A stretch of 64,000 nucleotides of DNA from Archangium sp. (GTDB lineage: Bacteria > Myxococcota > Myxococcia > Myxococcales > Myxococcaceae), in assembly GCA_030695565.1 (NCBI GenBank), contig JAUYRZ010000047.1:62001-126000 (forward strand). Reading direction: 5' to 3'. The notes below the pieces were generated by a model, which saw nothing but the letters and a program-made list of their open reading frames with translations, was not told the DNA's origin and made no database searches. The position numbers were made by a program, and so were the translations under genes. Positions 1-64,000 of this stretch are shown in pieces. Positions within the stretch are counted from its first letter, which is position 1; every line of letters begins with the position of its first letter.

Positions 1-588
1 AATCCTGCGACGAGCTTGGATGAAGACGGAAGCAACCTTGCAAACCTGATCTCGACGATGTCCCGCACGGATCAAGGTCTTTTGGCAAAGCAGTTGAGCG
101 CTCGGGTTGCTGGGATCGCAGACGTCGACGTCGTCCCAAGTGGCAGGGGCTCTCATCGACTTCGATTTCATGACCGTTGGTCGAAGACGGTGTTTTCTCC
201 CGACGAAGTTTCCGATGGCACCATCCTGATGCTGGCGTTCCTGGCCCTGCGGTTCCAGCCAGATCCACCAGACCTCATCACCATCGAAGAGCCAGAGCGG
301 GGGCTGCACCCGTATCTCCTTGGCGAGCTGGTCTCGTTCCTTCGGAGCCTCACCGAGGGCCCGAAGCCGACGCAAATCGTCGTCGCCACGCACTCGGCTG
401 AGTTTCTCGAGCACATGAAGCCCGATGAAGTTCGTTTCCTGTCTCGCTCGCCAGATGACGGCAACGTCCTGGTCAAGGAGGTCGACCCCGCCGACCCCGA
501 CTGGGTTCGCGTCTATCGCGAGTTCGACGACTCGCTGGGAAGCGCGTGGCTGTCGGGTGGTCTCGGTGGAGTGCCCTCCTCGAACTGA
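1..588 (+). CDS. AAA ATPase (OLD/AAA_21-like), 5' truncated by window edge
   Basis: The reading frame is already open at base 1, so the N-terminus and the Walker A motif lie outside the window. The visible 195 or so residues are the C-terminal half of an SMC/RecF-like ATPase. They show a signature-like stretch around VSDGTILML, a Walker B strand followed by two acids (LITIEEPERGLHP), and the switch histidine in VVATHSAEF. This arrangement is typical of AAA_15/AAA_21/OLD-family ATPases used in phage defence and DNA repair. Its stop TGA overlaps the ATG of the next gene (TGATG), so the two are translationally coupled. Family assignment from the C-terminal half is good; biological role is inferred from the partner gene. 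Confidence 0.8.
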   Translation, partial: NPATSLDEDGSNLANLISTMSRTDQGLLAKQLSARVAGIADVDVVPSGRGSHRLRFHDRWSKTVFSPDEVSDGTILMLAFLALRFQPDPPDLITIEEPERGLHPYLLGELVSFLRSLTEGPKPTQIVVATHSAEFLEHMKPDEVRFLSRSPDDGNVLVKEVDPADPDWVRVYREFDDSLGSAWLSGGLGGVPSSN

Positions 589-1235
589 TGAGCGCTCTCC
601 GGGTCGTCTTGCTCGCAGAAGGCAATGGTGAAGTTGGCCCCAACGCCCAGCGGGGTCCAGGCTCACTGATCGCGCCTGTGGACTGGGCGCCAGCCCATGC
701 GCTCTTCGCGAGAGCGATCGCCGCAAAGAGCACAGTCCCCGAAGCGGCCGTTCAGTTTCTCGAACCGTTGCGCACCGGTCGAGGCGCAGTCGCCAAGGGG
801 AGCAACCTTCTTCACCAGAGAACACTTCGGCAGCTCCTGAGCTACCTGCCCGCGAGTCGGCCGGACTTGCTCATCCTGCTCGTGGATGCCGATGGCGTGC
901 CGTCCCGAAAGCGCGAACTCGACGCAGTGGTCAGTGACCTCCCGGGCACGAAGCTCATCGCGGTCGCCGTCAATGAGTTCGAGTCGTGGCTGGTGAGCGA
1001 TGGAGCCGCACTGGCCACCGTTCTCGGCGTGGAGTCATCGAAGGCACCGCACCATCCCGAAAGCCTGGCGCCGTCGGTCGCGAAGGCGCGCCTTCAGGAA
1101 TTGACCGACACGGTGCAGGACGCACGACGTGCTCGCTTGAGCCTCGCGCAGAACGTCGACCTCGCGACGCTCATCGCCCGCTGCCCCGCCTTCGCGAAGT
1201 GTCTTGATGAACTCCAGACGCTGCTGAAGCGCTAA
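588..1235 (+). CDS. DUF4276/Toprim-like partner protein
   Basis: Protein of 215 residues starting at the ATG that overlaps the upstream ATPase stop. An upstream in-frame start would fall inside the ATPase gene and is rejected. The N-terminus VVLLAEGNGEV, the central strand LLILLVDADG and the later VAVNEFESWLV resemble the acidic positions of the Toprim-like DUF4276 fold. The expected metal ligands would be Glu in the first motif, Asp-x-Asp in the second and Glu in the third. DUF4276 and RloB-like proteins are commonly encoded next to AAA_15/AAA_21 ATPases and are proposed nuclease partners in abortive-infection-type systems (AbiL, PARIS-like). Nuclease activity here is inferred. The gene overlaps the 3' end of the convergent methyltransferase gene by four bases. 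Confidence 0.65.
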   Translation: MSALRVVLLAEGNGEVGPNAQRGPGSLIAPVDWAPAHALFARAIAAKSTVPEAAVQFLEPLRTGRGAVAKGSNLLHQRTLRQLLSYLPASRPDLLILLVDADGVPSRKRELDAVVSDLPGTKLIAVAVNEFESWLVSDGAALATVLGVESSKAPHHPESLAPSVAKARLQELTDTVQDARRARLSLAQNVDLATLIARCPAFAKCLDELQTLLKR

Positions 1236-1975
1236 CGCCGCCGCGCCACGTAGTGAAAGCTGTGCCAGTCGTCACCGGCCGACTGATCGACCGCCACGCG
1301 CAGCACCTCGAAGCCCGCCCGCTGGAGCAGGTGCTCCACCTGGTCGCGCCGCAGGCCGTACATCTCGAGCGGCAGCTCACCCTTGCGCCACTTCCACAAC
1401 CCCCGCGCGAAGGGCAGCTTGAACACCACCCGCCGCGCCACCGTGCGCAACCGGAGCGCAGACATCGGAGCGACCGGCCCGTGAGGCACCTGCAACCAGG
1501 CCAACGCCCCCGGCTTGAGCACCCGGCCCAGCTCGGCCACGTACTGCTTCATCAGACCCGGCGGCATGTGCTGCAGGGTCATCACGCTGAGCGCGAAGTC
1601 GAAACACGCGTCACCGAACAACTTGAGGTGCGGGTACGGGTTCTCGTGGAAGGTGGTGTTGGAGAACGGGCTCTGCCGCGCCAGCGCCACCATGCCGGCC
1701 GACACGTCGACGCCGTCGACCTGCACGAAGTGAGGGCTGAGCGCGCGGCTGAGGCGGCCCACGCCACACCCGAAGTCGAACGCACGGCCGAACTTCAGGC
1801 CGTGGGGGGCACATTCCGCGAGCGCGCCCGACACGTCAGCTGCGCCGGTGGCCCAGAAGGCCTCGTCGTCCCAGCGGTTGCCTTTGCGTTCGGCGGCCGA
1901 CAGGACCGCCCACCTCGCGTCGAGCGAGAGGGCGTTCCAGTGGTTGGCCAGCCGGGTGAGTCGACCGGAGCTCAG
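1232..1975 (-). CDS. class I SAM-dependent methyltransferase, unusual start
   Basis: The core is a Methyltransf_11/25-type domain. It has the SAM-binding motif FDFGCGVGRL, an acidic strand-2 region (VDGVDVSAGM), the post-I motif FDFALSVMTLQHM, and a late-strand LKPGALAWL. A GTG at 1834 is the first conventional start, but the frame stays open upstream and encodes family-like sequence (DARWAVLSAAERKG, WDDEAFWATG). I therefore extend it to a CTG at 1975 that overlaps the TGA of the upstream gene as CTGA. No ATG, GTG or TTG occurs between. The methyl acceptor is unknown. Downstream of the 1,111-residue surface protein gene and probably co-transcribed with it. Confidence 0.75.
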   Translation of the reverse strand: MSSGRLTRLANHWNALSLDARWAVLSAAERKGNRWDDEAFWATGAADVSGALAECAPHGLKFGRAFDFGCGVGRLSRALSPHFVQVDGVDVSAGMVALARQSPFSNTTFHENPYPHLKLFGDACFDFALSVMTLQHMPPGLMKQYVAELGRVLKPGALAWLQVPHGPVAPMSALRLRTVARRVVFKLPFARGLWKWRKGELPLEMYGLRRDQVEHLLQRAGFEVLRVAVDQSAGDDWHSFHYVARRR

Positions 1976-4900
1976 GGGATGCAGGCGGTCTGGTACGTGA
2001 CGGTCAACGTCTTGCCGGGCTCGGGCACGTAGAGCGGCTCGAAGTTGATGGAGTTGTTGGTCGCGTCGTACTCCCAGATGCGCGACATCAGGTTCGGGTC
2101 GGGGTCGACCGAAGGAATCGGAACGCCGTCGATGGACACCTGGATGCCGGTGGGCGCTGCAAGGTCAGGCCGCGAGGTGAGGAAGAAGTTGGTGCGGTAA
2201 CCGAAGGCGCCCTTGCCGATGCGCTCCAGGGCCAGCGCCCAGTTCTGCGTGCAGATCTCTTCTTTCACGCCGTTGGTCTGCGAGACCATGAAGTCGTGCC
2301 GGCCGTCGTTGGTGTCGTCGTACACGCAGCCCGACGGAGACGACGGGAGGAACGGGCCGATCACGTTGTACGTGAACGAGCCCGAACGCTGCGCGCCTTT
2401 GATGTTGATCAGCTGGTTCAAATAGAACGCCGGCGCCTGCGGGGCCTGGTCACGCGCGTCGGTGACGCACACCACGGCGAGCACGGCCTCTTGCCGCAAG
2501 AAGCCCGCATTGCGTGCCGGGTCGGTGATGTACGGCGCGGTCAGCGCGCGCGTCGCCGGCTCCATGCACGACTCGGAGGCGCCCGGAAGGGGCACGTTCA
2601 CCACGCTGGCGAACTCCGCCGCGAGGTTGGGCGTGGTGGGCCGCAGAATGCGGTGGCCGCCAGTCGAGGTGTAGAAGGTGCCGCGATCGCTGTCGGTCAG
2701 CTCGGTGTTGGTGACGGCCAGCTGGAAGTCGACCTGGTTGCTGGTGGCGTACTGGAGGAACGCCGCCATGTTCGAAGCGAGCGCCATCGTCTTGTCGGCC
2801 ATCGAGCAGGAGTCGTCGATGACCAGCAGGATGTCGGCCTTGGGCTTGGTGTCCTGGCGGAAGGTGTCGGTGTTCAGACCCAACGTGTCGCCGCGGCCTT
2901 GCAGCGCCACCACGTAGTCGAGCGGCTGGCCACCCTGGGTGACGCTGATGACGAACGCGCCGGTGTCAGGGCCGTAGTTGATGGGGCGGTACTTGAGCGA
3001 GAAGGTGACCGGGGTCGAGCTGGCCGGCATGACGCGCGTGCCGCCCGCGATGCCGGAGACCACGAAGAACTCGGGGCACGGCGCGCCACCCATGCAGTTC
3101 GGCCCGCCGGGGCCTTCACCCGCCGCGGCGCCCATCGCCGAGGAGTTGATCACCACGTCGGTGGTGCAGGAGTTGTAGATCTGGAAGTTGCGGTTGGGCG
3201 AGTTGCAGTCCTTCTTCACCACGCCGAAGTCGAGGGCGGTGGGCGAGATGCTCAGGCAGCTGTTGGCGATGGTCGCCGTGAGCGCGACGTCACGCTGCGG
3301 CGCCACGGGGTCGGCGAGGTTGAACGACACCCGGCCCACCACCTGCGCAGGCACCGAGGGCAACATGCCCTGCGGCCACGCGCGCACCATGATCTGCCGG
3401 GTCTCACCGGGCATCAGCTCGAGCTCGTTGACCACGCCGCCCGGCAGCGAGAACACCGCGGGCATGCCGGTGGGCGTGCCGGTCTCGGGCAGCAGCTGGA
3501 GGTTGCTCATCAGGCAGAGGTCGTTGGGGCCGGTGAGGCGGTTGCGCACGGTGAACCCGAGATCCTTGATCTGCGGGGGCGAGACGATGCCGAAGGCCAG
3601 CGCGATGGGAGTGATCTCCACGTCGCAGGGGGGCAGCATCACCGAGTTCGCAGTGACCGTGATGGTGGTGACCGGCTCGTCGGGATCGTTCGAGAAGATC
3701 TTCACCTCGAAGGCGCGCATGCCCAGGCCGTTGGGCGTGATGCGCACGGGGATCTCCAGCAGGCTGGTGCCGGCGCCGGCCTCGAGGCCGACGGCGGGGT
3801 CGTAGCGGCCCGCGCCCGCGGTGGGCAGGTCGTTGGCGCACGTGTTGGTGGCGGCATCGAAGACGCCCAGGCAGATCTCGTCGAGGGACGAGCCGGCCAT
3901 GGCGGTCACTTCCCAGTACGGGCGCACGAAGCCGCCGGCGCCGTCAGGCTGACCGAGCTTCAGGTTCGCGCGGGGGTCGACCGGGGTGGGCCGGGTGCCC
4001 ACGTTCTGCACGGTGAGCTTGCGGGTGGCGAAGGTGGCGGGGTTGGCCTGGGCGAAATAGGCGATGCGGCCAAAGGCCATGGTGGGCGCGGGGCGGGCAT
4101 CGATGTCCGGCCCGCCGCCGACGCCGCGCAGGTTGACGCTGATCATCGGCTGGCTGCTGAGCATGGTGGTGGCGACCACCGTGCCGGCGCGGGGGCCGAG
4201 CACCAGGGGCTTGAAGCTCATCTTGAGGGTGGCGGTACCGGGCGCGATGACGCCGGCCATGTCACGCACGCCGCCGGGGATGGTGAGGGTGGTCAGCTCG
4301 GTGGTCGACTGCGCCTCGGTCACCTTGAACACGGTGCTGGGGTTGCCGCCTTCGCGGGGCTGAATCATCGCCAGCGTCACCGGGCTGAGCGCCAGGTTGC
4401 TGAACACGATGCTGCCGGGGATGGTGGTGCCGGGGGGTGCGTAGCCGAAGTCGAGGGTGGCGGGCGCCCACGAGAGCACCGAGGCCACGCCCGTGCCGAT
4501 GAGGCGAACCGGCTTCTCGGGGCACCCTTCTGCGCGGCGCATGCGCACGGTGGCCGCGTACTCGCGGGCCTCGGTGGGCTTGAAGGCGATGGTGGCCAGC
4601 TTGCTGCGGCCGCCGCCGATGACGAACTCACCGCGGGGTGAATCGGCCGAGATGACGAAGATGCCGTCGCCCTGGGCCGACTCCACGGCGCCCAGGTAGG
4701 CGCGGGTCTCGATGGGGCGCTGGTTGACGAAGTTGTATTCGACGTTGAAGGTGTCACCGCGCGCGACGGCGCCGAAGTCGATCACCGCGGGCAGGTCACA
4801 CTCGCCCGACACCGCGATGCCCTTCAAGGTGATGGTGGCCTTCTCTTTGCCGATCTCGGTGTTGGCCGAGCTCATCGAGAGCACGGTCTCGTGAATCACC

Positions 4901-5307
4901 TGCGGCACGCCGTCGACCACGGGGGGCACGAAGTCGATGTTGAACTCCACCGTCTCGCCGGGGCGCACGCTGGTCTCACCCTCGAAGGCGATGGTGAAGA
5001 CCGGGTTCGGCTCGTCGATCTGGGTACCGACCCGGGCGTTGTTGCCGCTGGTCTTGGTGAAGGTCTGAATGACCAGGTTGCCGAGGCCGCCGTTCTGCAC
5101 GACCAACTTCTGGCTGACGGTCTTGCCCATCGAGACCGTGCCGAAGTCGTAGATGCCGAAGTCGTCGGTGAGCTGCGTACCGTCGAGGGTGTAGATGATG
5201 CGCGCTTCGCCCTTGTTGTTCGACGAGACCACGGGGCGGCAGTTTTCACAGGCCTGCGCCGCCACGAGGAACACGCCCATCACCATCAGCTTTGACTTGG
5301 TCATCAT
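1972..5307 (-). CDS. large surface lipoprotein: choice-of-anchor-D repeats plus VWA domain
   Basis: Predicted protein of 1,111 residues. The N-terminus is a short signal with a cysteine-containing cleavage region (AAQACENC), suggesting an exported lipoprotein. Residues about 35-800 are a series of beta-sandwich repeats of the ASPM/choice-of-anchor-D type, seen as recurring phrases such as IYDFGTVSMG, VIDFGAVARG, TLDFGYAPPG and ALDFGVVKKD. Residues about 820-1030 form a VWA domain with the metal-site motif DDSCS after a hydrophobic strand (ADILLVI). A good Shine-Dalgarno (AGGAG, eight bases upstream) supports the ATG at 5307; an ATG at 5304 is equally possible. This is a frequent architecture in myxobacterial cell-surface proteins. 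The ligand is unknown. Confidence 0.85.
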   Translation of the reverse strand: MMTKSKLMVMGVFLVAAQACENCRPVVSSNNKGEARIIYTLDGTQLTDDFGIYDFGTVSMGKTVSQKLVVQNGGLGNLVIQTFTKTSGNNARVGTQIDEPNPVFTIAFEGETSVRPGETVEFNIDFVPPVVDGVPQVIHETVLSMSSANTEIGKEKATITLKGIAVSGECDLPAVIDFGAVARGDTFNVEYNFVNQRPIETRAYLGAVESAQGDGIFVISADSPRGEFVIGGGRSKLATIAFKPTEAREYAATVRMRRAEGCPEKPVRLIGTGVASVLSWAPATLDFGYAPPGTTIPGSIVFSNLALSPVTLAMIQPREGGNPSTVFKVTEAQSTTELTTLTIPGGVRDMAGVIAPGTATLKMSFKPLVLGPRAGTVVATTMLSSQPMISVNLRGVGGGPDIDARPAPTMAFGRIAYFAQANPATFATRKLTVQNVGTRPTPVDPRANLKLGQPDGAGGFVRPYWEVTAMAGSSLDEICLGVFDAATNTCANDLPTAGAGRYDPAVGLEAGAGTSLLEIPVRITPNGLGMRAFEVKIFSNDPDEPVTTITVTANSVMLPPCDVEITPIALAFGIVSPPQIKDLGFTVRNRLTGPNDLCLMSNLQLLPETGTPTGMPAVFSLPGGVVNELELMPGETRQIMVRAWPQGMLPSVPAQVVGRVSFNLADPVAPQRDVALTATIANSCLSISPTALDFGVVKKDCNSPNRNFQIYNSCTTDVVINSSAMGAAAGEGPGGPNCMGGAPCPEFFVVSGIAGGTRVMPASSTPVTFSLKYRPINYGPDTGAFVISVTQGGQPLDYVVALQGRGDTLGLNTDTFRQDTKPKADILLVIDDSCSMADKTMALASNMAAFLQYATSNQVDFQLAVTNTELTDSDRGTFYTSTGGHRILRPTTPNLAAEFASVVNVPLPGASESCMEPATRALTAPYITDPARNAGFLRQEAVLAVVCVTDARDQAPQAPAFYLNQLINIKGAQRSGSFTYNVIGPFLPSSPSGCVYDDTNDGRHDFMVSQTNGVKEEICTQNWALALERIGKGAFGYRTNFFLTSRPDLAAPTGIQVSIDGVPIPSVDPDPNLMSRIWEYDATNNSINFEPLYVPEPGKTLTVTYQTACIP

Positions 5308-5471
5308 CTCGAGAACTCCTGCTCAGACACCGCGGGGCGGGGAAGCCAGCCGCTTTCCCCAAAGAGACCGGGGTTATGGCACGAAATGGCCCAAACCGTA
5401 CCTCGGGAGGTGACGCTTGAGCGTGACGGGGCGCACCCGGGCCGACATCCGCGGGCTAGAGAGCGAGGCCG

Positions 5472-6473
5472 ATGCGAATCTGCGTGACGTACCCGCTCCA
5501 GGCGGGCCAACGGTTGGTGCTGCGCACCGCGCTCGACTGGGACCGCGATGTCGCTCCTCAGAAGAGCACCGATACCGAGGCGTTCTTCGACCTCGAGGTG
5601 CCCGGCCACACGCTGGAATTGAAGCCTTGTCTGATCGCCGACGGCCAGCTGACCTGGGCCCGGGGCCCGAACTACGTGCTGACGGCCCACGAGGCCGACC
5701 GCGGGTTGTGGCCGTACTTCTTCGGGGAAGCGCGCGGCAAGGTGTCCGACGTGTTGCAGGTCGACTTCGAAGGCCAGCAGCGCGCCATTCGCATCTACCA
5801 CCCGCCCGGGTACGACGAGAACACGCTGCGCCGGTTCCCCGTGCTGTACATGCAAGACGGCCAGAACCTGTTCTTTCCGGAAGAAGCGTTTCGGGGAAAC
5901 GAGTGGCACGTCGACGAGACGATGGATCGGCTGGATCAGATGAACGCGCTGCGAAAGGCGATCGTGGTGGGCGTCTCGCCGGCCGATCGCATGCGCGACT
6001 ACACCCGGGCAGGCTACGGGGCCTACGGGCGGTTCCTGGTGAACCGGCTCAAGCCGCTGGTCGATCACCACCTGCGCACCCGCATCTCGCCGGAAGACTC
6101 GGTGGTGATGGGCTCGTCGTTGGGGGGCGTGGCCGCGCTGCACGTGGCCTGGGAGCACCCCGAGGTGTTCGGGCGCGTGGCCTGCCTGTCGAGCACCTTC
6201 GGCCGGATGGACGATTTGTTCGAGCGCATCGCCTCACAACCGCGGCGCAAGCTGCTGGTCTACCTGGACAGCGGCTGGCCTCGCGACAACTACGACGCCA
6301 CCAACGCGATGCGCGACCTGCTGATCAGCCGCGGCTTTCGCCTGGGCGTGGATCTGCTGCAGTTCAGCTTCCCCGAAGGGCTGCACGACGAGAGCTCGTG
6401 GGCCGACCGCATTCACGTGCCGTTTCAGTTCTTCTTCGGGCGGGCCTGGCGCGCGCAGCGGGGCGAGAGCTGA
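5472..6473 (+). CDS. alpha/beta-hydrolase esterase (enterochelin-esterase-like)
   Basis: Protein of 333 residues without a signal peptide. Residues about 1-90 form a beta-rich N-terminal domain. Residues about 95-320 are an esterase-D/enterochelin-esterase-like alpha/beta hydrolase: [14 protein letters not shown] near the oxyanion region, the nucleophile elbow GSSLGG, and a late histidine in [10 protein letters not shown]. The family hydrolyses carboxyl esters, including siderophore esters; the substrate here cannot be told. The stop overlaps the start of the FKBP lipoprotein gene (TGATG), so both are likely one transcript. No siderophore genes are visible nearby, so a specific enterochelin role is not supported. 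Confidence 0.8.
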
Positions 6474-6877
6474 TGCGCTGGTGCCTGCTGTTGATCATCG
6501 CGGGCTGTAAGACGGCGGCGCCCACGCCTGATGAAGACGTGGTGGAGCAGTACTCCGATGAGCTGCAGGTCGAAGAGCTCTCGGTGGGCAGCGGGGAGAC
6601 CGCGGTATCGGGCTCGAACGTCATCGTGCACTACCGGGGCACGCTCACCTCGGGCGCGGTCTTCGATTCGTCGTTGACCCGCGAGCCGCTGCGGTTCCGC
6701 CTGGGCTCGCGCCGGGTGATCAAGGGGTGGGATCAAGGGCTGCTGGGCATGAAGGTCGGCGGGAAACGCCGGCTGACCATTCCGCCGCGGCTGGGCTACG
6801 GCAACAAGACCGTGGGCGCGATCCCACCCGGCTCATGGTTGATCTTCGACGTCGAGTTGTTGGCGATCGACCGGTGA
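6473..6877 (+). CDS. FKBP-type peptidyl-prolyl isomerase, lipoprotein
   Basis: Protein of 134 residues. The first 12 residues ([12 protein letters not shown]) are a compact lipoprotein signal with the lipid-attachment cysteine at 12. After a short acidic linker, residues about 35-134 are one FKBP domain with the characteristic [18 protein letters not shown], the [17 protein letters not shown] loop and a final [21 protein letters not shown]. These cover the usual prolyl-isomerase pocket (Tyr, Phe-Asp, Trp, Phe). It probably assists folding of periplasmic or surface proteins at the membrane. Start chosen at the ATG overlapping the esterase stop, because it directly gives the lipoprotein signal. 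Confidence 0.9.
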
Positions 6878-6879
6878 CC

Positions 6880-7377
6880 TCAGCCCGCGGGTGAGACGGA
6901 GACGGACGGGAAGAGCGGATCGGCACCGTCTTTCACCACCGTGTCGATCAGCCGAACGAGATCCTCGTAGCGCACGCTGTCTTCCGTGGAGAGCGTGATG
7001 GCGGCCTGATCAGGCTGCTGCGCCTTGAGGTCCTTGAGCTTGAGCACGAGCTTGTCGGTGTCGATGCGGCCGTGTTCGTCACGCGTGATGGGCAGCGCGT
7101 CGAGCTGGGAACCACCGACGGTGAGCTTGAGCTCCTTGTCGGTGATCAGCAGCGTGATGGGCATCACCGCCGACTCGGTGAGCGCTTCCCCCTGGCTGAG
7201 GCCCGATTGCGAGACCTGCAGCCTGCCCAGCTGAGTCCACACGGCGGTCATGATCAGAAACACGATGGTGACCGCCATCAAGTCGATGAACGGTACGAGG
7301 TTGATCATCGCGTCGAGCGCCTTCTTGCCGCCCCTGGAGCTGCCACCCAAATCCATTCCACCAGCCATGCGGCCCAA
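6880..7377 (-). CDS. ExbD/TolR-type biopolymer transport protein
   Basis: Protein of 165 residues with a basic N-terminus, one transmembrane helix (about 25-46, INLVPFIDLMAVTIVFLI) and a C-terminal periplasmic domain. The Pro-Phe-Ile-Asp in the helix carries the aspartate that ExbD/TolR/AglS proteins use for proton-motive-force coupling. The late VSLRP-like pattern of classical ExbD is weak here, but LITDKELKLTVGG and the alternating charged helix/strand pattern fit the family. No ExbB/TolQ partner lies beside it, so the stator protein must be encoded elsewhere. ATGs at 7377, 7365 and 7353 are alternative starts. Confidence 0.82.
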   Translation of the reverse strand: MGRMAGGMDLGGSSRGGKKALDAMINLVPFIDLMAVTIVFLIMTAVWTQLGRLQVSQSGLSQGEALTESAVMPITLLITDKELKLTVGGSQLDALPITRDEHGRIDTDKLVLKLKDLKAQQPDQAAITLSTEDSVRYEDLVRLIDTVVKDGADPLFPSVSVSPAG

Positions 7378-7420
7378 GACAGCGCGCGAGAAAAAGGGTT
7401 TCGGCGATTAAGACAGCCGC

Positions 7421-8077
7421 ATGGCTGACAACGACTCGCGCTCGGGGCTCGTCTACTTCACGCAGGCCTTGCTCGATTGGACCACGCAGGTGCACGCGCC
7501 CCATGATGCGGCGTTGCAGCAGGCGTTCGATGCGCCCGCGAAACACGGCATGCCGGCGATTCAGCTCGCCCCGTCTGAGGCGCGCCTGACCGAGCTGCTG
7601 CTGCGCCTGGCGGGGGCGCGCAAGGTGGTCGAGGTGGGCACGCTCGCGGGCTACTCGGCGTTGCGGCTCGCGCGCGCGCTTCCCGCCGATGGTGAGGTGC
7701 ACACCATCGAGTTCGATCCGAAACACGCTGAGGTCGCGCGTCGGGTCATCGCGACGGCGGGCGAGAGCAAGCGCATCACCGTGCATGTCGGCCCAGGCGT
7801 CGACGTGTTGCCCACGCTCGAGGCGAAGGGCCCGTTCTGCGGGATCTTCATCGACGCCGACAAGGAGAGCTACGACCAGTACGGGCGCTGGGCTGCGAAA
7901 CACCTGAGGCCGGGCGGGTTGTTGATGGGCGACAACGTGTTCCTGTTCAACCAGCTGCTCGAAGATTCACCTCGCGCGGCGGCGATGCGGCGGTTTCACG
8001 AAGAGGCGAAGGCGCACTTCGACACGGTGTGCATTCCCACGCCAGATGGGTTGTTGCTGGGCATCAAGCGGCGTTGA
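7421..8077 (+). CDS. SAM-dependent O-methyltransferase (caffeoyl-CoA OMT-like)
   Basis: Protein of 218 residues, the usual size of the Methyltransf_3 family. It shows the SAM motif VVEVGTLAGYSAL, the acidic residue in VHTIEFDPKH, the metal/acceptor motif IFIDADKESYDQY and the LRPGGLLMGDNVF strand that includes the conserved Asp-Asn. These define cation-dependent small-molecule O-methyltransferases of the caffeoyl-CoA/catechol type. The acceptor is not predictable. The gene is divergent from the ExbD-like gene with a 43-base gap and ends before a 265-base gene-free stretch (8078-8342), in which I see no coding or repeat signal. Confidence 0.88.
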   Translation: MADNDSRSGLVYFTQALLDWTTQVHAPHDAALQQAFDAPAKHGMPAIQLAPSEARLTELLLRLAGARKVVEVGTLAGYSALRLARALPADGEVHTIEFDPKHAEVARRVIATAGESKRITVHVGPGVDVLPTLEAKGPFCGIFIDADKESYDQYGRWAAKHLRPGGLLMGDNVFLFNQLLEDSPRAAAMRRFHEEAKAHFDTVCIPTPDGLLLGIKRR

Positions 8078-8342
8078 CCTGCGCGGTCATTGAGGTGACC
8101 CACAGCCTCGAGAGTGCGTGGTGGGTGCGGATCAGGGGCGTTGCTCGTCTCGCGCAGGCACCGCGGTGCCGTACACGGCGGTGTTGACCGGCCTCACCTC
8201 GCTCACCACCTATTACAGCCCTGTACGCCTGTGACCTGGGTCGAAGCCACGCTCAGCGTGCGTAAGAAAGTTCGCGCTGAGGGGCCTGTTCGCGACGGCC
8301 ACGACCAAGACCAGAAAGCACCACCATCCCCAGGCTGCGCGT

Positions 8343-8726
8343 TCAATCTTCCCGGCGGCCGAACAACCAGACGAGCGAGCTGAACCCCACCCAGCGCAAC
8401 AACCGCCCGTGCTGCGGTGCGTTCGCCGCCCGCAGCTGCGACATCGGGTACAGCTGAAAGATGTTCCGCAGCCGCTGAGCCGCGAAGTCATCCATGCCGC
8501 TCACCAACAACCGCGCGCCCCGCTCTTCTTTGCGCGCCGTCACGTTGCAGCGCGCGATGCGCATCTGCGTGAGCGCCTCTGCCAGGTCGCCCTTCAGCAT
8601 CGCGGGAATGCGGCCGCGCACCAGCCGCAGCTCACCGTTGCGCCACGAGAGCGAGAACAGCTCAGCGCTGCGCTGCAGCCAGAAGAACAGCCCCAGGGCG
8701 ACCACCACGACGAGCGCGACTTCCAC
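8343..8726 (-). CDS. DUF3634-like small membrane protein
   Basis: Protein of 127 residues. One N-terminal transmembrane helix (about 2-18, VALVVVVALGLFFWLQ) is followed by a compact domain containing FSLSWRNGELRLVRGRIP and LLVSGMDDFAAQRLRNIF. The repeated beta strands and RGRIP sequence match my recollection of DUF3634 proteins, for which no function is known. The C-terminus has a second weakly hydrophobic stretch (WVGFSSLVWLFG). It lies on the same strand as the two flavodoxin-like genes, separated by 18 bases, so co-transcription is likely. Confidence 0.65.
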   Translation of the reverse strand: MEVALVVVVALGLFFWLQRSAELFSLSWRNGELRLVRGRIPAMLKGDLAEALTQMRIARCNVTARKEERGARLLVSGMDDFAAQRLRNIFQLYPMSQLRAANAPQHGRLLRWVGFSSLVWLFGRRED

Positions 8727-8744
8727 GCACGGCCTGACACCGCA

Positions 8745-9509
8745 TCATCGCGCCACGTGCAAGTCTTGCGAGCCGCGCTGTGCAGCGAGGCGGTGTCGCG
8801 ACTTCCACAAGAACACCGCGCCGCAGACCGTGCTCACGCCCACCACGAAGTAGACGAGCTGCAGCCAGCTCAGCGTACGCATCATCACCAACTGCATCAC
8901 GCTCCACCCGGTGAGCGTGGCGCCTGCCACCGAGGCCACCAGCTCGCTCTTCGGAAAACGCCGGGCCTCCAACGCCGCCGCCGCGAGGTTACCCACCCCC
9001 ACCACGCCGAAGAGAATCAGCCCGGGGATGAGGTAGCCCAGGTCGCGGGTCGCCAGCAGCAACGAGACCCCGCCGGCCACCGCGGTCACGCCGGTGAAGA
9101 GGCACAGCCACAACACCAGCCGATGCACCCACCGGGTGGGATCGACGGGCGCCGGGCCCGCCACCACCTGCAGGGGAATCGGCGTGGTGGGCGTGGGCCA
9201 CTCGGGCTTTTCCACCGGCAACACCTCGACGCGTTGAGGCGCCGTCTCGATCAACCGCATGATCAACGGAGGCTGCGCTTGAAAGAGATCCTCCACGCTG
9301 CGCTTGATGAAGCGCTGGCCGTTGCGATGCCAGAACCACGCCCAGGGCGTGCCTCCGACCACCACCACGTCCCAGCGATCGAGCGCGTCGACCTTGTTGG
9401 CCGCCAGCACGTCGACGGCGTGACCGTGCTCGACCAGGCCCTGCGCCACCGCGCGCGCGAGCGCCTCGTTGCCGCCCTTCTTCGTACCGTACGCGACGAG
9501 AACCCGCAT
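8745..9509 (-). CDS. degenerate flavodoxin domain fused to a membrane domain (paralog A)
   Basis: Protein of 254 residues starting at the ATG that gives MRVLVAYGTKKGG, the classic flavodoxin phosphate-binding loop. VDVLAANKVDAL and WDVVVVGGTPWAWFW continue the flavodoxin fold, but the later FMN-site strand (FSSGPL in the neighbouring paralog) is replaced by an unrelated proline-rich segment. The second half (about 130-245) carries four hydrophobic segments: LVLWLCLFTGVTAVAGG, YLIPGLILFGVVGVGN, a third around LVASVAGATLTG and a last around LVYFVVGVSTVCGA. It is paralogous to the next gene along the whole length. FMN binding is doubtful. Confidence 0.75.
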   Translation of the reverse strand: MRVLVAYGTKKGGNEALARAVAQGLVEHGHAVDVLAANKVDALDRWDVVVVGGTPWAWFWHRNGQRFIKRSVEDLFQAQPPLIMRLIETAPQRVEVLPVEKPEWPTPTTPIPLQVVAGPAPVDPTRWVHRLVLWLCLFTGVTAVAGGVSLLLATRDLGYLIPGLILFGVVGVGNLAAAALEARRFPKSELVASVAGATLTGWSVMQLVMMRTLSWLQLVYFVVGVSTVCGAVFLWKSRHRLAAQRGSQDLHVAR

Positions 9510-9608
9510 GCGCCCCACCCCCGCAGGCACTCCGTGCAAAGCGGGAGCCCGGGGTGAGTCCGAGGCAAGGCCGTGATCGCCGCGCGCGCACGGCGCAGAG
9601 CATGCGCT

Positions 9609-10532
9609 TCAGCTGCGCGGGATCAGCCGATGGGGCGCGAGGCGATGGCGAACGAGCCACAACCACAGGGCCGCACCCAACGTCACGGTGCCGATGAGGA
9701 AGTACACCAGCTGCAACCAGCTCACGGTTCTGATCATCACCAACTGCGTGACGATCCACGTGGTGAGCGCGGCGCCCGCGACGAGCACGGCCACTTCACT
9801 GCCCCGAATGCGCCGGGCCTCGAGCGCGGCGGCGGCGAGGTTGCCCAGGCCGATGACCAGGAAGAGCAACAACCCGGGGATGAGGTAGCTGTCGAACGGC
9901 GAGTGCTCGAGCAGCTCCGCGGGCGGCCCCTGAAGGCGGGGCGGCGAGGTGATCAACGCGAGCCCGCCGCCCACCGCGGTGATGCCGGTGAAGAGACACA
10001 GCCCCAATACGAGGCGGTGCACCGCCGACATGGCCTGCGGTACGTGCGCGCGTTCACGCACGGGCATCGTGGCGAGCTGGGCTCCGACCGCCCGACCCCA
10101 CGCGCGGGTGGCGTCCAGATCTCGCCAGTCGCCCGTGGGGAGCGCGGTCTTCCCACCCGGCACGAGCCGGCCGCCGAAGGTCTTGTGCGCCTGGGCACCC
10201 GCGAGGCGCGCGAGGTGCGCGACCGAGGGAGGCGGCGGCAATTCGCGCTCGCTGGCGGAGTCGTCGAGGGGCCCGCTGGAGAAGAACCAGACCGGGAGCT
10301 GCTGCAGCTCATCGAGGTGCCGTTTGACGAACCGTCGTGCGTCGCGTTGCCAGAACCACACGTCAAGGGCGCCGCCCACCACCACGGCTTCCCACTTCAC
10401 CAGGGAGTCGAGGGGCTTTCTGGCGGGCAACACGTCGACGGTGTGACCCGCGTCGACCAGACCCTGCCCGACCGCCGCAGCCAACCCCTCCGTACCACCG
10501 CGCTTCGTTCCGTAAACGACGAGGACCCGCAT
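9609..10532 (-). CDS. flavodoxin domain fused to a four-helix membrane domain (paralog B)
   Basis: Protein of 307 residues. The N-terminal 165 residues form a flavodoxin/HemG-like domain: phosphate loop VVYGTKRGG, EAVVVGGALDVWFW, the FMN-contact strand VWFFSSGPL and the closing GGRLVPGG. The C-terminal part has four predicted helices (VLGLCLFTGITAVGGG, YLIPGLLLFLVIGLGN, VAVLVAGAALTTWIV, LVYFLIGTVTLGAAL). HemG-type flavodoxins oxidise protoporphyrinogen, but no such role can be shown here. The start was placed at MRVLVVYG because the upstream part of the open frame overlaps the phosphofructokinase gene. A 99-base gap separates it from paralog A. Confidence 0.78.
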   Translation of the reverse strand: MRVLVVYGTKRGGTEGLAAAVGQGLVDAGHTVDVLPARKPLDSLVKWEAVVVGGALDVWFWQRDARRFVKRHLDELQQLPVWFFSSGPLDDSASERELPPPPSVAHLARLAGAQAHKTFGGRLVPGGKTALPTGDWRDLDATRAWGRAVGAQLATMPVRERAHVPQAMSAVHRLVLGLCLFTGITAVGGGLALITSPPRLQGPPAELLEHSPFDSYLIPGLLLFLVIGLGNLAAAALEARRIRGSEVAVLVAGAALTTWIVTQLVMIRTVSWLQLVYFLIGTVTLGAALWLWLVRHRLAPHRLIPRS

Positions 10533-10676
10533 GCCGCGCCTCCGGCCGTCACAAGATGCAAGTGCAACGCCCACCCGACCCCACTGAAACGAGCAGGGCA
10601 GACCGGGGGGCCTCACGCAGAGCCTGCACGCAAGGAAACGTGCCTTCCCGCCTGTTGGGACGTACACCTCAGGCTC

Positions 10677-11783
10677 ATGAGTTCGATTAAGCGCATTGCC
10701 ATCAGCACCGGAGGCGGAGACGCCCCTGGTTTGAACGCCGTCATCCGCGCCGCCACGCTCGCCGCCGTCAACCGGGGCTGGGAGATCTACGGCATCCGCG
10801 AAGGCTTCAACGGCATCTTCTTCCCTGAACGATTTGCCGATGGGGGCCTGTTCCAGCTGACGCGCGATCGGGTGCGCGGCATCGCTCACCTGGGCGGCAC
10901 GATCCTCGGCACGACCAACAAGGGCAACCCGATGAAGTACCCGCTCAAGATGCCCGACGGGTCCGTTCGCGAGGTCGATCGCACCGATGAAATCCTCGAG
11001 TTCTTCGCGCGAAAGCAGATCGACGCGTTGATCAGCATCGGCGGCGACGGCTCGTTGACCATCGCGCACGCGCTCTCCTTGAAGGGTCTGAAGGTGGTCG
11101 GCGTACCGAAGACCATCGACAACGATCTCGACAAGACGTTCACCACCTTCGGCTTCGACACCGCGGTCGCCTTCGCCACCGAGTGTCTCGATCGCCTGCA
11201 CACCACCGCCGAGAGCCACCAGCGCATCTTCGTGGTCGAGATGATGGGCCGCTACGCGGGGTGGATCGCCCTGCACTCGGGCATCTCGGGCGGCGCGCAC
11301 GCGATTCTGCTCCCTGAGATTCCGTTCGACCTGGACAAGGTGGTCGAGAAGATCCGCCTGCGCGACAACGTGGGCCGGGTGTACTCGCTGGTGGTGGTGG
11401 CCGAAGGCGCCAACGCGGTGCACACGCAGCGCTCGGTGCTGGAGAAGGCGCAGGCGGGCCAGGCCGAGCGGCTCGGCGGCATCGGTGAAAAGGTGGCGCG
11501 CGTGCTCGCCGAACGCACCGGCAAGGAGACCCGCACCGTGGTGCTCGGTCACCTCGTGCGCGGCGGCTCACCCACCTCGTTCGATCGCCTCGCGGCGATG
11601 CGCTTCGGTGCCGCGGCGGTGCGTGCGCTCGATGAGGGCTACACCAACGTGATGGTCTCGCTGGCGTTCCCCAACGTGCAGTACGTGCCGCTGGAAGAGG
11701 TCGCCGGCCGCATGAAGGCGGTGCCGCTCGACAGCGACACGTTGCTCACCGGGCGCGACATCGGCATCTGCTTCGGCGACTAG
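10677..11783 (+). CDS. pfkA: 6-phosphofructokinase
   Basis: Protein of 368 residues. It shows the N-terminal nucleotide loop STGGGDAPGLN, the second ATP-site motif GGDGS, the catalytic loop PKTIDNDLD with the proton-abstracting aspartate, and the fructose-6-phosphate site motif EMMGRYAGWIA. It phosphorylates fructose-6-phosphate in glycolysis. The residue that separates ATP from pyrophosphate enzymes is Gly in GGDGS (ATP type), while the catalytic loop has Lys (PKTID) as in pyrophosphate and mixed-clade enzymes. ATP-dependence is therefore favoured. The ATG at 10677 follows a 144-base region divergent from the flavodoxin-like gene. Confidence 0.93.
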   Translation: MSSIKRIAISTGGGDAPGLNAVIRAATLAAVNRGWEIYGIREGFNGIFFPERFADGGLFQLTRDRVRGIAHLGGTILGTTNKGNPMKYPLKMPDGSVREVDRTDEILEFFARKQIDALISIGGDGSLTIAHALSLKGLKVVGVPKTIDNDLDKTFTTFGFDTAVAFATECLDRLHTTAESHQRIFVVEMMGRYAGWIALHSGISGGAHAILLPEIPFDLDKVVEKIRLRDNVGRVYSLVVVAEGANAVHTQRSVLEKAQAGQAERLGGIGEKVARVLAERTGKETRTVVLGHLVRGGSPTSFDRLAAMRFGAAAVRALDEGYTNVMVSLAFPNVQYVPLEEVAGRMKAVPLDSDTLLTGRDIGICFGD

Positions 11784-11787
11784 CTTG

Positions 11788-11820
11788 GCTCCCTCGCCCT
11801 GCTTCGCAGGGAGAAGGAGC
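11788..11820. terminator. palindromic hairpin between convergent genes
   Basis: Inverted repeat with an outer arm (GCTCC/GGAGC at 11788-11792 and 11816-11820) and an inner six-base stem CCCTGC/GCAGGG around a TTC loop (11797-11811). It lies between the convergent stops of pfkA and the TolC gene, so it can act as a bidirectional terminator. It belongs to the CTCCC-rich palindromes repeated elsewhere in the window. Confidence 0.6.
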
Positions 11821-13212
11821 TCAGGGCGCAGCGAGCGCCGCGCGCAGGGCCGCGTTGGCCTTGTGATGTTCGGTGAGCGAGTCGATCTCCCGAAGCCGCG
11901 CTTCGGCGGTGGCCTGCTCGCGCAGGTTCACGAACAGCAGCGTCGAATCACCCAGCTCGAAGCGGGTGCGTTCGCCCTGCTCGAGCCGAATGGAGACCGC
12001 CACCTCCTGGCGCGTGAAGGTGATGCGCTCGCTGGCCGCCGACAGCGCCGAGAGCGCATCGCGCACGTCGACCACCACCCGATCGCGCGCGAGCTGTGCC
12101 TGGGCCTCGAGCCTGCTCAGGCCGGCGCGCGCTGACTGCACCCGGCCCAGCGGCGCGCGATACAGCAGCGGCACCTCGAGCACCGCGTTGAACTCGAGCT
12201 CTGGCTTGGCCAGGGGCTCCAGCTGGGGCTGCGGGGTGTTGCCGAAGTCCTGCGTGAAGGCGACGCCCACGTCGAGCAACGGCAGCACCTGGTTCTGCTG
12301 ATAGCGCAGCTCGATCTCCTGCTGCTTCTTCTGCGTGAGCAGCCGCTGCAGCTCGGGCCGCCGAACCAACGCCGCCTCGAGGTCGGGCGGCTCACGCGTG
12401 CTCAAGTCAGGTTGGGGAAAAACGGGGGGAAGCCGCGCATCGCCCGGCATCACCGGGTTTCCCTGCGCGTCTCGCAAGAAGAGCGACAGCTCGAACGAGC
12501 TCTGCTCCAACGCGCGCTGGGCCTGCACCAGCAAGGCCTGCCGCTGGGCCAACGCCCGCTGGTTGTCTTCTCGATCGAAGACGGGCACGTCGCCCTCCTT
12601 CGCCCGAGCCGCGAGCTGGGCGTCGCGATCTTTCGCGGTCTGCAGCAGCGCGCGCGCGATCTCCCGTCGATGCCCCGCGGCCACCCAGTCCCAGTAGCGG
12701 AACGCGGCCAGCCGGGTCACCTCGAGGCGTTGCTGGTCGAGCGAGAGCCCCGCCAGCTGCTGGCTCAGCTCGGCCCGCGCCAGGTTCGCCCGGCGGCGAT
12801 CGATGGGCCCGTTGCGAAGCACCGGCACGTTGACGCCCGCGCGCACCTCACCGCCCGAGAGCGTCTCGCGCTCGCGGTAGTAGTCGGGGATCTTCCCCAG
12901 CCCCAGGCGGTAGCCCGCGAAGAAGTTCGCGCCCCACAAGGGCGTGGGCACCTCGATGACGCTGTCGAGGCGCGTGTGCGGGTAGCCGCTGACGGGCGAA
13001 GTCCACGCGCGGGTGCGCCACACCGGGTCGAACGCACCGGCCGCCGTGAGCTGTTCACCCGAAGCGCCCTCCACGTCGGCCCGCGCCGCCACGAGAGAAG
13101 GAAAGGCCTGCTCGGCCACCGTGAGCACCTCGCCCAACTGCAGCGGGCGCTCCGGGAGCACCGGCGCATCGCCCACGGCCAACACCAACGTCATCAAGGC
13201 AGGGCTGATCAT
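11821..13212 (-). CDS. TolC-family outer-membrane efflux protein
   Basis: Protein of 463 residues; the ATG at 13212 overlaps the stop of the HlyD gene as ATGA and directly gives a signal sequence (MISPALMTLVLAVGDA). Long alpha-helical, Ala/Glu/Gln-rich repeats such as LSTREPPDLEAALVRRPEL and YRAPLGRVQSARAGLSRLEAQA are typical of the two-fold TolC repeat, which forms the trimeric outer-membrane/periplasmic tunnel. Last gene of the four-gene exporter operon that begins at 16917. Together with HlyD and the ABC protein it completes a type I secretion-like set. Confidence 0.88.
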   Translation of the reverse strand: MISPALMTLVLAVGDAPVLPERPLQLGEVLTVAEQAFPSLVAARADVEGASGEQLTAAGAFDPVWRTRAWTSPVSGYPHTRLDSVIEVPTPLWGANFFAGYRLGLGKIPDYYRERETLSGGEVRAGVNVPVLRNGPIDRRRANLARAELSQQLAGLSLDQQRLEVTRLAAFRYWDWVAAGHRREIARALLQTAKDRDAQLAARAKEGDVPVFDREDNQRALAQRQALLVQAQRALEQSSFELSLFLRDAQGNPVMPGDARLPPVFPQPDLSTREPPDLEAALVRRPELQRLLTQKKQQEIELRYQQNQVLPLLDVGVAFTQDFGNTPQPQLEPLAKPELEFNAVLEVPLLYRAPLGRVQSARAGLSRLEAQAQLARDRVVVDVRDALSALSAASERITFTRQEVAVSIRLEQGERTRFELGDSTLLFVNLREQATAEARLREIDSLTEHHKANAALRAALAAP

Positions 13213-14552
13213 TTCTTCGCGTCCTTCCCGGGGGTGCCGGGCTCCTTCATGGCCACCGTCGGAGGAAAGCCGTTGAAGAGCCGCCACAGCTCGTAGCCCA
13301 GCTTCACCTGCTCGAGCAGCACCCAGCCCTTCACCCTGACGCCCTGGCGCAGGTACAGCCGCGCGGGCCAGGCCTCATCGCCATCGGGCCTGACCAGAAT
13401 GCGAAAACGGCCGGTGCCATCGTCGGTCGAATCGATGAGGGCCACCTCAGCGCCGAAGGTGCCGACCGCCACGGAAGGCCAGCCGGTGAACTGCACCGCG
13501 GGCCAACCCTCGAACTGAAGACGAACGGGGCGCCCATCGGACAACAGGGGCATGTCGTTGCCGTCGACCCACAGCTCGACGGCGCGTTCATTCGTGTCGG
13601 GCACGATGGTGAGCAGGGGCTCTCCCGCTTTCACGAACGAGTTGCCCTGGCCCGCCTTGACCCGGAGCACGGTGCCTTCGATGGGCGCCCTGACCTCCAT
13701 GGTGCTCTGCCGGGCCAGCCGCACTTCGAGGCGGGCCAGCTCACCGGCGGCGTTGGCCTCTTCCGCGAGCGCGGTGGCCTCGGAAGCGCGCGCGTCGTCG
13801 AGGGCCGCGGTGAGGTCGTGCTCGACGCGCTGACGGTCGTCCTCCAGCGCGCTCGCTTCGCCCATCGCGGCCTGCAGTGCGGCCTGCGCCCGCTCGACGT
13901 CGGTGGCGGTCCGCACGCCCTCGAGCTGGGCGAGCTCGAGGGTGCGCTGCGAAGCGAGCCCCTGCTCGACCAGCCTGCCTTGCCGCTCGAGGTTCAGCTT
14001 CGCCGCGAGCTGGGCGGCCTGCGACCCTTCGAGCGCCTGGCGGGCCGCCTTGACGCGCTCCTGCGCCATGGTGACCCGGTTCGCCGCGCCCCGAATGCCC
14101 GCCAACCGGCTCGACTCGAGCGAGCGCTGCCGCGCCACGATGGAGTTGACGCGCGCGATGGTGGCCGTGCGGCGGGCGAGCACCGCGTCTCGCTCTTCAC
14201 CCAGCCGCGTGAGGATGGAGGGATCGTTGTCGGTGAGCTCGAGCAGCAGTTCGCCCGGCTTCACCCGAGAGCCTTCGCGCACGTTCCACTTCGTCACCCG
14301 GCCTTCGATGGGCGCGTCGATCTCCTGTTGCCGCTCGAGCGGCGAGAAGGCGACCACCCGCCCGGTGCCGCTGACGCTCTGCTGCCAGGGGATGAGCGCC
14401 AGGCCGAAGACGATCAGCACCACGGTGATGGCCAGCAGGCGGCCCAGGGTGCGTAACGCGCGCGGCGTGCGCACCAGCAGCTCGGCCGCACGAACGCCGG
14501 GTTGACCGGCGATGAGCGGGGCGGCTTCGGTCTGTGTCGACGGGGCGCTCAT
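13209..14552 (-). CDS. HlyD-family membrane-fusion (adaptor) protein
   Basis: Protein of 447 residues starting at the ATG that overlaps the ABC gene stop (ATGA). One transmembrane helix at about 38-55 (LLAITVVLIVFGLALIPW) is followed by a lipoyl-like half motif (IDAPIEGRVTKWNVREGSRVKPGE), a long coiled-coil hairpin (about 110-290, Arg/Glu/Ala-rich) and the second half motif VRAPIEGTVLRVKAGQGNSFVKAGE. A beta-barrel domain ends the protein. It would bridge the inner-membrane ABC protein and the TolC-type channel. Its own sequence shows no decay, in contrast to the partner ATPase. Confidence 0.9.
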   Translation of the reverse strand: MSAPSTQTEAAPLIAGQPGVRAAELLVRTPRALRTLGRLLAITVVLIVFGLALIPWQQSVSGTGRVVAFSPLERQQEIDAPIEGRVTKWNVREGSRVKPGELLLELTDNDPSILTRLGEERDAVLARRTATIARVNSIVARQRSLESSRLAGIRGAANRVTMAQERVKAARQALEGSQAAQLAAKLNLERQGRLVEQGLASQRTLELAQLEGVRTATDVERAQAALQAAMGEASALEDDRQRVEHDLTAALDDARASEATALAEEANAAGELARLEVRLARQSTMEVRAPIEGTVLRVKAGQGNSFVKAGEPLLTIVPDTNERAVELWVDGNDMPLLSDGRPVRLQFEGWPAVQFTGWPSVAVGTFGAEVALIDSTDDGTGRFRILVRPDGDEAWPARLYLRQGVRVKGWVLLEQVKLGYELWRLFNGFPPTVAMKEPGTPGKDAKK

Positions 14553-16600
14553 GACGTGGCCTTTCGGGGCGATGCGCCCGACAGCTCGGACAGCGACACC
14601 ACGCGGGCGCAGCTGCGGGCGAGCTCTGATTGAGGGTCGCTGACGAGGGCGACCAGCGTCCACGGGGCGGCGGCGCGGGTGAGCGCGGCCACACACCGGC
14701 TCCGGGCCTCGGGAGGCAGGCTGTCGAGCGGGGCATCGACCACGATGAGCCGCGGCGCGCTGGCCAACGCGCGCGCCACCAGCAAGCAGGTGATGTGCGC
14801 ATGCGTGAGCGGCGCTCCGTCGTGAGCGAGGCGGGTGTCGAGGCCTTGCGGCAGCTCGCGCAGCTCGTCGAGCAGGCCCACGCGCTCGAGCGCCGCGCGG
14901 GCATCGCTGGTGGTCACCCCGGGCCTTCCCAGGGTGAGGTTCTCCAGCACGGTGCCCTCGAAGAAGTCACCGGGTTGAATGAAGGCGATGTGCTCGCGCA
15001 CCGCGTGGGTCCGGGTGCGCGAGGTCTCCACGCCGTTGAACGAGATGACGCCGCCTTCGGGCACCTGCAACCCCGCCAGCCAATGGCCCAATGAGTGACC
15101 CTCGGCGCCCACCACCGCCACCCGCGCGCCCGCGGCGACCTCCAGCGACAGCGGCGCCGAGTGGACCTCGACCCGCACGCCACCCTGGCCCGGCACCGGT
15201 TCACCGGGTTCGGGGTTCTCGATGGGCAGGTCGACCAGGTGACCCAGCTTGTCGACCGCGGTGAGCAGGTCGTAGGTGGCGTCGAGCAGCTTGCCCAGCT
15301 TCGCGATGGAGCTGCTGATGGCCGCGACGATCAACTCGGCGGCGACCAGCTGACCGAGCGTCAACGCCTGGCTGAGCACCAACCAGCCGCCCAGGCCCAG
15401 CAGCGCGGCGCTGGCCACCACCTGGAGCGCCAACGCGCCGATGGTCTGACCGAAGACCACCGCGAAGTGTTTCCGCCGGGCCTCGAGATAGCGCTTGATC
15501 AACCCGTCGGCGCGGTCTGCTGCGAACGAATCGCCGCTGAAGGCGCGCAGGGCGTTGCCGGGCCTTGCCAGCTGCTCCAGCCAGGCGGCGACGCGGTACT
15601 TGGCGTAGCTCTCGTCGATGCTGGTGCGCAGCCCGCGCCGGAAGGGCACGAACCAGACCAGCGCCACGAAGGCGATCAACACGAGGGCGAAGGCGAGCAG
15701 CGCCGGGTGATAAAAGGCGAGCACCATCAGGCCGATGCCGATCTGCAGGGCCGCGGCGATGCCGTCGGTCAGCAGCGTGCCGGCGGTCTTCTGCAGCGTG
15801 ATGACCTCGAAGAACTCGTTGACCGACGTCGGCCCGAACCCCGGCGCGTCATGGCGCTGCACGCGCGGGAGCCGCCAGGCCAGGTCGGCCGCCGTGCGCA
15901 CGAAGGCTCGTTCTTGAACCGACTCCACCACCCGCGCCTGCAGCGCCCGGAGAATCGCCTGAAAGCTCAGCGCCGCCATCAGCATCAGCGCCAGCACCAC
16001 GATGGGCTGCAGCACCGTGCCGAACGCGACGGTGCCCACCAGGGTCTGCACCGCGACCGGGGTGGCGAGCGTCAGCAGGCCTGCGGCCACCGCGTAGATG
16101 ACGATGACCTGGAGGTCGTCGCGCTCGAGGTGCATCAACGCCCAGAGGCGCGAGACGGGCGAGGGGTGCGCCTCGCCGTGCCTGGCGAGGTCTTGCAGGG
16201 GCGCTGCCGGTGCTGCGCTGAACCAGAGGGGCGCGTCGCCCAGGCTGGCGAGCAGCTCTTCGGCGGTCATCCACGAAGGCTCCAGCCCGGGCCGCGTGAC
16301 GAGCAGCTGGGGGCCGCGCCGCTCGGTCACCGCGGCGCCCCCGCTTGCGAAGGTGAGCACCGGCAACGGCCGCGTCGAGAGCGTGCCCTCGTCGACGGGC
16401 ACCTCGCGGAGCTCGAGCTGCACGGACGCGGCGGCGGCGATGAGGGTCTGAGCGAGCAGCGGAGCGCTGACGTCAGCCCGGCCCGCCAGAAGCTCCCGGC
16501 ACACCCGGGCGGTCTTCACCGGGTCGGGCGTCAGCCCCACGGCCGTGGTCAGCGCATCGACGGCCCACGAAGCAAGCGATGCGGCATCGGCGCGGTTCAT
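14549..16600 (-). CDS. ABC exporter with catalytically degenerate ATP-binding domain
   Basis: Protein of 683 residues: N-terminal region about 1-150, a six-helix exporter membrane domain about 160-450 (including VNEFFEVITLQKTAGTLL, typical of HlyB/LapB-type exporters) and a C-terminal nucleotide-binding domain. In that domain the Walker A position reads GAEGHSLG (498-505; lysine lost). The ABC signature reads LTHAHI (598-603) instead of LSGGQ, Walker B ends VDA (Asp kept at 622, catalytic Glu replaced by Ala 623), and the switch histidine is Ser 654. Only the Q-loop (IQPGDFFEG) looks normal. The frame is intact over its full length and overlaps both neighbours, so it is not an ordinary pseudogene. 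ATP hydrolysis is predicted to be absent. Confidence 0.88.
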   Translation of the reverse strand: MNRADAASLASWAVDALTTAVGLTPDPVKTARVCRELLAGRADVSAPLLAQTLIAAAASVQLELREVPVDEGTLSTRPLPVLTFASGGAAVTERRGPQLLVTRPGLEPSWMTAEELLASLGDAPLWFSAAPAAPLQDLARHGEAHPSPVSRLWALMHLERDDLQVIVIYAVAAGLLTLATPVAVQTLVGTVAFGTVLQPIVVLALMLMAALSFQAILRALQARVVESVQERAFVRTAADLAWRLPRVQRHDAPGFGPTSVNEFFEVITLQKTAGTLLTDGIAAALQIGIGLMVLAFYHPALLAFALVLIAFVALVWFVPFRRGLRTSIDESYAKYRVAAWLEQLARPGNALRAFSGDSFAADRADGLIKRYLEARRKHFAVVFGQTIGALALQVVASAALLGLGGWLVLSQALTLGQLVAAELIVAAISSSIAKLGKLLDATYDLLTAVDKLGHLVDLPIENPEPGEPVPGQGGVRVEVHSAPLSLEVAAGARVAVVGAEGHSLGHWLAGLQVPEGGVISFNGVETSRTRTHAVREHIAFIQPGDFFEGTVLENLTLGRPGVTTSDARAALERVGLLDELRELPQGLDTRLAHDGAPLTHAHITCLLVARALASAPRLIVVDAPLDSLPPEARSRCVAALTRAAAPWTLVALVSDPQSELARSCARVVSLSELSGASPRKATS

Positions 16601-16917
16601 GAGGGCTTCCCCCGCAGGAGTTCGTCACGCACCCCGTCGAGCTCGAGGCCCACTTCCCGGCCCAGGCGCTGCATCAGGTGGGAGAGGGCGGTGACCGGGT
16701 CGCCGCTCTGCAGCGAGAGGGTGGTGCCGCGCAGCCGGGCGCCGCGCACGGTGACCTTGCACTGCGTGAAGGTGGAGCCCTTCACCCGCGAGAGGCGAAC
16801 GACGACGCTGCTCAGCTCCGACCCGAAGCGGCTCAGGTGAAAGTGAACCTGCCGCTCTGCGTGCGACTGCAACGCAGCCGACGTCTCGAGCTCGCGAAAT
16901 CGAACCTCTATCTTCAC
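16597..16917 (-). CDS. HPF/RaiA-like ribosome-associated protein
   Basis: Protein of 106 residues, close to the length of short hibernation-promoting factors. The start MKIEVRFREL, the helix SAALQSHAERQVHFHLSRF and the strand VVVRLSRV, followed by a long C-terminal helix (DPVTALSHLMQRLGREV), fit the beta-alpha-beta-beta-beta-alpha fold of HPF/RaiA proteins. These bind the small ribosomal subunit and block tRNA/mRNA sites. Its stop overlaps the ABC start (ATGA), making it the first gene of the exporter operon. Family resemblance is moderate; the usual basic ribosome-facing residues are only partly present. Confidence 0.62.
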   Translation of the reverse strand: MKIEVRFRELETSAALQSHAERQVHFHLSRFGSELSSVVVRLSRVKGSTFTQCKVTVRGARLRGTTLSLQSGDPVTALSHLMQRLGREVGLELDGVRDELLRGKPS

Positions 16918-16930
16918 GGGGTCTCCTCAC

Positions 16931-16998
16931 TGCGTTTCTTGCGAGGGCGTTTGCCTTCCGCCCCCGGTGCGTTTCTGACGAGGGCTTGCCTGCCGCCT
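16931..16998. repeat. imperfect tandem direct repeat in a divergent promoter region
   Basis: Two imperfect copies of about 30 bases, each beginning TGCGTTTCT and ending GCCNGCCGCC or GCCTTCCGCC, lie side by side (about 16931-16963 and 16968-16997). They sit in the 172-base gap between the HPF-like exporter operon (minus strand) and the NhaR-like regulator (plus strand). The position suits an operator, but no protein can be named. Confidence 0.45.
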
Positions 16999-17089
16999 CG
17001 CAGGTGCTGACTACTCGGGCCAGCTCATGTCGGCATCAACGTAATAACGACGCGACCTGTCGCTTCACCCGACGTATTGTTTTCCGGCC

Positions 17090-17998
17090 ATGGAATGGAT
17101 CAACTACAAACACCTGCTCTACTTCTGGGTCGTCGCGAAAGAAGGCGGGCTCGCCGCCGCCGGCAAGGTGCTGCATCTCTCGCACCCCACCTTGAGCGCG
17201 CAGGTGCACGCGCTGGAGGATCAGTTGGGGGAGAAGCTGTTCAGCAAGGTGGGGCGGAAGCTGGCCCTCACCGAGATGGGCCGGGTGGTCTTCCGCTACG
17301 CAGAGGAGATCTTCAGTCTGGGCCGGGAGATGGTCGACACGCTGAAGGGCCGCGCCACCGGCCAGCCGCTGCGGCTCAACGTGGGCATCGTCGACGTGGT
17401 GCCCAAGCTGGTGGTGCGGCGGCTGCTGCAGCCTGCGCTCAGCCTGCCTGAGCCCGTGCGGCTGGTGTGTTTCGAAGACTCGATGGAGAACCTGCTGGCA
17501 GACCTGGGCACGCATGCGTTGGACATCGTGATCTCCGATGCGCCGATGCCGCCGGGCAGCAGCGTGCGCGCCTTCACCCACCTGCTGGGTGAGTCGGGGG
17601 TGAGCTTCTTCGGCACGAAGAGCCTGGTGAAGACCTACAAGCCCGGCTTCCCCGCGTCGCTCGACGGCGCGCCGCTGCTGCTGCCGCTGGAGGGGCTGGC
17701 GCTGCGGCGCTCGCTCAACCAGTGGTTCGACCGGCACGATGTCAAGCCGCGCATCATCGCCGAGTTCGAAGACAGCGCGCTGCTCAAGGCGTTCGGCTCC
17801 GATGGGGTCGGCGTGTTCCCCGCGCCCACGGTCGCCGAGAAGGAGATCCTCTCGCAGTACCGGGTGGAGCTGCTGGGCCGCGCGCCCGAACTCAAGGAGC
17901 GCTTCTACGCCATCTCGGCCGAGCGCCGGCTCAAGAACCCCGCCGTGCTGGCCATCTCGGGTGCGGCGCGCGCAGACATGTTCGCTGGCAGCAGTTGA
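17090..17998 (+). CDS. LysR-family transcriptional regulator, NhaR-like
   Basis: Protein of 302 residues. The N-terminal winged helix-turn-helix (about 1-62) begins MEWINYKHLLYFWVVAKEGGLAAAGKVLHL, with the LysR recognition-helix region TLSAQVHALEDQLGEKLF. The remainder is the two-lobed substrate-binding domain (LNVGIVDVVPKLVVRRLL, DIVISDAPMP, GVFPAPTVAE). The N-terminal wording resembles NhaR, the sodium-responsive activator of Na+/H+ antiporter genes. No antiporter gene is nearby, so targets are unknown. It is divergent from the exporter operon, which makes that operon a possible target. Confidence 0.85.
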   Translation: MEWINYKHLLYFWVVAKEGGLAAAGKVLHLSHPTLSAQVHALEDQLGEKLFSKVGRKLALTEMGRVVFRYAEEIFSLGREMVDTLKGRATGQPLRLNVGIVDVVPKLVVRRLLQPALSLPEPVRLVCFEDSMENLLADLGTHALDIVISDAPMPPGSSVRAFTHLLGESGVSFFGTKSLVKTYKPGFPASLDGAPLLLPLEGLALRRSLNQWFDRHDVKPRIIAEFEDSALLKAFGSDGVGVFPAPTVAEKEILSQYRVELLGRAPELKERFYAISAERRLKNPAVLAISGAARADMFAGSS

Positions 17999-18002
17999 AG
18001 CG

Positions 18003-18752
18003 TCACCCCTTCCAGGGGCACGCGGCCGCCACCTCTCGCCACAACGCCGCGAAGGTCTCCCAGGTGTGCCCACCTTCGAGTTGCACCACGTCCTGGGGAT
18101 CGAGGCCGGCGCCGACCACCCGGTGCTTCCACGAGAAGCCGTCGGCAGCGCCCGAGGCGATGACCAGCCGCGGCCCCGCTTCGCCCCGGGCGCGACCCGC
18201 AAGCCAGGACCACAACGGCTCGACCTCCATGAAGTGCCGCCGCGGGTGACCCCGGCTGGCGAAAGGGCCCGGGTACTTGCTCAGGCCTCCTGCCGCTTCG
18301 ATCCGTTCGATGAACGGCCGCACCTCCCGCGGCACCCCCAGGAACGGGCTGATCAACACCACGCCGTCGACCAGCTCGGGGCGAGCGTCGGCGATCAGGG
18401 CAGCGCCGTAGCCGCCGAGCGAGACGCCGACGAGCCACAGCCGTTGGTAGCGGCCGCGCAAGGGCAGGAGCACCTCCTCCACGACCCGCTCGACCAGCAC
18501 GCCATCGCGGTAGTAGCCAAAGTGAGAGTCGAGCGCGAGCACGTCGCAGGGTGCCGAGCTCTGCCCGGCCGCTTCGGCAAACCCATGCTCCGTGAAGCGC
18601 TCGGGAGAATCGCCCAGGCCCGGCAGCAGCACCAGCACGCACGCCCTTCGTTCCTCGAGCATCATCGAGGTGCTCAGGGCCTCGCGGCTGGAGCGCATCA
18701 AGGAACAGCCTGAGCCGGCGAGCAAGCCACACAGCAGGAGCGCCCGGCTCAG
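18003..18752 (-). CDS. alpha/beta hydrolase lipoprotein, probable CTG start
   Basis: Alpha/beta hydrolase fold: nucleophile elbow VGVSLGGYG, a later acid in VIASGAADGF and the catalytic histidine in LEGGHTWETF. The first conventional start (TTG 18725) would leave only a stub of the signal region (LAGSGC). Reading upstream in frame to a CTG at 18752 gives a complete lipoprotein signal, LSRALLLCGLLAGSGC. That CTG overlaps the TGA of the upstream TerB-like gene as CTGA. No ATG or GTG is available in the region read. The enzyme probably acts on an ester or amide at the envelope; the substrate is unknown. Confidence 0.7.
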   Translation of the reverse strand: MSRALLLCGLLAGSGCSLMRSSREALSTSMMLEERRACVLVLLPGLGDSPERFTEHGFAEAAGQSSAPCDVLALDSHFGYYRDGVLVERVVEEVLLPLRGRYQRLWLVGVSLGGYGAALIADARPELVDGVVLISPFLGVPREVRPFIERIEAAGGLSKYPGPFASRGHPRRHFMEVEPLWSWLAGRARGEAGPRLVIASGAADGFSWKHRVVGAGLDPQDVVQLEGGHTWETFAALWREVAAACPWKG

Positions 18753-19198
18753 CTGCCGTCCTCGAGGGTTCGTTTCATGGTCTGCAGCCAGAAGAGCTCA
18801 CGGGTGTCCCACACCGGGCTGCCATCGACGGCGGCCACGGCGGCGGCCCACTCGAGCATCCCGCTGCGCAGCTCTTCGCCGCTGGAGCTGCGCCCCGACC
18901 AGGTCTTGAGCGCCTTGAGCGCGGTCAGCCGCTCAGCCGGGGAGAGGCGCCGCTCGGTGAGCCGGTCGAGCACCAGCAGGGCGCGGGTGAGGCCGAAGAA
19001 CTGCGCGCCCGCCTGGCGATTGAGCCGCTCGGTGAGTTGCTCGCAATACGCCTCGAGCAGGGCCCGCTCGTTGGGCGCAATCACGCCGTCTGCCCAGGCC
19101 ATCTCGACCACCGGCAGCAGCTCTGCCAGGTAGACATCGCGGCCCTTGAAGCCCAGGCCGGCCAGATCATGAAGCGCCTTCTCTTTGTCGGGGTCCAT
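18749..19198 (-). CDS. TerB-like protein
   Basis: Protein of 149 residues from the ATG at 19198; a GTG at 19219 would add seven residues. An all-helical protein with VVEMAWADGVIAPNERALLEAYCEQL, which resembles the acidic metal-binding helix pair of TerB/DUF533-like proteins (xxAxADGxIxxxExxxL). A second, weaker copy is MLEWAAAVAAVDGSPVWDTRELF. TerB-like proteins are linked to tellurite resistance and membrane stress but are widespread with unknown roles. No other ter gene is present. It overlaps the hydrolase gene and is probably co-transcribed with it. Confidence 0.6.
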   Translation of the reverse strand: MDPDKEKALHDLAGLGFKGRDVYLAELLPVVEMAWADGVIAPNERALLEAYCEQLTERLNRQAGAQFFGLTRALLVLDRLTERRLSPAERLTALKALKTWSGRSSSGEELRSGMLEWAAAVAAVDGSPVWDTRELFWLQTMKRTLEDGS

Positions 19199-19359
19199 GG
19201 GCCCAGAGATAAGCGCCACCCATCATGTCTTCAATTACGAAAAGAGCGCGGTTCATGTCGGCATTTCAAACATGTTTCACGCGGCGGCCCGCTCCACGCA
19301 CACCCGGCTGGAGTGGTGTTCGACTCTGCCCGTGACTGAAATTGTGCTGTGGTTCGGAG

Positions 19360-20261
19360 ATGCGAATCGCTGCGTTGGCGTGGGTGGTGGCACTGAGCAG
19401 CTGTGAAAACCCGGCGGCCGCCGTGCCCGCTCCCACGCCCACCGAGGTGGGCACGCCCGTGGGTCAGGCCATCACCGCGCTGATTGGCGCTGCGGGCGGC
19501 ACGGTGAAGACACCCGATGGCCGGCTCAGCGTGATCATTCCTTCGGAGCGGTGCGGCTCGGCAACAAATGTTCGCCCGTCTCCGCCGGGTTTGCGGCGAA
19601 CGTACTGGGGCCGTGGTCGATCGACGGCATCCCGGGGGGCAACTCGACGCTGGGCACCATTCGCGGGCCGGAGCGGGTCGACTACACGGCGCCCGAGAAG
19701 GTACCGAGCCCCGATACGGTGATCGCCTCAGCGCAAGTCACCGCGTACGACGGGAAGCGCGCAGCGCCGCTGAAGATGAAGATTCGCATCGTGCCCGCGG
19801 GGCTGGCGTACAGCGGGCGCTACGAGTTCACGCAACTGTACGGAGGCGACCTCACCATCACCGGCACGGTCGACTTCGTCTGGACCCAGAAGTCGGGTCA
19901 AGACGACGTCATCGAGTACACCGCGACCAATGGGCAGGCGAACGCACGCTTCGAGGCGGCCAACTGCGATCCCGCCGAGGCCCCGCTGGCGCTCGTCGAC
20001 TCGACCCTGACGGTCTACACCGCCGCCAACACCGCCTTCCCCCGCCAGTACCACTTCAGCGCGTCCACCGAAGCGACGGTGAGTCTGCAGTGCGGCACCC
20101 CCCGGATGACGGTGCCCCGCGTGATTGGCCTCGTCGTGACCGGCGGGCTGCTGTGCAATTCGCCCCCGCCCTTCGCCCCCTACACCGACGAGACGCTGCT
20201 GCGCGGCAACGAGAGGTGCACCAACACCTCCAGCTCGTGGTCCTTCAGCGTCATCGAGTAG
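19360..20261 (+). pseudogene. frameshifted lipoprotein with Ig-like region
   Basis: An intact start (ATG 19360) gives a lipoprotein signal (MRIAALAWVVALSSC) followed by GGTVKTPDGRLSVIIP. Around 19538-19550 the coding potential moves to another frame: the first frame turns into Arg/Ser-rich nonsense. The frame beginning near 19539 then reads FGAVRLGNKCSPVSAGF and a long beta-rich tail (VDYTAPEKVPSPDTVIASAQV) to the stop at 20259-20261. A single missing or extra base after the codon for Pro would join both halves. Either a true pseudogene or a sequencing error. The tail resembles bacterial Ig-like domains; cysteines suggest a secreted protein. Confidence 0.7.
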
Positions 20262-21195
20262 CTGCTTCGTTCGCGCAGAAGGTGTGCATCGCCCTCTCGA
20301 CGAAGCGACGGGCGAAGGCCGCCTGCAGCGCCGCATCTCCGAAGGGCGTGCCTGCGAAGAGGTCTTGCTCAGAAAGCAGCCCGTCGCAGGTGAAGGTCAG
20401 GCTGCCTTCGGTGATCGCAAGGGCACACTGGAGCGGCTTCTCGTCGGGCTTGACCGAACCAGTCACGCTCGCCTCCCAGAGTGAAACCATGGTCACGGAG
20501 AGGGGCACGCCGGCAGGCTTGAGCGCCAACTTCGCGGGCAGCTTGCAACGTTCGGGAGGCGGCTCGGCCTTCAAGATCTGCGGCGCGCCCTGGCGGAGAT
20601 CGGCGGGCGGGAGCGGCACCTTCTCAGGCAGGGTCTGACTGTTCGCCCGCCCCGCGACGGCGATCAACGCATCGTGAATGGCCGCGCTCACGATTTCCTG
20701 CAGTGAGGCGCGCGTCGAGTCAGGCCACATCGCGCTGCCGATGACCGAATCGCCGGGCTTGTACGAGGCCACGGCCACCGAGGTCGCGTCGATGATCGGC
20801 ATCAGCTTGAGCTCGATCACCCGCTCCGGGCGAAGGCGCGCCAGGTGACGCTCCCACAGCGCGCCCACCAGCTGATCAGCACACGCGCGCTTCGCCGCCT
20901 TGTCGGTCGAGCTGCGCGCGCGGCACCCAGCGAGGCCCAGGGCGAAGTCTCCCCGCAGCGCCGCAGGAAGGCGGGGCTCGAGCTCGAACGGCTTGCCCGC
21001 CGTCACCGCCGCCGCCGCGCCATCAGGGCCGAACAGCAACTGGTCGAGGTCACTCAAGTCGAGCGGCTCGCGGCCCTGCTTGATCAACTCAGCGGCGAGC
21101 GGCTTGCGCAGCGCAGGGGGCGCACTGAACGCCACCACCGGAGCAGCCCAGGCAGCACTCGAGACGACGGCCAGCACGACGCTCAATCGGAGCAT
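20251..21195 (-). CDS. secreted protein of unknown function
   Basis: Protein of 314 residues from the ATG at 21195, which gives a clean signal peptide (MLRLSVVLAVVSSAAWAAP). I do not recognise the family. The mature part contains an early segment rich in Leu/Asp (PLDLSDLDQLLFGPDGAA), a middle stretch VIELKLMPIIDATSVAVASY and four cysteines, and ends with LFAGTPFGDAALQAAFARRFVERAM. No membrane helix follows the signal, so it is likely periplasmic. Its 3' end overlaps the convergent frameshifted gene by 11 bases. Confidence 0.7.
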   Translation of the reverse strand: MLRLSVVLAVVSSAAWAAPVVAFSAPPALRKPLAAELIKQGREPLDLSDLDQLLFGPDGAAAAVTAGKPFELEPRLPAALRGDFALGLAGCRARSSTDKAAKRACADQLVGALWERHLARLRPERVIELKLMPIIDATSVAVASYKPGDSVIGSAMWPDSTRASLQEIVSAAIHDALIAVAGRANSQTLPEKVPLPPADLRQGAPQILKAEPPPERCKLPAKLALKPAGVPLSVTMVSLWEASVTGSVKPDEKPLQCALAITEGSLTFTCDGLLSEQDLFAGTPFGDAALQAAFARRFVERAMHTFCANEAATR

Positions 21196-21408
21196 CGCCC
21201 ATCCGACCACGCCGTCGCTCGGCGAGCACCCACGGAAAGGCGGGGTTCGCCGCGAACGGTCACCGACGGCCGGCCCTGCTTCGTGATGGCGCGCTTCAAG
21301 AGCTGACGCCGCGCGTCAGCCGGGGCGGCTCAGCGCAGGAGTTTCGGGTCCGCGCTCGTCGACGCGCTGAATTGCGCGGGTGAACCCCGCTTTCCCCGCA
21401 AAAACAGC

Positions 21409-21424
21409 TGGCACGCACGATGCT
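21409..21424 (+). promoter_or_regulatory. sigma-54 promoter of the signalling operon
   Basis: The bases TGGCACG-CACG-ATGCT match the sigma-54 consensus TGGCACG-N4-TTGCW at every fixed position except one (A for the first T of the -12 box), with the invariant GG and GC at correct spacing. It lies 63 bases upstream of the first gene of the five-gene operon; transcription would start near 21435. Sigma-54 promoters need an enhancer-binding activator, common for developmental genes in myxobacteria. Confidence 0.75.
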
Positions 21425-21486
21425 TCGTGCGCTGCCGACCCCCCGTCACGATCACGTGAGACCCACCACCCCTGGGAGCGCTTCAA

Positions 21487-21981
21487 ATGGAACCTGTTCT
21501 GCATCTGGCCGTGCGACCGCAGTGGGACGAGGTCGACGCGGCGCGCAATCAGGCCGTGTCCTTTCTCCGCGGGCACGGGTTCGGCGAGGCGACCATTCAG
21601 GCCACCGAGATGGTGATGTGTGAGCTGACCGAGAACGCCACCAAGTACGGCGATTTTCAGGAGAAGACGGCGCGGCCGGTGACCATCGCCATCACCGTGC
21701 AGGGCGCCACGGTGACGGTGGAGGTGCGCAGCCCGGTGGCCACGCCCCACGACGAACACCTGCGCCGGCTCGATCGCGCGGTGCAGTGGATCCGCGGCTT
21801 CCAGAACCCGTTCGAGGCCTACGTGGAGCGCCTCAAAGAGGTGTCGGCCCAGTCGCTGGAGAGCGGCGAGAGCGGCCTGGGCCTGGTGCGCATCGCCTAC
21901 GAGGGCCAGTCGATCCTCGACTTCTTCATGCCCGAGCAGAACGTCCTCTCCGTGTCGGCAGTGCACCGCAGTCAGGCCTGA
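21487..21981 (+). CDS. anti-sigma-type histidine-kinase-like ATPase
   Basis: Protein of 164 residues without membrane segments. It has the GHKL ATPase N-box (about 45-57, MCELTENATKYGD) and a late glycine-rich lid (SGLGLVRIAYEG). The G1 acidic box of full histidine kinases is reduced, as in SpoIIAB/RsbW-type serine kinases. Such proteins phosphorylate STAS partners and bind sigma factors or other targets. The next gene, nine bases downstream, encodes a STAS-like protein, so a partner-switch is the natural reading. NCBI uses 'slr1658 superfamily' for similar proteins, as far as I recall. Confidence 0.75.
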   Translation: MEPVLHLAVRPQWDEVDAARNQAVSFLRGHGFGEATIQATEMVMCELTENATKYGDFQEKTARPVTIAITVQGATVTVEVRSPVATPHDEHLRRLDRAVQWIRGFQNPFEAYVERLKEVSAQSLESGESGLGLVRIAYEGQSILDFFMPEQNVLSVSAVHRSQA

Positions 21982-21990
21982 GGTCTCCCC

Positions 21991-22359
21991 ATGCCCTTCC
22001 AGACATTTCAACAACACACCCTCACGCTCGAGCTGCACGACGAAGGCGAGGCCATCTCGTTGGTCTGGTCGGGCCGCAGCTCCAGCCGCGAGCCAGGCGT
22101 GTTCATCGTGCCGGTGCTCTCGCGCGCGCTGGAGCTGGGCCGCTCGCAGAACAAACCGCTGCTGCTCGACTTTCAGAGCATGGCGTACATGAACTCGTCG
22201 ACCATCACCCCGATCATCCGCCTGCTGGGCAAGGCGATGCGCACCGCGAACAAGGTGTGCGTCATCTACAAGAAGGAGCTCAAGTGGCAGGAGCTCAGCT
22301 TCACCGCGCTCGAGGTGTTCCAGACGCCTGATCAGCGCATCGAGATCCGCGGGGTGTGA
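21991..22359 (+). CDS. STAS-like regulator (anti-anti-sigma type)
   Basis: Protein of 122 residues. A central strand LLLDFQSMAYMNSSTITPIIRLLGKAM has the STAS pattern: strand, then Asn-Ser-Ser at about 68-70 at the start of the first helix, where SpoIIAA/RsbV carry the phosphorylated serine. The second strand VCVIYKKE and helix LSFTALEVF continue the fold. It is predicted to be the phosphorylation substrate of the upstream ATPase and to be dephosphorylated by the PP2C protein encoded at 23778. It may belong to the 'slr1659 superfamily'. The next gene starts three bases after its stop. Confidence 0.7.
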   Translation: MPFQTFQQHTLTLELHDEGEAISLVWSGRSSSREPGVFIVPVLSRALELGRSQNKPLLLDFQSMAYMNSSTITPIIRLLGKAMRTANKVCVIYKKELKWQELSFTALEVFQTPDQRIEIRGV

Positions 22360-22362
22360 AGC

Positions 22363-23781
22363 ATGAGCGCGCTCGAACGAAGTGAAGTGCGAGGCAGCGC
22401 CGAAGCGGTGAACGCCGCCTTGATGCTCAAGGTCGAGCAGGCCCGGCCCCACTCGTTGCTGGTGAGCTTCGACCAGCGGGAACAACTGCCCCTTCACGGC
22501 GCAGTGTTCGATCGTCTCACCCTGCAGTGTGCAGGCAGGCGCGCCACCCTGGGGCCCTGCCGCTACGAGTCGGGCACCGCCATCGCCGAGTCGAGTGAAC
22601 CCGCGCCGCCTTCGAGCGATGGGCGCCTGGTGTTTCTGGAGCACGTCTACGACTTCACCCAGCTCTTCGCGCACGGCCGCATCACCGAGCTGAGCCAGCG
22701 CGTGCGCCAGTTGCCGCTGGTGTGGGGCCGCAAGAGCTCGATCCAGCCGGCGTTTCGCGACTTCACCTCTCAGCTGCTCTACGACTTCCAGGTCTACCGG
22801 GGCCTGTTCGACGGGCTCGATCGCAGCCTGGAAAACGAGCCACCCGAAGTGCGCACCTCGGTGCACGAGGTGGCCATCGGCGCGGAGTATGAAAACTTCA
22901 GCGCGTTCTTCGACACCCAACTCGAGCACCTGGAGAGCGCGGTTCGACACTTCACCCGCCAGGATCACGAGCGCCACGGCTTCTATTTCCGCAAGCAGCT
23001 GTGGGACATCATCCACGCCTCCGAGTTCCTCGCGCGCACCAACTTGAAGCCGCGGGGGTACTCGGGGGACTCGGTGATGATGCGCATGATCTACCAGCGC
23101 GAGTTCCGCGGCCGCTCGTTGTTCTCGAAGTTCATGAACCGCCACCCGCTCGACACCGTCGCCGCCGAGGCCGTGCGTCACCGGCGCCAGCTGGTGGCCG
23201 ACACGGTGCGCGCCGCTCAAGAACGCTGCGCCCAACGTGACGCGCGCACCCGGGTGCTCTCGGTGGCCTGCGGCCCCGCGTGGGAGCTGCGCGACCTGAT
23301 CAAGGCGCCCCGCGATCTCGAACAACTCGAGCTGGTGTTGCTCGATCAAGACCCGCTCGCGCTCGACGACGCACGCGACACCGTCATGGAGCTGGAGCAA
23401 CGGTTCCGCACGAGGCTCGATGCGCGGCTGATCAAAGACTCGGTGCGCACCATGATCGGCGCCACCGATCTCGCCTCGCGCTGGGGCCAGTTCGACGTGG
23501 TCTACGCCATGGGGCTGTTCGACTACCTCACCCCGCCCGTCGCCAAGGCGGTCTTGGGCAGGCTCTACGAGCTGCTCGCCCCCGGCGGCGTGTTGACCAT
23601 CGGCAACTTCCACGCCCGCAACCCGAGCCGCGTCTACATGGAGTACTGGATGGATTGGGTCATCTACTACCGCGACGAAGCCGAGTTCCTCGAGCTGGCC
23701 GGCGAGCTGACCTCTGCCGAGGTGAGCCTCACGTACGAAGCCACCCGGAATCAGATGTTCCTCCAGGTGCGCAAGCCATGA
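22363..23781 (+). CDS. SAM methyltransferase, possibly PhcB-like (fatty-acid methyl ester signal synthase)
   Basis: Protein of 472 residues. The first 110 residues form a beta-rich PilZ-like or unassigned domain. A helical region follows, with KPRGYSGDSVMMRMIYQ (about 230) and FRGRSLFSKFMNRHPLDTVAAEAVRHR. The Rossmann SAM domain begins at VLSVACGPAWEL (about 297), with the acidic LVLLDQDPLAL, VVYAMGLFDYL and LLAPGGVLTIGNF. The RGYxGDxxMMxMIY segment recalls proteins annotated as PhcB, which make 3-hydroxypalmitate methyl ester, the quorum signal of Ralstonia. That link rests on memory of the motif only. Its stop overlaps the phosphatase start (ATGA). Confidence 0.72.
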   Translation: MSALERSEVRGSAEAVNAALMLKVEQARPHSLLVSFDQREQLPLHGAVFDRLTLQCAGRRATLGPCRYESGTAIAESSEPAPPSSDGRLVFLEHVYDFTQLFAHGRITELSQRVRQLPLVWGRKSSIQPAFRDFTSQLLYDFQVYRGLFDGLDRSLENEPPEVRTSVHEVAIGAEYENFSAFFDTQLEHLESAVRHFTRQDHERHGFYFRKQLWDIIHASEFLARTNLKPRGYSGDSVMMRMIYQREFRGRSLFSKFMNRHPLDTVAAEAVRHRRQLVADTVRAAQERCAQRDARTRVLSVACGPAWELRDLIKAPRDLEQLELVLLDQDPLALDDARDTVMELEQRFRTRLDARLIKDSVRTMIGATDLASRWGQFDVVYAMGLFDYLTPPVAKAVLGRLYELLAPGGVLTIGNFHARNPSRVYMEYWMDWVIYYRDEAEFLELAGELTSAEVSLTYEATRNQMFLQVRKP

Positions 23782-25157
23782 CCACCGGGGAGTTCGAGAT
23801 CGTGCAGGAGAGCCAGCCCAGGAGCGCCGGCTTCGAGGCGTACGTGCAGTCGCTCATTCACCTGCACGCCCGAACGCTCACCGCGCTGGGCTTCACGCTC
23901 ATTCCGCTCTTCTTCATTCTCGACTTCTTCATGATGCCGCCCGGGCTGCTCGAGCGCTTCGCGGTGTACCGCCTGGTGGCCACCGCGCTGGTGCTGGGTC
24001 AACACCTGCTGGTGCGCCACACCCGCCCGCGCGGCTTTTCCCAGTGGCACGGCTACGTCTTCACGTCGATCACCGGGGGCATGATCGCCCTGATGACCAC
24101 CGACCTGCACGGCTTCGACTCGACCTACTACGCGGGCCTGAACCTGGTGATGATCGCCACCAACACGCTGCTGCCGTGGCGGGCGATTCACTCGGCGATC
24201 AACTGCCTCATCACCATCGGCCTCTACTTCGGGCTCAACCTCCTTTTTCCAGCCGAGGGCGAGCCGGCCACCGGGGCGTTGCTCAACAACGCCTACTTCC
24301 TGGTCTCCACCGCGGTCATCTCGGTGGTGGCCACCAGCGCGCGGGAACGCCTGGTGCGCGAAGAGTTCAGGGCCCGCTCGCAGCTGAAAGAGGCGCGCGA
24401 CGTCTTGTGGGGCGACATGGAGGTCGCCAAGCGCATTCAGACCTCGCTCCTTCCGCGGGTGCGCCAGCTGCCCGGCTACCACGTGGCGGCCACCATGTTG
24501 CCCGCCGCAGAAGTGGGCGGCGACTACTACGACGTGATCGAGACCGACGAAGGCGAGCTGTGGGTGTCGATCGGTGACGTGTCGGGCCACGGGGTGGAGT
24601 CGGGGTTGATCATGATGATGACCCAGACCAGCGTCTTCACCGCCGTCAGCAACGAACGCGCCCTGCAACCCTCGCGCATGCTGGAGATGGTCAACGGCGT
24701 GGTGACCGAGAACATCGCCCGGCTGGGAGCAGATCACTACGTGTCCATCTCCGCGGTCTCGTTGCGCGGCAGCGAGCTCGTCTTCTCGGGCAAACACCAG
24801 GACATCCTGGTCTACCGCCGCGCCAGCGACCTGGTGGAGGTGGTGCCCACCACCGGCACCTGGCTGGGCGTGCTGGGTGACCTGCGCGGCAGGCTGCGTG
24901 ACGAGAGCCTGCACGTGGAAGAAGGCGACGTGGTGCTGCTCTTCACCGACGGCGTCACCGAAGCGACGAACGCGGCCGGCCAGATGTACGGCGAGAAGCA
25001 GCTGGAGCGCGCGCTGCACGACAACGCCTGTCTCGACGTGGAGACCATCGTGCGCAACATCTCGCGCGAGGTGCAGGGCCACATGGCGCACCTCGACGAC
25101 GACCTCACCTTGATCGCCTTGAAGCGGGTGACGCCCGTGCTGGCCGTGCGCGCATGA
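23778..25157 (+). CDS. membrane-anchored SpoIIE-type PP2C phosphatase
   Basis: Protein of 459 residues starting at the ATG that overlaps the methyltransferase stop. About 30-200 hold six predicted membrane helices (LIPLFFILDFFMM, LVATALVLGQHLLV, LINCLITIGLYFGLNLLF and others; 5TM/7TM-like sensor). A short helix with VAKRIQTSLLP leads into the PP2C domain: VGGDYYDVIE (about 247) and VSIGDVSGHG carry metal-binding aspartates, with VVLLFTDGVTEA (about 390) and DDDLTLIAL (about 440). The family dephosphorylates STAS proteins, matching the gene two places upstream. The stop overlaps the hybrid kinase start. Confidence 0.88.
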   Translation: MTTGEFEIVQESQPRSAGFEAYVQSLIHLHARTLTALGFTLIPLFFILDFFMMPPGLLERFAVYRLVATALVLGQHLLVRHTRPRGFSQWHGYVFTSITGGMIALMTTDLHGFDSTYYAGLNLVMIATNTLLPWRAIHSAINCLITIGLYFGLNLLFPAEGEPATGALLNNAYFLVSTAVISVVATSARERLVREEFRARSQLKEARDVLWGDMEVAKRIQTSLLPRVRQLPGYHVAATMLPAAEVGGDYYDVIETDEGELWVSIGDVSGHGVESGLIMMMTQTSVFTAVSNERALQPSRMLEMVNGVVTENIARLGADHYVSISAVSLRGSELVFSGKHQDILVYRRASDLVEVVPTTGTWLGVLGDLRGRLRDESLHVEEGDVVLLFTDGVTEATNAAGQMYGEKQLERALHDNACLDVETIVRNISREVQGHMAHLDDDLTLIALKRVTPVLAVRA

Positions 25158-27205
25158 AGCCCGGCGGCGACATGCCGGCCGCCGAGCTGCTGAGCATGCT
25201 CGACAGCATCGTCGACGGCGTGGCGGTGCTGAGCTTGAAGCAGCGCTACGTGTACCTGAACCCGGCGGCCATCACGCTGCTGGGGCCGCTCCATCTCGAG
25301 GGCGCGCCGCCCGTCTCGTATCTCCAACCAGACGAGCAGACCCGCGTCGAGCCGAGTTCGATGCCGCTGGTTCGTGGGCTCTCGGGCGAAGAGACCGCAC
25401 CGTTTCGGGTCTTCGTGAAGAACCCCAGCACGGCCCAGGGCCGGCACCTGAGCCTGAGTGGCGGGCCGTGGTTCAACTCGAAGGGGGAGATCCTCGGCGC
25501 GGTCGAGGTCTTGAGCGACGTCACCAGCTGCAAGCAGGTGGAAGACGAAGCCAGGCGCGCGCTCGACTTTCTCGACAACATCATCGAGCACGTGCCCGCG
25601 ATGATCTTCGTCAAGGACGCCCGCGAGCTGCGTTTCGAACGTTTCAACCGGGCGGGTGAAGAGCTGTTGGGCCTGCCGCGCGAAGCGTTGATGGGCAAGA
25701 ACGACTACGACTTCTTCCCGCGAGCGCAGGCAGACTCGTTCATCAAGCGCGACCGTGAGGCCCTGGCCGGGCGAGCCATGGTGGAGATTCCCGAGGAGCC
25801 CATCGACCTGAAGGCGGGCCGGCGCTGGTTGTCGACGCGCAAGGTGCCGGTGCTCGACAGCAAGGGCAACCCCGAGTTTCTCCTGGGCATCTCGGTGGAC
25901 ATCACCGCGCGCAAAGCAGCGCAGCTGGAGCTGGAGACCGCGCACGCGCTCCTCGAGCAGCGGGTGGCCGAACGCACCGCCCAGCTGCAGCGCGCCAACG
26001 CAGAGCTGCAAAAAGAGATCGCCGAACGAAAACGGGCAGAAGAAGCGCTGCTGCTGAGCCAGGAGCAGTTGCAGCAGTCTCAGAAGCTCGAGGCAGTGGG
26101 CCGGCTGGCCGGGGGCATCGCGCACGACTTCAACAACATGCTCTCGGCGATGCTGGGGTACGCGGGGCTGGTCGCGCTCTCGTTACCGCCCGACGCCGAG
26201 GCGCAACAAGACGTGAAACAGATCGTGCTCGCCGGAGAACGCGCCGCCGCGTTGATCCGCCAGCTGCTCGCGTTCAGCCGCAAGCAGGTGCTCCAGCCCA
26301 CGGTGCTCGACGTGGGCCTCGTGGTCTCGGGCATGACGGAGATGTTGCGCCGGCTGCTGGGTGAACGGGTCGAGCTGCAGGTGGAGGTCGAGCCGGGCAC
26401 CTGCTGCGTGATGGCCGACGCGACGCAGATGGAGCAGGTGCTGCTCAACCTCTCCATCAACGCCCGCGACGCGATGCCCAACGGCGGTCACCTGAAGATC
26501 GCCATCGGGCCCGTCTCCTTACCCGACGAGAGGCTGCCCCCCGTGCCGCTCAAGCCGGGGGACTACGTGCGGCTGACCGTCAGCGACGACGGCGTGGGCA
26601 TGAACGAGGAGACCAAGCAGCGCGTCTTCGAGCCGTTCTTCACCACCAAGCCGCGCGGCCAGGGCACCGGGCTCGGTGCGGCCACCGTGTTCGGGGTGGT
26701 CACGCAGAGCGGCGGCGACGTGCGGGTGAAGAGCGAGGTGGGCCGCGGCACCACCTTCGAGATCTACCTGCCCAGGGTCGAAGGCCGCGTCGACGAGCCG
26801 CCCGCCTTGTCAGAGGTGCTGCGCGCGCAGAAGCGCACCGCCACCGTGCTGCTGGTGGAAGACGAACCGATGGTGCGCGCGGCGACCGCGCGCATTCTCA
26901 CCTCGGCCGGGATCAAGGTGCTCGAGGCCAACACGCCCGACGGGGCCCTCTCGATCGCCTCGGAGAGCATGGACACCATCGACCTGTTGCTGACCGACGT
27001 GGTGTTGCCCACCATGAACGGCCGCGAGCTGGCCGACAACATCCTGCTCCTGCGCCCGCGAATGCGCGTGTTGTTCATGAGCGGCTACGCCGAGGAGGCG
27101 GTCTTGCGTGATCAGCTGGTCGCCACGGGCGCTGCGTTTCTGCCCAAGCCCTTCAGCCCCGACACGCTGGTGCGGCGCATCGATGAGGTGCTGAACGCGA
27201 GCTGA
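25154..27205 (+). CDS. PAS-containing hybrid histidine kinase
   Basis: Protein of 683 residues, cytoplasmic. PAS domains occupy about 5-125 and 130-260 (VAVLSLKQRYVYLNPAAITLLG; MIFVKDARELRFERFN), then a coiled coil (LLEQRVAERTAQLQRANAEL). The HisKA helix has the phosphorylated histidine at about 323 (GGIAHDFNNML), followed by a GHKL ATPase (LLNLSINARDAMP, VSDDGVGM, GTGLGAATVFG). A receiver domain at the end has its phospho-aspartate near 615 (LLLTDVVLP). Final gene of the operon, overlapping the phosphatase by four bases. It lacks a DNA-binding output, so the signal must be passed to another protein. Confidence 0.92.
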   Translation: MKPGGDMPAAELLSMLDSIVDGVAVLSLKQRYVYLNPAAITLLGPLHLEGAPPVSYLQPDEQTRVEPSSMPLVRGLSGEETAPFRVFVKNPSTAQGRHLSLSGGPWFNSKGEILGAVEVLSDVTSCKQVEDEARRALDFLDNIIEHVPAMIFVKDARELRFERFNRAGEELLGLPREALMGKNDYDFFPRAQADSFIKRDREALAGRAMVEIPEEPIDLKAGRRWLSTRKVPVLDSKGNPEFLLGISVDITARKAAQLELETAHALLEQRVAERTAQLQRANAELQKEIAERKRAEEALLLSQEQLQQSQKLEAVGRLAGGIAHDFNNMLSAMLGYAGLVALSLPPDAEAQQDVKQIVLAGERAAALIRQLLAFSRKQVLQPTVLDVGLVVSGMTEMLRRLLGERVELQVEVEPGTCCVMADATQMEQVLLNLSINARDAMPNGGHLKIAIGPVSLPDERLPPVPLKPGDYVRLTVSDDGVGMNEETKQRVFEPFFTTKPRGQGTGLGAATVFGVVTQSGGDVRVKSEVGRGTTFEIYLPRVEGRVDEPPALSEVLRAQKRTATVLLVEDEPMVRAATARILTSAGIKVLEANTPDGALSIASESMDTIDLLLTDVVLPTMNGRELADNILLLRPRMRVLFMSGYAEEAVLRDQLVATGAAFLPKPFSPDTLVRRIDEVLNAS

Positions 27206-28306
27206 TCAGTGGCAGTCGACCAGCACCGAAGCCACGGAGCCAGCGGCGGCGCGATCGCAGGCCAGGCCGTGCAGCCGCAGCTCACCGTTGGCCTGGTCGA
27301 GCCACTCCCAGCCGTCGGGGCCCTGGGGCACGTCGACACCGTCGACCTGCACGGCGAAGGTGTCGTTCAGGGTCAACCCGTTGAGCAGGAAGGTGCAGCG
27401 GGTCAACTGCGCGGTGATGCGGGAGAACGCGTCGGTCAGCTCGGTCTGATTGGCGACCGAGTAGTAGCGCGGCCCGATGCCCATGCGCGGCACCCCACCG
27501 GCGACGGCCATCTGGTCGAGGGTGCTGGCGAACTGGTTCAACGATGAGCCGATGCCGATGACGTAGGTGGGCAGGCCCATGCTGAAGAGCCCTCGCAACG
27601 CGTCGAAGGTGCGCCGGTCGTCGAGGCAATGCGAGGCGCTGTCGCAGTTCGAAGGGCCCGCGGGCGGGCTGGTGCACACGCAGCTCGTTCGCATCAGCGC
27701 GCCGTTGCAGTTGGGAGCGCCATCGGTGGCGAGGATGACCGCGCGCGCCGAGGTCGCGGTGCGCAGGGTACGCAGGTGGTTGGCAGCCAGGGTGAGGGCC
27801 TCTGCCGTGGGCGTTCCTCCGAGCGGCGCGGTGCTGCTGAAGAGGCCCAGCAGCCGGTTCACGTTTCCCAACGCAGGTGAGAGGTCGATGGTGGTGGGCG
27901 CGACGCAGCTGTCGGATTGCACCGGGTACATCAACACCCCCGTGGCGATCTTCTGATCGAGGGGGGGCAGCACCGAACGCAACGACGCCTCGAGCACGTC
28001 CCAGCGGGTCATGCCGCCGTCGTCGTTGCCGTCGAGGTCCCACAGCATCGAACCTGAACGATCGATGACGAACATCGCGGTGGGCAACGCGGGCACCAAC
28101 GGCAGTGGCCGGGGAAGACAGGGCCCCGCATCGGGTGGACCTGCATCAGGCTCACCGGCATCGGGCGGCCCCGCATCGGGGCGTCCTGCATCGGGAAGTC
28201 CCGCGTCGAACGGGCCGGCGTCGACGGAGGCATCGAGGGAGTAACGCACCACCTCGGTTCGCCCGCACCCCAGGATGAGCACGGCGGCGAAGGAGAGCAG
28301 GCGCAT
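27206..28306 (-). CDS. VWA-domain lipoprotein with PDAG-repeat linker
   Basis: Protein of 366 residues. ATG at 28306 gives a lipoprotein signal (MRLLSFAAVLILGC). A linker of repeated Pro-Asp-Ala-Gly units (about 28-60) is followed by a VWA domain. The metal-site motif is complete: VIDRSGSM, the Thr in GGTPT and the Asp in ILATDGAPN. Later cysteines (TSCVCTSPPAGPSNC) probably form disulfides. Such proteins are presumed adhesive or structural components of the myxobacterial surface. It is convergent with the signalling operon; the two stops abut without a gap. Confidence 0.85.
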   Translation of the reverse strand: MRLLSFAAVLILGCGRTEVVRYSLDASVDAGPFDAGLPDAGRPDAGPPDAGEPDAGPPDAGPCLPRPLPLVPALPTAMFVIDRSGSMLWDLDGNDDGGMTRWDVLEASLRSVLPPLDQKIATGVLMYPVQSDSCVAPTTIDLSPALGNVNRLLGLFSSTAPLGGTPTAEALTLAANHLRTLRTATSARAVILATDGAPNCNGALMRTSCVCTSPPAGPSNCDSASHCLDDRRTFDALRGLFSMGLPTYVIGIGSSLNQFASTLDQMAVAGGVPRMGIGPRYYSVANQTELTDAFSRITAQLTRCTFLLNGLTLNDTFAVQVDGVDVPQGPDGWEWLDQANGELRLHGLACDRAAAGSVASVLVDCH

Positions 28307-28406
28307 GCGGCGCAACTCAACCGGAACGCGCGCTGCGCACAAGGCCCCACCACCGTTCGCATCGAGCACAGTCGAGATGCACTTGTCGCGTGACTATATT
28401 CCGCCG

Positions 28407-28847
28407 GTGACCCGAGCCCTCTGCGTCAGCCTCACCTTGAGCCTCGCCGCCTGCGCCCACAGCGACATGAAAACGACGAAGACCGACGCCCCCTGGAGCC
28501 GCATCGTCATCGCCGACGGCGCCGCCAACGTGTACCGCTTCACCGCCGAGGCGAACGGTCGAGTTCAGTTCCTCTACGAGCCCATCAACAAGGAGCAGAG
28601 CTCGAGCGGCATGTACGACGGGGGCCCGCCGCGCAAAGAAGACCTCGCCGCCGACGACGCGCGGCTCAATGAATTGTGGGCGCTCTTGCAGAAGCTCGAG
28701 GCGGATCAGCAGCTGCACACGCCCGACCGCAACAAGGGCACGGGCGCCATCCACTGGGTCGCGCCCGCGGGAAGCCGCGACTTCATCATCCACATGGGCG
28801 CTGAGCTCAACGAGCTGCTGGGGCTGCTGAAACGATTCGGCGGCTGA
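28407..28847 (+). CDS. lipoprotein of unknown function
   Basis: Protein of 146 residues from GTG 28407, giving the signal MTRALCVSLTLSLAAC. An ATG at 28377 would add ten residues and is less convincing. The mature protein has a beta strand pattern (RIVIADGAANVYRFTAE, RVQFLYEPIN) and a helical part (LNELWALLQKLEADQ). It contains no recognised motif. It sits between the VWA lipoprotein (divergent) and the PilZ-AMIN gene, 91 bases upstream of the latter. Confidence 0.65.
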   Translation: MTRALCVSLTLSLAACAHSDMKTTKTDAPWSRIVIADGAANVYRFTAEANGRVQFLYEPINKEQSSSGMYDGGPPRKEDLAADDARLNELWALLQKLEADQQLHTPDRNKGTGAIHWVAPAGSRDFIIHMGAELNELLGLLKRFGG

Positions 28848-28938
28848 ACCAACGCGCAGTCCTGATGCAAAAACTTGCGGGTTCCACAGGCCGACACAGA
28901 CTTGTAGCAGCTCTCCGGTTCGTGCCTCCGAGGTCCCC

Positions 28939-29925
28939 ATGCATCACGTCGCTCCCGTCGAATCCCTCCAGGATCGCTCTTCTCGCGCCCCCTTGAAGCA
29001 CCCGGTGCGGGTCACCATCGCCGGCGAACGCGTGGTGCGCGTGCTCTCGGGCGACATCTCGCCCAACGGCATGTTTCTCATGATGGCTGAGCCGCCGGAG
29101 CCCGGGACCGTGGTGACCCTGGCCTTCGAGGCGGGCGGCAAGGTGCTCCCGTTCGCCGAAGGGGAAGTGGCGTGGCGGCGCAGCCAGGCGCGCGGCGGCT
29201 TCGGAGTGCGCTTCACCCGCTATCTGCACCCCCGCGCCAAGGCGCTGGTCGATTTCCTCGCCGAGAACGTGGAGAACGGCAGCCTCAAGCCACAACCGGC
29301 TCACGTTCACCCGCTGCGCCGCTGGTCGGGGCTCGCGGTGTTGGCCGCGATGGTCGCGCTCTTGATCACCTGGGGAGCAGCGCCCGCGAAGTCGAGCGCG
29401 CTCGAGGTGGGCCTGGCGTGTGTGCCGCCCGCGGCCGCTCCGCTCGCGCCTCTGGCCGTGGCCGTGGCCGTGCCCAAAACCGAGCCCATCGTGAGCACCG
29501 CGGTCGTGGCGAAGAAGGCCGCACCCAAGACGAACCGGCTGGCCGAGAAGCCGCGCGCGGTGCCCACCCTGGCGCGCACCATGGCGTCAGCAGTGAAGCC
29601 CGGGCAGTTCTCCAGCACGCCCATTCCTTCGGGCGCCGCGCGGCTGGTGAACGTCTCGCGGGTCAGCGGCGCCTTGCGGGTGGCCATCGACACGGTGGCC
29701 GGCGCGCGGGTGACCGGCGTGACGACGGTGCAGAACCCGGCCCGGTTGATCATCGACGTCACGGGCCTGCCGCCCATCTCCACGCACGTGGTCAGCCTCA
29801 ATGACTCCGAGCTGCGGAAGATCTCCGTGGTGAAGCAGGGCAAGGGCACGCGGCTGGTGATCGACCTCGTGCGTTTGCCGACCCGGGTGGTGCAGCAGGG
29901 TGACTCGGCGTTGATCAGCTTCTGA
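28939..29925 (+). CDS. PilZ-AMIN fusion membrane protein
   Basis: Protein of 328 residues. About 18-105 form a PilZ domain (HPVRVTIAGERVVRVLSGDISPNGMFLM; GFGVRFTRYLHPRAKALVDFL). The arginine-rich c-di-GMP motif RxxxR is not clear, but the (D/N)xSxxG motif appears as DISPNG. One transmembrane helix follows at about 128-148 (GLAVLAAMVALLITWGAA). After an Ala/Pro/Lys-rich linker the C-terminal 90 residues form an AMIN domain (LRVAIDTVAGARVTGV; RLIIDVTGLPP; LVIDLVRLP), the module that targets amidases and secretins to peptidoglycan. The layout suggests a link from a cytoplasmic signal to the cell wall. Confidence 0.78.
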   Translation: MHHVAPVESLQDRSSRAPLKHPVRVTIAGERVVRVLSGDISPNGMFLMMAEPPEPGTVVTLAFEAGGKVLPFAEGEVAWRRSQARGGFGVRFTRYLHPRAKALVDFLAENVENGSLKPQPAHVHPLRRWSGLAVLAAMVALLITWGAAPAKSSALEVGLACVPPAAAPLAPLAVAVAVPKTEPIVSTAVVAKKAAPKTNRLAEKPRAVPTLARTMASAVKPGQFSSTPIPSGAARLVNVSRVSGALRVAIDTVAGARVTGVTTVQNPARLIIDVTGLPPISTHVVSLNDSELRKISVVKQGKGTRLVIDLVRLPTRVVQQGDSALISF

Positions 29926-29952
29926 TCACCCTCGGGGAGCGGGCCCAACGCA

Positions 29953-30660
29953 TCACCCCCCCGTCAGCCGCAGCACCAGCTTCGCGTACGCAGAGCTCGC
30001 GGGATCGCCGACGTCGAAGAACACGCCGCCCAACGAGAGCACCCCGGCGATCAACGCGATCGATCCCCCGGCCACCACGCTCCCGAACACCTTCTCGTCA
30101 CCGAGCACCGTCAACGCGCGCACCCCGAGCAACGGCAGCGTCACCGACAGTCCGTGCATCAGGTGGTACCAACCGGTGAGCGCGAGCAGCAGGTAGTACG
30201 GAAAGAAATACGCCGGCACCCACTGGAAGGTGAACGCCACGCCCGCGAAGCCGGGGACGGTGTCGAAGAAGAACGACGCACCGCGGGTGGCCGTCACGTG
30301 CCCGAGGAAGACGAGCAGCAGGAAGTACCCGCTCCACCGATGCAGCCGCACGCGCCAGGAGACCAGCCCCGGCGCGCTGCGCCCTCTCCGGCCGAGCATG
30401 CGGGCGATGGCCGCGACCACGTGAACCAGGAGCGGCGCGAGCACCAGCAGCACCTCCACCACCGGCGCTTGGTAGCCCTTGCGCAGCGTGCCCTGCAGGC
30501 CGTCGTAGGCACCGGGCCCCAACGACGCCACCATCTGGTTGCACAGATGCAGGAAGAGAAACGCCGCGAACACCGCGCCGCTCCACGCCTGCGCCTTCAT
30601 CCACTTCAGGTCATTCGTCTTCATGTCCTCGAGACGAGGCAGCCGCTCAGGCTGTGACAT
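29953..30660 (-). CDS. five-helix membrane protein, succinate dehydrogenase cytochrome-b-like
   Basis: Protein of 235 residues with five hydrophobic helices (GAVFAAFLFLHLCNQMVASLG, VLLVLAPLLVHVVAAIARM, GYFLLLVFLGHVTATRG, YFFPYYLLLALTGWYHLMHGL, VVAGGSIALIAGVLSLGG). Histidines lie inside four helices (HL, VHV, GHV, WYHLMHG), a pattern of heme-b-binding in cytochrome-b-like membrane anchors. No iron-sulfur or flavoprotein subunit is near. The start ATG lies inside the end of the ECF sigma gene (14-base overlap); an ATG at 30624 is the alternative. The overlap suggests co-regulation with that sigma factor. Confidence 0.7.
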   Translation of the reverse strand: MSQPERLPRLEDMKTNDLKWMKAQAWSGAVFAAFLFLHLCNQMVASLGPGAYDGLQGTLRKGYQAPVVEVLLVLAPLLVHVVAAIARMLGRRGRSAPGLVSWRVRLHRWSGYFLLLVFLGHVTATRGASFFFDTVPGFAGVAFTFQWVPAYFFPYYLLLALTGWYHLMHGLSVTLPLLGVRALTVLGDEKVFGSVVAGGSIALIAGVLSLGGVFFDVGDPASSAYAKLVLRLTGG

Positions 30661-31510
30661 CACGAATCAAGGTGCGCAGCTTGTCGGGGTTGTTCACCAG
30701 GGACAGGCTGTAGATGAGCACCCCATCGGTCTCGAGCTGCGCCACCGAGATCGGCAGCGGCCCCTCGAAGCCGATGATGGACGGCCAGCCGTTCACCTCG
30801 CGCAGCTCGTAACGCGCGGTGGGTGACATCTTCCTGGTGAGCCCCAGCATGAGCCGCGCCACCTTGTTCGGCCCGGCGATCTCATTGAGGGCCGCCTTCA
30901 CCTTGCCGCCACCATCCGAACGCACCACCACCTGCGCAGCGAGCAGCTGCTCCAGGTCGTGCACGTCGCCTTGCAGCATCGCTCCGAAGAACCGGCTCAC
31001 CATCGCTTCGTGCGCCGACTTGTCGGGTGCAAACCGGGGCCGGCCCCCCTTCACGTGCTCTCGCGCGCGGTGGAGCAGTTGCCGCACGGCCGCCTGATCA
31101 CGCCCCAGCGTCTGGGCCAGCTCCTCGTGGGAGTAGTCGAACGCTTCGGCCAGCACGTACGCCGCGCGCTCGAGGGGTGAGAGGCGCTCCAGCAGGGTGA
31201 GGAAGGCCAGCGAGATGGCCTCCACGTCGACGGGTGCCCCCGCGAGGCGATCCCCTTCGGTCAGCACGGGCTCGGGCAACCAGGTGCCCACGTACTCTTC
31301 GCGGCGCACCCGGGCCGACTTGAGCTGATCGAGGCAGAGGTTCATCACCACCTTCTCCAGCCAGGCGTGCTCCGAACGCAGCGGGGTCGAGTCGCGGGCG
31401 AGCCAGCGCAGATGCGCTTCCTGCAGCACGTCTTCGGCTTCGGCGTAGCTGCCCAACACCCGGTAGGCGAGCGCGAGCAGGCGGGGCCGGTGGGTTTCGA
31501 AAGCGTCCAT
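30647..31510 (-). CDS. ECF41-type RNA polymerase sigma factor (SigJ-like)
   Basis: Protein of 287 residues. Regions 2 (RLLALAYRVLGSYAEAEDVLQEAHLRW) and 4 (LSPLERAAYVLAEAFDYSHEELAQTLG) are standard ECF sigma. The linker motif WLPEP (about 77-81) and the fused SnoaL-like C-terminal domain with DGGGK (about 198) and NPDKL (about 274) are the markers of ECF41. In this group the C-terminal domain acts as a built-in regulator instead of a separate anti-sigma factor. ECF41 genes usually neighbour a carboxymuconolactone decarboxylase, oxidoreductase or epimerase gene. Here the partner is a membrane protein. Confidence 0.92.
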   Translation of the reverse strand: MDAFETHRPRLLALAYRVLGSYAEAEDVLQEAHLRWLARDSTPLRSEHAWLEKVVMNLCLDQLKSARVRREEYVGTWLPEPVLTEGDRLAGAPVDVEAISLAFLTLLERLSPLERAAYVLAEAFDYSHEELAQTLGRDQAAVRQLLHRAREHVKGGRPRFAPDKSAHEAMVSRFFGAMLQGDVHDLEQLLAAQVVVRSDGGGKVKAALNEIAGPNKVARLMLGLTRKMSPTARYELREVNGWPSIIGFEGPLPISVAQLETDGVLIYSLSLVNNPDKLRTLIRDVTA

Positions 31511-31547
31511 GACCCTCGAGACGAAACAGGGAATGCGCCTGTGACCT

Positions 31548-32246
31548 TCAGCCGAACATCGAGAGCAGCGAGCTCATGTCACGCTCCAACGTCGAGGTGA
31601 CCTGGGCGAGCGTGGCGCCGCGCAGGCGCTGCTTGGTGGCGGCGTAGGCTTGACGTGAAAGCGCGCCCAGCTCAGCGGCTTCGGCCATGGCGCGGGGGAG
31701 CACCTCGGCCGCGGGCGCGGTCTCATCGAGGTATCCCGCCGCGACCGCTTCTTCCGGCGTGTAGATCCGCGCGCCCAGGGTGGCCCGGGACAACTCGGTG
31801 GGGACCAGGCGGGCGCGGGCGAACTCCACGCCGAGCACCGGCAAGGGCATGCCGATGGTCGTCTCGTTGAGGCCGATGCGGTACGGCCCCACCGCACCGA
31901 AACGCACATCGGCGGTCAGGAGCAGTTGCGCGCCCCCCGCCAGCGCGTGACCGGTACACGCGATGATCAACGGCATCGGAAACCCGAACAGCTTCACCAG
32001 CAGATCGGCGCCGTGCAGGAACAACTTCTTCACGCCTTCGGGGCCGGCGGTCATCACCTTGAGATCGAAGCCCGCGCAGAAGCGGTCAGGGCGGCCGGTG
32101 AGCACCACGGCGCTCGCTTCTTTCTCGGCGCGGGTGAGCGACTCGAGCAGCGCGGTGATCATCTGATCCGACAACGCGTTGGCCTTGCCGTCATCCATGC
32201 GGAGCACGGCGGTGCTGCCTTCGAGCGTGTAGCTGAGGGGCGACAT
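31548..32246 (-). CDS. enoyl-CoA hydratase/isomerase family protein
   Basis: Protein of 232 residues, slightly shorter than typical crotonases (about 255). Start at ATG 32246. The crotonase pattern is present: VLTGRPDRFCAGFDL forms the first half of the oxyanion hole, and ACTGHALAGGAQLLLTADVRF the second. LNETTIGMPLPV holds a glutamate at one of the catalytic positions; the second glutamate of true hydratases appears replaced. It may therefore be an isomerase or hydrolase of acyl-CoA rather than a hydratase. It lies upstream of the ECF sigma gene on the same strand, 37 bases away. Confidence 0.85.
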   Translation of the reverse strand: MSPLSYTLEGSTAVLRMDDGKANALSDQMITALLESLTRAEKEASAVVLTGRPDRFCAGFDLKVMTAGPEGVKKLFLHGADLLVKLFGFPMPLIIACTGHALAGGAQLLLTADVRFGAVGPYRIGLNETTIGMPLPVLGVEFARARLVPTELSRATLGARIYTPEEAVAAGYLDETAPAAEVLPRAMAEAAELGALSRQAYAATKQRLRGATLAQVTSTLERDMSSLLSMFG

Positions 32247-32343
32247 GGGTCTCACCGTACCGCGCACGGGCGGCGTGGGCGTGCGTCAAAACTCTGGCAG
32301 GCGGGAAGCGAGCATTCAGCCAAGACGTTCTTTACCGTTCTGC

Positions 32344-34431
32344 ATGTTGGATCGGATCACGGCGTTCTTCTACGCGGTCAAGGACCCCGCGGAGGATCAG
32401 CGCGCCCGTGCTCAGCTGATGGTCGTCGCGATGCTGGCCGGCGGTCTTTCAGCAGCGACCTCGATGCTGCTCACCCTGGTGTTTCGACCCGCGCCTGAGG
32501 CGCTGGAGCCTTTCGCGGGCATGACCGCGTGCCTGCTGCCCTTGCTGGTGTTGCGACGGAGCCATTCGCTCGAGGAGGCCAGTGAGGTGCTCGCCGCGTC
32601 GCTCACCGGCTTCTACGGCCTCTGGGCTCTGTACACCGGTGACCCTTCGTTCCTCACGTGGGTGGCCATCGTGCCCTTCACGCTGCTGTTGCTGGGGCGC
32701 GTTCCCATGGCGCTGCGCTGGTTCATCCTCAACTCGGCGATCATCGCGGCCATCTCGCTCTTCTTCGTCGCTCACCCCGCACGCCTGCACCTCGCCAGCC
32801 ACCCGGTGATCCTCTCGAGGTTGGCGATCTTCCTGGTCGCGATCTTCGCTCTCACCCTCATCTTTGCCCTGAGCCGCGAGCGCGCCCAACGTGCCCTCGT
32901 GGCCACGCGCGACGAAGCGAACCGCGCCAACGCCCTCAAGAGCGAGTTCCTCGCCAGCTTCAGTCACGAGATCCGCACGCCTCTCAATGGTGTGTTGGGC
33001 ACCGCCGACGGGCTGCTCGCCGGCCACCTGGCGCCCGACGTGCGCGAACAGCTGTTGATCATTCAACGCAGCGGCTCGAGCCTGCTGCGCACCATCAACG
33101 ACGTGCTCGAGCTCTCGCGCATCGAGGCGGGCCGGCTCGACCTCTTCCCCACGCCGACCGATCTGCCCGCGATGCTCAGCGAGGTGGTCGACCTGTTCAA
33201 GGCACGCGCCGCCGGGAAGGGCGTGAGCATCAGGCTGGCGCTCGAGCCGCAGCACCCGTGCGACGTGAAGGTCGATGACCTGCGCCTTCGCCAGGTGGTG
33301 CAGAACCTGGTGGGCAACGCGGTGAAGTTCACCCAACGCGGCGAGGTGGTGGTGCGCCTGGGCAGCGGAACCGTCGCCGATGGCCACGTGCTGACCCGCA
33401 TCTCCGTTGAGGACACCGGGCCGGGCATCGAGCCCGAAGCGACTTCCCGGCTCTTCACCGCGTTCACGCAGGCGCGGCCGCGCTCCGATCGCGTCGAGGG
33501 TGCGGGCCTGGGCCTGGCCATCAGCAAGCAGTTCGTCGACCTGATGGACGGAAAGCTCGGCGTCGAGTCGACCGTCGGCAAGGGAACCACCTTCCGCATC
33601 GAGTTGGTGCTGCCGCTGGCGCAACACGAAGCCGTGGCCCCCGTTCCCACGGCGCAGGCCGCGGAAGCCCAGCCGCTCAAGCTGCTGGTGGTCGACGACA
33701 ACGAGATCAACCTGAAGGTCGCGGTGACGCTGCTGGGCAAACTGGGCCACACCTGCGTCGTCGCCCGCGACGGAGAGCAAGCCCTGGCCGCGGTCGCCCA
33801 ACACCAGCCCGACGTCGTCTTCATGGACTGTCACATGCCGGTGCTCGACGGGCTCGACGCCACCCGCCGGCTGCGCGCCGCGGGTGATGGCCGGCCGGTG
33901 GTCGCCATCACCGCTTCGGTCTACGCGGAAGACATGCAGCGCTGCCTGGCCGCGGGCATGAACCACTTCGTGTCCAAGCCGGTCACCCTGCTTGCGCTCA
34001 AGCAGGCGCTGCGCGAGGTGGCCGGCCTCGCCAGCGCACCGGTGCATCTCAAGCCCGTCGAAGTGCAGGAGGCCCGCCGGGTGCTGGTGGTCGACGATGA
34101 TCCCCACGTGCGGCGCATGACGGTGCGGTTGCTGCAGGCCGAAGGGTTCGAGGTGAACGACGCCGCTGACATCGAGGCGGCGATGATCCTCTTCGAACGC
34201 GCCGCGCCCAGTCATCTGCTGGTCGATCGCGTGTTGGGCGGCACGGAAGACGGCATCCACTTCGCCGAGCGGCTGGCCCGCCGCCGCAGCGGGTTGCGCG
34301 TGGTGGTGACCTCGGGGCAGGCCCCGACGGAGGAGCAGCTCTTTTCGCTGGAGGCCACCGGCGGCCGCTTCCTCGCCAAGCCCTACAACCGGCGCAACCT
34401 GATCTCCTCGTTGACCGGTGAGGCCGCGTAA
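32344..34431 (+). CDS. membrane hybrid histidine kinase with two receiver domains
   Basis: Protein of 695 residues. About 20-190 carry six hydrophobic helices. HisKA has the phosphorylated histidine at about 208 (FSHEIRTPLNGVLG), then the GHKL ATPase (VVQNLVGNAVKFTQ, VEDTGPGIE, GAGLGLAISKQ). Receiver 1 has its phospho-Asp near 494 (VVFMDCHMPVLDGLDATR), and receiver 2 near 628 (HLLVDRVLGG). The second receiver keeps the DDD acidic patch and the late lysine (FLAKPYN). The ATG at 32344 is used because upstream codons are arginine-rich and unlike the family. A weak sigma-54-like sequence occurs at 32295-32310. Confidence 0.9.
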   Translation: MLDRITAFFYAVKDPAEDQRARAQLMVVAMLAGGLSAATSMLLTLVFRPAPEALEPFAGMTACLLPLLVLRRSHSLEEASEVLAASLTGFYGLWALYTGDPSFLTWVAIVPFTLLLLGRVPMALRWFILNSAIIAAISLFFVAHPARLHLASHPVILSRLAIFLVAIFALTLIFALSRERAQRALVATRDEANRANALKSEFLASFSHEIRTPLNGVLGTADGLLAGHLAPDVREQLLIIQRSGSSLLRTINDVLELSRIEAGRLDLFPTPTDLPAMLSEVVDLFKARAAGKGVSIRLALEPQHPCDVKVDDLRLRQVVQNLVGNAVKFTQRGEVVVRLGSGTVADGHVLTRISVEDTGPGIEPEATSRLFTAFTQARPRSDRVEGAGLGLAISKQFVDLMDGKLGVESTVGKGTTFRIELVLPLAQHEAVAPVPTAQAAEAQPLKLLVVDDNEINLKVAVTLLGKLGHTCVVARDGEQALAAVAQHQPDVVFMDCHMPVLDGLDATRRLRAAGDGRPVVAITASVYAEDMQRCLAAGMNHFVSKPVTLLALKQALREVAGLASAPVHLKPVEVQEARRVLVVDDDPHVRRMTVRLLQAEGFEVNDAADIEAAMILFERAAPSHLLVDRVLGGTEDGIHFAERLARRRSGLRVVVTSGQAPTEEQLFSLEATGGRFLAKPYNRRNLISSLTGEAA

Positions 34432-34586
34432 CCAACCACCGTTCGCCCGAGCGTATCGTTTCTCCACACCGGTCACCCCGAGCCCAGGGGCGCGGCGGTC
34501 ATCCCAGCTCGGCAGGAGCGTTCTGCACCGCTGCCCCGTACCGGCACAGTCAGGCCGTGGCCATCTTCCGAGTCGAGGAGCCCACC

Positions 34587-34745
34587 ATGAACGCCTTGAC
34601 CCGAACTCAACCTCTCCAGCTCGAAGTCGGTGACGTGCCGGTCGCGATCGAGCTCTCCCTGTCCGGCGTCATCGTGGCCGTGGTGCTGTGGCTGCTGCTG
34701 CACGCAGCGATCATCGTGTCGTGGCTGAGCGCGGGAACTGTCTGA
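34587..34745 (+). CDS. small membrane protein (52 residues)
   Basis: ATG 34587 is preceded by a strong Shine-Dalgarno GAGGAG six bases upstream. The protein has a polar N-terminus (MNALTRTQPLQLEVGDVPV) and one long transmembrane helix from about 28 to 48 (GVIVAVVLWLLLHAAIIVSW). I know no family for it. The good ribosome site and the non-random membrane helix support a real gene. Located between the hybrid kinase and the convergent ArsA-like operon. Confidence 0.6.
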   Translation: MNALTRTQPLQLEVGDVPVAIELSLSGVIVAVVLWLLLHAAIIVSWLSAGTV

Positions 34746-34750
34746 CTTTT

Positions 34751-34779
34751 CTCTCCCCGCTCTCGCGAGGAGAGGGAGC
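34751..34779. repeat. CTCTCC palindromic repeat at convergent gene ends
   Basis: Palindrome of the CTCTCC...GGAGAG type, with an inner CTCGCGAG self-complementary core (34762-34769), between the small membrane gene and the stop of the ArsA-like gene. Likely terminator and member of the repeated palindrome family of this window. Confidence 0.5.
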
Positions 34780-35898
34780 TCAGGAGGCGGCGAGCGCGTC
34801 GGCGATGGTGAGCAACGTCAGCATGTCGTCTGCACCTTCAGGCAACTCAGGCACCGCGATGGCCGTCGCGCTGGTACCGGCGCGCTGCTCGAGCTCGGTC
34901 AACAACGACAGATCCCGCTTCGCCGCGTCGAGCTCACCCTGCGCCATCACCTGCAACCGCGGCAACGCGGCCTTCGCTTCTGCCGGCAGATCTTCCAGCG
35001 ACGTCTCATCAGGCCAGCGCTTGCTGGTGTTGCGCGCGCGGCTGCGGTTGAGCACGAAGCCCCTGAACGGCAGCCCCAGCTCCTTCGTCTTGTCCTGAAA
35101 GAAGTGCGCTTCGGCCAGGGTCGCGGGCGCAGGCGAGGTCACCAGCAGGAACGCCACGTCAGGCCCGCTCAAGAACGTGCGCATCGCGTTCACGTCGACG
35201 TTGAGCGCCGAGAAGATGCCCGAGAAGGTCATCATGAAGGCGACCAGCTCGTGCGCGAACTCCTCGCCGAACACCGCGCCGAGGATCTTCTCGATCACCT
35301 TCGAGGCGGCCCGCGCCATCAGGCTGTCTCTCTTGGGCAAGAACGCCTGCAGCGCCGAGCTGTCCACCAGGCCGGAGAGCCTGCGCGGCGCCTCGAGAAA
35401 GTCGAGCGCGTGACGGGAAGGCGGCGTGTCGAGCACCACCAGGTCGTAGCGGCCCTCGTTGACGAGGCGGTGCAGCGCCTCCATCGCGGTGTACTCGTGC
35501 ATGCCCGCCACCATCGACGAGACCTGCTGGTAGATGCGGTTGCTCAACACCCGCTCGGCATCTTCGGGCGTCTTGGTGAGCCTGCGCACCGACTCGTCGG
35601 CCACCAGCTTGGGATCCAGCATCCACGCATCGAGCGAGGCCGGCGCGTGAATGCCCGCGGCGATCTGACGATCCGGCGGCACGGCCACCGGCGTGGGCGG
35701 ATTGCGCGAGACACCGAGCGTCTCCGCCAACCGCTTCGAAGGATCGATCGTCAGCACCAACACCCGGCGACCTGCACGCGCTGCCGCCAGAGACAACGCA
35801 GCGGCCGTGGTGGTCTTGCCCACGCCCCCTGCACCGCAGCACACGATCACCCGCCGGTTGCGGATGAGCTCACCGATGCGCACCAGCTCGTTGGTCAT
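34780..35898 (-). CDS. ArsA/Get3-like ATPase (subunit with P-loop lysine)
   Basis: Protein of 372 residues; the ATG at 35898 overlaps the upstream stop as ATGA. Deviant Walker A reads CCGAGGVGKTTTAA: the P-loop lysine is present, but the upstream 'signature' lysine of ArsA/Get3/MinD proteins (GKGGVGK) is alanine. Other family motifs are LTIDPSKRLAETLG (switch I region) and YDLVVLDTPPSRHALDFL (switch II). Resembles the mycobacterial Rv3680/BagB-like subunit, which pairs with a second ATPase. The family handles tail-anchored proteins, arsenite or stress tolerance; the client here is unknown. No arsB gene is nearby. Confidence 0.85.
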   Translation of the reverse strand: MTNELVRIGELIRNRRVIVCCGAGGVGKTTTAAALSLAAARAGRRVLVLTIDPSKRLAETLGVSRNPPTPVAVPPDRQIAAGIHAPASLDAWMLDPKLVADESVRRLTKTPEDAERVLSNRIYQQVSSMVAGMHEYTAMEALHRLVNEGRYDLVVLDTPPSRHALDFLEAPRRLSGLVDSSALQAFLPKRDSLMARAASKVIEKILGAVFGEEFAHELVAFMMTFSGIFSALNVDVNAMRTFLSGPDVAFLLVTSPAPATLAEAHFFQDKTKELGLPFRGFVLNRSRARNTSKRWPDETSLEDLPAEAKAALPRLQVMAQGELDAAKRDLSLLTELEQRAGTSATAIAVPELPEGADDMLTLLTIADALAAS

Positions 35899-36818
35899 GA
35901 GGTGCGCCCTTCTTTTTCGAGCACGTCGGCCAGCCCGCTGATCAACGCCGCCCCGTGCGCGAGCTCGGGCAGCTCGATGATGGGCAACTTCGTCCCTGCG
36001 CGCAGGCGGGCGATCTCGCGGCGCGCCAGCACCGGCCGACGGAACCCTTCGGCGCCCAGCGGGTTGATGCGCTCCAACGGGCTCTGCAACGCCGACCGCT
36101 CGGCCGCGCTGAACGGATCGACCGGCACCCGGTTCATCAACACGCCGCCCGTGGGCATGCCCGTCTTCTGCAAACCCTCCAGCAGCTCCAGGCACTCGCT
36201 GACCGGCAACGTCTCGGGGATCGCCACCACCCACGCCGCGCCCAGCTTCGGGTCGTTCAAGTACGACTGACCTTCACGCAGCGCCGCCGCGATGGGCCCG
36301 CGCGGCACCAGGCGCAGCAACAACTCAGGCAACCCGGTCAACGAGAGCGTGTGCCCCGTGGCCGGCATGTCGATGAGCACCAGCGAATGCTCCGGCTCGC
36401 CGCTGGGGAGCTTCGCGCGCAGCAAGGTGAGCAGCTGAAAGAAGACGCCCATCTCCTTGAAGGAGGGCCCCGCCGACAACAGCCGCCGCAACGCGTCCGA
36501 GCTCAGCGCCGCGCGCGCCAACGTGCCCGAGCGCAACACCGACTTGAGGAACAGCTCCTGGCCGGAGCGCGCCAGCAGCACCACGCCGTGAATTCCAGGC
36601 GCGACGAGCGTGGGGGCCGCGGTGAACCGATCGCGGCCGAAGTGACGGGCCAGCGGCGAATAGTCGTTCGGGTCATCACCGATGTCACAGATGAGAACCC
36701 GTACGCCTTTGCGCTGGGCCTGCGTGGCGAGGGCGGCCGTCAACGAAGAGCGGCCGACGCCACCCTTGCCGGTCATCAACACCACTCGCCTGGTGAACAA
36801 CTCCTGGAGGGAACTCAT
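35895..36818 (-). CDS. ArsA/Get3-like ATPase (subunit with signature lysine, P-loop Arg)
   Basis: Protein of 307 residues, first gene of the pair. The deviant Walker A reads MTGKGGVGRSSLTAA: the signature lysine is kept, but the P-loop lysine is arginine. Further family sequence: LVLIDMPATGHTLSLTGLPELL (switch II with the Asp-x-Pro-x-Thr-Gly-His pattern) and LLEGLQKTGMPTGGVLMNRV. It resembles the Rv3679/BagA-like subunit of mycobacteria. The loss mirrors that of the partner gene, so the two together could form one complete ATP site across a heterodimer interface. Confidence 0.85.
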   Translation of the reverse strand: MSSLQELFTRRVVLMTGKGGVGRSSLTAALATQAQRKGVRVLICDIGDDPNDYSPLARHFGRDRFTAAPTLVAPGIHGVVLLARSGQELFLKSVLRSGTLARAALSSDALRRLLSAGPSFKEMGVFFQLLTLLRAKLPSGEPEHSLVLIDMPATGHTLSLTGLPELLLRLVPRGPIAAALREGQSYLNDPKLGAAWVVAIPETLPVSECLELLEGLQKTGMPTGGVLMNRVPVDPFSAAERSALQSPLERINPLGAEGFRRPVLARREIARLRAGTKLPIIELPELAHGAALISGLADVLEKEGRTS

Positions 36819-36875
36819 GCGACAGGTGCATCGCTAGCACAGCCGCATTCCGAACTTCGGGAGTGTTTGTGCCCT

Positions 36876-38159
36876 TCAGATCCAGGTTTCGGGAATCAGG
36901 CTGGCCTTCAGGTCGCGGAAGTCATTCAGCACCGGCCCCAACTTGGTGGCCGCGTCGCCTGCACCCGGCGTGGCCGCCAGCTTCGTCTGGTACTCGGTGA
37001 TCGCCGTCAGCGCCTGCGCCCGCGTCATCGTCTTGAAGTTCGGAGGGGCCAGGCCCAGCTCGCGGAAGCCGGCGTCGATCTTCGGGGCGTACGCTTCCTG
37101 GAAACGCTGCGAGACGGGCCCATAGAAGATGAGGCGGATGGTCTGGTCGCGCGTCGCCTCGAGCTCCTTGCGCTCGGCCGGTGTGGTCTCGGGGTGCTGA
37201 ATGAGCCGCTGGGTCGCGTTGTAGAAGTCGCGCACCGGGCCACGCTGCGTGTCGGGGATGGGGGTGCTGCCGCTGAGCGCCGCCTCAAAACCCGCGGTCA
37301 GCTCGGTCTGCCGCGTCTTGAGGTCGGCGATGGCCGGGCGCGGCTTGCCGTCGTCGAAGCCGCGCGTCTTGGTCCACACGGTGACGTTTTCGCCCTTGCG
37401 CATGCCCTCGAAGGCCTTCTTGGTGATGGCCTCGCTGTCGCCGCGGGTCAGCTTCTCCCAGGCCTTCTGGTGCGCGGTCGCGCCCGAGGCAGCGCCGGGT
37501 GACGAGCCGTCGTAGGCGACGATGGTCTTCGCCTCGGGGAACATCGCGGTGTACTTCTCCATCATGTTCTCGCCGCCCGAGTAGCAGCCGGCGATGAGCA
37601 GATCCTGCACGCTCTTGGCGCCTTTGGGCATCGCTTCGGCCAGCGCGCCGACCGTGGGCCAGTCGAGCTTGCCGTTGTTCTCGCCGTACACGCCGTAGCC
37701 GACGTGGTGACCGGAGAGCACGAGCCGCGAAGGCGCCTGGCCGCCGCGCTCGGCCTGCGCCCACTGCTGCGCGATGCCGGCCAGCTCGTCACGCGAGTCG
37801 GCGCCCGCGTTGGTGAGCACGTCGGCGATCTTCCTGGTCTGCTCCGCGGGCAGGCCCAGCGTCAGCGCGAACGACATCGCGCCTTCCGGCTTGCTCAGGT
37901 CGTGCCCGCCGATGGTGTCGTCTTTGGCGGCGTCCTTCACCACGGCGACGCTGGTGCCCCGGGCCGTCAGCGCGTCTGACTCGAGCGTCGAGCGGTGCGC
38001 GGCGGAGTTGTTCATCGCGACGAAGAGCACCTTGTCGTTCGTCTTGGGAGCCCAGGCGGCCGGAGCGGCAGGCGTCTGCGTCGCAGGCCGGTTCGCGGGG
38101 GTGGTGCCAGGTGCAGTCGTCGTCGGAGGGCGCGGGGTGCTGCCGATGCGGGAGGACAT
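36876..38159 (-). CDS. caspase-like (clan CD) cysteine protease candidate
   Basis: Protein of 427 residues from ATG 38159. It begins with a short tag MSSRIGS and a Pro/Thr/Ala-rich linker (to about 38). A fold of alternating strands and helices follows: VLFVAMNNS, then RLVLSGHHVGYG (His 151/152) and VQDLLIAGCYSGGE (Cys 192). Strand-SGH and strand-xxCYSGG are the catalytic dyad patterns of caspase, metacaspase and gingipain-type peptidases. The C-terminal 200 residues are helical and unassigned. No signal peptide is visible. The neighbouring gene on the same strand encodes a protein with the same tag. Confidence 0.6.
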   Translation of the reverse strand: MSSRIGSTPRPPTTTAPGTTPANRPATQTPAAPAAWAPKTNDKVLFVAMNNSAAHRSTLESDALTARGTSVAVVKDAAKDDTIGGHDLSKPEGAMSFALTLGLPAEQTRKIADVLTNAGADSRDELAGIAQQWAQAERGGQAPSRLVLSGHHVGYGVYGENNGKLDWPTVGALAEAMPKGAKSVQDLLIAGCYSGGENMMEKYTAMFPEAKTIVAYDGSSPGAASGATAHQKAWEKLTRGDSEAITKKAFEGMRKGENVTVWTKTRGFDDGKPRPAIADLKTRQTELTAGFEAALSGSTPIPDTQRGPVRDFYNATQRLIQHPETTPAERKELEATRDQTIRLIFYGPVSQRFQEAYAPKIDAGFRELGLAPPNFKTMTRAQALTAITEYQTKLAATPGAGDAATKLGPVLNDFRDLKASLIPETWI

Positions 38160-38190
38160 GGGCAGCAATGTTCACCGAACGCAGCGCTCT

Positions 38191-38206
38191 TGCAACGAGT
38201 GCCCCG
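38191..38206 (-). promoter_or_regulatory. possible sigma-54 promoter, low confidence
   Basis: Read on the minus strand, the bases CGGGGCA-CTCG-TTGCA contain a perfect -12 box (TTGCA) and the GG of the -24 box at the right spacing, but the rest of the -24 box is poor. It lies 32 bases upstream of the caspase-like gene start. Confidence 0.3.
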
Positions 38207-38405
38207 GAAAAAGTCGCGGCACACCGTTCAACCCGAGCGCGCGGAGGCGCTCGTTGAGCACCACGTTGAGCACCACCACCGGCAGCCGAACCGTGCGTTC
38301 ATCAGCGCGTATCTGCAAAAGCACCTCGAGCCCACTGAGGCGCGGCAGGTTGCTCGTGCTGTTCCGTCGTCGGCGCGCCGCTGAGTCGAACGCAAAGTCG
38401 AGGGC

Positions 38406-39710
38406 TCACCTCATGGCGTCGAGCACGTCCTTCTGCACTGCCTTGTCGAGCCCCTCGAGGCGCTTCGGAACCTGCGCGCGCACCTCGGCAGGGAGCTTCT
38501 TCAAGGTTCGTCCGAGTACTTTCATCTCCTCCGCGCCGGCCCCGGTGCGGAGCAAGGCGAGCGCGAGCTCTTTCACGTACTCGGGGCGCACCGCCTTCAT
38601 GGCCCCGGCGTCGTCGCCCAACCTGCCGATGAGATCCGTCACCTTCGCGTGCTCCTCGCGCATCACGCGGGTTCGCTTGCCTGCGCTCAAGATCGGCTTC
38701 TCGACGTTCTCGTCGGCCTTCTTGTATTGCCTCGAGGCCTCGCGCGCGTACTCGGTGGCGACGCGCGCTTGTACGCCGTCCTCCCCGAACTTCACCCACT
38801 GCTGCGCGTATTCGTCGAGACCGTCGCGCTGATCCGCCGTCAGCTGCGTGTCGTCCTTCTTCCCGATCTCGGACCACACCCGGGCACTGGTGACGTTGCC
38901 GGCGGTCTCCTCGTTGTAGATCGACGTGTCCATGCCGCCGTTGGCGGTGTGGTGCGAGTGCGTCGCCTCGTGCGCGAGGAGCGCGGCCAAGGCCTCGGGG
39001 GAACGTTGGAGCGACGGCTCGAGCTCGATCTCACCGCTGGTGTGCGTGCGCCCCGCGCCCCGGCCGTCTTCGAAGTTCACCTTACCGTCGACGATGAGCG
39101 TCCGCTGGTAGTCGACGAGCTCGGGGTTCTCCTTGCCCCACGCCGTGCGCGCGGCGAGCTCGGTGGCGACTGCCAGCTGCAGCCCGAGGTCCTCGACCGC
39201 GCCCAGGCGCATCGACTCGCTGAGCTCCGCGAGCTCCGAGTTGCCCATCGTCTGCACCTGCGCCATGCGGAGCGCGACGGGCGCGAAGCCGAACGGTGTC
39301 TCGCGTGAGATCTCGGCCTTGAGCTGCTTCGGGAGGTTCTGGAACACCTCCTTCGCCACCGCGGGCTCGAGGTCGGCCATCACCTTGGCGACCGCATCTT
39401 TCCCCTGGGGGGCGACGAGCTTGATGAGCTCGAGCGCCGCCTTCGCCCCGCTGCTCAGCTTCAGCGCCGCCATGCTGCCGTGGGCAGCGGCGCGCAGCAG
39501 GGCCACGTCGCCCGCGAGGCCCTGCTTCACCGGTATGGCCACGGGCTTGTGACCGCCCGTCAGGTTCGCGGGCTTCTTCTTCGGCGAGCCGTCGAAGGTC
39601 GTGTCACGGGCCTTCGAGCTCGGCTTCGGGGCGGTCGCCTTCGGCGACTCGACTGTGGGAGAGACCACCCGGGGAGCACTGCCGGCACTGCCGATGCGCG
39701 GAGAGGACAT
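38406..39710 (-). CDS. tagged zinc metallopeptidase-like protein (HExxH)
   Basis: Protein of 434 residues from ATG 39710. The N-terminus MSSPRIGSAGSAP matches that of the caspase-like protein, and a Ser/Pro/Lys-rich linker (to about 60) follows. The zinc-binding motif HEATH is at 247-251, with a glutamate pair (NEETAGN, about 267-268) downstream as a possible third ligand. The rest is mostly helical (LLRAAAHGSMAALKLSSGAKAALELIKLV; ALALLRTGAGAEEMKVLG). No signal peptide. It may act on host or prey proteins if exported, but that is inference. Confidence 0.62.
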   Translation of the reverse strand: MSSPRIGSAGSAPRVVSPTVESPKATAPKPSSKARDTTFDGSPKKKPANLTGGHKPVAIPVKQGLAGDVALLRAAAHGSMAALKLSSGAKAALELIKLVAPQGKDAVAKVMADLEPAVAKEVFQNLPKQLKAEISRETPFGFAPVALRMAQVQTMGNSELAELSESMRLGAVEDLGLQLAVATELAARTAWGKENPELVDYQRTLIVDGKVNFEDGRGAGRTHTSGEIELEPSLQRSPEALAALLAHEATHSHHTANGGMDTSIYNEETAGNVTSARVWSEIGKKDDTQLTADQRDGLDEYAQQWVKFGEDGVQARVATEYAREASRQYKKADENVEKPILSAGKRTRVMREEHAKVTDLIGRLGDDAGAMKAVRPEYVKELALALLRTGAGAEEMKVLGRTLKKLPAEVRAQVPKRLEGLDKAVQKDVLDAMR

Positions 39711-39794
39711 GCGGCACACTTGAACAACCCGCTCGACGCGGACAAGGGGGCACGTGCGTTTGTCCGGTTTCGGCGCGCGTTCTCGATGAACTGG

Positions 39795-39820
39795 CTGGAG
39801 TCGTGTGCGCGCGACTCCAG
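39795..39820. promoter_or_regulatory. perfect inverted repeat in a divergent gap
   Basis: CTGGAGTCG (39795-39803) and CGACTCCAG (39812-39820) are exact complements separated by eight bases. They lie in the 245-base gap between the tagged metallopeptidase (minus) and the cytochrome operon (plus). No T-run follows, so a protein-binding operator is as likely as a terminator. Confidence 0.45.
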
Positions 39821-39955
39821 CCCATCGTCCCTGGCGCGCACCTCACCCCGATTTTCCAGAGCCAGAAGTTGACCCCTTGAACTCTGCGGCTTCATTGACG
39901 CCTCCCCCTGAATTGGAAGCACGCAGCCTGATGACTCCCGTACTCTTGGAGCGCC

Positions 39956-40879
39956 ATGGACTTCTGGGTCGCAGCCCTCCTGCTCAGCGCCGTCCCGTCG
40001 ATCGACACGCCCAGCGGTCCACGTGAGGCGTCTTCGAACTGGTGCGCGCCCTGCCACGTGATGCAGCACGAGACGTGGCGCGCGTCCCGGCATGCGGTGG
40101 CCGCGACGAATCGGCTGTACACCACCAACCACCGACAGTGGCCGATGCGCTGGTGCGACGAGTGCCACCAGCCGCTCGCGCTGGAGGAAGGCGTGGGCTG
40201 CGCGAGCTGCCACGTGAAGGAGCGACGCATTCTCACCTCTGCGCCGCCCACCCCGCGCGGGCTCGAGGCTCACGCTGAGCGGCACGAGCCCGCGCTCTCG
40301 ACCGAAGAAGCGTGCGCGCGGTGTCACCAGTTCAACTTCCCGATCAGCGACGCAGAGCCGGTGAAGTTCTCAACGCTGCCCATGCAGAACACCGTCGCGG
40401 AGTGGCGAGCGTGGGGCGCCAGCAAGCCCTGCCAGGCTTGTCACCTGAACCAGGGCTCGCACGCGATGACCGGCAGCCATGACCTCGCGCGGCTGCGCAA
40501 GGCGCTCACGGCGCAGGTCACCCGGCGCGGCGCAGACGTCGAGCTGCGCCTCGAGAGCCATCGCGCGGGTCACGCCGTCCCGACGGGAGATCCCTTTCGC
40601 GCCTTGCGTCTCGAACTCTTCGATGCAGAAGACACGCTCGTCCTGCAGCGCAGCTTCGGCCATCACGCGCGCGGCGCCGACGGCGGCATGGAGGACCAAG
40701 CGGTGCCCCCGTCTCTCGATGGCGGAGTTCCTTCGCGCCGCTTCGCCCTCACCGCCCCCGAGGCGACTCGCTACCGCCTCGTCTTCGTCTACGTCGGCCC
40801 GCGCACCGCCGCGGCGGTCGGCAGCGAGGCCGAGGTCGAACTGCAGGCAGGACCCATCACCGAGGAGCCCCTTCCATGA
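39956..40879 (+). CDS. penta-heme cytochrome c family protein
   Basis: Protein of 307 residues with a short N-terminal signal (MDFWVAALLLSAVPS). Five CxxCH heme-binding motifs start at residues 30, 67, 82, 120 and 159 (CAPCH, CDECH, CASCH, CARCH, CQACH), fitting a cytochrome c554/c'-like multiheme domain. The C-terminal 110 residues are a beta domain (VELRLESHRAGHAVPTGD) without heme motifs. Extra histidines (SRHAV, ESHRAGHAVP) could be distal ligands. It probably carries electrons in the periplasm. First gene of a three-gene operon; its stop overlaps the next ATG (ATGA). Confidence 0.88.
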   Translation: MDFWVAALLLSAVPSIDTPSGPREASSNWCAPCHVMQHETWRASRHAVAATNRLYTTNHRQWPMRWCDECHQPLALEEGVGCASCHVKERRILTSAPPTPRGLEAHAERHEPALSTEEACARCHQFNFPISDAEPVKFSTLPMQNTVAEWRAWGASKPCQACHLNQGSHAMTGSHDLARLRKALTAQVTRRGADVELRLESHRAGHAVPTGDPFRALRLELFDAEDTLVLQRSFGHHARGADGGMEDQAVPPSLDGGVPSRRFALTAPEATRYRLVFVYVGPRTAAAVGSEAEVELQAGPITEEPLP

Positions 40880-41673
40880 GCTCGATGCTGTTGATGACGC
40901 TGAGCGCGCTGCTCGGCCAGTACGGAACGACCACCACCGTGAACGGCTTCACGAAGGACGGCGCGTTTCTCGTCGGGTCGACCCGCGACGAGAGCTTGAC
41001 CCAGGGCACATTCGTCACGACCTGGTACCAGTCCACGGTCACCGGCGACCTGGAGGTGTTCACGCCAGACGACGACGGCAACCCCGACGCTGAGTTCACC
41101 GGCTGGCTGTCGAAGCACCCGATCGGTCTCCAGCCGATCGCCGGGCGCACGTCGCCCGACGGCCTCGTCACCATCGACATCGTTCTCGAGCGCGGTGGCA
41201 GCAGCGGCGACAGCTGGGCGCCCGATACGACCTGGCGCGTCCTCGCGAGGTGGAAGGACCGCGTGCGGTTCCTCAAGAGATTCACCAACGCCACCAGGTG
41301 CGAAATCGAATGGCTGCCCAGTTCCCGCGCCGTGCTGATTTGGACGGAGTCGAGCGGGTACACGATGGGCGTTCGAGGCGCGTCGCTGCCGACCCAGGAT
41401 CGCACCGTGGACCTGTGGCCGATCGACTTGCCGGTCATCAACGTGGCCGGAGCGGACCCGAAGAAGACCGAAGGCGTCATCAAGAAGCTGCCCGATGGAC
41501 CGCGCTACGTGCCTTCCACCGCCGTGAAAAAGCGCCCCGCCACAGTGGTGTACTTTGCGCCCGGCCAGGAACCGCGCGCTCGCTTGCTGCTCCCGTATCT
41601 GCCCGGGGCAACCCTCGCGCCGCTCGACTGGGTCGCGCCTTACGATGTCGTCGTCGCCCTGGGAGGCACGTGA
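40876..41673 (+). CDS. secreted protein with LytR_C-like tail (paralog 1)
   Basis: Protein of 265 residues, ATG overlapping the cytochrome stop. A short hydrophobic N-terminus (MSSMLLMTLSALLG) may be an export signal. A beta-propeller-like middle part contains repeated WxxxSSRAVLIWTESSG-type strands. The last 50 residues (KKRPATVVYFAPGQE ... LDWVAPYDVVVALGG) resemble the LytR C-terminal domain. The same tail, alignable residue by residue, ends the next gene, so the two are diverged duplicates. No catalytic residues are seen. Confidence 0.7.
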   Translation: MSSMLLMTLSALLGQYGTTTTVNGFTKDGAFLVGSTRDESLTQGTFVTTWYQSTVTGDLEVFTPDDDGNPDAEFTGWLSKHPIGLQPIAGRTSPDGLVTIDIVLERGGSSGDSWAPDTTWRVLARWKDRVRFLKRFTNATRCEIEWLPSSRAVLIWTESSGYTMGVRGASLPTQDRTVDLWPIDLPVINVAGADPKKTEGVIKKLPDGPRYVPSTAVKKRPATVVYFAPGQEPRARLLLPYLPGATLAPLDWVAPYDVVVALGGT

Positions 41674-42392
41674 TGCGCGCGCTCTGGCTCAGCCTTTTTG
41701 TGGCGGCCCCGGCGCTGGCGACCTCGATGACGTGGGTCGACGGTGGAGTGCACGTCACGGTGGATTCGGAGGAGGAAGCCCCGCCGAGCTTTCGCTGGTT
41801 CGACGCGTATTCGCCCCGAGGTCGGGACGCTGAGCCCGCGGAAGACGGTTCCTCGAAGCCGTCGCTGATTGCCCCCGACGGCAGCAAGCTGAGCTTCACC
41901 CTCACTCACAGCGAGGGGTCCTGGGCAGGCAACGCCTTCACGCCGAACACGACCTTCCGCCCGTCGGTGAAGCGGGGCTCCGTGGAGTGGCCGGTGACGC
42001 TCCCGCTGATCCCGGATCGCGTGTGGGTCTGGTGGAGCCCCGACAGCCGCCGCGCGCTGCTCGAGCTCGTCACGGGCAACGACAGCCTGCTGCTGCTGGT
42101 GCCGGGTGCCTTTCCGCGTGTGCAGGTGCTCTACCCGCCGAAGGCGCCCCTCGACGCCGATGCGCTGGCGAAGGTCGACCTGCTGGCGGCGAAGGTGGGC
42201 TGCGTGGTCGCGTTCGCCGGCGAGGCGAAGAAGGAACGGCCGAAGACCGTTGTGTACGCAGAGAAGGGCCACGAGGTGCAGGCGAAAACGCTGGCCGGTT
42301 TGTTACCGGGCGGCGCCAGCGTCGAGCCGCTGACGTGGAAGGTGAACGCGAGCCTGGTCATCGCAGTGGGCGAGTCGTTCAAGCCTCGCTGA
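41673..42392 (+). CDS. secreted protein with LytR_C-like tail (paralog 2)
   Basis: Protein of 239 residues from the ATG overlapping the upstream TGA. Signal peptide MRALWLSLFVAAPALATS. The middle contains VWVWWSPDSRRALLELVTG, matching the corresponding WLPSSRAVLIWTES stretch of paralog 1, and the tail KTVVYAEKGHEVQAKTLAGLLPGG is again LytR_C-like. Probably periplasmic and functionally linked to the cytochrome encoded first in the operon, through a process I cannot name. Confidence 0.7.
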   Translation: MRALWLSLFVAAPALATSMTWVDGGVHVTVDSEEEAPPSFRWFDAYSPRGRDAEPAEDGSSKPSLIAPDGSKLSFTLTHSEGSWAGNAFTPNTTFRPSVKRGSVEWPVTLPLIPDRVWVWWSPDSRRALLELVTGNDSLLLLVPGAFPRVQVLYPPKAPLDADALAKVDLLAAKVGCVVAFAGEAKKERPKTVVYAEKGHEVQAKTLAGLLPGGASVEPLTWKVNASLVIAVGESFKPR

Positions 42393-42571
42393 GGGGCAAC
42401 AGCGGGTCGTGCCGGCGGACCTGCAGCAGGGAGCGGCAGCGCCCCCAAGTCGCAGTCGCACGAACGCCCGAATTTGAAGTTCGGGACCAGGGTGACGCCG
42501 GGCAGCGGGCGCGCGCGGAACACCGCCTCGAGCCCTTGAATGGCTGCATCCATGCGGTGCGAGGTCGCCCT

Positions 42572-43279
42572 TCAGCCCCAGAACTTCCACCAAGGAGCTT
42601 GTTTCGGAGGTTCCGGGGGAGGCCTCGGAATGAAGATGGCGACCCCTTCTTCTGGCTCACCCTCTTCCATCCGCGGCTTTCGTTTCGCGGGCAAGGCGCG
42701 GCGGAACTCGTCGAAACCTGCAGGCAGGCCGTGCTCGAAGTCCCACTCCTCCAGGGCGGCCAGACAGGCTTCACAACCGCGCGCGTGTTCAGTGAACGCC
42801 CGGGTGCAGCCTTCGTAGCGGTAGATGCCGCTGAGCGCCGCTTCGGTGTCGGGCGAGTGCAGCGTCATGGGCACCCAGCCCTCGGCCCCCAGCAGCTTGC
42901 GCTGGGTCTGCGGGCGCAGCAGGTACAACCCCGCATCACCCGATTCGAAGACCATCAGCTGCAGCGCGGAAGGCGAAGCGCCGTGGTCTCCGGCGATCAA
43001 CAAGGCGTCGGCGGCGTAGCCGATCAACGCGTCACCTTCGGCGTCGGCGGGCAACACCCGACCCACCCACCCGGCGAGCACCTCGCGGGGCGGCGGCTGG
43101 CGGCCGGTCAACGCGAAGACCTTCGCCTCGGCCGCCCGGGCTGAATCGGCGTACCAGCCGATGAGCGCACTGACGACCTCGGAGAGCTCGCCGCTGGCCT
43201 CTGCCTGCAGCTCGACCTGCAGCCCCAGCGCGCTGAAGAACGCCTGCTGCTCGCGACTCGAGGTGCGGGGTGGAGTCAC
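42572..43279 (-). CDS. hypothetical protein with zinc-finger-like CxxC segment
   Basis: Protein of 235 residues, not recognised. A helical N-terminal half is followed by LQLMVFESGDAGLYLLRP and a segment EGCTRAFTEHARGCEACLAAL that has the His/Cys spacing of anti-sigma zinc-finger or putative zf-HC2 regions. The C-terminus is Pro/Glu-rich and ends PWWKFWG. Cytoplasmic, no signal. Divergent from the PEGA gene with a 55-base gap. Function unknown. Confidence 0.65.
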   Translation of the reverse strand: MTPPRTSSREQQAFFSALGLQVELQAEASGELSEVVSALIGWYADSARAAEAKVFALTGRQPPPREVLAGWVGRVLPADAEGDALIGYAADALLIAGDHGASPSALQLMVFESGDAGLYLLRPQTQRKLLGAEGWVPMTLHSPDTEAALSGIYRYEGCTRAFTEHARGCEACLAALEEWDFEHGLPAGFDEFRRALPAKRKPRMEEGEPEEGVAIFIPRPPPEPPKQAPWWKFWG

Positions 43280-43334
43280 GGGGCCTCTTGTCTCCGAAGC
43301 CGCTCACGAAGTCCACGTCAGGCCATGGTAGACC

Positions 43335-44285
43335 GTGGATCCCGTGCTTCGTCTTCTCGTGATCCTCTGCCTGCTCCCGGTCGCTGCGCACGCGCAAGCC
43401 CTGGTCAGCGCCATCCTCGATTCCAATGGTGTCTCCGACGCGGCCTTGCGGCGCGCGCAACGGGCCACCGAGAGCGCGCTCAAGCAGGTCTCCAGTCTCG
43501 CCGTCGGAGAAGGGCCCGCCTTCAAGAAGGGCGCTCCGAGAAGGTGCGGCGAAGACTGCGCGCGTGAGCTCGCCAATTCGCTCTCGGCCGCCGGCGTGGT
43601 GCTGCTCGACCTGCGCTCGTTGGACAACAAGAACGATCGCGTGGCGGTCGAGGTGCAGCTGTGGATCGACGGTGAACGCGTCGGGGTGAAGAAGGGCGAA
43701 GGGTCGATCGAAGGCTTCGAGGCCGCGGTCAAGCCGGTGCTCGAGCTGCTGCTCCCGGCGTGGGCGCGGAAGGGCTTCGGGGGCCTGCGGCTGCAGATCG
43801 AACCGGGCACCGTGGTGAAGGTCGATGGCCGGCTGGCGACCAGCAAGGTGGGCGACGTGCTCGCCGTGCCCGCGGGTGTGCACCAGGTCGACGTGGTGTT
43901 CGCCGAGGGTCACGCGGTGTTGCAGCGCGTGCAGGTCGATGAAGGAAGCAGGGTCAAGGTCGAGGCGCTCTCGCCGGCCGAGGCGGTCACCGGTCGTGCG
44001 CCCAAAGGCAACAGCACGTTGCGCGGGGTGAGCTACGGCGTGTTCGTCGCAGGTGCGGCGGCGATCGCAGGTGGATTGGTGGCGGGTGCGCTGGGTCGTG
44101 GGACGGCCGCGGGGCTGGCGTCGTGTCAGGGCGACAAGCGTGATTGTCAGACGCTCGATGAGGTGCAGGCGAAGCAGGCGCAGGCCGAGGCGTATGCGAC
44201 GACCGGGAACGTGATGCTCGGCGTGGGCAGTGGGCTCGCGGTCACTGGTGTCGGCCTCTTCATCATCGACGCGCTCACGGATTGA
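43335..44285 (+). CDS. PEGA-domain envelope protein
   Basis: Protein of 316 residues. N-terminal signal MDPVLRLLVILCLLPVAAHA. The first domain (about 25-150) resembles the periplasmic PEGA-associated region that senses small ligands (VVLLDLRSLDNKNDRVAVEVQLWID). A PEGA module follows (LRLQIEPGTVVKVDGRLATSKVGDVLAVPAGVHQVDVVF), then two membrane-like glycine-rich segments (GVFVAGAAAIAGGLVAGA; GSGLAVTGVGLFII) flanking a loop with two cysteines. This arrangement is common in myxobacterial envelope proteins of unknown role. Confidence 0.78.
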   Translation: MDPVLRLLVILCLLPVAAHAQALVSAILDSNGVSDAALRRAQRATESALKQVSSLAVGEGPAFKKGAPRRCGEDCARELANSLSAAGVVLLDLRSLDNKNDRVAVEVQLWIDGERVGVKKGEGSIEGFEAAVKPVLELLLPAWARKGFGGLRLQIEPGTVVKVDGRLATSKVGDVLAVPAGVHQVDVVFAEGHAVLQRVQVDEGSRVKVEALSPAEAVTGRAPKGNSTLRGVSYGVFVAGAAAIAGGLVAGALGRGTAAGLASCQGDKRDCQTLDEVQAKQAQAEAYATTGNVMLGVGSGLAVTGVGLFIIDALTD

Positions 44286-44289
44286 TCAG

Positions 44290-45753
44290 ATGGCGCGAAT
44301 TGATCAGCTCGTGAGGCCCTCACCCCGACCCTCTCCCAGAGGGAGAGGGGGACTTCTTGTTTTTGTGGTCATGGCGAGTTCCAGTTGTCTTCGCGCGTGG
44401 GACGAAGGCGGCCCGTGGGCGTGTGGCGCCAACTCGGTCTGTCCCGAGGGCTACACCTGCGACGACGAGGTCTGCTGCAAACCCGGCAGCACGCCCGCCT
44501 GCCCCACCCTGCCCCTGCCCAGCGGCCGCTGCGCGGAAGGCGAGCCGAAGGTCTACTTCCAGGACCTCGATGGTGACGGTGACGGCAACGAGAAGGTGAG
44601 CCGGGTGTTCTGCCGTGCGCCGCGCGTGGTGCCGGGCAAGCCGGTCTACGTGCTGAGCGGCCGCGACTGCGATGACACGCGCCCCGACATCTTCTTCGGC
44701 GCGCCTGAGCTGTGTAACGGCAAGGACGACAACTGCGATCGGGTCATCGACGAAGGCCTGCCCAACCTGCAGAACTTCTACCGTGACGAAGACGGCGACG
44801 GCGTGGGTGACACCGCGGCGCTGGTGCCCGCGTGCATGGCGCCTCCGGGCTACAGCGCGTTGCCCGGTGACTGCGCGCCGCTCGACCCCTCGAAGTTCCC
44901 GGGCGCGACCGAGCAGTGCAACAACCTCGACGACGACTGCGACGGCATGGCCGACACGCTCGAGACCCGCTTCGCCGACAGTGACGACGCGTCGACCAGC
45001 CGCTTCCCCTGCACGGTGCCGATGGCCGCGGGCGTCTGCCTGCCCGGCACCTTCCGCTGCGAGGTTCAGGGCAACGAAGTGCGACGCCTGTGCCGCTCGG
45101 TGAAGCTGCCCTCGCGCGAGGTCTGCGACGGCCTCGACAACGATTGTGTGGGCGGCGTCGATGAAGCACCCAAATGTGGAGGCCCGCGCAACCTGATCAA
45201 CGCGCCCGGCGTGACGTACCGCGCGCAGCGGTTGCCCATTCCCACCCAGCTCACCACGCGGTGCCAGGCGAACGTGGCGGGCATTCCGTCGACGATCTCA
45301 GGCGACGGCCGGGTGTGGAGCGGCGTGGCGGGACCCAACCAGTATTACCACGTGTGGAGCGCCGAGGCCCCGGCCGGCACCACGTGGGACTTGAGCAAGC
45401 TCAACGCGCAGCTGCGCCTCGCGTTCACCGCCACCGCGTCTCCCGTGGCCGTGGCGGGCGGCATCTGGGGCGACCCCGCAGCGGGCGACGGCTTCAACCC
45501 CGTCGTCTACTTGTGCGGGCAGAGCGACACCGACTTCATGCGCTATCGCATCACCTCGACCGCTTCGGCCTTCAAGCTGAACGACACCAGCTTCGACCAG
45601 GTGATGCCGCTCAACAACAGCAGCAGCACCTGGCTGGTCGGCGTCGGCTCGGGCTTCGACACGTCACGCGTCAAACGCATCGAGGTGCTGGTGTTCACCC
45701 AGTCGACGGACTTCACCATCACCTTCTCGAACAACACGGGGATGGGGCCGTGA
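44290..45753 (+). CDS. MopE-like metal-binding-motif lipoprotein (copy 1)
   Basis: Protein of 487 residues in the frame starting at ATG 44290. The lipoprotein signal (GLLVFVVMASSSC) is preceded by a run RPSPRPSPRGRGG encoded by a palindromic repeat, so the true start is uncertain. Mature domains: a six-cysteine start (WACGANSVCPEGYTCDDEVCC), Asp-rich calcium-like loops (YFQDLDGDGDGN, YRDEDGDGVGD) and MopE-type motifs with CNGKDDNCDRVIDE and CNNLDDDCDGMAD. The C-terminal half is a beta domain (STWLVGVGSGFDTSR). The stop overlaps the GTG of copy 2. Confidence 0.82.
   Translation: MARIDQLVRPSPRPSPRGRGGLLVFVVMASSSCLRAWDEGGPWACGANSVCPEGYTCDDEVCCKPGSTPACPTLPLPSGRCAEGEPKVYFQDLDGDGDGNEKVSRVFCRAPRVVPGKPVYVLSGRDCDDTRPDIFFGAPELCNGKDDNCDRVIDEGLPNLQNFYRDEDGDGVGDTAALVPACMAPPGYSALPGDCAPLDPSKFPGATEQCNNLDDDCDGMADTLETRFADSDDASTSRFPCTVPMAAGVCLPGTFRCEVQGNEVRRLCRSVKLPSREVCDGLDNDCVGGVDEAPKCGGPRNLINAPGVTYRAQRLPIPTQLTTRCQANVAGIPSTISGDGRVWSGVAGPNQYYHVWSAEAPAGTTWDLSKLNAQLRLAFTATASPVAVAGGIWGDPAAGDGFNPVVYLCGQSDTDFMRYRITSTASAFKLNDTSFDQVMPLNNSSSTWLVGVGSGFDTSRVKRIEVLVFTQSTDFTITFSNNTGMGP
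44329..44349. repeat. perfect nine-base stem palindrome
   Basis: CCCTCTCCC (44329-44337) pairs with GGGAGAGGG (44341-44349) around an AGA loop. It lies inside the presumed start region of the MopE-like gene copy 1 and encodes its RPSPRGRG stretch. It is the best copy of the CCCTCTCCC family of the window. Confidence 0.7.
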
Positions 45754-47162
45754 AGCGCGCTCTGCTGTTGATCTTCACCTGGGTGAACGCCGGCTGCTTC
45801 ACCGCGTGGGACGTGGGCGGCCCGTGGGCCTGCAGTGACGGCGGCGTCTGCGCTGATGGCTTCACCTGCGACGACGGCGTGTGCTGCAAGGTCGACGGCA
45901 CCCCGCGCTGCCCCACCCTGCCCTTCGAAGGCACGTGCCCCTTCGGCTCGAAGCCCGACACGTATTATCGCGACGTCGATGGAGACAGCGCAGGCGCGCT
46001 CGCCACCGGCCGGGTGTTCTGCCGCGCACCGGTGAAGGAGCCGTGGGTGAAGGACTCCACCGATTGCGACGACGGAGATCCCGCCATCGGCCCGCTCGCC
46101 TCCGAGCGATGCAACGCGCAAGACGACGACTGCGACGGCGTCATCGACGAAGGGCTGTCCCTGCAGACCTGGTACCGCGACACCGACCAGGATGGCTTCG
46201 GTGAAGAGTGCGCCAGCTGCCGTCTCGACGCGTGCACCCAGCCGCTGGGCTTCGCCGCGCGCGCAGGTGACTGCGCTCCGGGGAACGCGGCGGTCTTTCC
46301 CGGCGCAGCAGAGCGTTGCAACCAGGTCGACGACAACTGCAACGGGCAGCTCGATGATCCACCCTTCGTCGACGTGGAGAACCCGGGCAGCACCAGCCAG
46401 ACCTTCGACTGCGACACCGGTCAGCAGGGCATCTGCCGGCCCGGAGGCATGCAGTGCATCTTCTCCACCAGCAGCTTCGCGCCGGTCTGCGTGGCGCGCG
46501 TGACGGCGACGGTGGATGTGTGCGGGGACTCCATCGACAGTGATTGTTCGGGCACGGTGGATGATCGACCCGGTTGCCGCGGGCCCGACTCGTTGCTCAC
46601 CGCGCCCGGCATCTCGTTCGGCGCGCTCACCTTCTACGACGCGGGGCTTCCTTCGCTGCCGCCGTTGCCGGCGCGCTGCATGAAGAACCAGGCGGGTGGT
46701 GAGGCGATGGCGTGGCTGAACCCGTCGTGGATCGGCTCGGGCAGCGGGCTGCACCTCTGGTACGCCGAAGCGCCCGCCGGCACCTGGTGGGATCTCTCGC
46801 AGGCCAGCGCGCTGCGGTTGCCGGTGGTCTCTTCAGCGGTCGGCAGTATTGCGGCGGGCGTTTGGACCATGACGGCGCGGTTCGACAACGCCGTCATTCA
46901 TCTGTGCGGTGACGCCGAGACTGATTTTCAGCGCTACACGCCGACCGCAGTCAGCCAGCGCTTCACGACCGGCCCGCAAATCGTCCGTGTACCGCTGCGA
47001 CCCGTGCCTGCCGATGGGTGGTCGGTCAGCAACGCGGCGTTCGACTTGTCTCGCGTGCGTCGGATTGAGGTGTTGGTGGCCCCCGAAAAGACGGACGGGG
47101 GCGTCATCACGTTCACCAATCGGTTCCTGACCGATGCAGGCCTGGTCGGCTTCGAACCCTGA
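45750..47162 (+). CDS. MopE-like metal-binding-motif lipoprotein (copy 2)
   Basis: Protein of 470 residues starting at GTG 45750, which overlaps the stop of copy 1 (GTGA). Signal MKRALLLIFTWVNAGC is a clean lipoprotein signal. Residues align with copy 1: WDVGGPWACSDGGVCADGFTCDDGVCC, the MopE motifs CNAQDDDCDGVIDE and CNQVDDNCNGQLDD, and a beta-type C-terminus containing GLHLWYAEAPAGTWWDLSQ. MopE family proteins are secreted copper- or calcium-binding surface proteins, first described in Methylococcus. Copper use here is unproven. Confidence 0.84.
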   Translation: MKRALLLIFTWVNAGCFTAWDVGGPWACSDGGVCADGFTCDDGVCCKVDGTPRCPTLPFEGTCPFGSKPDTYYRDVDGDSAGALATGRVFCRAPVKEPWVKDSTDCDDGDPAIGPLASERCNAQDDDCDGVIDEGLSLQTWYRDTDQDGFGEECASCRLDACTQPLGFAARAGDCAPGNAAVFPGAAERCNQVDDNCNGQLDDPPFVDVENPGSTSQTFDCDTGQQGICRPGGMQCIFSTSSFAPVCVARVTATVDVCGDSIDSDCSGTVDDRPGCRGPDSLLTAPGISFGALTFYDAGLPSLPPLPARCMKNQAGGEAMAWLNPSWIGSGSGLHLWYAEAPAGTWWDLSQASALRLPVVSSAVGSIAAGVWTMTARFDNAVIHLCGDAETDFQRYTPTAVSQRFTTGPQIVRVPLRPVPADGWSVSNAAFDLSRVRRIEVLVAPEKTDGGVITFTNRFLTDAGLVGFEP

Positions 47163-47189
47163 GCCCCTGCTCCCCCGGGGTGAGGGCCG

Positions 47190-47396
47190 TTACTTCTCCT
47201 TCTTCTCAGGAGCCCTGGTCGCTTCGGGCGGCGTGGCCGGCTTCTCTTTCTTGGTCCCCGTGCCCTTGTTGGTCGACGTCGCAGCGCCGGTGGTGGGCGG
47301 GGGCGGCGCTTCACCCGCGGCAGGCGCCGGCGCCGGAGCGCCCTCGGCAAGAGCGGACAGCGACAGCAACGCGAGCAACGAAACAGAACGGTTCAT
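47190..47396 (-). CDS. small secreted Pro/Ala/Lys-rich protein
   Basis: Protein of 68 residues. Signal MNRSVSLLALLSLSALAEG, then a low-complexity tail of Ala/Pro, Thr and Lys (APAPAPAAGEAPPPP; KKEKPATPPE). No domain. The start at 47396 was chosen because it opens the signal; upstream codons are arginine-rich and lack coding character. Convergent with the MopE pair and divergent from the nucleoside phosphorylase gene. Confidence 0.6.
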   Translation of the reverse strand: MNRSVSLLALLSLSALAEGAPAPAPAAGEAPPPPTTGAATSTNKGTGTKKEKPATPPEATRAPEKKEK

Positions 47397-47521
47397 GGGC
47401 TGCGGACCTTTGTTCAAAACAGCGGGGTGGCGATGCGACGCGTCACGGACGGGGGACAACCGGGGTCGATTCATAACCCAGAAAACTGTGTGCTTCCGGG
47501 CACCTGTGTAATCTGCCGGGC

Positions 47522-48361
47522 ATGGCTGACGACTTGGTGGCTCGCCTCGATGCATGCACGGCGGTGATTCGGAAAAAGGCGCCTGGCTTCACTCCGAAGC
47601 TCGGGATCATTCTGGGCAGTGGTTTGGGCGCTTTCGCCGATTCACTCGAGCGCGCGGTGTCCATCGACTACCGCGAGCTGCCCGACTTCCCAGTCTCCTC
47701 GGTGCACGGTCACGCGGGCCGGTTGGTGCTCGGCCATCGCGGTGAAGTGCCGGTGGTGGCGATGCAGGGCCGGGTGCACTTCTACGAGGGCTACCAGCCC
47801 TGGCAGGTCGCTTTCCCCGCGCGCGTGCTCGGGCGCCTGGGCATCAAACACCTCACCGTCACCAACGCCGCGGGCGGCATCAACCTGGGGTTCAAGGTCG
47901 GCGATCTGATGGCCATCACGGATCACCTGAACCTGGCCGGCTTCAACCCCCTCATCGGGAAGAACGCAGACGAGCTGGGGCCCCGCTTCCCCGACATGAG
48001 CCACGCGTACGACCCGGCCTCGCTCGAGGTGTTGCGGGGCGCAGCCAAGGCCGAAGGCGTGCAGCTGCGCGAAGGCGTGTACGCCAGCCTCTCGGGCCCC
48101 AGCTACGAGACGCCCGCGGAGATCCGCATGCTGCGCACCCTGGGCGGTGACGCGGTCGGCATGTCAACCGTGCCTGAGGTGATCGTCGCCTCGCACATGG
48201 GCATCAAGGTGACCGGCATCAGCTGCATCACCAACCTCGCCGCGGGCATCGGCAAGAACGCGCTCAATCACGAGGAGGTCTCCGAGGTGGCCAACCGGGT
48301 GACCCAGACCTTCCAGAAGCTGATCGGCCGCTTCCTCGCCGACGTGGCCACGAAGTTCTAA
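47522..48361 (+). CDS. punA: purine nucleoside phosphorylase
   Basis: Protein of 279 residues, standard for trimeric PNP (PNPase family 2). Motifs: IILGSGLGAFADSLE (phosphate site), SVHGHAGRLVLG, RVHFYEGYQPW, LTVTNAAGGINLGFKVGDLM and the base-binding VYASLSGPSYETPAEIRM, with VGMSTVPEVIVA. The lysine and asparagine of the purine pocket appear in TGISCITNLAAG. It phosphorolyses inosine and guanosine to the free base in purine salvage. ATG 47522; the gene is followed after 34 bases by the PilZ gene. Confidence 0.95.
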   Translation: MADDLVARLDACTAVIRKKAPGFTPKLGIILGSGLGAFADSLERAVSIDYRELPDFPVSSVHGHAGRLVLGHRGEVPVVAMQGRVHFYEGYQPWQVAFPARVLGRLGIKHLTVTNAAGGINLGFKVGDLMAITDHLNLAGFNPLIGKNADELGPRFPDMSHAYDPASLEVLRGAAKAEGVQLREGVYASLSGPSYETPAEIRMLRTLGGDAVGMSTVPEVIVASHMGIKVTGISCITNLAAGIGKNALNHEEVSEVANRVTQTFQKLIGRFLADVATKF

Positions 48362-48395
48362 GAAACGCTGATCAACTCGAAGAGAATGCAAAGCC

Positions 48396-48752
48396 ATGGC
48401 TGAGAAGAAGAAGAAGCAGACCGAAGACGAGCGCCGCGACAGCCCCCGAGTGCCGATGGAGTTCCTGGTGCGTGACGTCGGGCTGCGCGACGGCGAATGG
48501 GAAGAGCGCAAAGGCGATCTCTCGCTGGGCGGCATCTCGTGGCGCGGCAAGACGGCCCCGCATGGCACTGAAGTCGACGTGCGTTTCCGCCTGCCCCTCG
48601 TTCCCAAAGAGGTCCGCGCGCGGGGCGAAATTCTGCGCGTGAAGGCCGCGGGCGTGGGCATCGACTTTCACCTGCGCTTCACCGAGCTCGAGGTGCGCGC
48701 CGAGCTGGCAATCGCGCGGTACCTCGACGAGTGGCTCTCGAAGCAGCGCTGA
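48396..48752 (+). CDS. single-domain PilZ protein
   Basis: Protein of 118 residues. After a charged start (MAEKKKKQTEDERRDSPRVPMEF) it is a PilZ domain: the basic pair ERRDSPR resembles the RxxxR c-di-GMP motif and DLSLGGIS the (D/N)xSxxG motif. A terminal GVGIDFHLRFTELE completes the barrel. Both c-di-GMP-contact motifs are present, so binding is plausible. Probably a small c-di-GMP effector; partner unknown. Likely independent of punA because of the spacing. Confidence 0.85.
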   Translation: MAEKKKKQTEDERRDSPRVPMEFLVRDVGLRDGEWEERKGDLSLGGISWRGKTAPHGTEVDVRFRLPLVPKEVRARGEILRVKAAGVGIDFHLRFTELEVRAELAIARYLDEWLSKQR

Positions 48753-48753
48753 G

Positions 48754-48787
48754 CTCCTCTTTCCCTCTCCCGAACGAAGGCGAGGAG
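48754..48787. terminator. CTCCTC/GAGGAG hairpin after the PilZ gene
   Basis: CTCCTC (48754-48759) pairs with GAGGAG (48782-48787), with a CCCTCTCCC core in the loop. It sits between the plus-strand PilZ gene and the minus-strand GyrI-like gene, where a bidirectional terminator would be useful. Related to the other CCCTCTCCC palindromes. Confidence 0.5.
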
Positions 48788-48819
48788 TCACTTCCGCACG
48801 AAGCACAGGCGGCCTCTCC

Positions 48820-49281
48820 TCAGGAGATGGGCTGCTCCACCAGAGTCACCCACTCGCTGGGGTCGGGCACCTCGGCGCCGGTCGTCACGTAGACCTCCCG
48901 CGGGGCTTCGATGGCGTGTTTGCCGTTGTTGCTCATCCACTCGTTGATGGCGTCGTAGGCGGGCTTCATCTTCTCGTAGCGCCCCACGTGCCGAACGATG
49001 GCGGCCTGCGAAGCGTTCAGGTGAAGCCGCTTCACCTGCCCGGTGACCGGCACTTCCCGGTCGCACGTCATGACGGCCTCCACGTCGACCGACTCCGGCG
49101 TGACCGAGTAGTACCGCACGAACGGCGGACCCACGGGGGACGCGCCCGCTGCGCGAATGCACTCGCTCAGCTCGAGAAAAGCGTTGTTGAAAAAATCGCG
49201 CAGCCCGTTCAGCGGAATGGTGGTGCGAATCGCGACCGCATCGCTTGCGGGAAGATTCGCCGTCAGGATTTCGTAGGCCAT
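48820..49281 (-). CDS. GyrI-like/AraC effector-binding domain protein
   Basis: Protein of 153 residues consisting of one SHV-type (GyrI-like) domain: duplicated strand-helix-strand halves with AIRTTIPLNGLRDFFNNAF, VEAVMTCDREVPVTGQVKRLHLNASQAAIVRHVGRYEKM, and EVYVTTGAEVPD near the end. Such domains bind small hydrophobic or cationic compounds and occur in BmrR and Rob regulators, or as stand-alone proteins. No DNA-binding domain is present, so it is either a ligand sink or a small hydrolase. Confidence 0.8.
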   Translation of the reverse strand: MAYEILTANLPASDAVAIRTTIPLNGLRDFFNNAFLELSECIRAAGASPVGPPFVRYYSVTPESVDVEAVMTCDREVPVTGQVKRLHLNASQAAIVRHVGRYEKMKPAYDAINEWMSNNGKHAIEAPREVYVTTGAEVPDPSEWVTLVEQPIS

Positions 49282-49329
49282 GGAGTGACCTCCTTCGAAC
49301 TGAGGAGGTGCATCGCCCGCGCCACGCCG

Positions 49330-50202
49330 TCAGCGATGGTGATGAGGGGCGCGTTCACGGCCCGGACGGAAATGCGCGGCCTCGAGCGTGCGGTGATCTT
49401 CGACGTCGATCATCCAGTACCCCTCGCGGCCCGGCTCGGTGGAGCTGCCCCCGCCGAAGAGGTGCGGCCGCTCGTCGCCCGCCCGGTGCCACGAGCGGAC
49501 GTGCGAATGACCATGGTGCAGCATCACGTCGCGGTTCTCGATGATGTCCAGGAACCGGGCGCCATCGAGCAGCCCGGTCTGCAGGCCTTCCCGGCGGCCG
49601 TCGTGCGAGACCGGGTTGTGGTGCGAGAGCACGTGCACCGTGCGTTTGGCGAGGCGAGGGTCATCGAGGATCTTCTGCAGCGCGTCGAGCTGCGAACGGC
49701 CCAGGCGGCCCACGAAATAGTGGCTCCACCCCGACACCCGCGTGCTGTCGAGCCCGATGATAGCGGTGTCGTCACCGAGCAACTTCACGAAGGGGTAGCC
49801 GGTCGCGTCTGCGTACTCGGGCATGGCCGAGACGAGCTGTTCGGCGAACACGCGCTCGAAGTGCCGCGCTCCGGGGGCGTCGATGTAGCGATCGTGATTG
49901 CCGGGGATGACGGTCAACCGCCCTGCCTGGGTGAGGTGACGCACGGAGGCGTGCACCGCCTCGAACTCGGCGCCCGCGCCCATCGCGGTGAGGTCACCGG
50001 TGAACAAGACGTGGTCGGCGTCGAGCTTCTCGATGTCTTCCAGGATGTTGTTCCAGGCCCTGGAGCCATCCGAGAACCGGTGGAGGCGCCCAAACGTGTG
50101 CAGCTCGATCCGCCCGAGCACACCCTGCCAGCCCGAGCTCCCCCAGGACCGCTGGCCCCAGTCGAGCTGGTGGTGAATGTCGCTGACATGAATGATTCGC
50201 AC
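49330..50202 (-). CDS. calcineurin-like metallophosphoesterase
   Basis: Protein of 290 residues. All five dimetal motifs are present in order: HVSDIHHQ, LFTGDLTAMG, IPGNHDRYI, VLSHHNPVS and HHGHSHVR. This predicts a phosphodiesterase or phosphomonoesterase of the cAMP phosphodiesterase/ICC type. Between the third and fourth motif it has an insertion with GLDSTRVSGWSHYFVG. No signal peptide, so cytoplasmic. The substrate cannot be inferred. It stands alone, divergent from the Gln-rich secreted protein gene. Confidence 0.92.
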   Translation of the reverse strand: MRIIHVSDIHHQLDWGQRSWGSSGWQGVLGRIELHTFGRLHRFSDGSRAWNNILEDIEKLDADHVLFTGDLTAMGAGAEFEAVHASVRHLTQAGRLTVIPGNHDRYIDAPGARHFERVFAEQLVSAMPEYADATGYPFVKLLGDDTAIIGLDSTRVSGWSHYFVGRLGRSQLDALQKILDDPRLAKRTVHVLSHHNPVSHDGRREGLQTGLLDGARFLDIIENRDVMLHHGHSHVRSWHRAGDERPHLFGGGSSTEPGREGYWMIDVEDHRTLEAAHFRPGRERAPHHHR

Positions 50203-50380
50203 GTGCGCGCATCGTCTTCGCGAGGGCGGCGTCGGCGCAAGTCACCGGCCCCTCGTGCACTGCCCGCACGGAGAGGCCCGCAGCATCGTGAACGCGCGAA
50301 GAACGCGTCGCCGCGTCACAGATGGGTGGCCGAGGTGATCAGTCATGAAGTGGAGACCCCGCGGAGAATGGCGACCGGCG

Positions 50381-50566
50381 ATGCCCAGCGAGGCCACGCC
50401 GCTCTCGCCCACGCTGCGCCCTTCGGTGCCCACGTGGACCACCCGCGTCACGCAGCTGCCCCCGGAGCCGACGCTGAAGGCCGAGCTGCGGCGCTCCAGC
50501 CTCGCGTGGAAAGAGGTGCGGCTTTCCACCCCGAGGGAGGCTGTTCGAAACGCCCTGGAGGAGTAG
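50381..50566 (+). CDS. small hypothetical protein, uncertain
   Basis: Possible 61-residue protein ending 12 bases before the next gene. Its C-terminal part (TLKAELRRSSLAWKEVRL, STPREAVRNALEE) is amphipathic and reads like genuine coding sequence, and the frame sits in an otherwise empty gap. No signal or family. An ATG at 50345 is an alternative start. Kept as low confidence because a minus-strand frame overlaps it. Confidence 0.4.
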   Translation: MPSEATPLSPTLRPSVPTWTTRVTQLPPEPTLKAELRRSSLAWKEVRLSTPREAVRNALEE

Positions 50567-50578
50567 GTTGGAGACGTC

Positions 50579-51196
50579 ATGCGCCTCTTCATCGTCGGAA
50601 CGGTCCTGGTGGCTTCGGTGGCAACGGCGCAGTCCGGCGTGTGGACTGGCTACGTGAATGGCTGGGTGAACGACGCGCCCCGCTCCAACACGGGCCCGCG
50701 GGGGTTTGACGCCGTGAGGGTTCCGCGGCTCACCCGGCAGCAGCAGCAGGTGCTGGTGCTCCAGTCGATCGCCGCGCAGTCGGCCTTCGTCGCCCAGCAG
50801 AACTACGTGCAGCTGCAGCAGGTCACCGCGCAGCAGCAGGAGCAGTTGGCTCAGCAGCAGGCGATCGCCGCGCAGCAGCGGCAGTATGAATATGAACGTT
50901 CGTTGGCTGCCGAGGCGCAGTTGCTGGCGCAGCAGCAACAGCTCGCCGTGCAGCAGCAGTTGCTCGCGCAGCAACAACAGCAGGCCGCGGTGGAAGAGCT
51001 GGCCCGGGTGGCGGAGCGTGAAGCGAAGGTGAAGGTGTTGGAGGCCGAGCAGAAGGTGCTCGCCGAACGTGAAGCGGCCCGGCAGGCGCTGGCCCGGGCG
51101 GAAGCCGATGCGAAGCCGCGTGAGAAGGGCCCCGACATTCACCGCTGGGTCGATGAAGACGGCGTGGTGCACTTCTCCACGCGGCCGCGTCGCTGA
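50579..51196 (+). CDS. Gln-rich secreted protein with DUF4124 C-terminus
   Basis: Protein of 205 residues. Signal MRLFIVGTVLVASVATAQ. The middle (about 50-150) is a Gln/Ala/Leu-rich helix with runs such as QQQQVLVLQ, AQQQEQLAQQQ and AAQQRQYEYE, a long predicted coiled coil. The last 25 residues (DIHRWVDEDGVVHFSTRP) match the DUF4124 strand pair, common at the ends of small periplasmic proteins. Role unknown; possibly structural. The repeats lie between the signal and the terminal domain. Confidence 0.75.
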   Translation: MRLFIVGTVLVASVATAQSGVWTGYVNGWVNDAPRSNTGPRGFDAVRVPRLTRQQQQVLVLQSIAAQSAFVAQQNYVQLQQVTAQQQEQLAQQQAIAAQQRQYEYERSLAAEAQLLAQQQQLAVQQQLLAQQQQQAAVEELARVAEREAKVKVLEAEQKVLAEREAARQALARAEADAKPREKGPDIHRWVDEDGVVHFSTRPRR

Positions 51197-51204
51197 GCCT
51201 CATT

Positions 51205-51225
51205 CCCTCTCCCGCCGCGAGAGGG
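51205..51225. terminator. CCCTCTC/GAGAGGG hairpin
   Basis: CCCTCTC (51205-51211) pairs with GAGAGGG (51219-51225) around a seven-base loop, between the convergent stops of the Gln-rich protein and the secreted HExxH protein genes. Member of the same palindrome family as 11788, 34751, 44329 and 48754. Confidence 0.6.
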
Positions 51226-51228
51226 TGG

Positions 51229-52149
51229 TCAGGGTGAGGGCGCCGACGTCACCCTGCACTCCGGAACCAGATCCACACCACCAAAGAACTCCTTCACCAC
51301 CAGCGCCCATGCCTTCGCGTTGTCGGCGTTGCCGCACTTGAAGGCCTTGATGGGCTTCTGCTTCTTCAACAAGGCGCGGTGCTCCGAGTAATACCGCCGC
51401 CCGATGTCGGCCGCGTACTCGCCCACGCCGTTGCCGGGCTGAAAGTCGTAGTACGTGCCGCCGCGCACCTTGATGCTGTCGGGTGTGTACGGCTCGAGGC
51501 ACTTCACGCTCACGCCGCACTTCGCGACGATGCGATCGTAGATGGGCGAGAGCGCCTGGTGCGACCAGTTGCCGTGCGCCTGATCATTCAAGTGAAACAC
51601 TTCGTGAAACAGCGTGCCGCGTACGCCGGGCTCCGAGCCGAAGAGTGACCCCGACACGTTGTAGGCGACCGCCCAGTCCACCGCGTACGCAGACGGCGTG
51701 CGCCGCTTCACCGACTCGAAGAAGCGGAAGTCGAGCGCGCGCCAGCGGTAGTTCGGCTTGCCGCCCAGGTCCTTGAAGAACGACTCGAAGTCGAGCAGCG
51801 CCCCCGCGGCCCACTCCAGGTGCCGGCGATCGGCGCCGATGGGCAGGTGGGGAATGAGGTGCAGCTTGCCGCGATAGCCTCCATCGAAGTCCTGCTCGGG
51901 CAACACGCCCATCACGGTGCCGCTGGCCGCGTAGAGCGAAGCAGCCACCTTCGACGCAGCGGGATCCTTCGCGTAGCGCGCGGCGATCAGACAGGCGATC
52001 TGCTCTGCTTCGTTGCCCGTGTCGCAGGGCGCAGGCGACTCGTCGGTGATGAAGAGGATCTCCTGCGCGAGGCCGCGATCGACTCGGGGCGGCTCTTCCG
52101 CGAGCACCGAAAGCGACATCAGCATCGAGCCCATCAACCATCGCGTCAT
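51229..52149 (-). CDS. secreted metallopeptidase-like protein (HExxH)
   Basis: Protein of 306 residues with a signal peptide (MTRWLMGSMLMSLSVLAEE). The zinc motif HEVFH occupies 182-186 in TLFHEVFHLNDQAHG, and a glutamate at 244 in VGEYAADIG is a good third ligand at the right distance. The surrounding LHLIPHLPIG and FFKDLGGKPNYRWRALDF are not a family I can name. Six cysteines suggest disulfides. Exported and probably hydrolytic; no prodomain is obvious. Confidence 0.72.
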   Translation of the reverse strand: MTRWLMGSMLMSLSVLAEEPPRVDRGLAQEILFITDESPAPCDTGNEAEQIACLIAARYAKDPAASKVAASLYAASGTVMGVLPEQDFDGGYRGKLHLIPHLPIGADRRHLEWAAGALLDFESFFKDLGGKPNYRWRALDFRFFESVKRRTPSAYAVDWAVAYNVSGSLFGSEPGVRGTLFHEVFHLNDQAHGNWSHQALSPIYDRIVAKCGVSVKCLEPYTPDSIKVRGGTYYDFQPGNGVGEYAADIGRRYYSEHRALLKKQKPIKAFKCGNADNAKAWALVVKEFFGGVDLVPECRVTSAPSP

Positions 52150-52277
52150 CGGCTCGCGAGTCTACGCGGGCGGATTTTTCCCGTCGGCACGCACGAAGAA
52201 AATGGGTCGACGGACAGGCCTGCACGGGCAGGTGCGCGCGCCAACGCACTGATCGCACTCGCCCTACATCAGCGTCG

Positions 52278-52299
52278 AGCACCGACGCGCGGTGCTTTT
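52278..52299 (+). terminator. terminator-like hairpin in the GH44 leader
   Basis: AGCACCG (52278-52284) pairs with CGGTGCT (52290-52296) around ACGCG and is followed by TTT. It lies in the 305-base gap 52150-52454, upstream of the GH44 gene and pointing towards it, so it could be an attenuator in the leader. I see no coding sequence in that gap. Confidence 0.45.
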
Positions 52300-52454
52300 G
52301 GCCCCACATCGCTCTCCCGTACTCATCGCCTCCTTTCGAGGTCGCGCACTTCTGCCCGGCTTCGATGCAGTGGCCTTCGAGGGATGGCCGATGAGTCGCG
52401 AAGCAGCAGGTCGCCGGAAGTTGCGGTGGCCCGCTGGGCGGCTCGAGGAGCTCG

Positions 52455-54209
52455 ATGAAAGTGTCTGTCAACCGATGGGCTGGAGCGGTGTTCGCAGTGG
52501 TCGTGGCCTTGAGCGCGTGTCAGCCGATGGAGAGCATCGCGCATGAGGCGCAGCACTCAGAAGCGGTCGAGACCAGCACGACCCGCACCGGGAGGCCTCT
52601 GTCGACTGGAAGCACCGCGCGCCCCGCGACGTCTGCGCCGGCCTCGCTCGACTCGGACACCGGGCTCGTCACAGACGCAGGAACGGCGCTCGCCCCCGGA
52701 GATCCCGGCGCGGGTGACGTGCGCTTCGCCATCGACACCGCAGCGCAAGTGCGCCCCATCAGCCGCTACGTCTACGGCAAGAACTTCAACGGCCGCACCT
52801 GGGCGCAGGAGCCGAACCTCACGATGAACCGCATCGGCGGCAATCGGTGGTCGGCGTACAACTGGGAGAACAACGCCTCGAACGCGGGCTCCGACTTCAA
52901 CGACCAGAGCGACGGCTACCTCGGCGGCGGCAGCACGCCTGGTGAAGCGGTGCGGATGAACGTGGAGGCGGCTCGCAACGCGGGCGGCTCCATTCTGGTC
53001 ACCGTGCCGATGCTCGGTTGGGTCGCGGCCGACAAGCTCGCCACCAGCGTACGCGACCAGCCCATCACCTCGCGGTTCGTGCAGACCCGCCCCGTGAAGG
53101 GCGCGGCGTTCGTCTACCCGCCGAACCTGAACGACGGCGTGGTCAGCCAGGACGAGTTCGTCTCGTGGCTGGAGACCACCTTCCCCACCGCGCACCAGGA
53201 TCCCACCCGCGAGATCTTCTACTCGCTCGATAACGAGCCCGATCTCTGGTCGGAGACCCACTCGTCGATCCACCCTGAGCCGCTGCGCTACGACGAGCTG
53301 CTCGGCAAGAGCATCGCCACCGCGGCCGCCGTGAAGGACGTCGCGCCCGAGGGCAAGGTGATCGGCTTCGTCAGCTACGGCTACGCCGGCTTCACCAACC
53401 TGCAGAACGCACCGGACGCCGCGGGCCGCGACTTCACCGACTACTTCCTCGACGGCATGCGCGACGCGGAAGAGACGCACGGCAAGCGCCTGATGGATGT
53501 GCTCGACCTGCACTGGTACCCGGAAGCGCGCGGCAACAACGTGCGCGTCATGGGCGAGGACACCTCGGCGGCGGTGGCGCAGGCCCGCATGCAGGCGCCT
53601 CGTTCGCTGTGGGATCCCAGCTACGTGGAGACCAGCTGGATCACCAACGACAACGGTGGCCAGGCGCTGCGCCTGATCCCTTCGATGAAGGAGAAGATCG
53701 CGGCGCACTACCCCGGCACCGAGCTGGCGGTCACCGAGTACTACTACGGCGGCGGCAGCCACATCTCAGGCGGCATCGCGCAGGCCGACGTGCTCGGCAT
53801 CTTCGGGCGTGAAGGCATTCAGTCGGCGGCGATGTGGCCGATGACCAGCGACGTGCCCTTCATCACCGGCGGCTTCGCGATGTTCCGCAGCTACGACGGT
53901 GCGGGCGGCAGCTTCGGCGACGTCTCGGTGCAGGCGAACAACAGCGACGTGATCGACACCTCGGTCTACGCGAGCGTGGACTCCGCCACGAACAAGGTGG
54001 TGCTGGTGGTGATCAACAAGGCGAGCACCGAGAAGGTCGCCGCGCTCACCATCTCGCACGACACGGCCTTCAGCCGCGCGAAGGTCTACCAGCTCACCTC
54101 GGCCTCACCGACCGCCACGCCTGGCGCCGACGTGGTGCTCAGCCAGCAGAACGCGCTCCGGTACACGATGCCGGCGATGAGCGTCAGCACGCTGGTGCTC
54201 GAGCCTTGA
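52455..54209 (+). CDS. GH44 family glycoside hydrolase (lipoprotein)
   Basis: Protein of 584 residues. Signal MKVSVNRWAGAVFAVVVALSAC with a lipid-attachment cysteine, then a Ser/Thr-rich linker. The catalytic domain (about 90-470) starts ISRYVYGKNFNG and carries LTMNRIGGNRWSAYNWENN. The acid/base glutamate is in SLDNEPDLW (about 260) and the nucleophile in AVTEYYYGGG (about 428), both typical of family 44 endoglucanase/xyloglucanase barrels. A beta-sandwich ends the protein (TNKVVLVVINKAST). It would degrade plant or soil glucans outside the cell. Confidence 0.88.
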   Translation: MKVSVNRWAGAVFAVVVALSACQPMESIAHEAQHSEAVETSTTRTGRPLSTGSTARPATSAPASLDSDTGLVTDAGTALAPGDPGAGDVRFAIDTAAQVRPISRYVYGKNFNGRTWAQEPNLTMNRIGGNRWSAYNWENNASNAGSDFNDQSDGYLGGGSTPGEAVRMNVEAARNAGGSILVTVPMLGWVAADKLATSVRDQPITSRFVQTRPVKGAAFVYPPNLNDGVVSQDEFVSWLETTFPTAHQDPTREIFYSLDNEPDLWSETHSSIHPEPLRYDELLGKSIATAAAVKDVAPEGKVIGFVSYGYAGFTNLQNAPDAAGRDFTDYFLDGMRDAEETHGKRLMDVLDLHWYPEARGNNVRVMGEDTSAAVAQARMQAPRSLWDPSYVETSWITNDNGGQALRLIPSMKEKIAAHYPGTELAVTEYYYGGGSHISGGIAQADVLGIFGREGIQSAAMWPMTSDVPFITGGFAMFRSYDGAGGSFGDVSVQANNSDVIDTSVYASVDSATNKVVLVVINKASTEKVAALTISHDTAFSRAKVYQLTSASPTATPGADVVLSQQNALRYTMPAMSVSTLVLEP

Positions 54210-54278
54210 TTCCCCACTGACGGCGCTCTGCATCGGTGGAGCGCCGTCACTTCGTTTCCTCTCTTTCTGGAGTTCCCC

Positions 54279-55985
54279 ATGCGAATCGTCTCGAGCCTTG
54301 CCCTGATCACTGCCGTTGGACTGTCCGCCTGTGATGTTCCGCAGCAACCGTACGGAGAGCCTCTCGATTCAGAAGTGGAGCAGGCGAAGCGCAGGTGGCC
54401 CAGGGCCGATGCGGGGGTGAAGACTGACGGAGGGTCGAACACCGGTGGCGGCGGTGGCGTGAGCACGGGCGGTGGCGGAACGGGCGGCGGCGGTGGGACC
54501 AACACGGGCGGTGGCACGAACACGGGCGGCGGCACGAACACGGGTGGCGGTACCAACACGGGTGGCGGTACCAGCACGGGTGGCGGTACCAACACGGGTG
54601 GAGGTACCAACACGGGTGGCGGTACCAACACGGGCGGCGGTAGCGGAACACTCACCGGCTTCACGCACGGCGCCGTCGGCTGCGCGGCTCAGTCGCTCGA
54701 CTCGAACGTGAGCGTCGGCGGCTACATGTCCGATCGGTATCACTGGAGCGACGCCACCTGCGCACGCCGCAGCGCCGCGCTCGTCCGCAACAACACGGCA
54801 GACCCGGGTGGCTCGAACGGCGGCTACCTGCGCGAGCTCACGCTGACGGTCAACGGAGCCACGCGCACGGCCCGCGGCACCGGCGCCAACAGCTGGAATG
54901 GCTGGGGCTACGTGGTCAATCATTACGGCTCGAGCGCCGACACCTCGAAGGGCAAGGTCGGCACGTTCCGCTCTGTGCTGGCGGGGGCGAACCACTCCAT
55001 TCACGAGTTCAAGGTGCAGATGAGCCCGGGTGGCCCCGTCGCGGCGACGGTGCACTGGTTCTTCGCCACCGGCCGCAGCGAGCCCGTCTTCGCCATCACC
55101 TACGACGTGACCTCGCCGGTGAACACGGTGCGCGCCGACACCCGTGCGCCGTACGGCGACCTCGCGTTCGAAGGCACTCCGGGCCCCATCGGCGGCATTG
55201 GCTGGGGCGACATCTACAAGTTCACCACCACGGGCAACGGCCCCGTCACGATGAACTCGACGTGGGACTACACCGCGCCGAACTCGGTGCCGTACGTGCG
55301 CATGTGGTCGTCGGCGGTCGACGCAGAGATGGGCGCGGTGCAGACGCAGACGATGACGCAGCACCTCGCGGGTGGCGACTACGGCTCGGGGAGCATCGGC
55401 GCGTGCCAGGGCAAGACGAGCGCCAACAAGGGCTCGAATTGCAGCACCGGCGCGCAGACCATGCCGTCGGATTGGCTGTGGCCTTTCCAGCTCAACCAGT
55501 ACGAGCTCGGGTCGACCACGTCTTCACACCGCGTGGCGTGGGGCTCGAACTACGGCGCCATCGGCCGCGAGTCGGTCACCGCTTTCGGCCAGACCGTCTC
55601 GGGCCATCCGCAGGTGAAGTACGGCGTGTTCCTGGTGGTCGGTGCGCGGTCGACGGGTGACACCCTCACGCGCGTCACGCAGGTCGAGCGCCTCACCTCG
55701 GCGACTGTCCTCGGCGCGACCTGGAACCCGATGTACGCGGTCTGGGATGCGCCGGCGGTGAGCGGCGGCACCACGCTGACGCTCGATCCGAAGGGAGCGG
55801 CCATCAACGCGCCCATCTTCCGGCTCACCGGCTTCACCGCGGCGCAACTGACCCAGGTGACCGTGGGCGGCGTCGCGCTGCAGCCGGGCGCGGGCTACTT
55901 CGCCACCATCGATGGGGCCACGCAGTCGGTGTGGATCACCCTCAACGGCACGGTCTCCGCGCCGATCACGTTGCGCGTGCAGTGA
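54279..55985 (+). CDS. lipoprotein with GGTNTG-repeat linker, unknown beta domain
   Basis: Protein of 568 residues. Lipoprotein signal MRIVSSLALITAVGLSAC, a short charged stretch, then a linker with repeated Gly-Gly-Gly-Thr-Asn-Thr units (about 48-125). The exported domain (about 126-568) is beta-rich with TFRSVLAGANHSIHEFKVQ, AATVHWFFATGRSEPVFAITYDV and SHRVAWGSNYGAIGRESV. It contains cysteines, but I do not recognise the family; a carbohydrate-active or binding role is possible given the GH44 neighbour. It starts 69 bases after GH44 and may be co-transcribed. Confidence 0.78.
   Translation: MRIVSSLALITAVGLSACDVPQQPYGEPLDSEVEQAKRRWPRADAGVKTDGGSNTGGGGGVSTGGGGTGGGGGTNTGGGTNTGGGTNTGGGTNTGGGTSTGGGTNTGGGTNTGGGTNTGGGSGTLTGFTHGAVGCAAQSLDSNVSVGGYMSDRYHWSDATCARRSAALVRNNTADPGGSNGGYLRELTLTVNGATRTARGTGANSWNGWGYVVNHYGSSADTSKGKVGTFRSVLAGANHSIHEFKVQMSPGGPVAATVHWFFATGRSEPVFAITYDVTSPVNTVRADTRAPYGDLAFEGTPGPIGGIGWGDIYKFTTTGNGPVTMNSTWDYTAPNSVPYVRMWSSAVDAEMGAVQTQTMTQHLAGGDYGSGSIGACQGKTSANKGSNCSTGAQTMPSDWLWPFQLNQYELGSTTSSHRVAWGSNYGAIGRESVTAFGQTVSGHPQVKYGVFLVVGARSTGDTLTRVTQVERLTSATVLGATWNPMYAVWDAPAVSGGTTLTLDPKGAAINAPIFRLTGFTAAQLTQVTVGGVALQPGAGYFATIDGATQSVWITLNGTVSAPITLRVQ
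54491..54634. repeat. tandem repeat, eight 18-base units (linker-coding)
   Basis: Eight successive 18-base units of the type YGGYGGNACCAACACGGG, each coding for Gly-Gly-Thr-Asn-Thr-Gly. Single-base differences occur between units, for example ACCAGC in unit five. Being in frame with a multiple of three, changes in copy number would lengthen or shorten the linker without breaking the gene. Confidence 0.9.
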
Positions 55986-55993
55986 ATGGGCGA

Positions 55994-56044
55994 AAACGGT
56001 TGTGACGAAAAGGCCATTACCCCGGCCGATCGTCACAACCGTTT
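55994..56044. terminator. 15-base perfect inverted repeat after the linker lipoprotein gene
   Basis: AAACGGTTGTGACGA (55994-56008) and TCGTCACAACCGTTT (56030-56044) are exact complements; a GGCC/GGCC inner pair (56012-56015, 56024-56027) could extend the stem. It begins nine bases after the stop at 55985 and ends before the next gene, so it may terminate the GH44/lipoprotein transcript. The arms are unusually long for this window. Confidence 0.7.
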
Positions 56045-56101
56045 CTGCGCTGAAATCGCCGGCACCTTGCGGTGAGGCGGGGCGTTTGCGATTGAGGGTG
56101 C

Positions 56102-56449
56102 ATGAAGCAGCTCATGTGCCTCCTGGTTCTCTGCTCCGCCGTCAGCGTGCCCGCAGATGCTCCAGCCAATGAACGGCTCGACATCGCGCTCAAGGCCTAC
56201 CGGCTCGCAGCGACGGGCTATCGCGAAGGCAACGTCCCACAAGAGGTCGTCGCGATGTGGAGCACGCGCGCCTGGGAGATTCAGAAAGCCGCGGGCGCTC
56301 CCAGTGCAGGTGCCGACTACGTCTTCCGGATGAAGGAACTGGAGAACGTGGCCACCGCGCGCGCGAAGGATGGCAGGGCCAACGCGCTCGAGCAGCTCAA
56401 CGCGCAGTTCCTCCGCCTCGAAGCGGAGCTCGCCGCGAAGAAGAAGTGA
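56102..56449 (+). CDS. small secreted helical protein
   Basis: Protein of 115 residues with a signal peptide (MKQLMCLLVLCSAVSVPADA) and a helical mature part: LDIALKAYRLAATGYREGNV, VVAMWSTRAWEIQKAAG and ARANALEQLNAQFLRLEAELAAKKK. No named domain. The charged helices suggest a periplasmic coiled-coil or chaperone-like protein. Alone on its strand; followed by a 393-base gap. Confidence 0.65.
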   Translation: MKQLMCLLVLCSAVSVPADAPANERLDIALKAYRLAATGYREGNVPQEVVAMWSTRAWEIQKAAGAPSAGADYVFRMKELENVATARAKDGRANALEQLNAQFLRLEAELAAKKK

Positions 56450-56842
56450 GTCGGGTGGGTTTGACGGCAGCCGTCTGCTGTCTTCGTGCAGGCGTGGAGC
56501 ACTGGTTCAGCGCGAGCGCAATGGAGGAGCGGCTGCTGAAGCCTACTTCTGTGCATGAATCGGACGCGCCCCTCGGGGCGGAGACCGCGAGTGCACCGGG
56601 TCATCAAGCCAACCTTCGCTTTGTAAACTTTGATCATGAGGGCGCAGGTGGGCCCTGGAGAGGCTCTCGGGCTCAGGGATTTTGATGACAAAGCGTGAGT
56701 TGCGAAAGTGCGATTCGGTGCGCTTGCGTCGAAGCTTTCGTCAGCGCGATCACTCTGGAGTCGCGTCGTGAGGGGCCTCTGCGCAAAGGCGCAGCGTCAC
56801 GCGAACAGAAGCACCACACCCTTCAAGGTGCTTCCGCCTGGC
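56450..56842. other. 393-base gene-free gap with two hairpins
   Basis: No convincing gene. Two perfect hairpins occur near its right end: CTGCGC/GCGCAG around AAAG (56779-56794) and GAAGCACC/GGTGCTTC around an 11-base loop (56808-56834). The second ends nine bases before the stop of the minus-strand gene at 56843, and read on the minus strand could be its terminator. Confidence 0.55.
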
Positions 56843-58897
56843 TCACTGATCAGCGGTCGTCAGCGAGAAGGCCGACGCGCGATAGCCATGCACCCCGATG
56901 TGCAGCACGCCGCTGATCGAGGGCGTGAAGGTGAGCATCTCGTTACCAGACGACGTGTAGGCACGCGCGGTGTAGCTCGCAGTCGTCGGAGCGGCACCGA
57001 GCTTCACGTAGAGATCCACGTCGGCCGCGGCGCGTGAGCGGATCACCACCGGGCGGCCCGCGGTCACGGGGAGCGTGAAGACCTTCAGCTCTCCGAGTGA
57101 AACGTTGCCGCTGATGTTGAGGTGAGCAACGCCGCCATCGCTCGCAGCGCCGCCATCGGTGACCACGCCCGCATCCGGCCGCACGCCGCCATCGGTCGCG
57201 ATGCCACCATCAACGACCACGCCACCATCGACACGCACGCCGCCGTCCGTCGCGACGCCACCATCGACACGCACGCCGCCATCGACCACGACGCCCGCAT
57301 CCACACGCACGCCCGCATCGACTCCGGCATCCACGCGCACGCCCGCATCGACACTCACGCCGCCATCAACCACAGCCGCGCCGACGTACTTCACCTTCAG
57401 CTGCACCGTCGCCGCCGAGTACCCGTTGACCGACACGTACAGCGCACCGGGCCCCTGCAGCTCGCAGTTCTCGTTCGACGTGCCCGCGTACGGCCGGCAG
57501 TCGTACAGGTTGAGCGACGGCTGGCCGTTCATCTTCACGTACAGATCCGCGTCGCCCGTTCCAGTGAGCGTCACGCTGATGGTGCCCGCGGCGGTGGTGA
57601 ACGGACCGAAGTGTCTCCACTCGCCCTTGGCGATCGGGGCCGACTCGTTCACTTCGACCGCGTTGCCGGTGAGCGCGCCCTGCCCCGCCGACTCCAGGAC
57701 GAGCGCCTTCACCTCGGCGTACTTGATGGCCCCGCCGGCGACCGAGCCGCTCGCGCTGATGGGCAGCCAGAGAAAGTCAGGGTGATTCAGCTTGCTGCTG
57801 CCGACCCACTCTCCGCCGAGAATCTTGCCGGTCGCGTCGAGCTCGAGCACGTAATCGTAGCGATCCGTGCGCGTGTAGCTGTCGATGTTCGGAGCGGTGT
57901 AGCCATCGTCTGAGCTCGACTCGCTGATGTACTTCACCTCGGACTTCACGTGGATGAAGCGGGTCGCGTTCGCATTGAAGCGGTACGTCGACAGCTCCGC
58001 GCCGCCATCGGTCGCCGTGACGCCGATGAGCTTGTTTGCCTGCTCCGAGGTCAGCTCGCTCTTGGAGGTCACCTTGAAGTTGCGCAGCGGCTGGTTCCAC
58101 ACTTCGTACGAGTTGGTGCGGTCTTCGACGAACGACTGCTTCATCAGGCCGAGGTAGTTCGCGAGCAGCACGTGGTACGTGCCGGCGTTGGTGTCGCGGC
58201 ACTCGCGATCGCTGTCGACCGGGCGGCCGTACGCGTCGAGCCTGATGCCGCCGCCATCCGGCGTGGAGTTGTGCTTGTTGCACCGCAGGCTGACGAACTT
58301 GGTGGTGGTCGAGTTGTGCACCAGCGACGCGAGGGCCTTGAGGTCCTGCGCTTCGAAGGTCACCCCGTTGCGGGTGACGGGGCGCTTCGGCTCGGGAAAC
58401 AGAATCGAAGCCGGAGCCCACGCGTGGCAGATGCCCCACCAGGAAGCGACGCAGCGGCCTTCTTCTTTGCCCGGGCGCTTCGCACAGGTCTCCCCCAGAA
58501 AGCTGTCGCACTCCGTCGTCTCGCGGCAGGTCTTGGAGACCGACTCGATGCCGTGGCTGCGCGAGACCGCGTCTTCCACGTTCGTGCCGCCAAACGCCTT
58601 CTGGTACTTGAGCGATGGCGAATCAGACTGCGCGCCGGCCCAGCGGTGGTTGATGTTGTCTTCGTACGTGGGCCAGTAGCTGCCCGCCCACGGAATGTTG
58701 GCGGCCTCGCCCGCGAGCGGCAGTGCGTCGAAGTTCAGCTGCAGGTTCGCGCTGAAGAGCGACGGGCTGTCTTGCGAAGCCCACGCTTCGGCGGACTTCA
58801 CGATCTCAGGCGTCTCGAGCTCTTCGCCCTCGATGAAAGCGACCTGCCCGCCACAACCTGCGATGAGAACAAGAGCCAACCAGTTGAAATTGCGCAC
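56843..58897 (-). CDS. transglutaminase-elicitor-family lipoprotein with PPC domains
   Basis: Protein of 684 residues from GTG 58897, which opens the lipoprotein signal MRNFNWLALVLIAGC (Cys 15). Residues about 60-400 resemble the transglutaminase elicitor family (Phytophthora GP42 type): EDNINHRWAG and SWWGICHAWAPASILFP with Cys 157 as the likely nucleophile, then NGVTFEAQDLKALASLV. Two PPC-type beta domains (DADLYVKMNGQPS; DVDLYVKLGAAPT) are separated by a long Val-Asp-Gly-Gly repeat linker (about 545-600). Possibly cross-links or cleaves peptide amides at the surface. Bacterial copies occur in several groups. Confidence 0.75.
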   Translation of the reverse strand: MRNFNWLALVLIAGCGGQVAFIEGEELETPEIVKSAEAWASQDSPSLFSANLQLNFDALPLAGEAANIPWAGSYWPTYEDNINHRWAGAQSDSPSLKYQKAFGGTNVEDAVSRSHGIESVSKTCRETTECDSFLGETCAKRPGKEEGRCVASWWGICHAWAPASILFPEPKRPVTRNGVTFEAQDLKALASLVHNSTTTKFVSLRCNKHNSTPDGGGIRLDAYGRPVDSDRECRDTNAGTYHVLLANYLGLMKQSFVEDRTNSYEVWNQPLRNFKVTSKSELTSEQANKLIGVTATDGGAELSTYRFNANATRFIHVKSEVKYISESSSDDGYTAPNIDSYTRTDRYDYVLELDATGKILGGEWVGSSKLNHPDFLWLPISASGSVAGGAIKYAEVKALVLESAGQGALTGNAVEVNESAPIAKGEWRHFGPFTTAAGTISVTLTGTGDADLYVKMNGQPSLNLYDCRPYAGTSNENCELQGPGALYVSVNGYSAATVQLKVKYVGAAVVDGGVSVDAGVRVDAGVDAGVRVDAGVVVDGGVRVDGGVATDGGVRVDGGVVVDGGIATDGGVRPDAGVVTDGGAASDGGVAHLNISGNVSLGELKVFTLPVTAGRPVVIRSRAAADVDLYVKLGAAPTTASYTARAYTSSGNEMLTFTPSISGVLHIGVHGYRASAFSLTTADQ

Positions 58898-59021
58898 GTT
58901 GTAGCCTCGGGAGCTGCCGGGAAATTGACTTCTTCCGACACAGACACTCACCGACCTACATGTGCGCACAGATTAGAGCAAGCCCGAGTGAACGCGTCCG
59001 TGCGAAAGCGCGACTTCTACG

Positions 59022-60125
59022 TCATACCCCGATGTGAGCCCGCCAGAGGCCCTTGAACTCAGTGGAGATCGCCGCATCGGCGTCGACTGCGCGCACCAAC
59101 GCGTCGACCCACGGAGCGATGCTCGGATCGATCGGCGTCTTCCTCGGCGTGAGCCAGGCATCGGGCAGCTCGTCGTTGCGCGGCGCGAAGACCATGGGCA
59201 ACACGTCGTAGATGGGCGCGAGCGTGGCGCGGCCTGCGTCATTGAACAGCAGCGCGTAGTTTCCGAGGTGCGCGTCGGTGTTGCCGATGGCGGCGGAGAA
59301 CGCATGCACTCGCGCGCAAGTCTCCACTGACGCAGCGTCGACGAGGCCGTCAGCATGGAGGCGCGCCATGATCTCGGGCGCAGGCAGCGCGACGTCGCCG
59401 AAGCGATCCATGGACAGCCAATAGAGCGTTCCGACGCCGACGCGACCACGATGACCGACTCGGTCGAATCGATTCACGAACAGAATTGTGCGGTCGAGGT
59501 TTTCAGTCGGACGTCTGACAACCCCAGTCTTTGAGACCGCAGACTCGACGCCCACCCTGCGAAGTGACTGCCCGCATAAGGCTTCCATGCGAAGGAGGTC
59601 ACTCCATCGTTGGCCTTGTGGCGATGATGCCGGCGGGGCGAACTTCGCGATGAGGTTTGAGTAGAGAACCTTCGGGCGCTCGCCCCCCAGCGACGAAGGG
59701 CCCGTGGCGAGCACCGAGTCACGCATCGCTTCCTCGAATGCTTGAGCGAAGTCAGTGAATGCGAAATCAGCCTGATCGAAAGCCGCGACGGATTCTCCGC
59801 CAATCAGAAGGTTGCCTGCGAGGTGACCTCCCGCCACCGTCAACGCACGAAGAACATCACTCGACATCCAGTCGCGGGGGTTCTCCGGCAGCTGAAGCCC
59901 AGGCATGCGGGACTGAATGCGCCGGCCCAGATACCCCGACGGGCACATGTCCCAGAAGATCCACGGGAGCTCGCCTTCGAGTCGATGCCGCCCCGGACCC
60001 AGCAACGGAAAGCCCTCGCGCTCGAGCTCGAGCGTGCGCTCGTCATGAAGCCACTGCCCCAGCCGCTCGACCTGGCCGTCGCGAGTGACCCGCGAGATGG
60101 AGATGGGCGCGCTCATGAGACTCAT
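59022..60125 (-). CDS. orphan HipA-like kinase
   Basis: Protein of 367 residues. HipA-like features in order: LELEREGFPLLG (N-terminal lobe), GPSSLGGERPKVLY (ATP loop), LIAKFAPPA with the lysine, AAIGNTDAHLGNYALLF (catalytic loop Asp) and LAPIYDVLPM (metal-binding Asp). HipA kinases phosphorylate glutamyl-tRNA synthetase and cause dormancy. No HipB-like antitoxin gene adjoins it, since the flanking genes are a membrane protein and a lipoprotein. Local base use is less GC-biased in 59490-59760 than its neighbours, which may mean transfer. Confidence 0.8.
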   Translation of the reverse strand: MSLMSAPISISRVTRDGQVERLGQWLHDERTLELEREGFPLLGPGRHRLEGELPWIFWDMCPSGYLGRRIQSRMPGLQLPENPRDWMSSDVLRALTVAGGHLAGNLLIGGESVAAFDQADFAFTDFAQAFEEAMRDSVLATGPSSLGGERPKVLYSNLIAKFAPPASSPQGQRWSDLLRMEALCGQSLRRVGVESAVSKTGVVRRPTENLDRTILFVNRFDRVGHRGRVGVGTLYWLSMDRFGDVALPAPEIMARLHADGLVDAASVETCARVHAFSAAIGNTDAHLGNYALLFNDAGRATLAPIYDVLPMVFAPRNDELPDAWLTPRKTPIDPSIAPWVDALVRAVDADAAISTEFKGLWRAHIGV

Positions 60126-60224
60126 GGTGTCGCCTGACGCCACGAGAGTCCACCCTCTGAAACGACTCGAGCGGGAACCCGATCACTCGAGTTCCCGCCC
60201 GAAGTTGAAGCGTCAGCCGTCAGC

Positions 60225-60641
60225 TCAGCCGTTGAAGAGGATGCTCGCGACGACGACCCAGATGCCGAAGCCGATGGCGCCCACACCGAGCATGCCCTGC
60301 TTGGGGCTGAGCTTGGCGAGCGTCTCGTCCATCTTCGCCTGCGCCTGGGGGTTCTTGATGAACGTCTTCAGCGTGCCGATGCCGAGGATCAACCCGAGCG
60401 CCGCCTGGAACACCGAGCCGACCATCCACGAGATCCAGAAGATGGGCCACGTGCTGAGAACGCCGATGCTCAGAATCGCCGAGATGATTCCCCACACACC
60501 GCCCAGACAGGACACCGCACCAATCCAACCCTGGTAGGGGGTGAGCTTGGCGATCATGTCCTTCGCATCGGGACGCTTCGCGATGATGAGACTGGGGACC
60601 GCCAGAACGCCCAACAACACCAGCCAGATGCCTGAAAACAT
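60225..60641 (-). CDS. small four-helix membrane protein
   Basis: Protein of 138 residues with four predicted helices (GIWLVLLGVLAVPSLII; IGAVSCLGGVWGIISAIL; WPIFWISWMVGSVFQAALGLILGIG; GMLGVGAIGFGIWVVVASIL). Two similar loops, DMIAKLTPYQGWIG and ETLAKLSPKQGMLG, suggest an internal duplication of the two-helix unit. Function unknown. Separate transcription unit; it starts 142 bases before the neighbouring SRCR lipoprotein's stop region. Confidence 0.72.
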   Translation of the reverse strand: MFSGIWLVLLGVLAVPSLIIAKRPDAKDMIAKLTPYQGWIGAVSCLGGVWGIISAILSIGVLSTWPIFWISWMVGSVFQAALGLILGIGTLKTFIKNPQAQAKMDETLAKLSPKQGMLGVGAIGFGIWVVVASILFNG

Positions 60642-60783
60642 GTGAAACCCCCTGAAGAAGAGTGGACGACGAAAAGGACAGCGGAGCGACGGAGCGGGAC
60701 CCTACTTGGGGCTGCCCGAACGGCTGAGTACTTTTCGCTGCCATCAGTTCACGTGTTCCCCGAGCCGCCGAAGAGCACCGCCT

Positions 60784-63525
60784 TCATGGCCGGCACGTGA
60801 TCAAGATCGACTCCGAGGCGGTGCAGTTCTCCACCCCGATGGCCGAGTGGGGACAGTCGAGCAACGTCGACTCGGTTCCCGCGCAGACCACATCGTCGAG
60901 CAGGAAGACGTCGGTGATGCCGGTGGTGGTGGCCCACGAGACCGCGTCGCTGAAGCCGAGATCGCGGCAGACCACGCGCGCGCCGTTCTGCGTGAAGCCG
61001 TCGTCGCAGACCGGGCCCCAACCGCCGTTCGCGAAGACCTCCAACCGGCCGGCCACCATGCTGCTGCCCGAGGGGATCAACCGCACCCGCCCGTTGTCGA
61101 GGCTGCCCCCGCCCCCGCCGGTGCCCACCGTCTTGGTGCATTGACCGGTCGCGCAAGTCGTCTGCGGGCAGACGTTGCCGCAGGTGCCGCAGCTCGATGA
61201 CGAGGTGTTCAGGTTCACGCACGTGCTGCCGCACACCGAAGCGTTCGCGGCGCAGGTGCTGCCGAAGAGCGGGGGCGCGAGGCTCCAGTCGGCAGCCGTG
61301 TTGCTGTCGGCCAGCAGCACGTTGCGCTGCAGCACCTCGGCCGCGGTGTCGGAAGGGTTGGCCGTGTTGACGCCCGACCAGGTGGTGCCCGAAGGCGGCG
61401 CGGTCACCGAAGGGCCCGTGCGCACGAAGTCGACGCCGGTGCTCGAGGGCGACTTGAGGGTCACCGCGATCTCCGTCGACCAGTTGATCGTTTTGTTCAT
61501 GAAGATGGTGTTCGGGCTGTTGGTGCCCCCGCCCTCCACGAACGAGACGTAGCCGCCCGAAGCGACCGTGGTGCCGATGGGGATGCTGTACGAGTCGAAG
61601 CCCGCCTCGGTGGTCCACTCCAGCGAGTGGAGGTCGAGCGAGGTGCTGGTCGCCGTGCCGTTGTGCAGCTCGATGCGCTCGGGAGAAACGTTGGAGAGCC
61701 GCGAGATGACGATGAACCCCACGCTGCCGCAGGTGCCGTTCACGCAGGCTCGAGGTTCGGCGCAGACGACGCCGCACGCGCCGCAGCTCGCCGGGTTGTT
61801 GCTCAGGTTGACGCAGCGGCCGTTGCACAACGAGAGGCCCGCCTGACAGGCGAAGCCCGCGGTGCTGGGGTTGAAGGTGAGCCAGTTGAGCGCGTCGTCG
61901 GTGTCCAGCACGTCGAGCTTGCGGTGCACCGAGAGGTCGGCGCTGGAGACGGCGGGATAGGTGGGCCCGACTCCGAACCAGGTCAGGCCCGCGGGCGGCA
62001 GCGCGCTCGAGGCGCCGAAACGCACGAAGTCGAGGGGCGTGGTGCCATCGAAGAGCGTGACGTTCGAGGTGTCGTTGAACGAGCCCGCGGGCGGCGCCAT
62101 GCCCGAGTAGGTGGTCGAGTTGTCGTCCACGCCCACGCCTGCGTAGAGCACCAGGAACTGACCGGGCTGCAGCACCCGGCCCATGGGGAAGGTGAAGAGG
62201 AAGGTGCTCGTGTTGGCCACCTGCACCCGGTACCCCGAGAGCGGCACCGGGCTGTTGCCGGGGTTGTAGAGCTCGACCATCGGCATGGGATCGAGGCGGT
62301 ACTCCGAGATGAGCACCGTGCCCCCGCCCGCCACGCACTTGCCGGTACGGCAGACCTGGCTGGCAGCGCAGGCGTTGCTGCAGGCGCCGCAGTTCGCGCG
62401 ATCGTTCTCGATGTCGATGCACGCGTTGCCGCAGAGGCTGGGCCGCGCGCAGTAGCGCAGCGGAGAGGCGTTGGGTGACAGGCCCCAGTCGGCAGCCGAG
62501 TCGCTGTCGGGCGCGAAGAGATCGCGCACCAGTGACTGCGAGGTGGCGACGGTGGGGCTGATGGTATTCGCGCCGATCCAGGTGGTGCCGGTCGGCGGGG
62601 GGACCATCGAGTTTCCGGTGCGCAGAAAGTCGACGCCGCTGCCGCCCGCGTTCAACAGCCTTAAGGCGAAGTCGGTGGTGCGCAACGGCACCGCGACCGT
62701 GGAGAGGAAACCCGCGTCGATGGAGCCCGCACCGAAGATGACGAAGCCCTGAGGCTGCAGCTCGTAGGAGGGAATCGCCAGCGCGCCCGAGCCCGCATCG
62801 CCCAGGGTGTACTGCAGCGAGTAGCCCTGCAGGTTCACCGGGGTGGTGCCGCCGTTGAAGACTTCGATGGTGGCGAGGCCGGGGTTCACTTCGGAGAACA
62901 CCACGCCGCTGATGGAGCCGTTGGTGCACACGCCGGCCTGACAGACTTGCGAACTGCCACACGCGCGGCCGCAGAGGTCGCAGTTGGCGGCGTCGATGCG
63001 CACGTCGACACAGCGGCCGTTGCAGAAGGTCAGCCCGTTGGTGCACGTGCCTCCGCCGCCACCCGTCGCTCCACCTCCAGTGCCGCCGCCCGTGGATCCG
63101 CCGCCCACGCCGCCCCCTGTCGAGCCACCTCCGGCGCCGCCGCCCGTCGAGCCATCGCCGCCACCCGTCGAGCCGCCTCCGGTGCCACCACCGACGTCAC
63201 CGCCGCCCGTCCCTCCACCCACCAAACCGCCGCCGCCGCCGCCGCCGCCGCCGCCAGAGCTACCGCCTGTTCCGCCGCCAGAGCCACCGCCGGTTCCACC
63301 GATGACCACGCAGGCGCCGTTGGTGCAGCGCTCGCTCACCGTGCACACGGCGCAGACCTGGCCACCGAGACCGCACGCTGCGGGGCTCGAAGCGGAGGCT
63401 GCCGCCGAGACGCAGCTGCCGCCGGAGAGACAGCCAGTGCACTCCGGTTTCGGAGTGGGCGGCGTACAACTCACGAGGGCGCTGCAGGAGAGCGCGCTGA
63501 TCAGAAGCGCAAGACGAGGTGACAT
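60784..63525 (-). CDS. lamin-tail and SRCR-domain surface lipoprotein
   Basis: Protein of 913 residues from ATG 63525. Signal MSPRLALLISALSCSALVSC, a cysteine-rich stretch and a long Gly/Ser/Thr linker (about 75-155). Three lamin-tail-like (LTD) beta domains follow (for example VFSEVNPGLATIEVFNGGTTP, LISEYRLDPMPMVELYNPG, VISRLSNVSPERIELHNGT), separated by cysteine modules with SLCNGRCVNL. The final 100 residues read as an SRCR domain: GRVRLIPSGSSMVAGRLEVF, GWGPVCDDGF, VVCRDLGFSDAVSW and LLDCPHS. SRCR domains are mostly eukaryotic, LTD domains are found in bacteria too. Likely adhesion. Confidence 0.82.
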   Translation of the reverse strand: MSPRLALLISALSCSALVSCTPPTPKPECTGCLSGGSCVSAAASASSPAACGLGGQVCAVCTVSERCTNGACVVIGGTGGGSGGGTGGSSGGGGGGGGGGLVGGGTGGGDVGGGTGGGSTGGGDGSTGGGAGGGSTGGGVGGGSTGGGTGGGATGGGGGTCTNGLTFCNGRCVDVRIDAANCDLCGRACGSSQVCQAGVCTNGSISGVVFSEVNPGLATIEVFNGGTTPVNLQGYSLQYTLGDAGSGALAIPSYELQPQGFVIFGAGSIDAGFLSTVAVPLRTTDFALRLLNAGGSGVDFLRTGNSMVPPPTGTTWIGANTISPTVATSQSLVRDLFAPDSDSAADWGLSPNASPLRYCARPSLCGNACIDIENDRANCGACSNACAASQVCRTGKCVAGGGTVLISEYRLDPMPMVELYNPGNSPVPLSGYRVQVANTSTFLFTFPMGRVLQPGQFLVLYAGVGVDDNSTTYSGMAPPAGSFNDTSNVTLFDGTTPLDFVRFGASSALPPAGLTWFGVGPTYPAVSSADLSVHRKLDVLDTDDALNWLTFNPSTAGFACQAGLSLCNGRCVNLSNNPASCGACGVVCAEPRACVNGTCGSVGFIVISRLSNVSPERIELHNGTATSTSLDLHSLEWTTEAGFDSYSIPIGTTVASGGYVSFVEGGGTNSPNTIFMNKTINWSTEIAVTLKSPSSTGVDFVRTGPSVTAPPSGTTWSGVNTANPSDTAAEVLQRNVLLADSNTAADWSLAPPLFGSTCAANASVCGSTCVNLNTSSSSCGTCGNVCPQTTCATGQCTKTVGTGGGGGSLDNGRVRLIPSGSSMVAGRLEVFANGGWGPVCDDGFTQNGARVVCRDLGFSDAVSWATTTGITDVFLLDDVVCAGTESTLLDCPHSAIGVENCTASESILITCRP
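63040..63300. repeat. Gly-rich linker-coding repeat region
   Basis: Degenerate nine- to eighteen-base repeats of the type GCCGCCNCC (plus strand), coding on the minus strand for (Gly)n-Ser/Thr units of the lamin-tail/SRCR protein linker. Units vary in length and base content. Confidence 0.75.
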
Positions 63526-63609
63526 GCCGTCAGTCCTGCACGACTTGCCCTCTGGGTTCAACTGACGTGTCCCGAGGTGAGGGGCCATCTGGCTACAATC
63601 ACGACTTCG

Positions 63610-64000
63610 ATGACGACGTTGTGGATCATCAGACACGGCGAGACCGACTGGAACGTGGCGGGACGGCTGCAGGGTCAGCTCGAGGTGCCGCTCAACGAAA
63701 AGGGCCGGGAGCAGGTGCTGCGCCTGGGAGCGCGGCTGGCGCACGAGCATGCGACCACGCCGTTCTCTGCATTGTTCACGAGTGATCTCGGCCGCGCACG
63801 CGAGACGGCGTCAGCGATCAAGCTGGGGCTGCCGTTGCTCGAGCGGAAGGGGTTGCGAGAACGGCACTTCGGAGTGTTGTCGAAGCTCACGCCGCCGGAA
63901 GCCGAAGCGCGGCACCCCGAGTCGTTCGCGCGGCTGCGCGTTCGTGATCCCGACTTCGTTCCTGAAGGCGGCGAGAGCCTGACGCAAATGTACGAAAGAG
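63610..64000 (+). CDS. histidine phosphatase (phosphoglycerate mutase family), 3' truncated
   Basis: Starts at ATG 63610 and runs to the window edge (130 codons visible). The N-terminus has LWIIRHGETDWN, the phosphohistidine-accepting RHG motif, followed by the conserved arginine/Glu in FTSDLGRARETA and the FVPEGGES stretch. This is the histidine phosphatase superfamily, often annotated as phosphoglycerate mutase or alpha-ribazole phosphatase. The distal catalytic histidine would lie outside the window. Divergent from the lamin-tail/SRCR gene with an 84-base gap. Confidence 0.92.
   Translation, partial: MTTLWIIRHGETDWNVAGRLQGQLEVPLNEKGREQVLRLGARLAHEHATTPFSALFTSDLGRARETASAIKLGLPLLERKGLRERHFGVLSKLTPPEAEARHPESFARLRVRDPDFVPEGGESLTQMYER

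Follow-up and report, generated by a model that had tools for sequence, protein, structure and literature searches.

A putative synthase-receptor signalling pair joined to a partner switch in an Archangium operon

Gene content and conservation of the locus

The window, a stretch of 64,000 nucleotides of DNA from Archangium, a soil-dwelling myxobacterium, carries five coding genes between positions 21487 and 27205 of the + strand, as given by ORF calls and their translations (Table 1). An earlier note on this DNA had described a tightly coupled five-gene arrangement, and the arrangement is real: spacers of 9 and 3 bases, followed by two ATGA overlaps, were all reproduced. Moreover, the note had stated that no described system with this exact set of genes was known to its author, and a literature search for the set likewise found no published description.

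Table 1. Genes and features of the Archangium locus (positions in the window)
Feature	Position	Strand	Remark
GHKL ATPase, presumed STAS kinase/binding partner (SiaB / slr1658 / SpoIIAB-like)	21487..21981	+	
STAS-like switch protein (SiaC / slr1659 / SpoIIAA-like)	21991..22359	+	9 bases after ATPase
Class I SAM methyltransferase (MT), presumed signal synthase	22363..23781	+	3 bases after STAS
Membrane PP2C (SpoIIE-type) phosphatase	23778..25157	+	ATGA overlap with MT
PAS-PAS-HisKA(H324)-HATPase-receiver(D615) hybrid kinase	25154..27205	+	ATGA overlap with PP2C
Candidate phospho-site codon, STAS Ser69	22195..22197	+	NSS motif invariant
PP2C N-terminal six-helix membrane domain, aa 15-205	23820..24392	+	Homology to MT-linked histidine kinase sensor domain
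PP2C catalytic domain SpoIIE/PP2C, aa 257-450	24546..25127	+	Motifs IGDVSGHG, TDGVTE, DDDLTL
Sigma-54-like promoter box TGGCAC-N5-ATGCT	21409..21424	+	1 mismatch; weak

The ATPase, STAS, MT and PP2C genes form a conserved unit that recurs at about 20 Myxococcota loci over a range of 41-76% MT identity, with identical gene order in about 15 of the ~20. Conservation of gene order, which had been set beforehand as the point on which the earlier reading could fail, therefore holds for the first four genes but not for the fifth, which is kept only in G004, a genome of the same genus (67% identity, locus L157). No other relative seen has this kinase after PP2C. We therefore rejected a five-gene unit; the hybrid kinase is a genus-level addition, and its proposed role as a necessary second phospho-relay is unsupported.

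A sigma-54-like box (TGGCACGCACGATGCT, 1 mismatch) begins at 21409 and sits 62 bases 5′ of the first start codon. Such a box, also with 1 mismatch, lies upstream in the nearest relative (L031) but is absent upstream in the loci of more distant relatives, and it is therefore placed outside the conserved unit. About 2 occurrences of the pattern are expected by chance per 64,000-nt window. As a conserved feature the sigma-54 promoter was rejected, being present only in the two nearest species.

The switch proteins and the methyltransferase

The first gene product matches the HATPase_c_2 domain (3.6e-7). Its N-box (E46..N50) and LGL box are invariant among 14 homologs and its N-box and G2 box are intact; the canonical G1 box DxGxG is not present. 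The best NCBIfam match is the slr1658 family (2e-9), at 37.1 bits against a cut-off of 100, and DUF6272 scores 21.6 bits, under its curated cut-off of 26.6. Similarly, the STAS protein has a weak SiaC/STAS-like match (0.017), its best NCBIfam match being the slr1659 family (8e-6, 26.1 bits against a cut-off of 100), with 15.2 bits for the SiaC family, under the curated cut-off of 24.5. Compared as family profiles with solved structures, ATPase and STAS match the two chains of the SiaB-SiaC complex, and further matches there are of SpoIIAB/RsbW and SpoIIAA types. A plasmid search with the STAS protein gave no match.

The STAS protein carries the phospho-site motif MNSST, in which N68-S69-S70 is invariant in 19 homologs, in keeping with the candidate phospho-serine of the earlier note. 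The phospho-acceptor of SiaC is Thr68 (PMC7278518), with which Ser69 is aligned by motif. The PP2C protein contains a SpoIIE domain (2.5e-32) with intact metal-binding motifs. Together with the N-box and G2 box of the ATPase and the NSS motif, these make the three proteins look like the complete partner switch that had been claimed. The conserved unit encodes neither a sigma factor nor any other target for the switch. The MT is not needed as such a target, since a locus without MT (L156) retains the ATPase-(6TM-PP2C)-STAS genes.

The MT matches Methyltransf_12/25/20 (3e-10) and is built with an N-terminal beta domain (aa ~8-91) and a helical insert. NCBIfam offers no name above cut-off, and Foldseek returns generic class I MTs, the best being 3ocj, of unknown function. 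One MT relative (L167) is fused to a patatin lipase, a fusion that suggests a substrate of lipid or fatty-acid type.

A membrane domain shared between phosphatases and kinases

The N-terminus of the PP2C protein is a six-helix membrane domain of ~190 residues with the signature FxSxYYAGL...LLPW...NNxYFL. Histidine kinases that elsewhere lie directly beside MT relatives have a homologous sensor domain. A model made from PP2C-type domains alone matched kinase-type domains at up to 3e-31, including those of a Paraburkholderia graminis kinase (1e-15) and a Pseudanabaena kinase (3e-5), and a model from seven kinase-type domains in turn matched the Archangium PP2C protein at 1e-25. Profile-profile comparison of the two types gave a probability of 99.9 (E 8e-36). 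Searched by sequence, the domain matched no solved structure; the Foldseek matches listed for the PP2C protein are phosphatases, i.e. they concern the PP2C part. This homology, which the earlier note missed, provides a candidate mechanism for the operon.

The pairing of MT and membrane domain is close. Across 195 Myxococcota genomes, the domain lies immediately downstream of 40/42 full-length MTs on the same strand, and 38 of the 41 strong domain matches directly follow an MT. Outside Myxococcota the two are neighbours in all three genomes that have both (head to tail in L148 and L149, convergent in L150). MT relatives without a receptor neighbour do occur (L162, L163, L164, L106/L160 and the short MTs L046, L048-L050). 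Most of the more distant domain matches (29/32, E 1e-50 to 1e-5) are not adjacent to an MT, and specificity for MT products is therefore not a property of the fold itself.

The switch genes go strictly with a PP2C output: ATPase and STAS are present in 20/20 loci where the domain drives PP2C and in 0/15 where it drives another output. In the MT tree one change separates PP2C-type from kinase-type rows, a pattern consistent with a single output swap. As a candidate third output, a Rhizobium GGDEF-EAL protein gave only a hint, with an HMM match of 1e-6 but a pairwise profile probability of 70%. We hold it an even proposition that MT and six-helix domain make up a general lipid-type synthase-receptor cassette of several phyla whose outputs are exchanged: a histidine kinase in most loci, the PP2C partner switch in a Myxococcota clade after one swap and perhaps, weakly, GGDEF-EAL in rhizobia. 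The Archangium operon would then serve cell-cell signalling, with a phosphatase receptor acting on a STAS switch.

The P. graminis locus, arranged MT-HK-RR-RR, resembles the PhcBSR quorum-sensing operon. Its kinase has a His at 233 of 445, comparable with H230 of PhcS (PMC11960443), and residue 22 of its MT is Arg, the position of the PhcB R22C mutation, R22 being described as conserved in Paraburkholderia (PMC6989110). The comparison with PhcBS rests on this locus of like architecture rather than on the R. solanacearum PhcB and PhcS sequences, and the Archangium and P. graminis MTs share only about 25% identity. No Ralstonia record turned up when plasmids were searched with the MT and the kinase of P. 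graminis.

Interpretation and comparison with known systems

Taken together, these data lead us to propose, with a probability of roughly 0.6, that the operon couples a signal synthase and its receptor to a partner switch. The MT would make a small methylated, membrane-permeant diffusible signal, most likely a methyl ester of fatty-acid type as made by PhcB. Binding of this signal by the six-helix domain would alter the activity of the phosphatase, in one direction or the other; PP2C and ATPase would then set the phosphorylation state of STAS Ser69, and the STAS protein would free or bind a target encoded outside the conserved unit. The input half would thus be the same in kind as that of PhcB-PhcS-type systems, the kinase/response-regulator output having been replaced by PP2C, STAS and ATPase.

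A classical anti-sigma switch, in which a sigma factor encoded elsewhere is held by the ATPase and set free once dephosphorylated STAS captures the ATPase, whether or not the MT makes the signal, is suggested by the SpoIIAB/RsbW and SpoIIAA-type structure matches and by the SpoIIE type of the phosphatase. We consider it rather unlikely, however, as the DxGxG box is missing from the ATPase, whose closest scores are to SiaB/slr1658, and a non-exhaustive look at conserved neighbourhoods noticed no sigma factor. Such a switch is compatible with the synthase-receptor reading, as its output step.

It is less probable again that dephosphorylated STAS binds the MT and switches it on or off, like SiaC with the diguanylate cyclase SiaD, while the phosphatase responds to an external cue that has nothing to do with what the MT makes. 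The four-gene make-up does parallel siaABCD in having a PP2C, a kinase, a STAS-like protein and an enzyme (PMC7278518), STAS directly precedes MT in type I loci, and the extra N-terminal domain of the MT is a possible docking site. However, MT relatives adjoin six-helix kinases where STAS and ATPase are absent (0 of 15 loci), the switch genes occur without MT in L156, and it is the membrane domain, rather than STAS, that constantly accompanies the MT. As there are loci with MT but no STAS, and with STAS/PP2C but no MT, we demoted this as the main reading.

The earlier note had left the MT between signal synthesis and protein methylation. We prefer signal synthesis, since the patatin fusion, with the lipid or fatty-acid substrate it indicates, and the Phc-like locus architecture favour it over a protein-directed, CheR-like role. 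A weak CheR profile match (1.7e-5) and the near-constant presence of an adjoining membrane receptor would suit an MT that modifies a membrane lipid or protein, as in receptor adaptation, in an operon that senses an environmental lipid and has no self-made signal; with the CheR N-terminal domain unmatched, this is the more doubtful course. Myxococcota genomes are rich in signalling genes, yet that unrelated ones became neighbours here by accident has next to no likelihood: it is refuted for genes 1-4 by their joint recurrence in about 20 loci of several families, down to 41-45% MT identity, and partly holds for gene 5.

If the synthase-receptor reading is true, a phc-related pair is widespread in Myxococcota and other phyla, with a two-component output rewired to a partner switch. 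A partner switch, a class of system whose sensory inputs are often unknown, would thereby gain a specific input signal open to testing. Moreover, it would be a natural case of output exchange on one six-helix receptor domain.

In PhcBSR quorum sensing the product is a 3-hydroxy fatty acid methyl ester, and the system includes the regulator PhcA. Like PhcB-PhcS(-PhcR-PhcQ) of Ralstonia and Cupriavidus, the Archangium operon places a membrane sensor protein after a SAM MT that has an additional N-terminal part; the membrane domain of this sensor is homologous to that of the Phc-like P. graminis locus. The output differs, being a SpoIIE-type PP2C with ATPase and STAS where Phc systems have receivers and a histidine kinase. 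In Betaproteobacteria the distribution of the phc gene cluster is described as restricted (PMC10653808).

Like SiaABCD of Pseudomonas aeruginosa, the operon combines a membrane PP2C and a SiaB-like kinase with an enzyme and a SiaC-like switch protein, the latter having a Ser/Thr phospho-acceptor at the equivalent motif. However, the MT replaces the diguanylate cyclase SiaD, ATPase and STAS fall under the DUF6272 and SiaC curated cut-offs, and the membrane part of the phosphatase is unmatched to SiaA, the NCBIfam match covering the C-terminal part only. In NCBIfam, ATPase and STAS match the cyanobacterial slr1658 and slr1659 families best, but far under the family cut-offs (37 and 26 against 100 bits). 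The three kinds of protein, and presumably the phospho-cycle, are alike in SpoIIAB-SpoIIAA-SpoIIE and RsbW-RsbV-RsbU, whose switch proteins have DSSG at the phospho-site where the Archangium STAS has NSST; the Archangium operon also differs in having no linked sigma factor and an ATPase without canonical G1 box. CqsS and LqsS are six-helix membrane receptors for a lipophilic signal with an output exchangeable in chimeras (PMC4821796), and are alike by that description; their outputs, however, are kinases, a cyclase being attached only by engineering. We read the operon as a new combination of known kinds of component, in which PhcBS-like sensing would be coupled to partner switching of the Sia/SpoIIA kind.

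Operon content and gene order

The five genes that the earlier note described as a signalling operon were found as claimed from ORFs and translations, with spacings of 9 bases, 3 bases and two ATGA overlaps, in that order. Pfam and NCBIfam concur on the kinds of protein encoded. The source genome spans 8.5 Mb, with the window on contig 100. Named relatives comprise Myxococcaceae and other Myxococcota or Deltaproteobacteria MAGs.

Features of the window operon
Feature	Position	Strand	Description
Sigma-54-like box	21409-21424	+	common only to the window species and closest species G004
ATPase	21487-21981	+	164 aa; Pfam HATPase_c_2, top NCBIfam match slr1658_superfam
STAS-like protein	21991-22359	+	122 aa; slr1659_superfam, SiaC weakly
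SAM methyltransferase (MT)	22363-23781	+	472 aa; Methyltransf_12/25/20
PP2C phosphatase	23778-25157	+	459 aa; SpoIIE
Hybrid kinase	25154-27205	+	683 aa; PAS-PAS-HisKA-HATPase-receiver

Loci were sought with HMMs made from the window proteins. Relatives are mostly MAGs, in part with short contigs; genes in the loci were called mechanically, and the total of ~20 loci enters the G130 locus once (L055 and L103 are one contig). Type I, at ~15 loci by HMM search, has ATPase-STAS-MT-PP2C in the same order. Type II, at five loci (L036, L038, L039, L100 and L101), has ATPase-MT-PP2C and one convergent STAS, usually with a second STAS gene divergent from it. The window's own genome also contains a type II copy (L038, G000:C19:57000-74000, 5546-9767), with both the convergent and the divergent STAS. 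Genes 1-4 of the proposed five-gene unit recur together. Beyond the window, G004, the closest species, is alone in having the hybrid kinase 3′ of PP2C (L157, 67% identity), which makes this gene a genus-level addition.

Variant loci were also observed. L037 (G015:C58:40000-56000, 4972-13938) is an expanded cluster in which histidine kinases flank a type I operon. More STAS and ATPase genes follow, and an NSSG motif is present in at least one of them. L106/L160 (G142:C485) carries ATPase-STAS-MT without the six-helix (6TM) PP2C after MT. L102 encodes, downstream of a type I operon, one protein with inositol monophosphatase and ADP-ribosylglycohydrolase domains (10946-12817).

Methyltransferase, membrane domain and output

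Across 195 Myxococcota genomes, the 6TM membrane domain is encoded immediately downstream, in the same orientation, for 40 of 42 full-length MTs (E < 1e-110), and MT directly precedes 38/41 strong membrane-domain matches (E < 1e-50), counts that are valid for close relatives of such pairs since the models were built from adjacent pairs. Two of the three remaining matches are at contig ends. The third, L156 (G039:C1:637000-650000, 4716-7434), reads ATPase-(6TM-PP2C)-STAS and has no MT; its 6TM-PP2C is a candidate orphan receptor. Only 3/32 weaker domain matches adjoin MT; therefore the pairing is limited to this subfamily rather than extending to every such 6TM domain. Outside Myxococcota, three genomes contain both, as neighbours in each case (L148, L149, L150) and with hybrid kinases as outputs.

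An unexpected result of the PP2C HMM search was a match to histidine kinases adjoining distant MT relatives, confined to model positions 2-200, the membrane domain. Against circularity, two separate models were built. That from 14 PP2C-type domains only matched kinases of L040 (3e-31), P. graminis (1e-15) and Pseudanabaena (3e-5), and that from kinase-type domains only matched the window phosphatase (1e-25). Profile-profile comparison of the two types gave a probability of 99.9 (E 8e-36), and D31, R47, Y100, G102 and L103 are invariant in both. AlphaFold2 models, built on 6-7 sequences, place six helices in aa 15-~190 of the window PP2C (pLDDT mostly 80-92), the sixth extending as a long helix toward the phosphatase domain.

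ATPase and STAS were found in 20/20 PP2C-type loci and in 0/15 kinase- or GGDEF-type loci. One change in the MT tree separates PP2C-type from kinase-type rows, consistent with a single output exchange; the deep branches have modest support (92/99 for the PP2C clade plus L106). At L080 (Rhizobium johnstonii pRL12, 2604-5816), a membrane GGDEF-EAL protein, with a weak resemblance to the 6TM domain in its N-terminal part, is encoded divergently from an MT relative.

Probable partner switch and proposed mechanism

Signs of a working switch support the idea that ATPase, STAS and PP2C would form a complete partner switch. The PP2C motifs are intact (IGDVSGHG, TDGVTE, DDDLTL), and the modelled catalytic part matches SpoIIE, RssB and SiaA. 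Among 19 STAS members N68-S69-S70 is invariant, and the family also has a W99-Q100..F104 motif, Ser69 of the window protein lining up by motif with Thr68, the SiaC phosphorylation site (PMC7278518). The ATPase family (14 members) retains N-box E46/N50 and the LGL box and lacks the DxGxG box. Against solved structures, the ATPase profile best matched SiaB of the SiaB-SiaC complex (6kko_A, 0.0012); the STAS profile matched TM1442 and, weakly, SiaC (0.019).

MT's constant partner is the membrane domain, irrespective of output, and that of ATPase/STAS is PP2C. Given these partners, the simplest reading as a whole, at a probability of roughly 0.6, is that MT would make the ligand of the phosphatase membrane domain and ATPase/STAS would be the output of PP2C. 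Compatible with this, the ATPase might bind a sigma factor as final target, by analogy with SpoIIAB or RsbW. For type I loci it is possible that STAS controls MT in a Sia-like manner, but this leaves unexplained both the MT loci without STAS and the STAS/PP2C locus without MT.

L167 (G383:C92, 7102-8955, - strand) is a single ORF in which a patatin-like lipase at the N-terminus is joined to an MT of this family at the C-terminus, a fusion that fits a lipid substrate for MT. The window MT N-terminus (22384-22635, aa 8-91) has several predicted strands ahead of the helical part. This domain may be PilZ-like, since the N-terminus of a distant MT (L172) weakly matches PilZ.

Comparison with known systems

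The individual parts are of known kinds; as far as we found, their combination and the output exchange are undescribed, with no paper found in the open-access literature that brings together methyltransferase, 6TM receptor and partner switch. Membership in SiaABCD was set aside because family scores fall short and the cyclase is missing from the operon, and in PhcBSR because the window unit differs in having no kinase output.

The suggested link to Phc comes from architecture and two P. graminis positions rather than direct alignment to R. solanacearum PhcB/PhcS. The P. graminis neighbourhood of MT (468 aa), kinase (445 aa) and receiver proteins (134 aa, 344 aa) is arranged like phcB-phcS with receiver regulators. 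Residue 22 of its MT is Arg; this is the residue that the PhcB R22C mutation changes, and its conservation has been reported for homologs from Ralstonia, Cupriavidus and Paraburkholderia (PMC6989110). His 233 of its kinase matches the position of H230 in PhcS, the sensor of the 3-hydroxy fatty acid methyl esters made by PhcB (PMC11960443).
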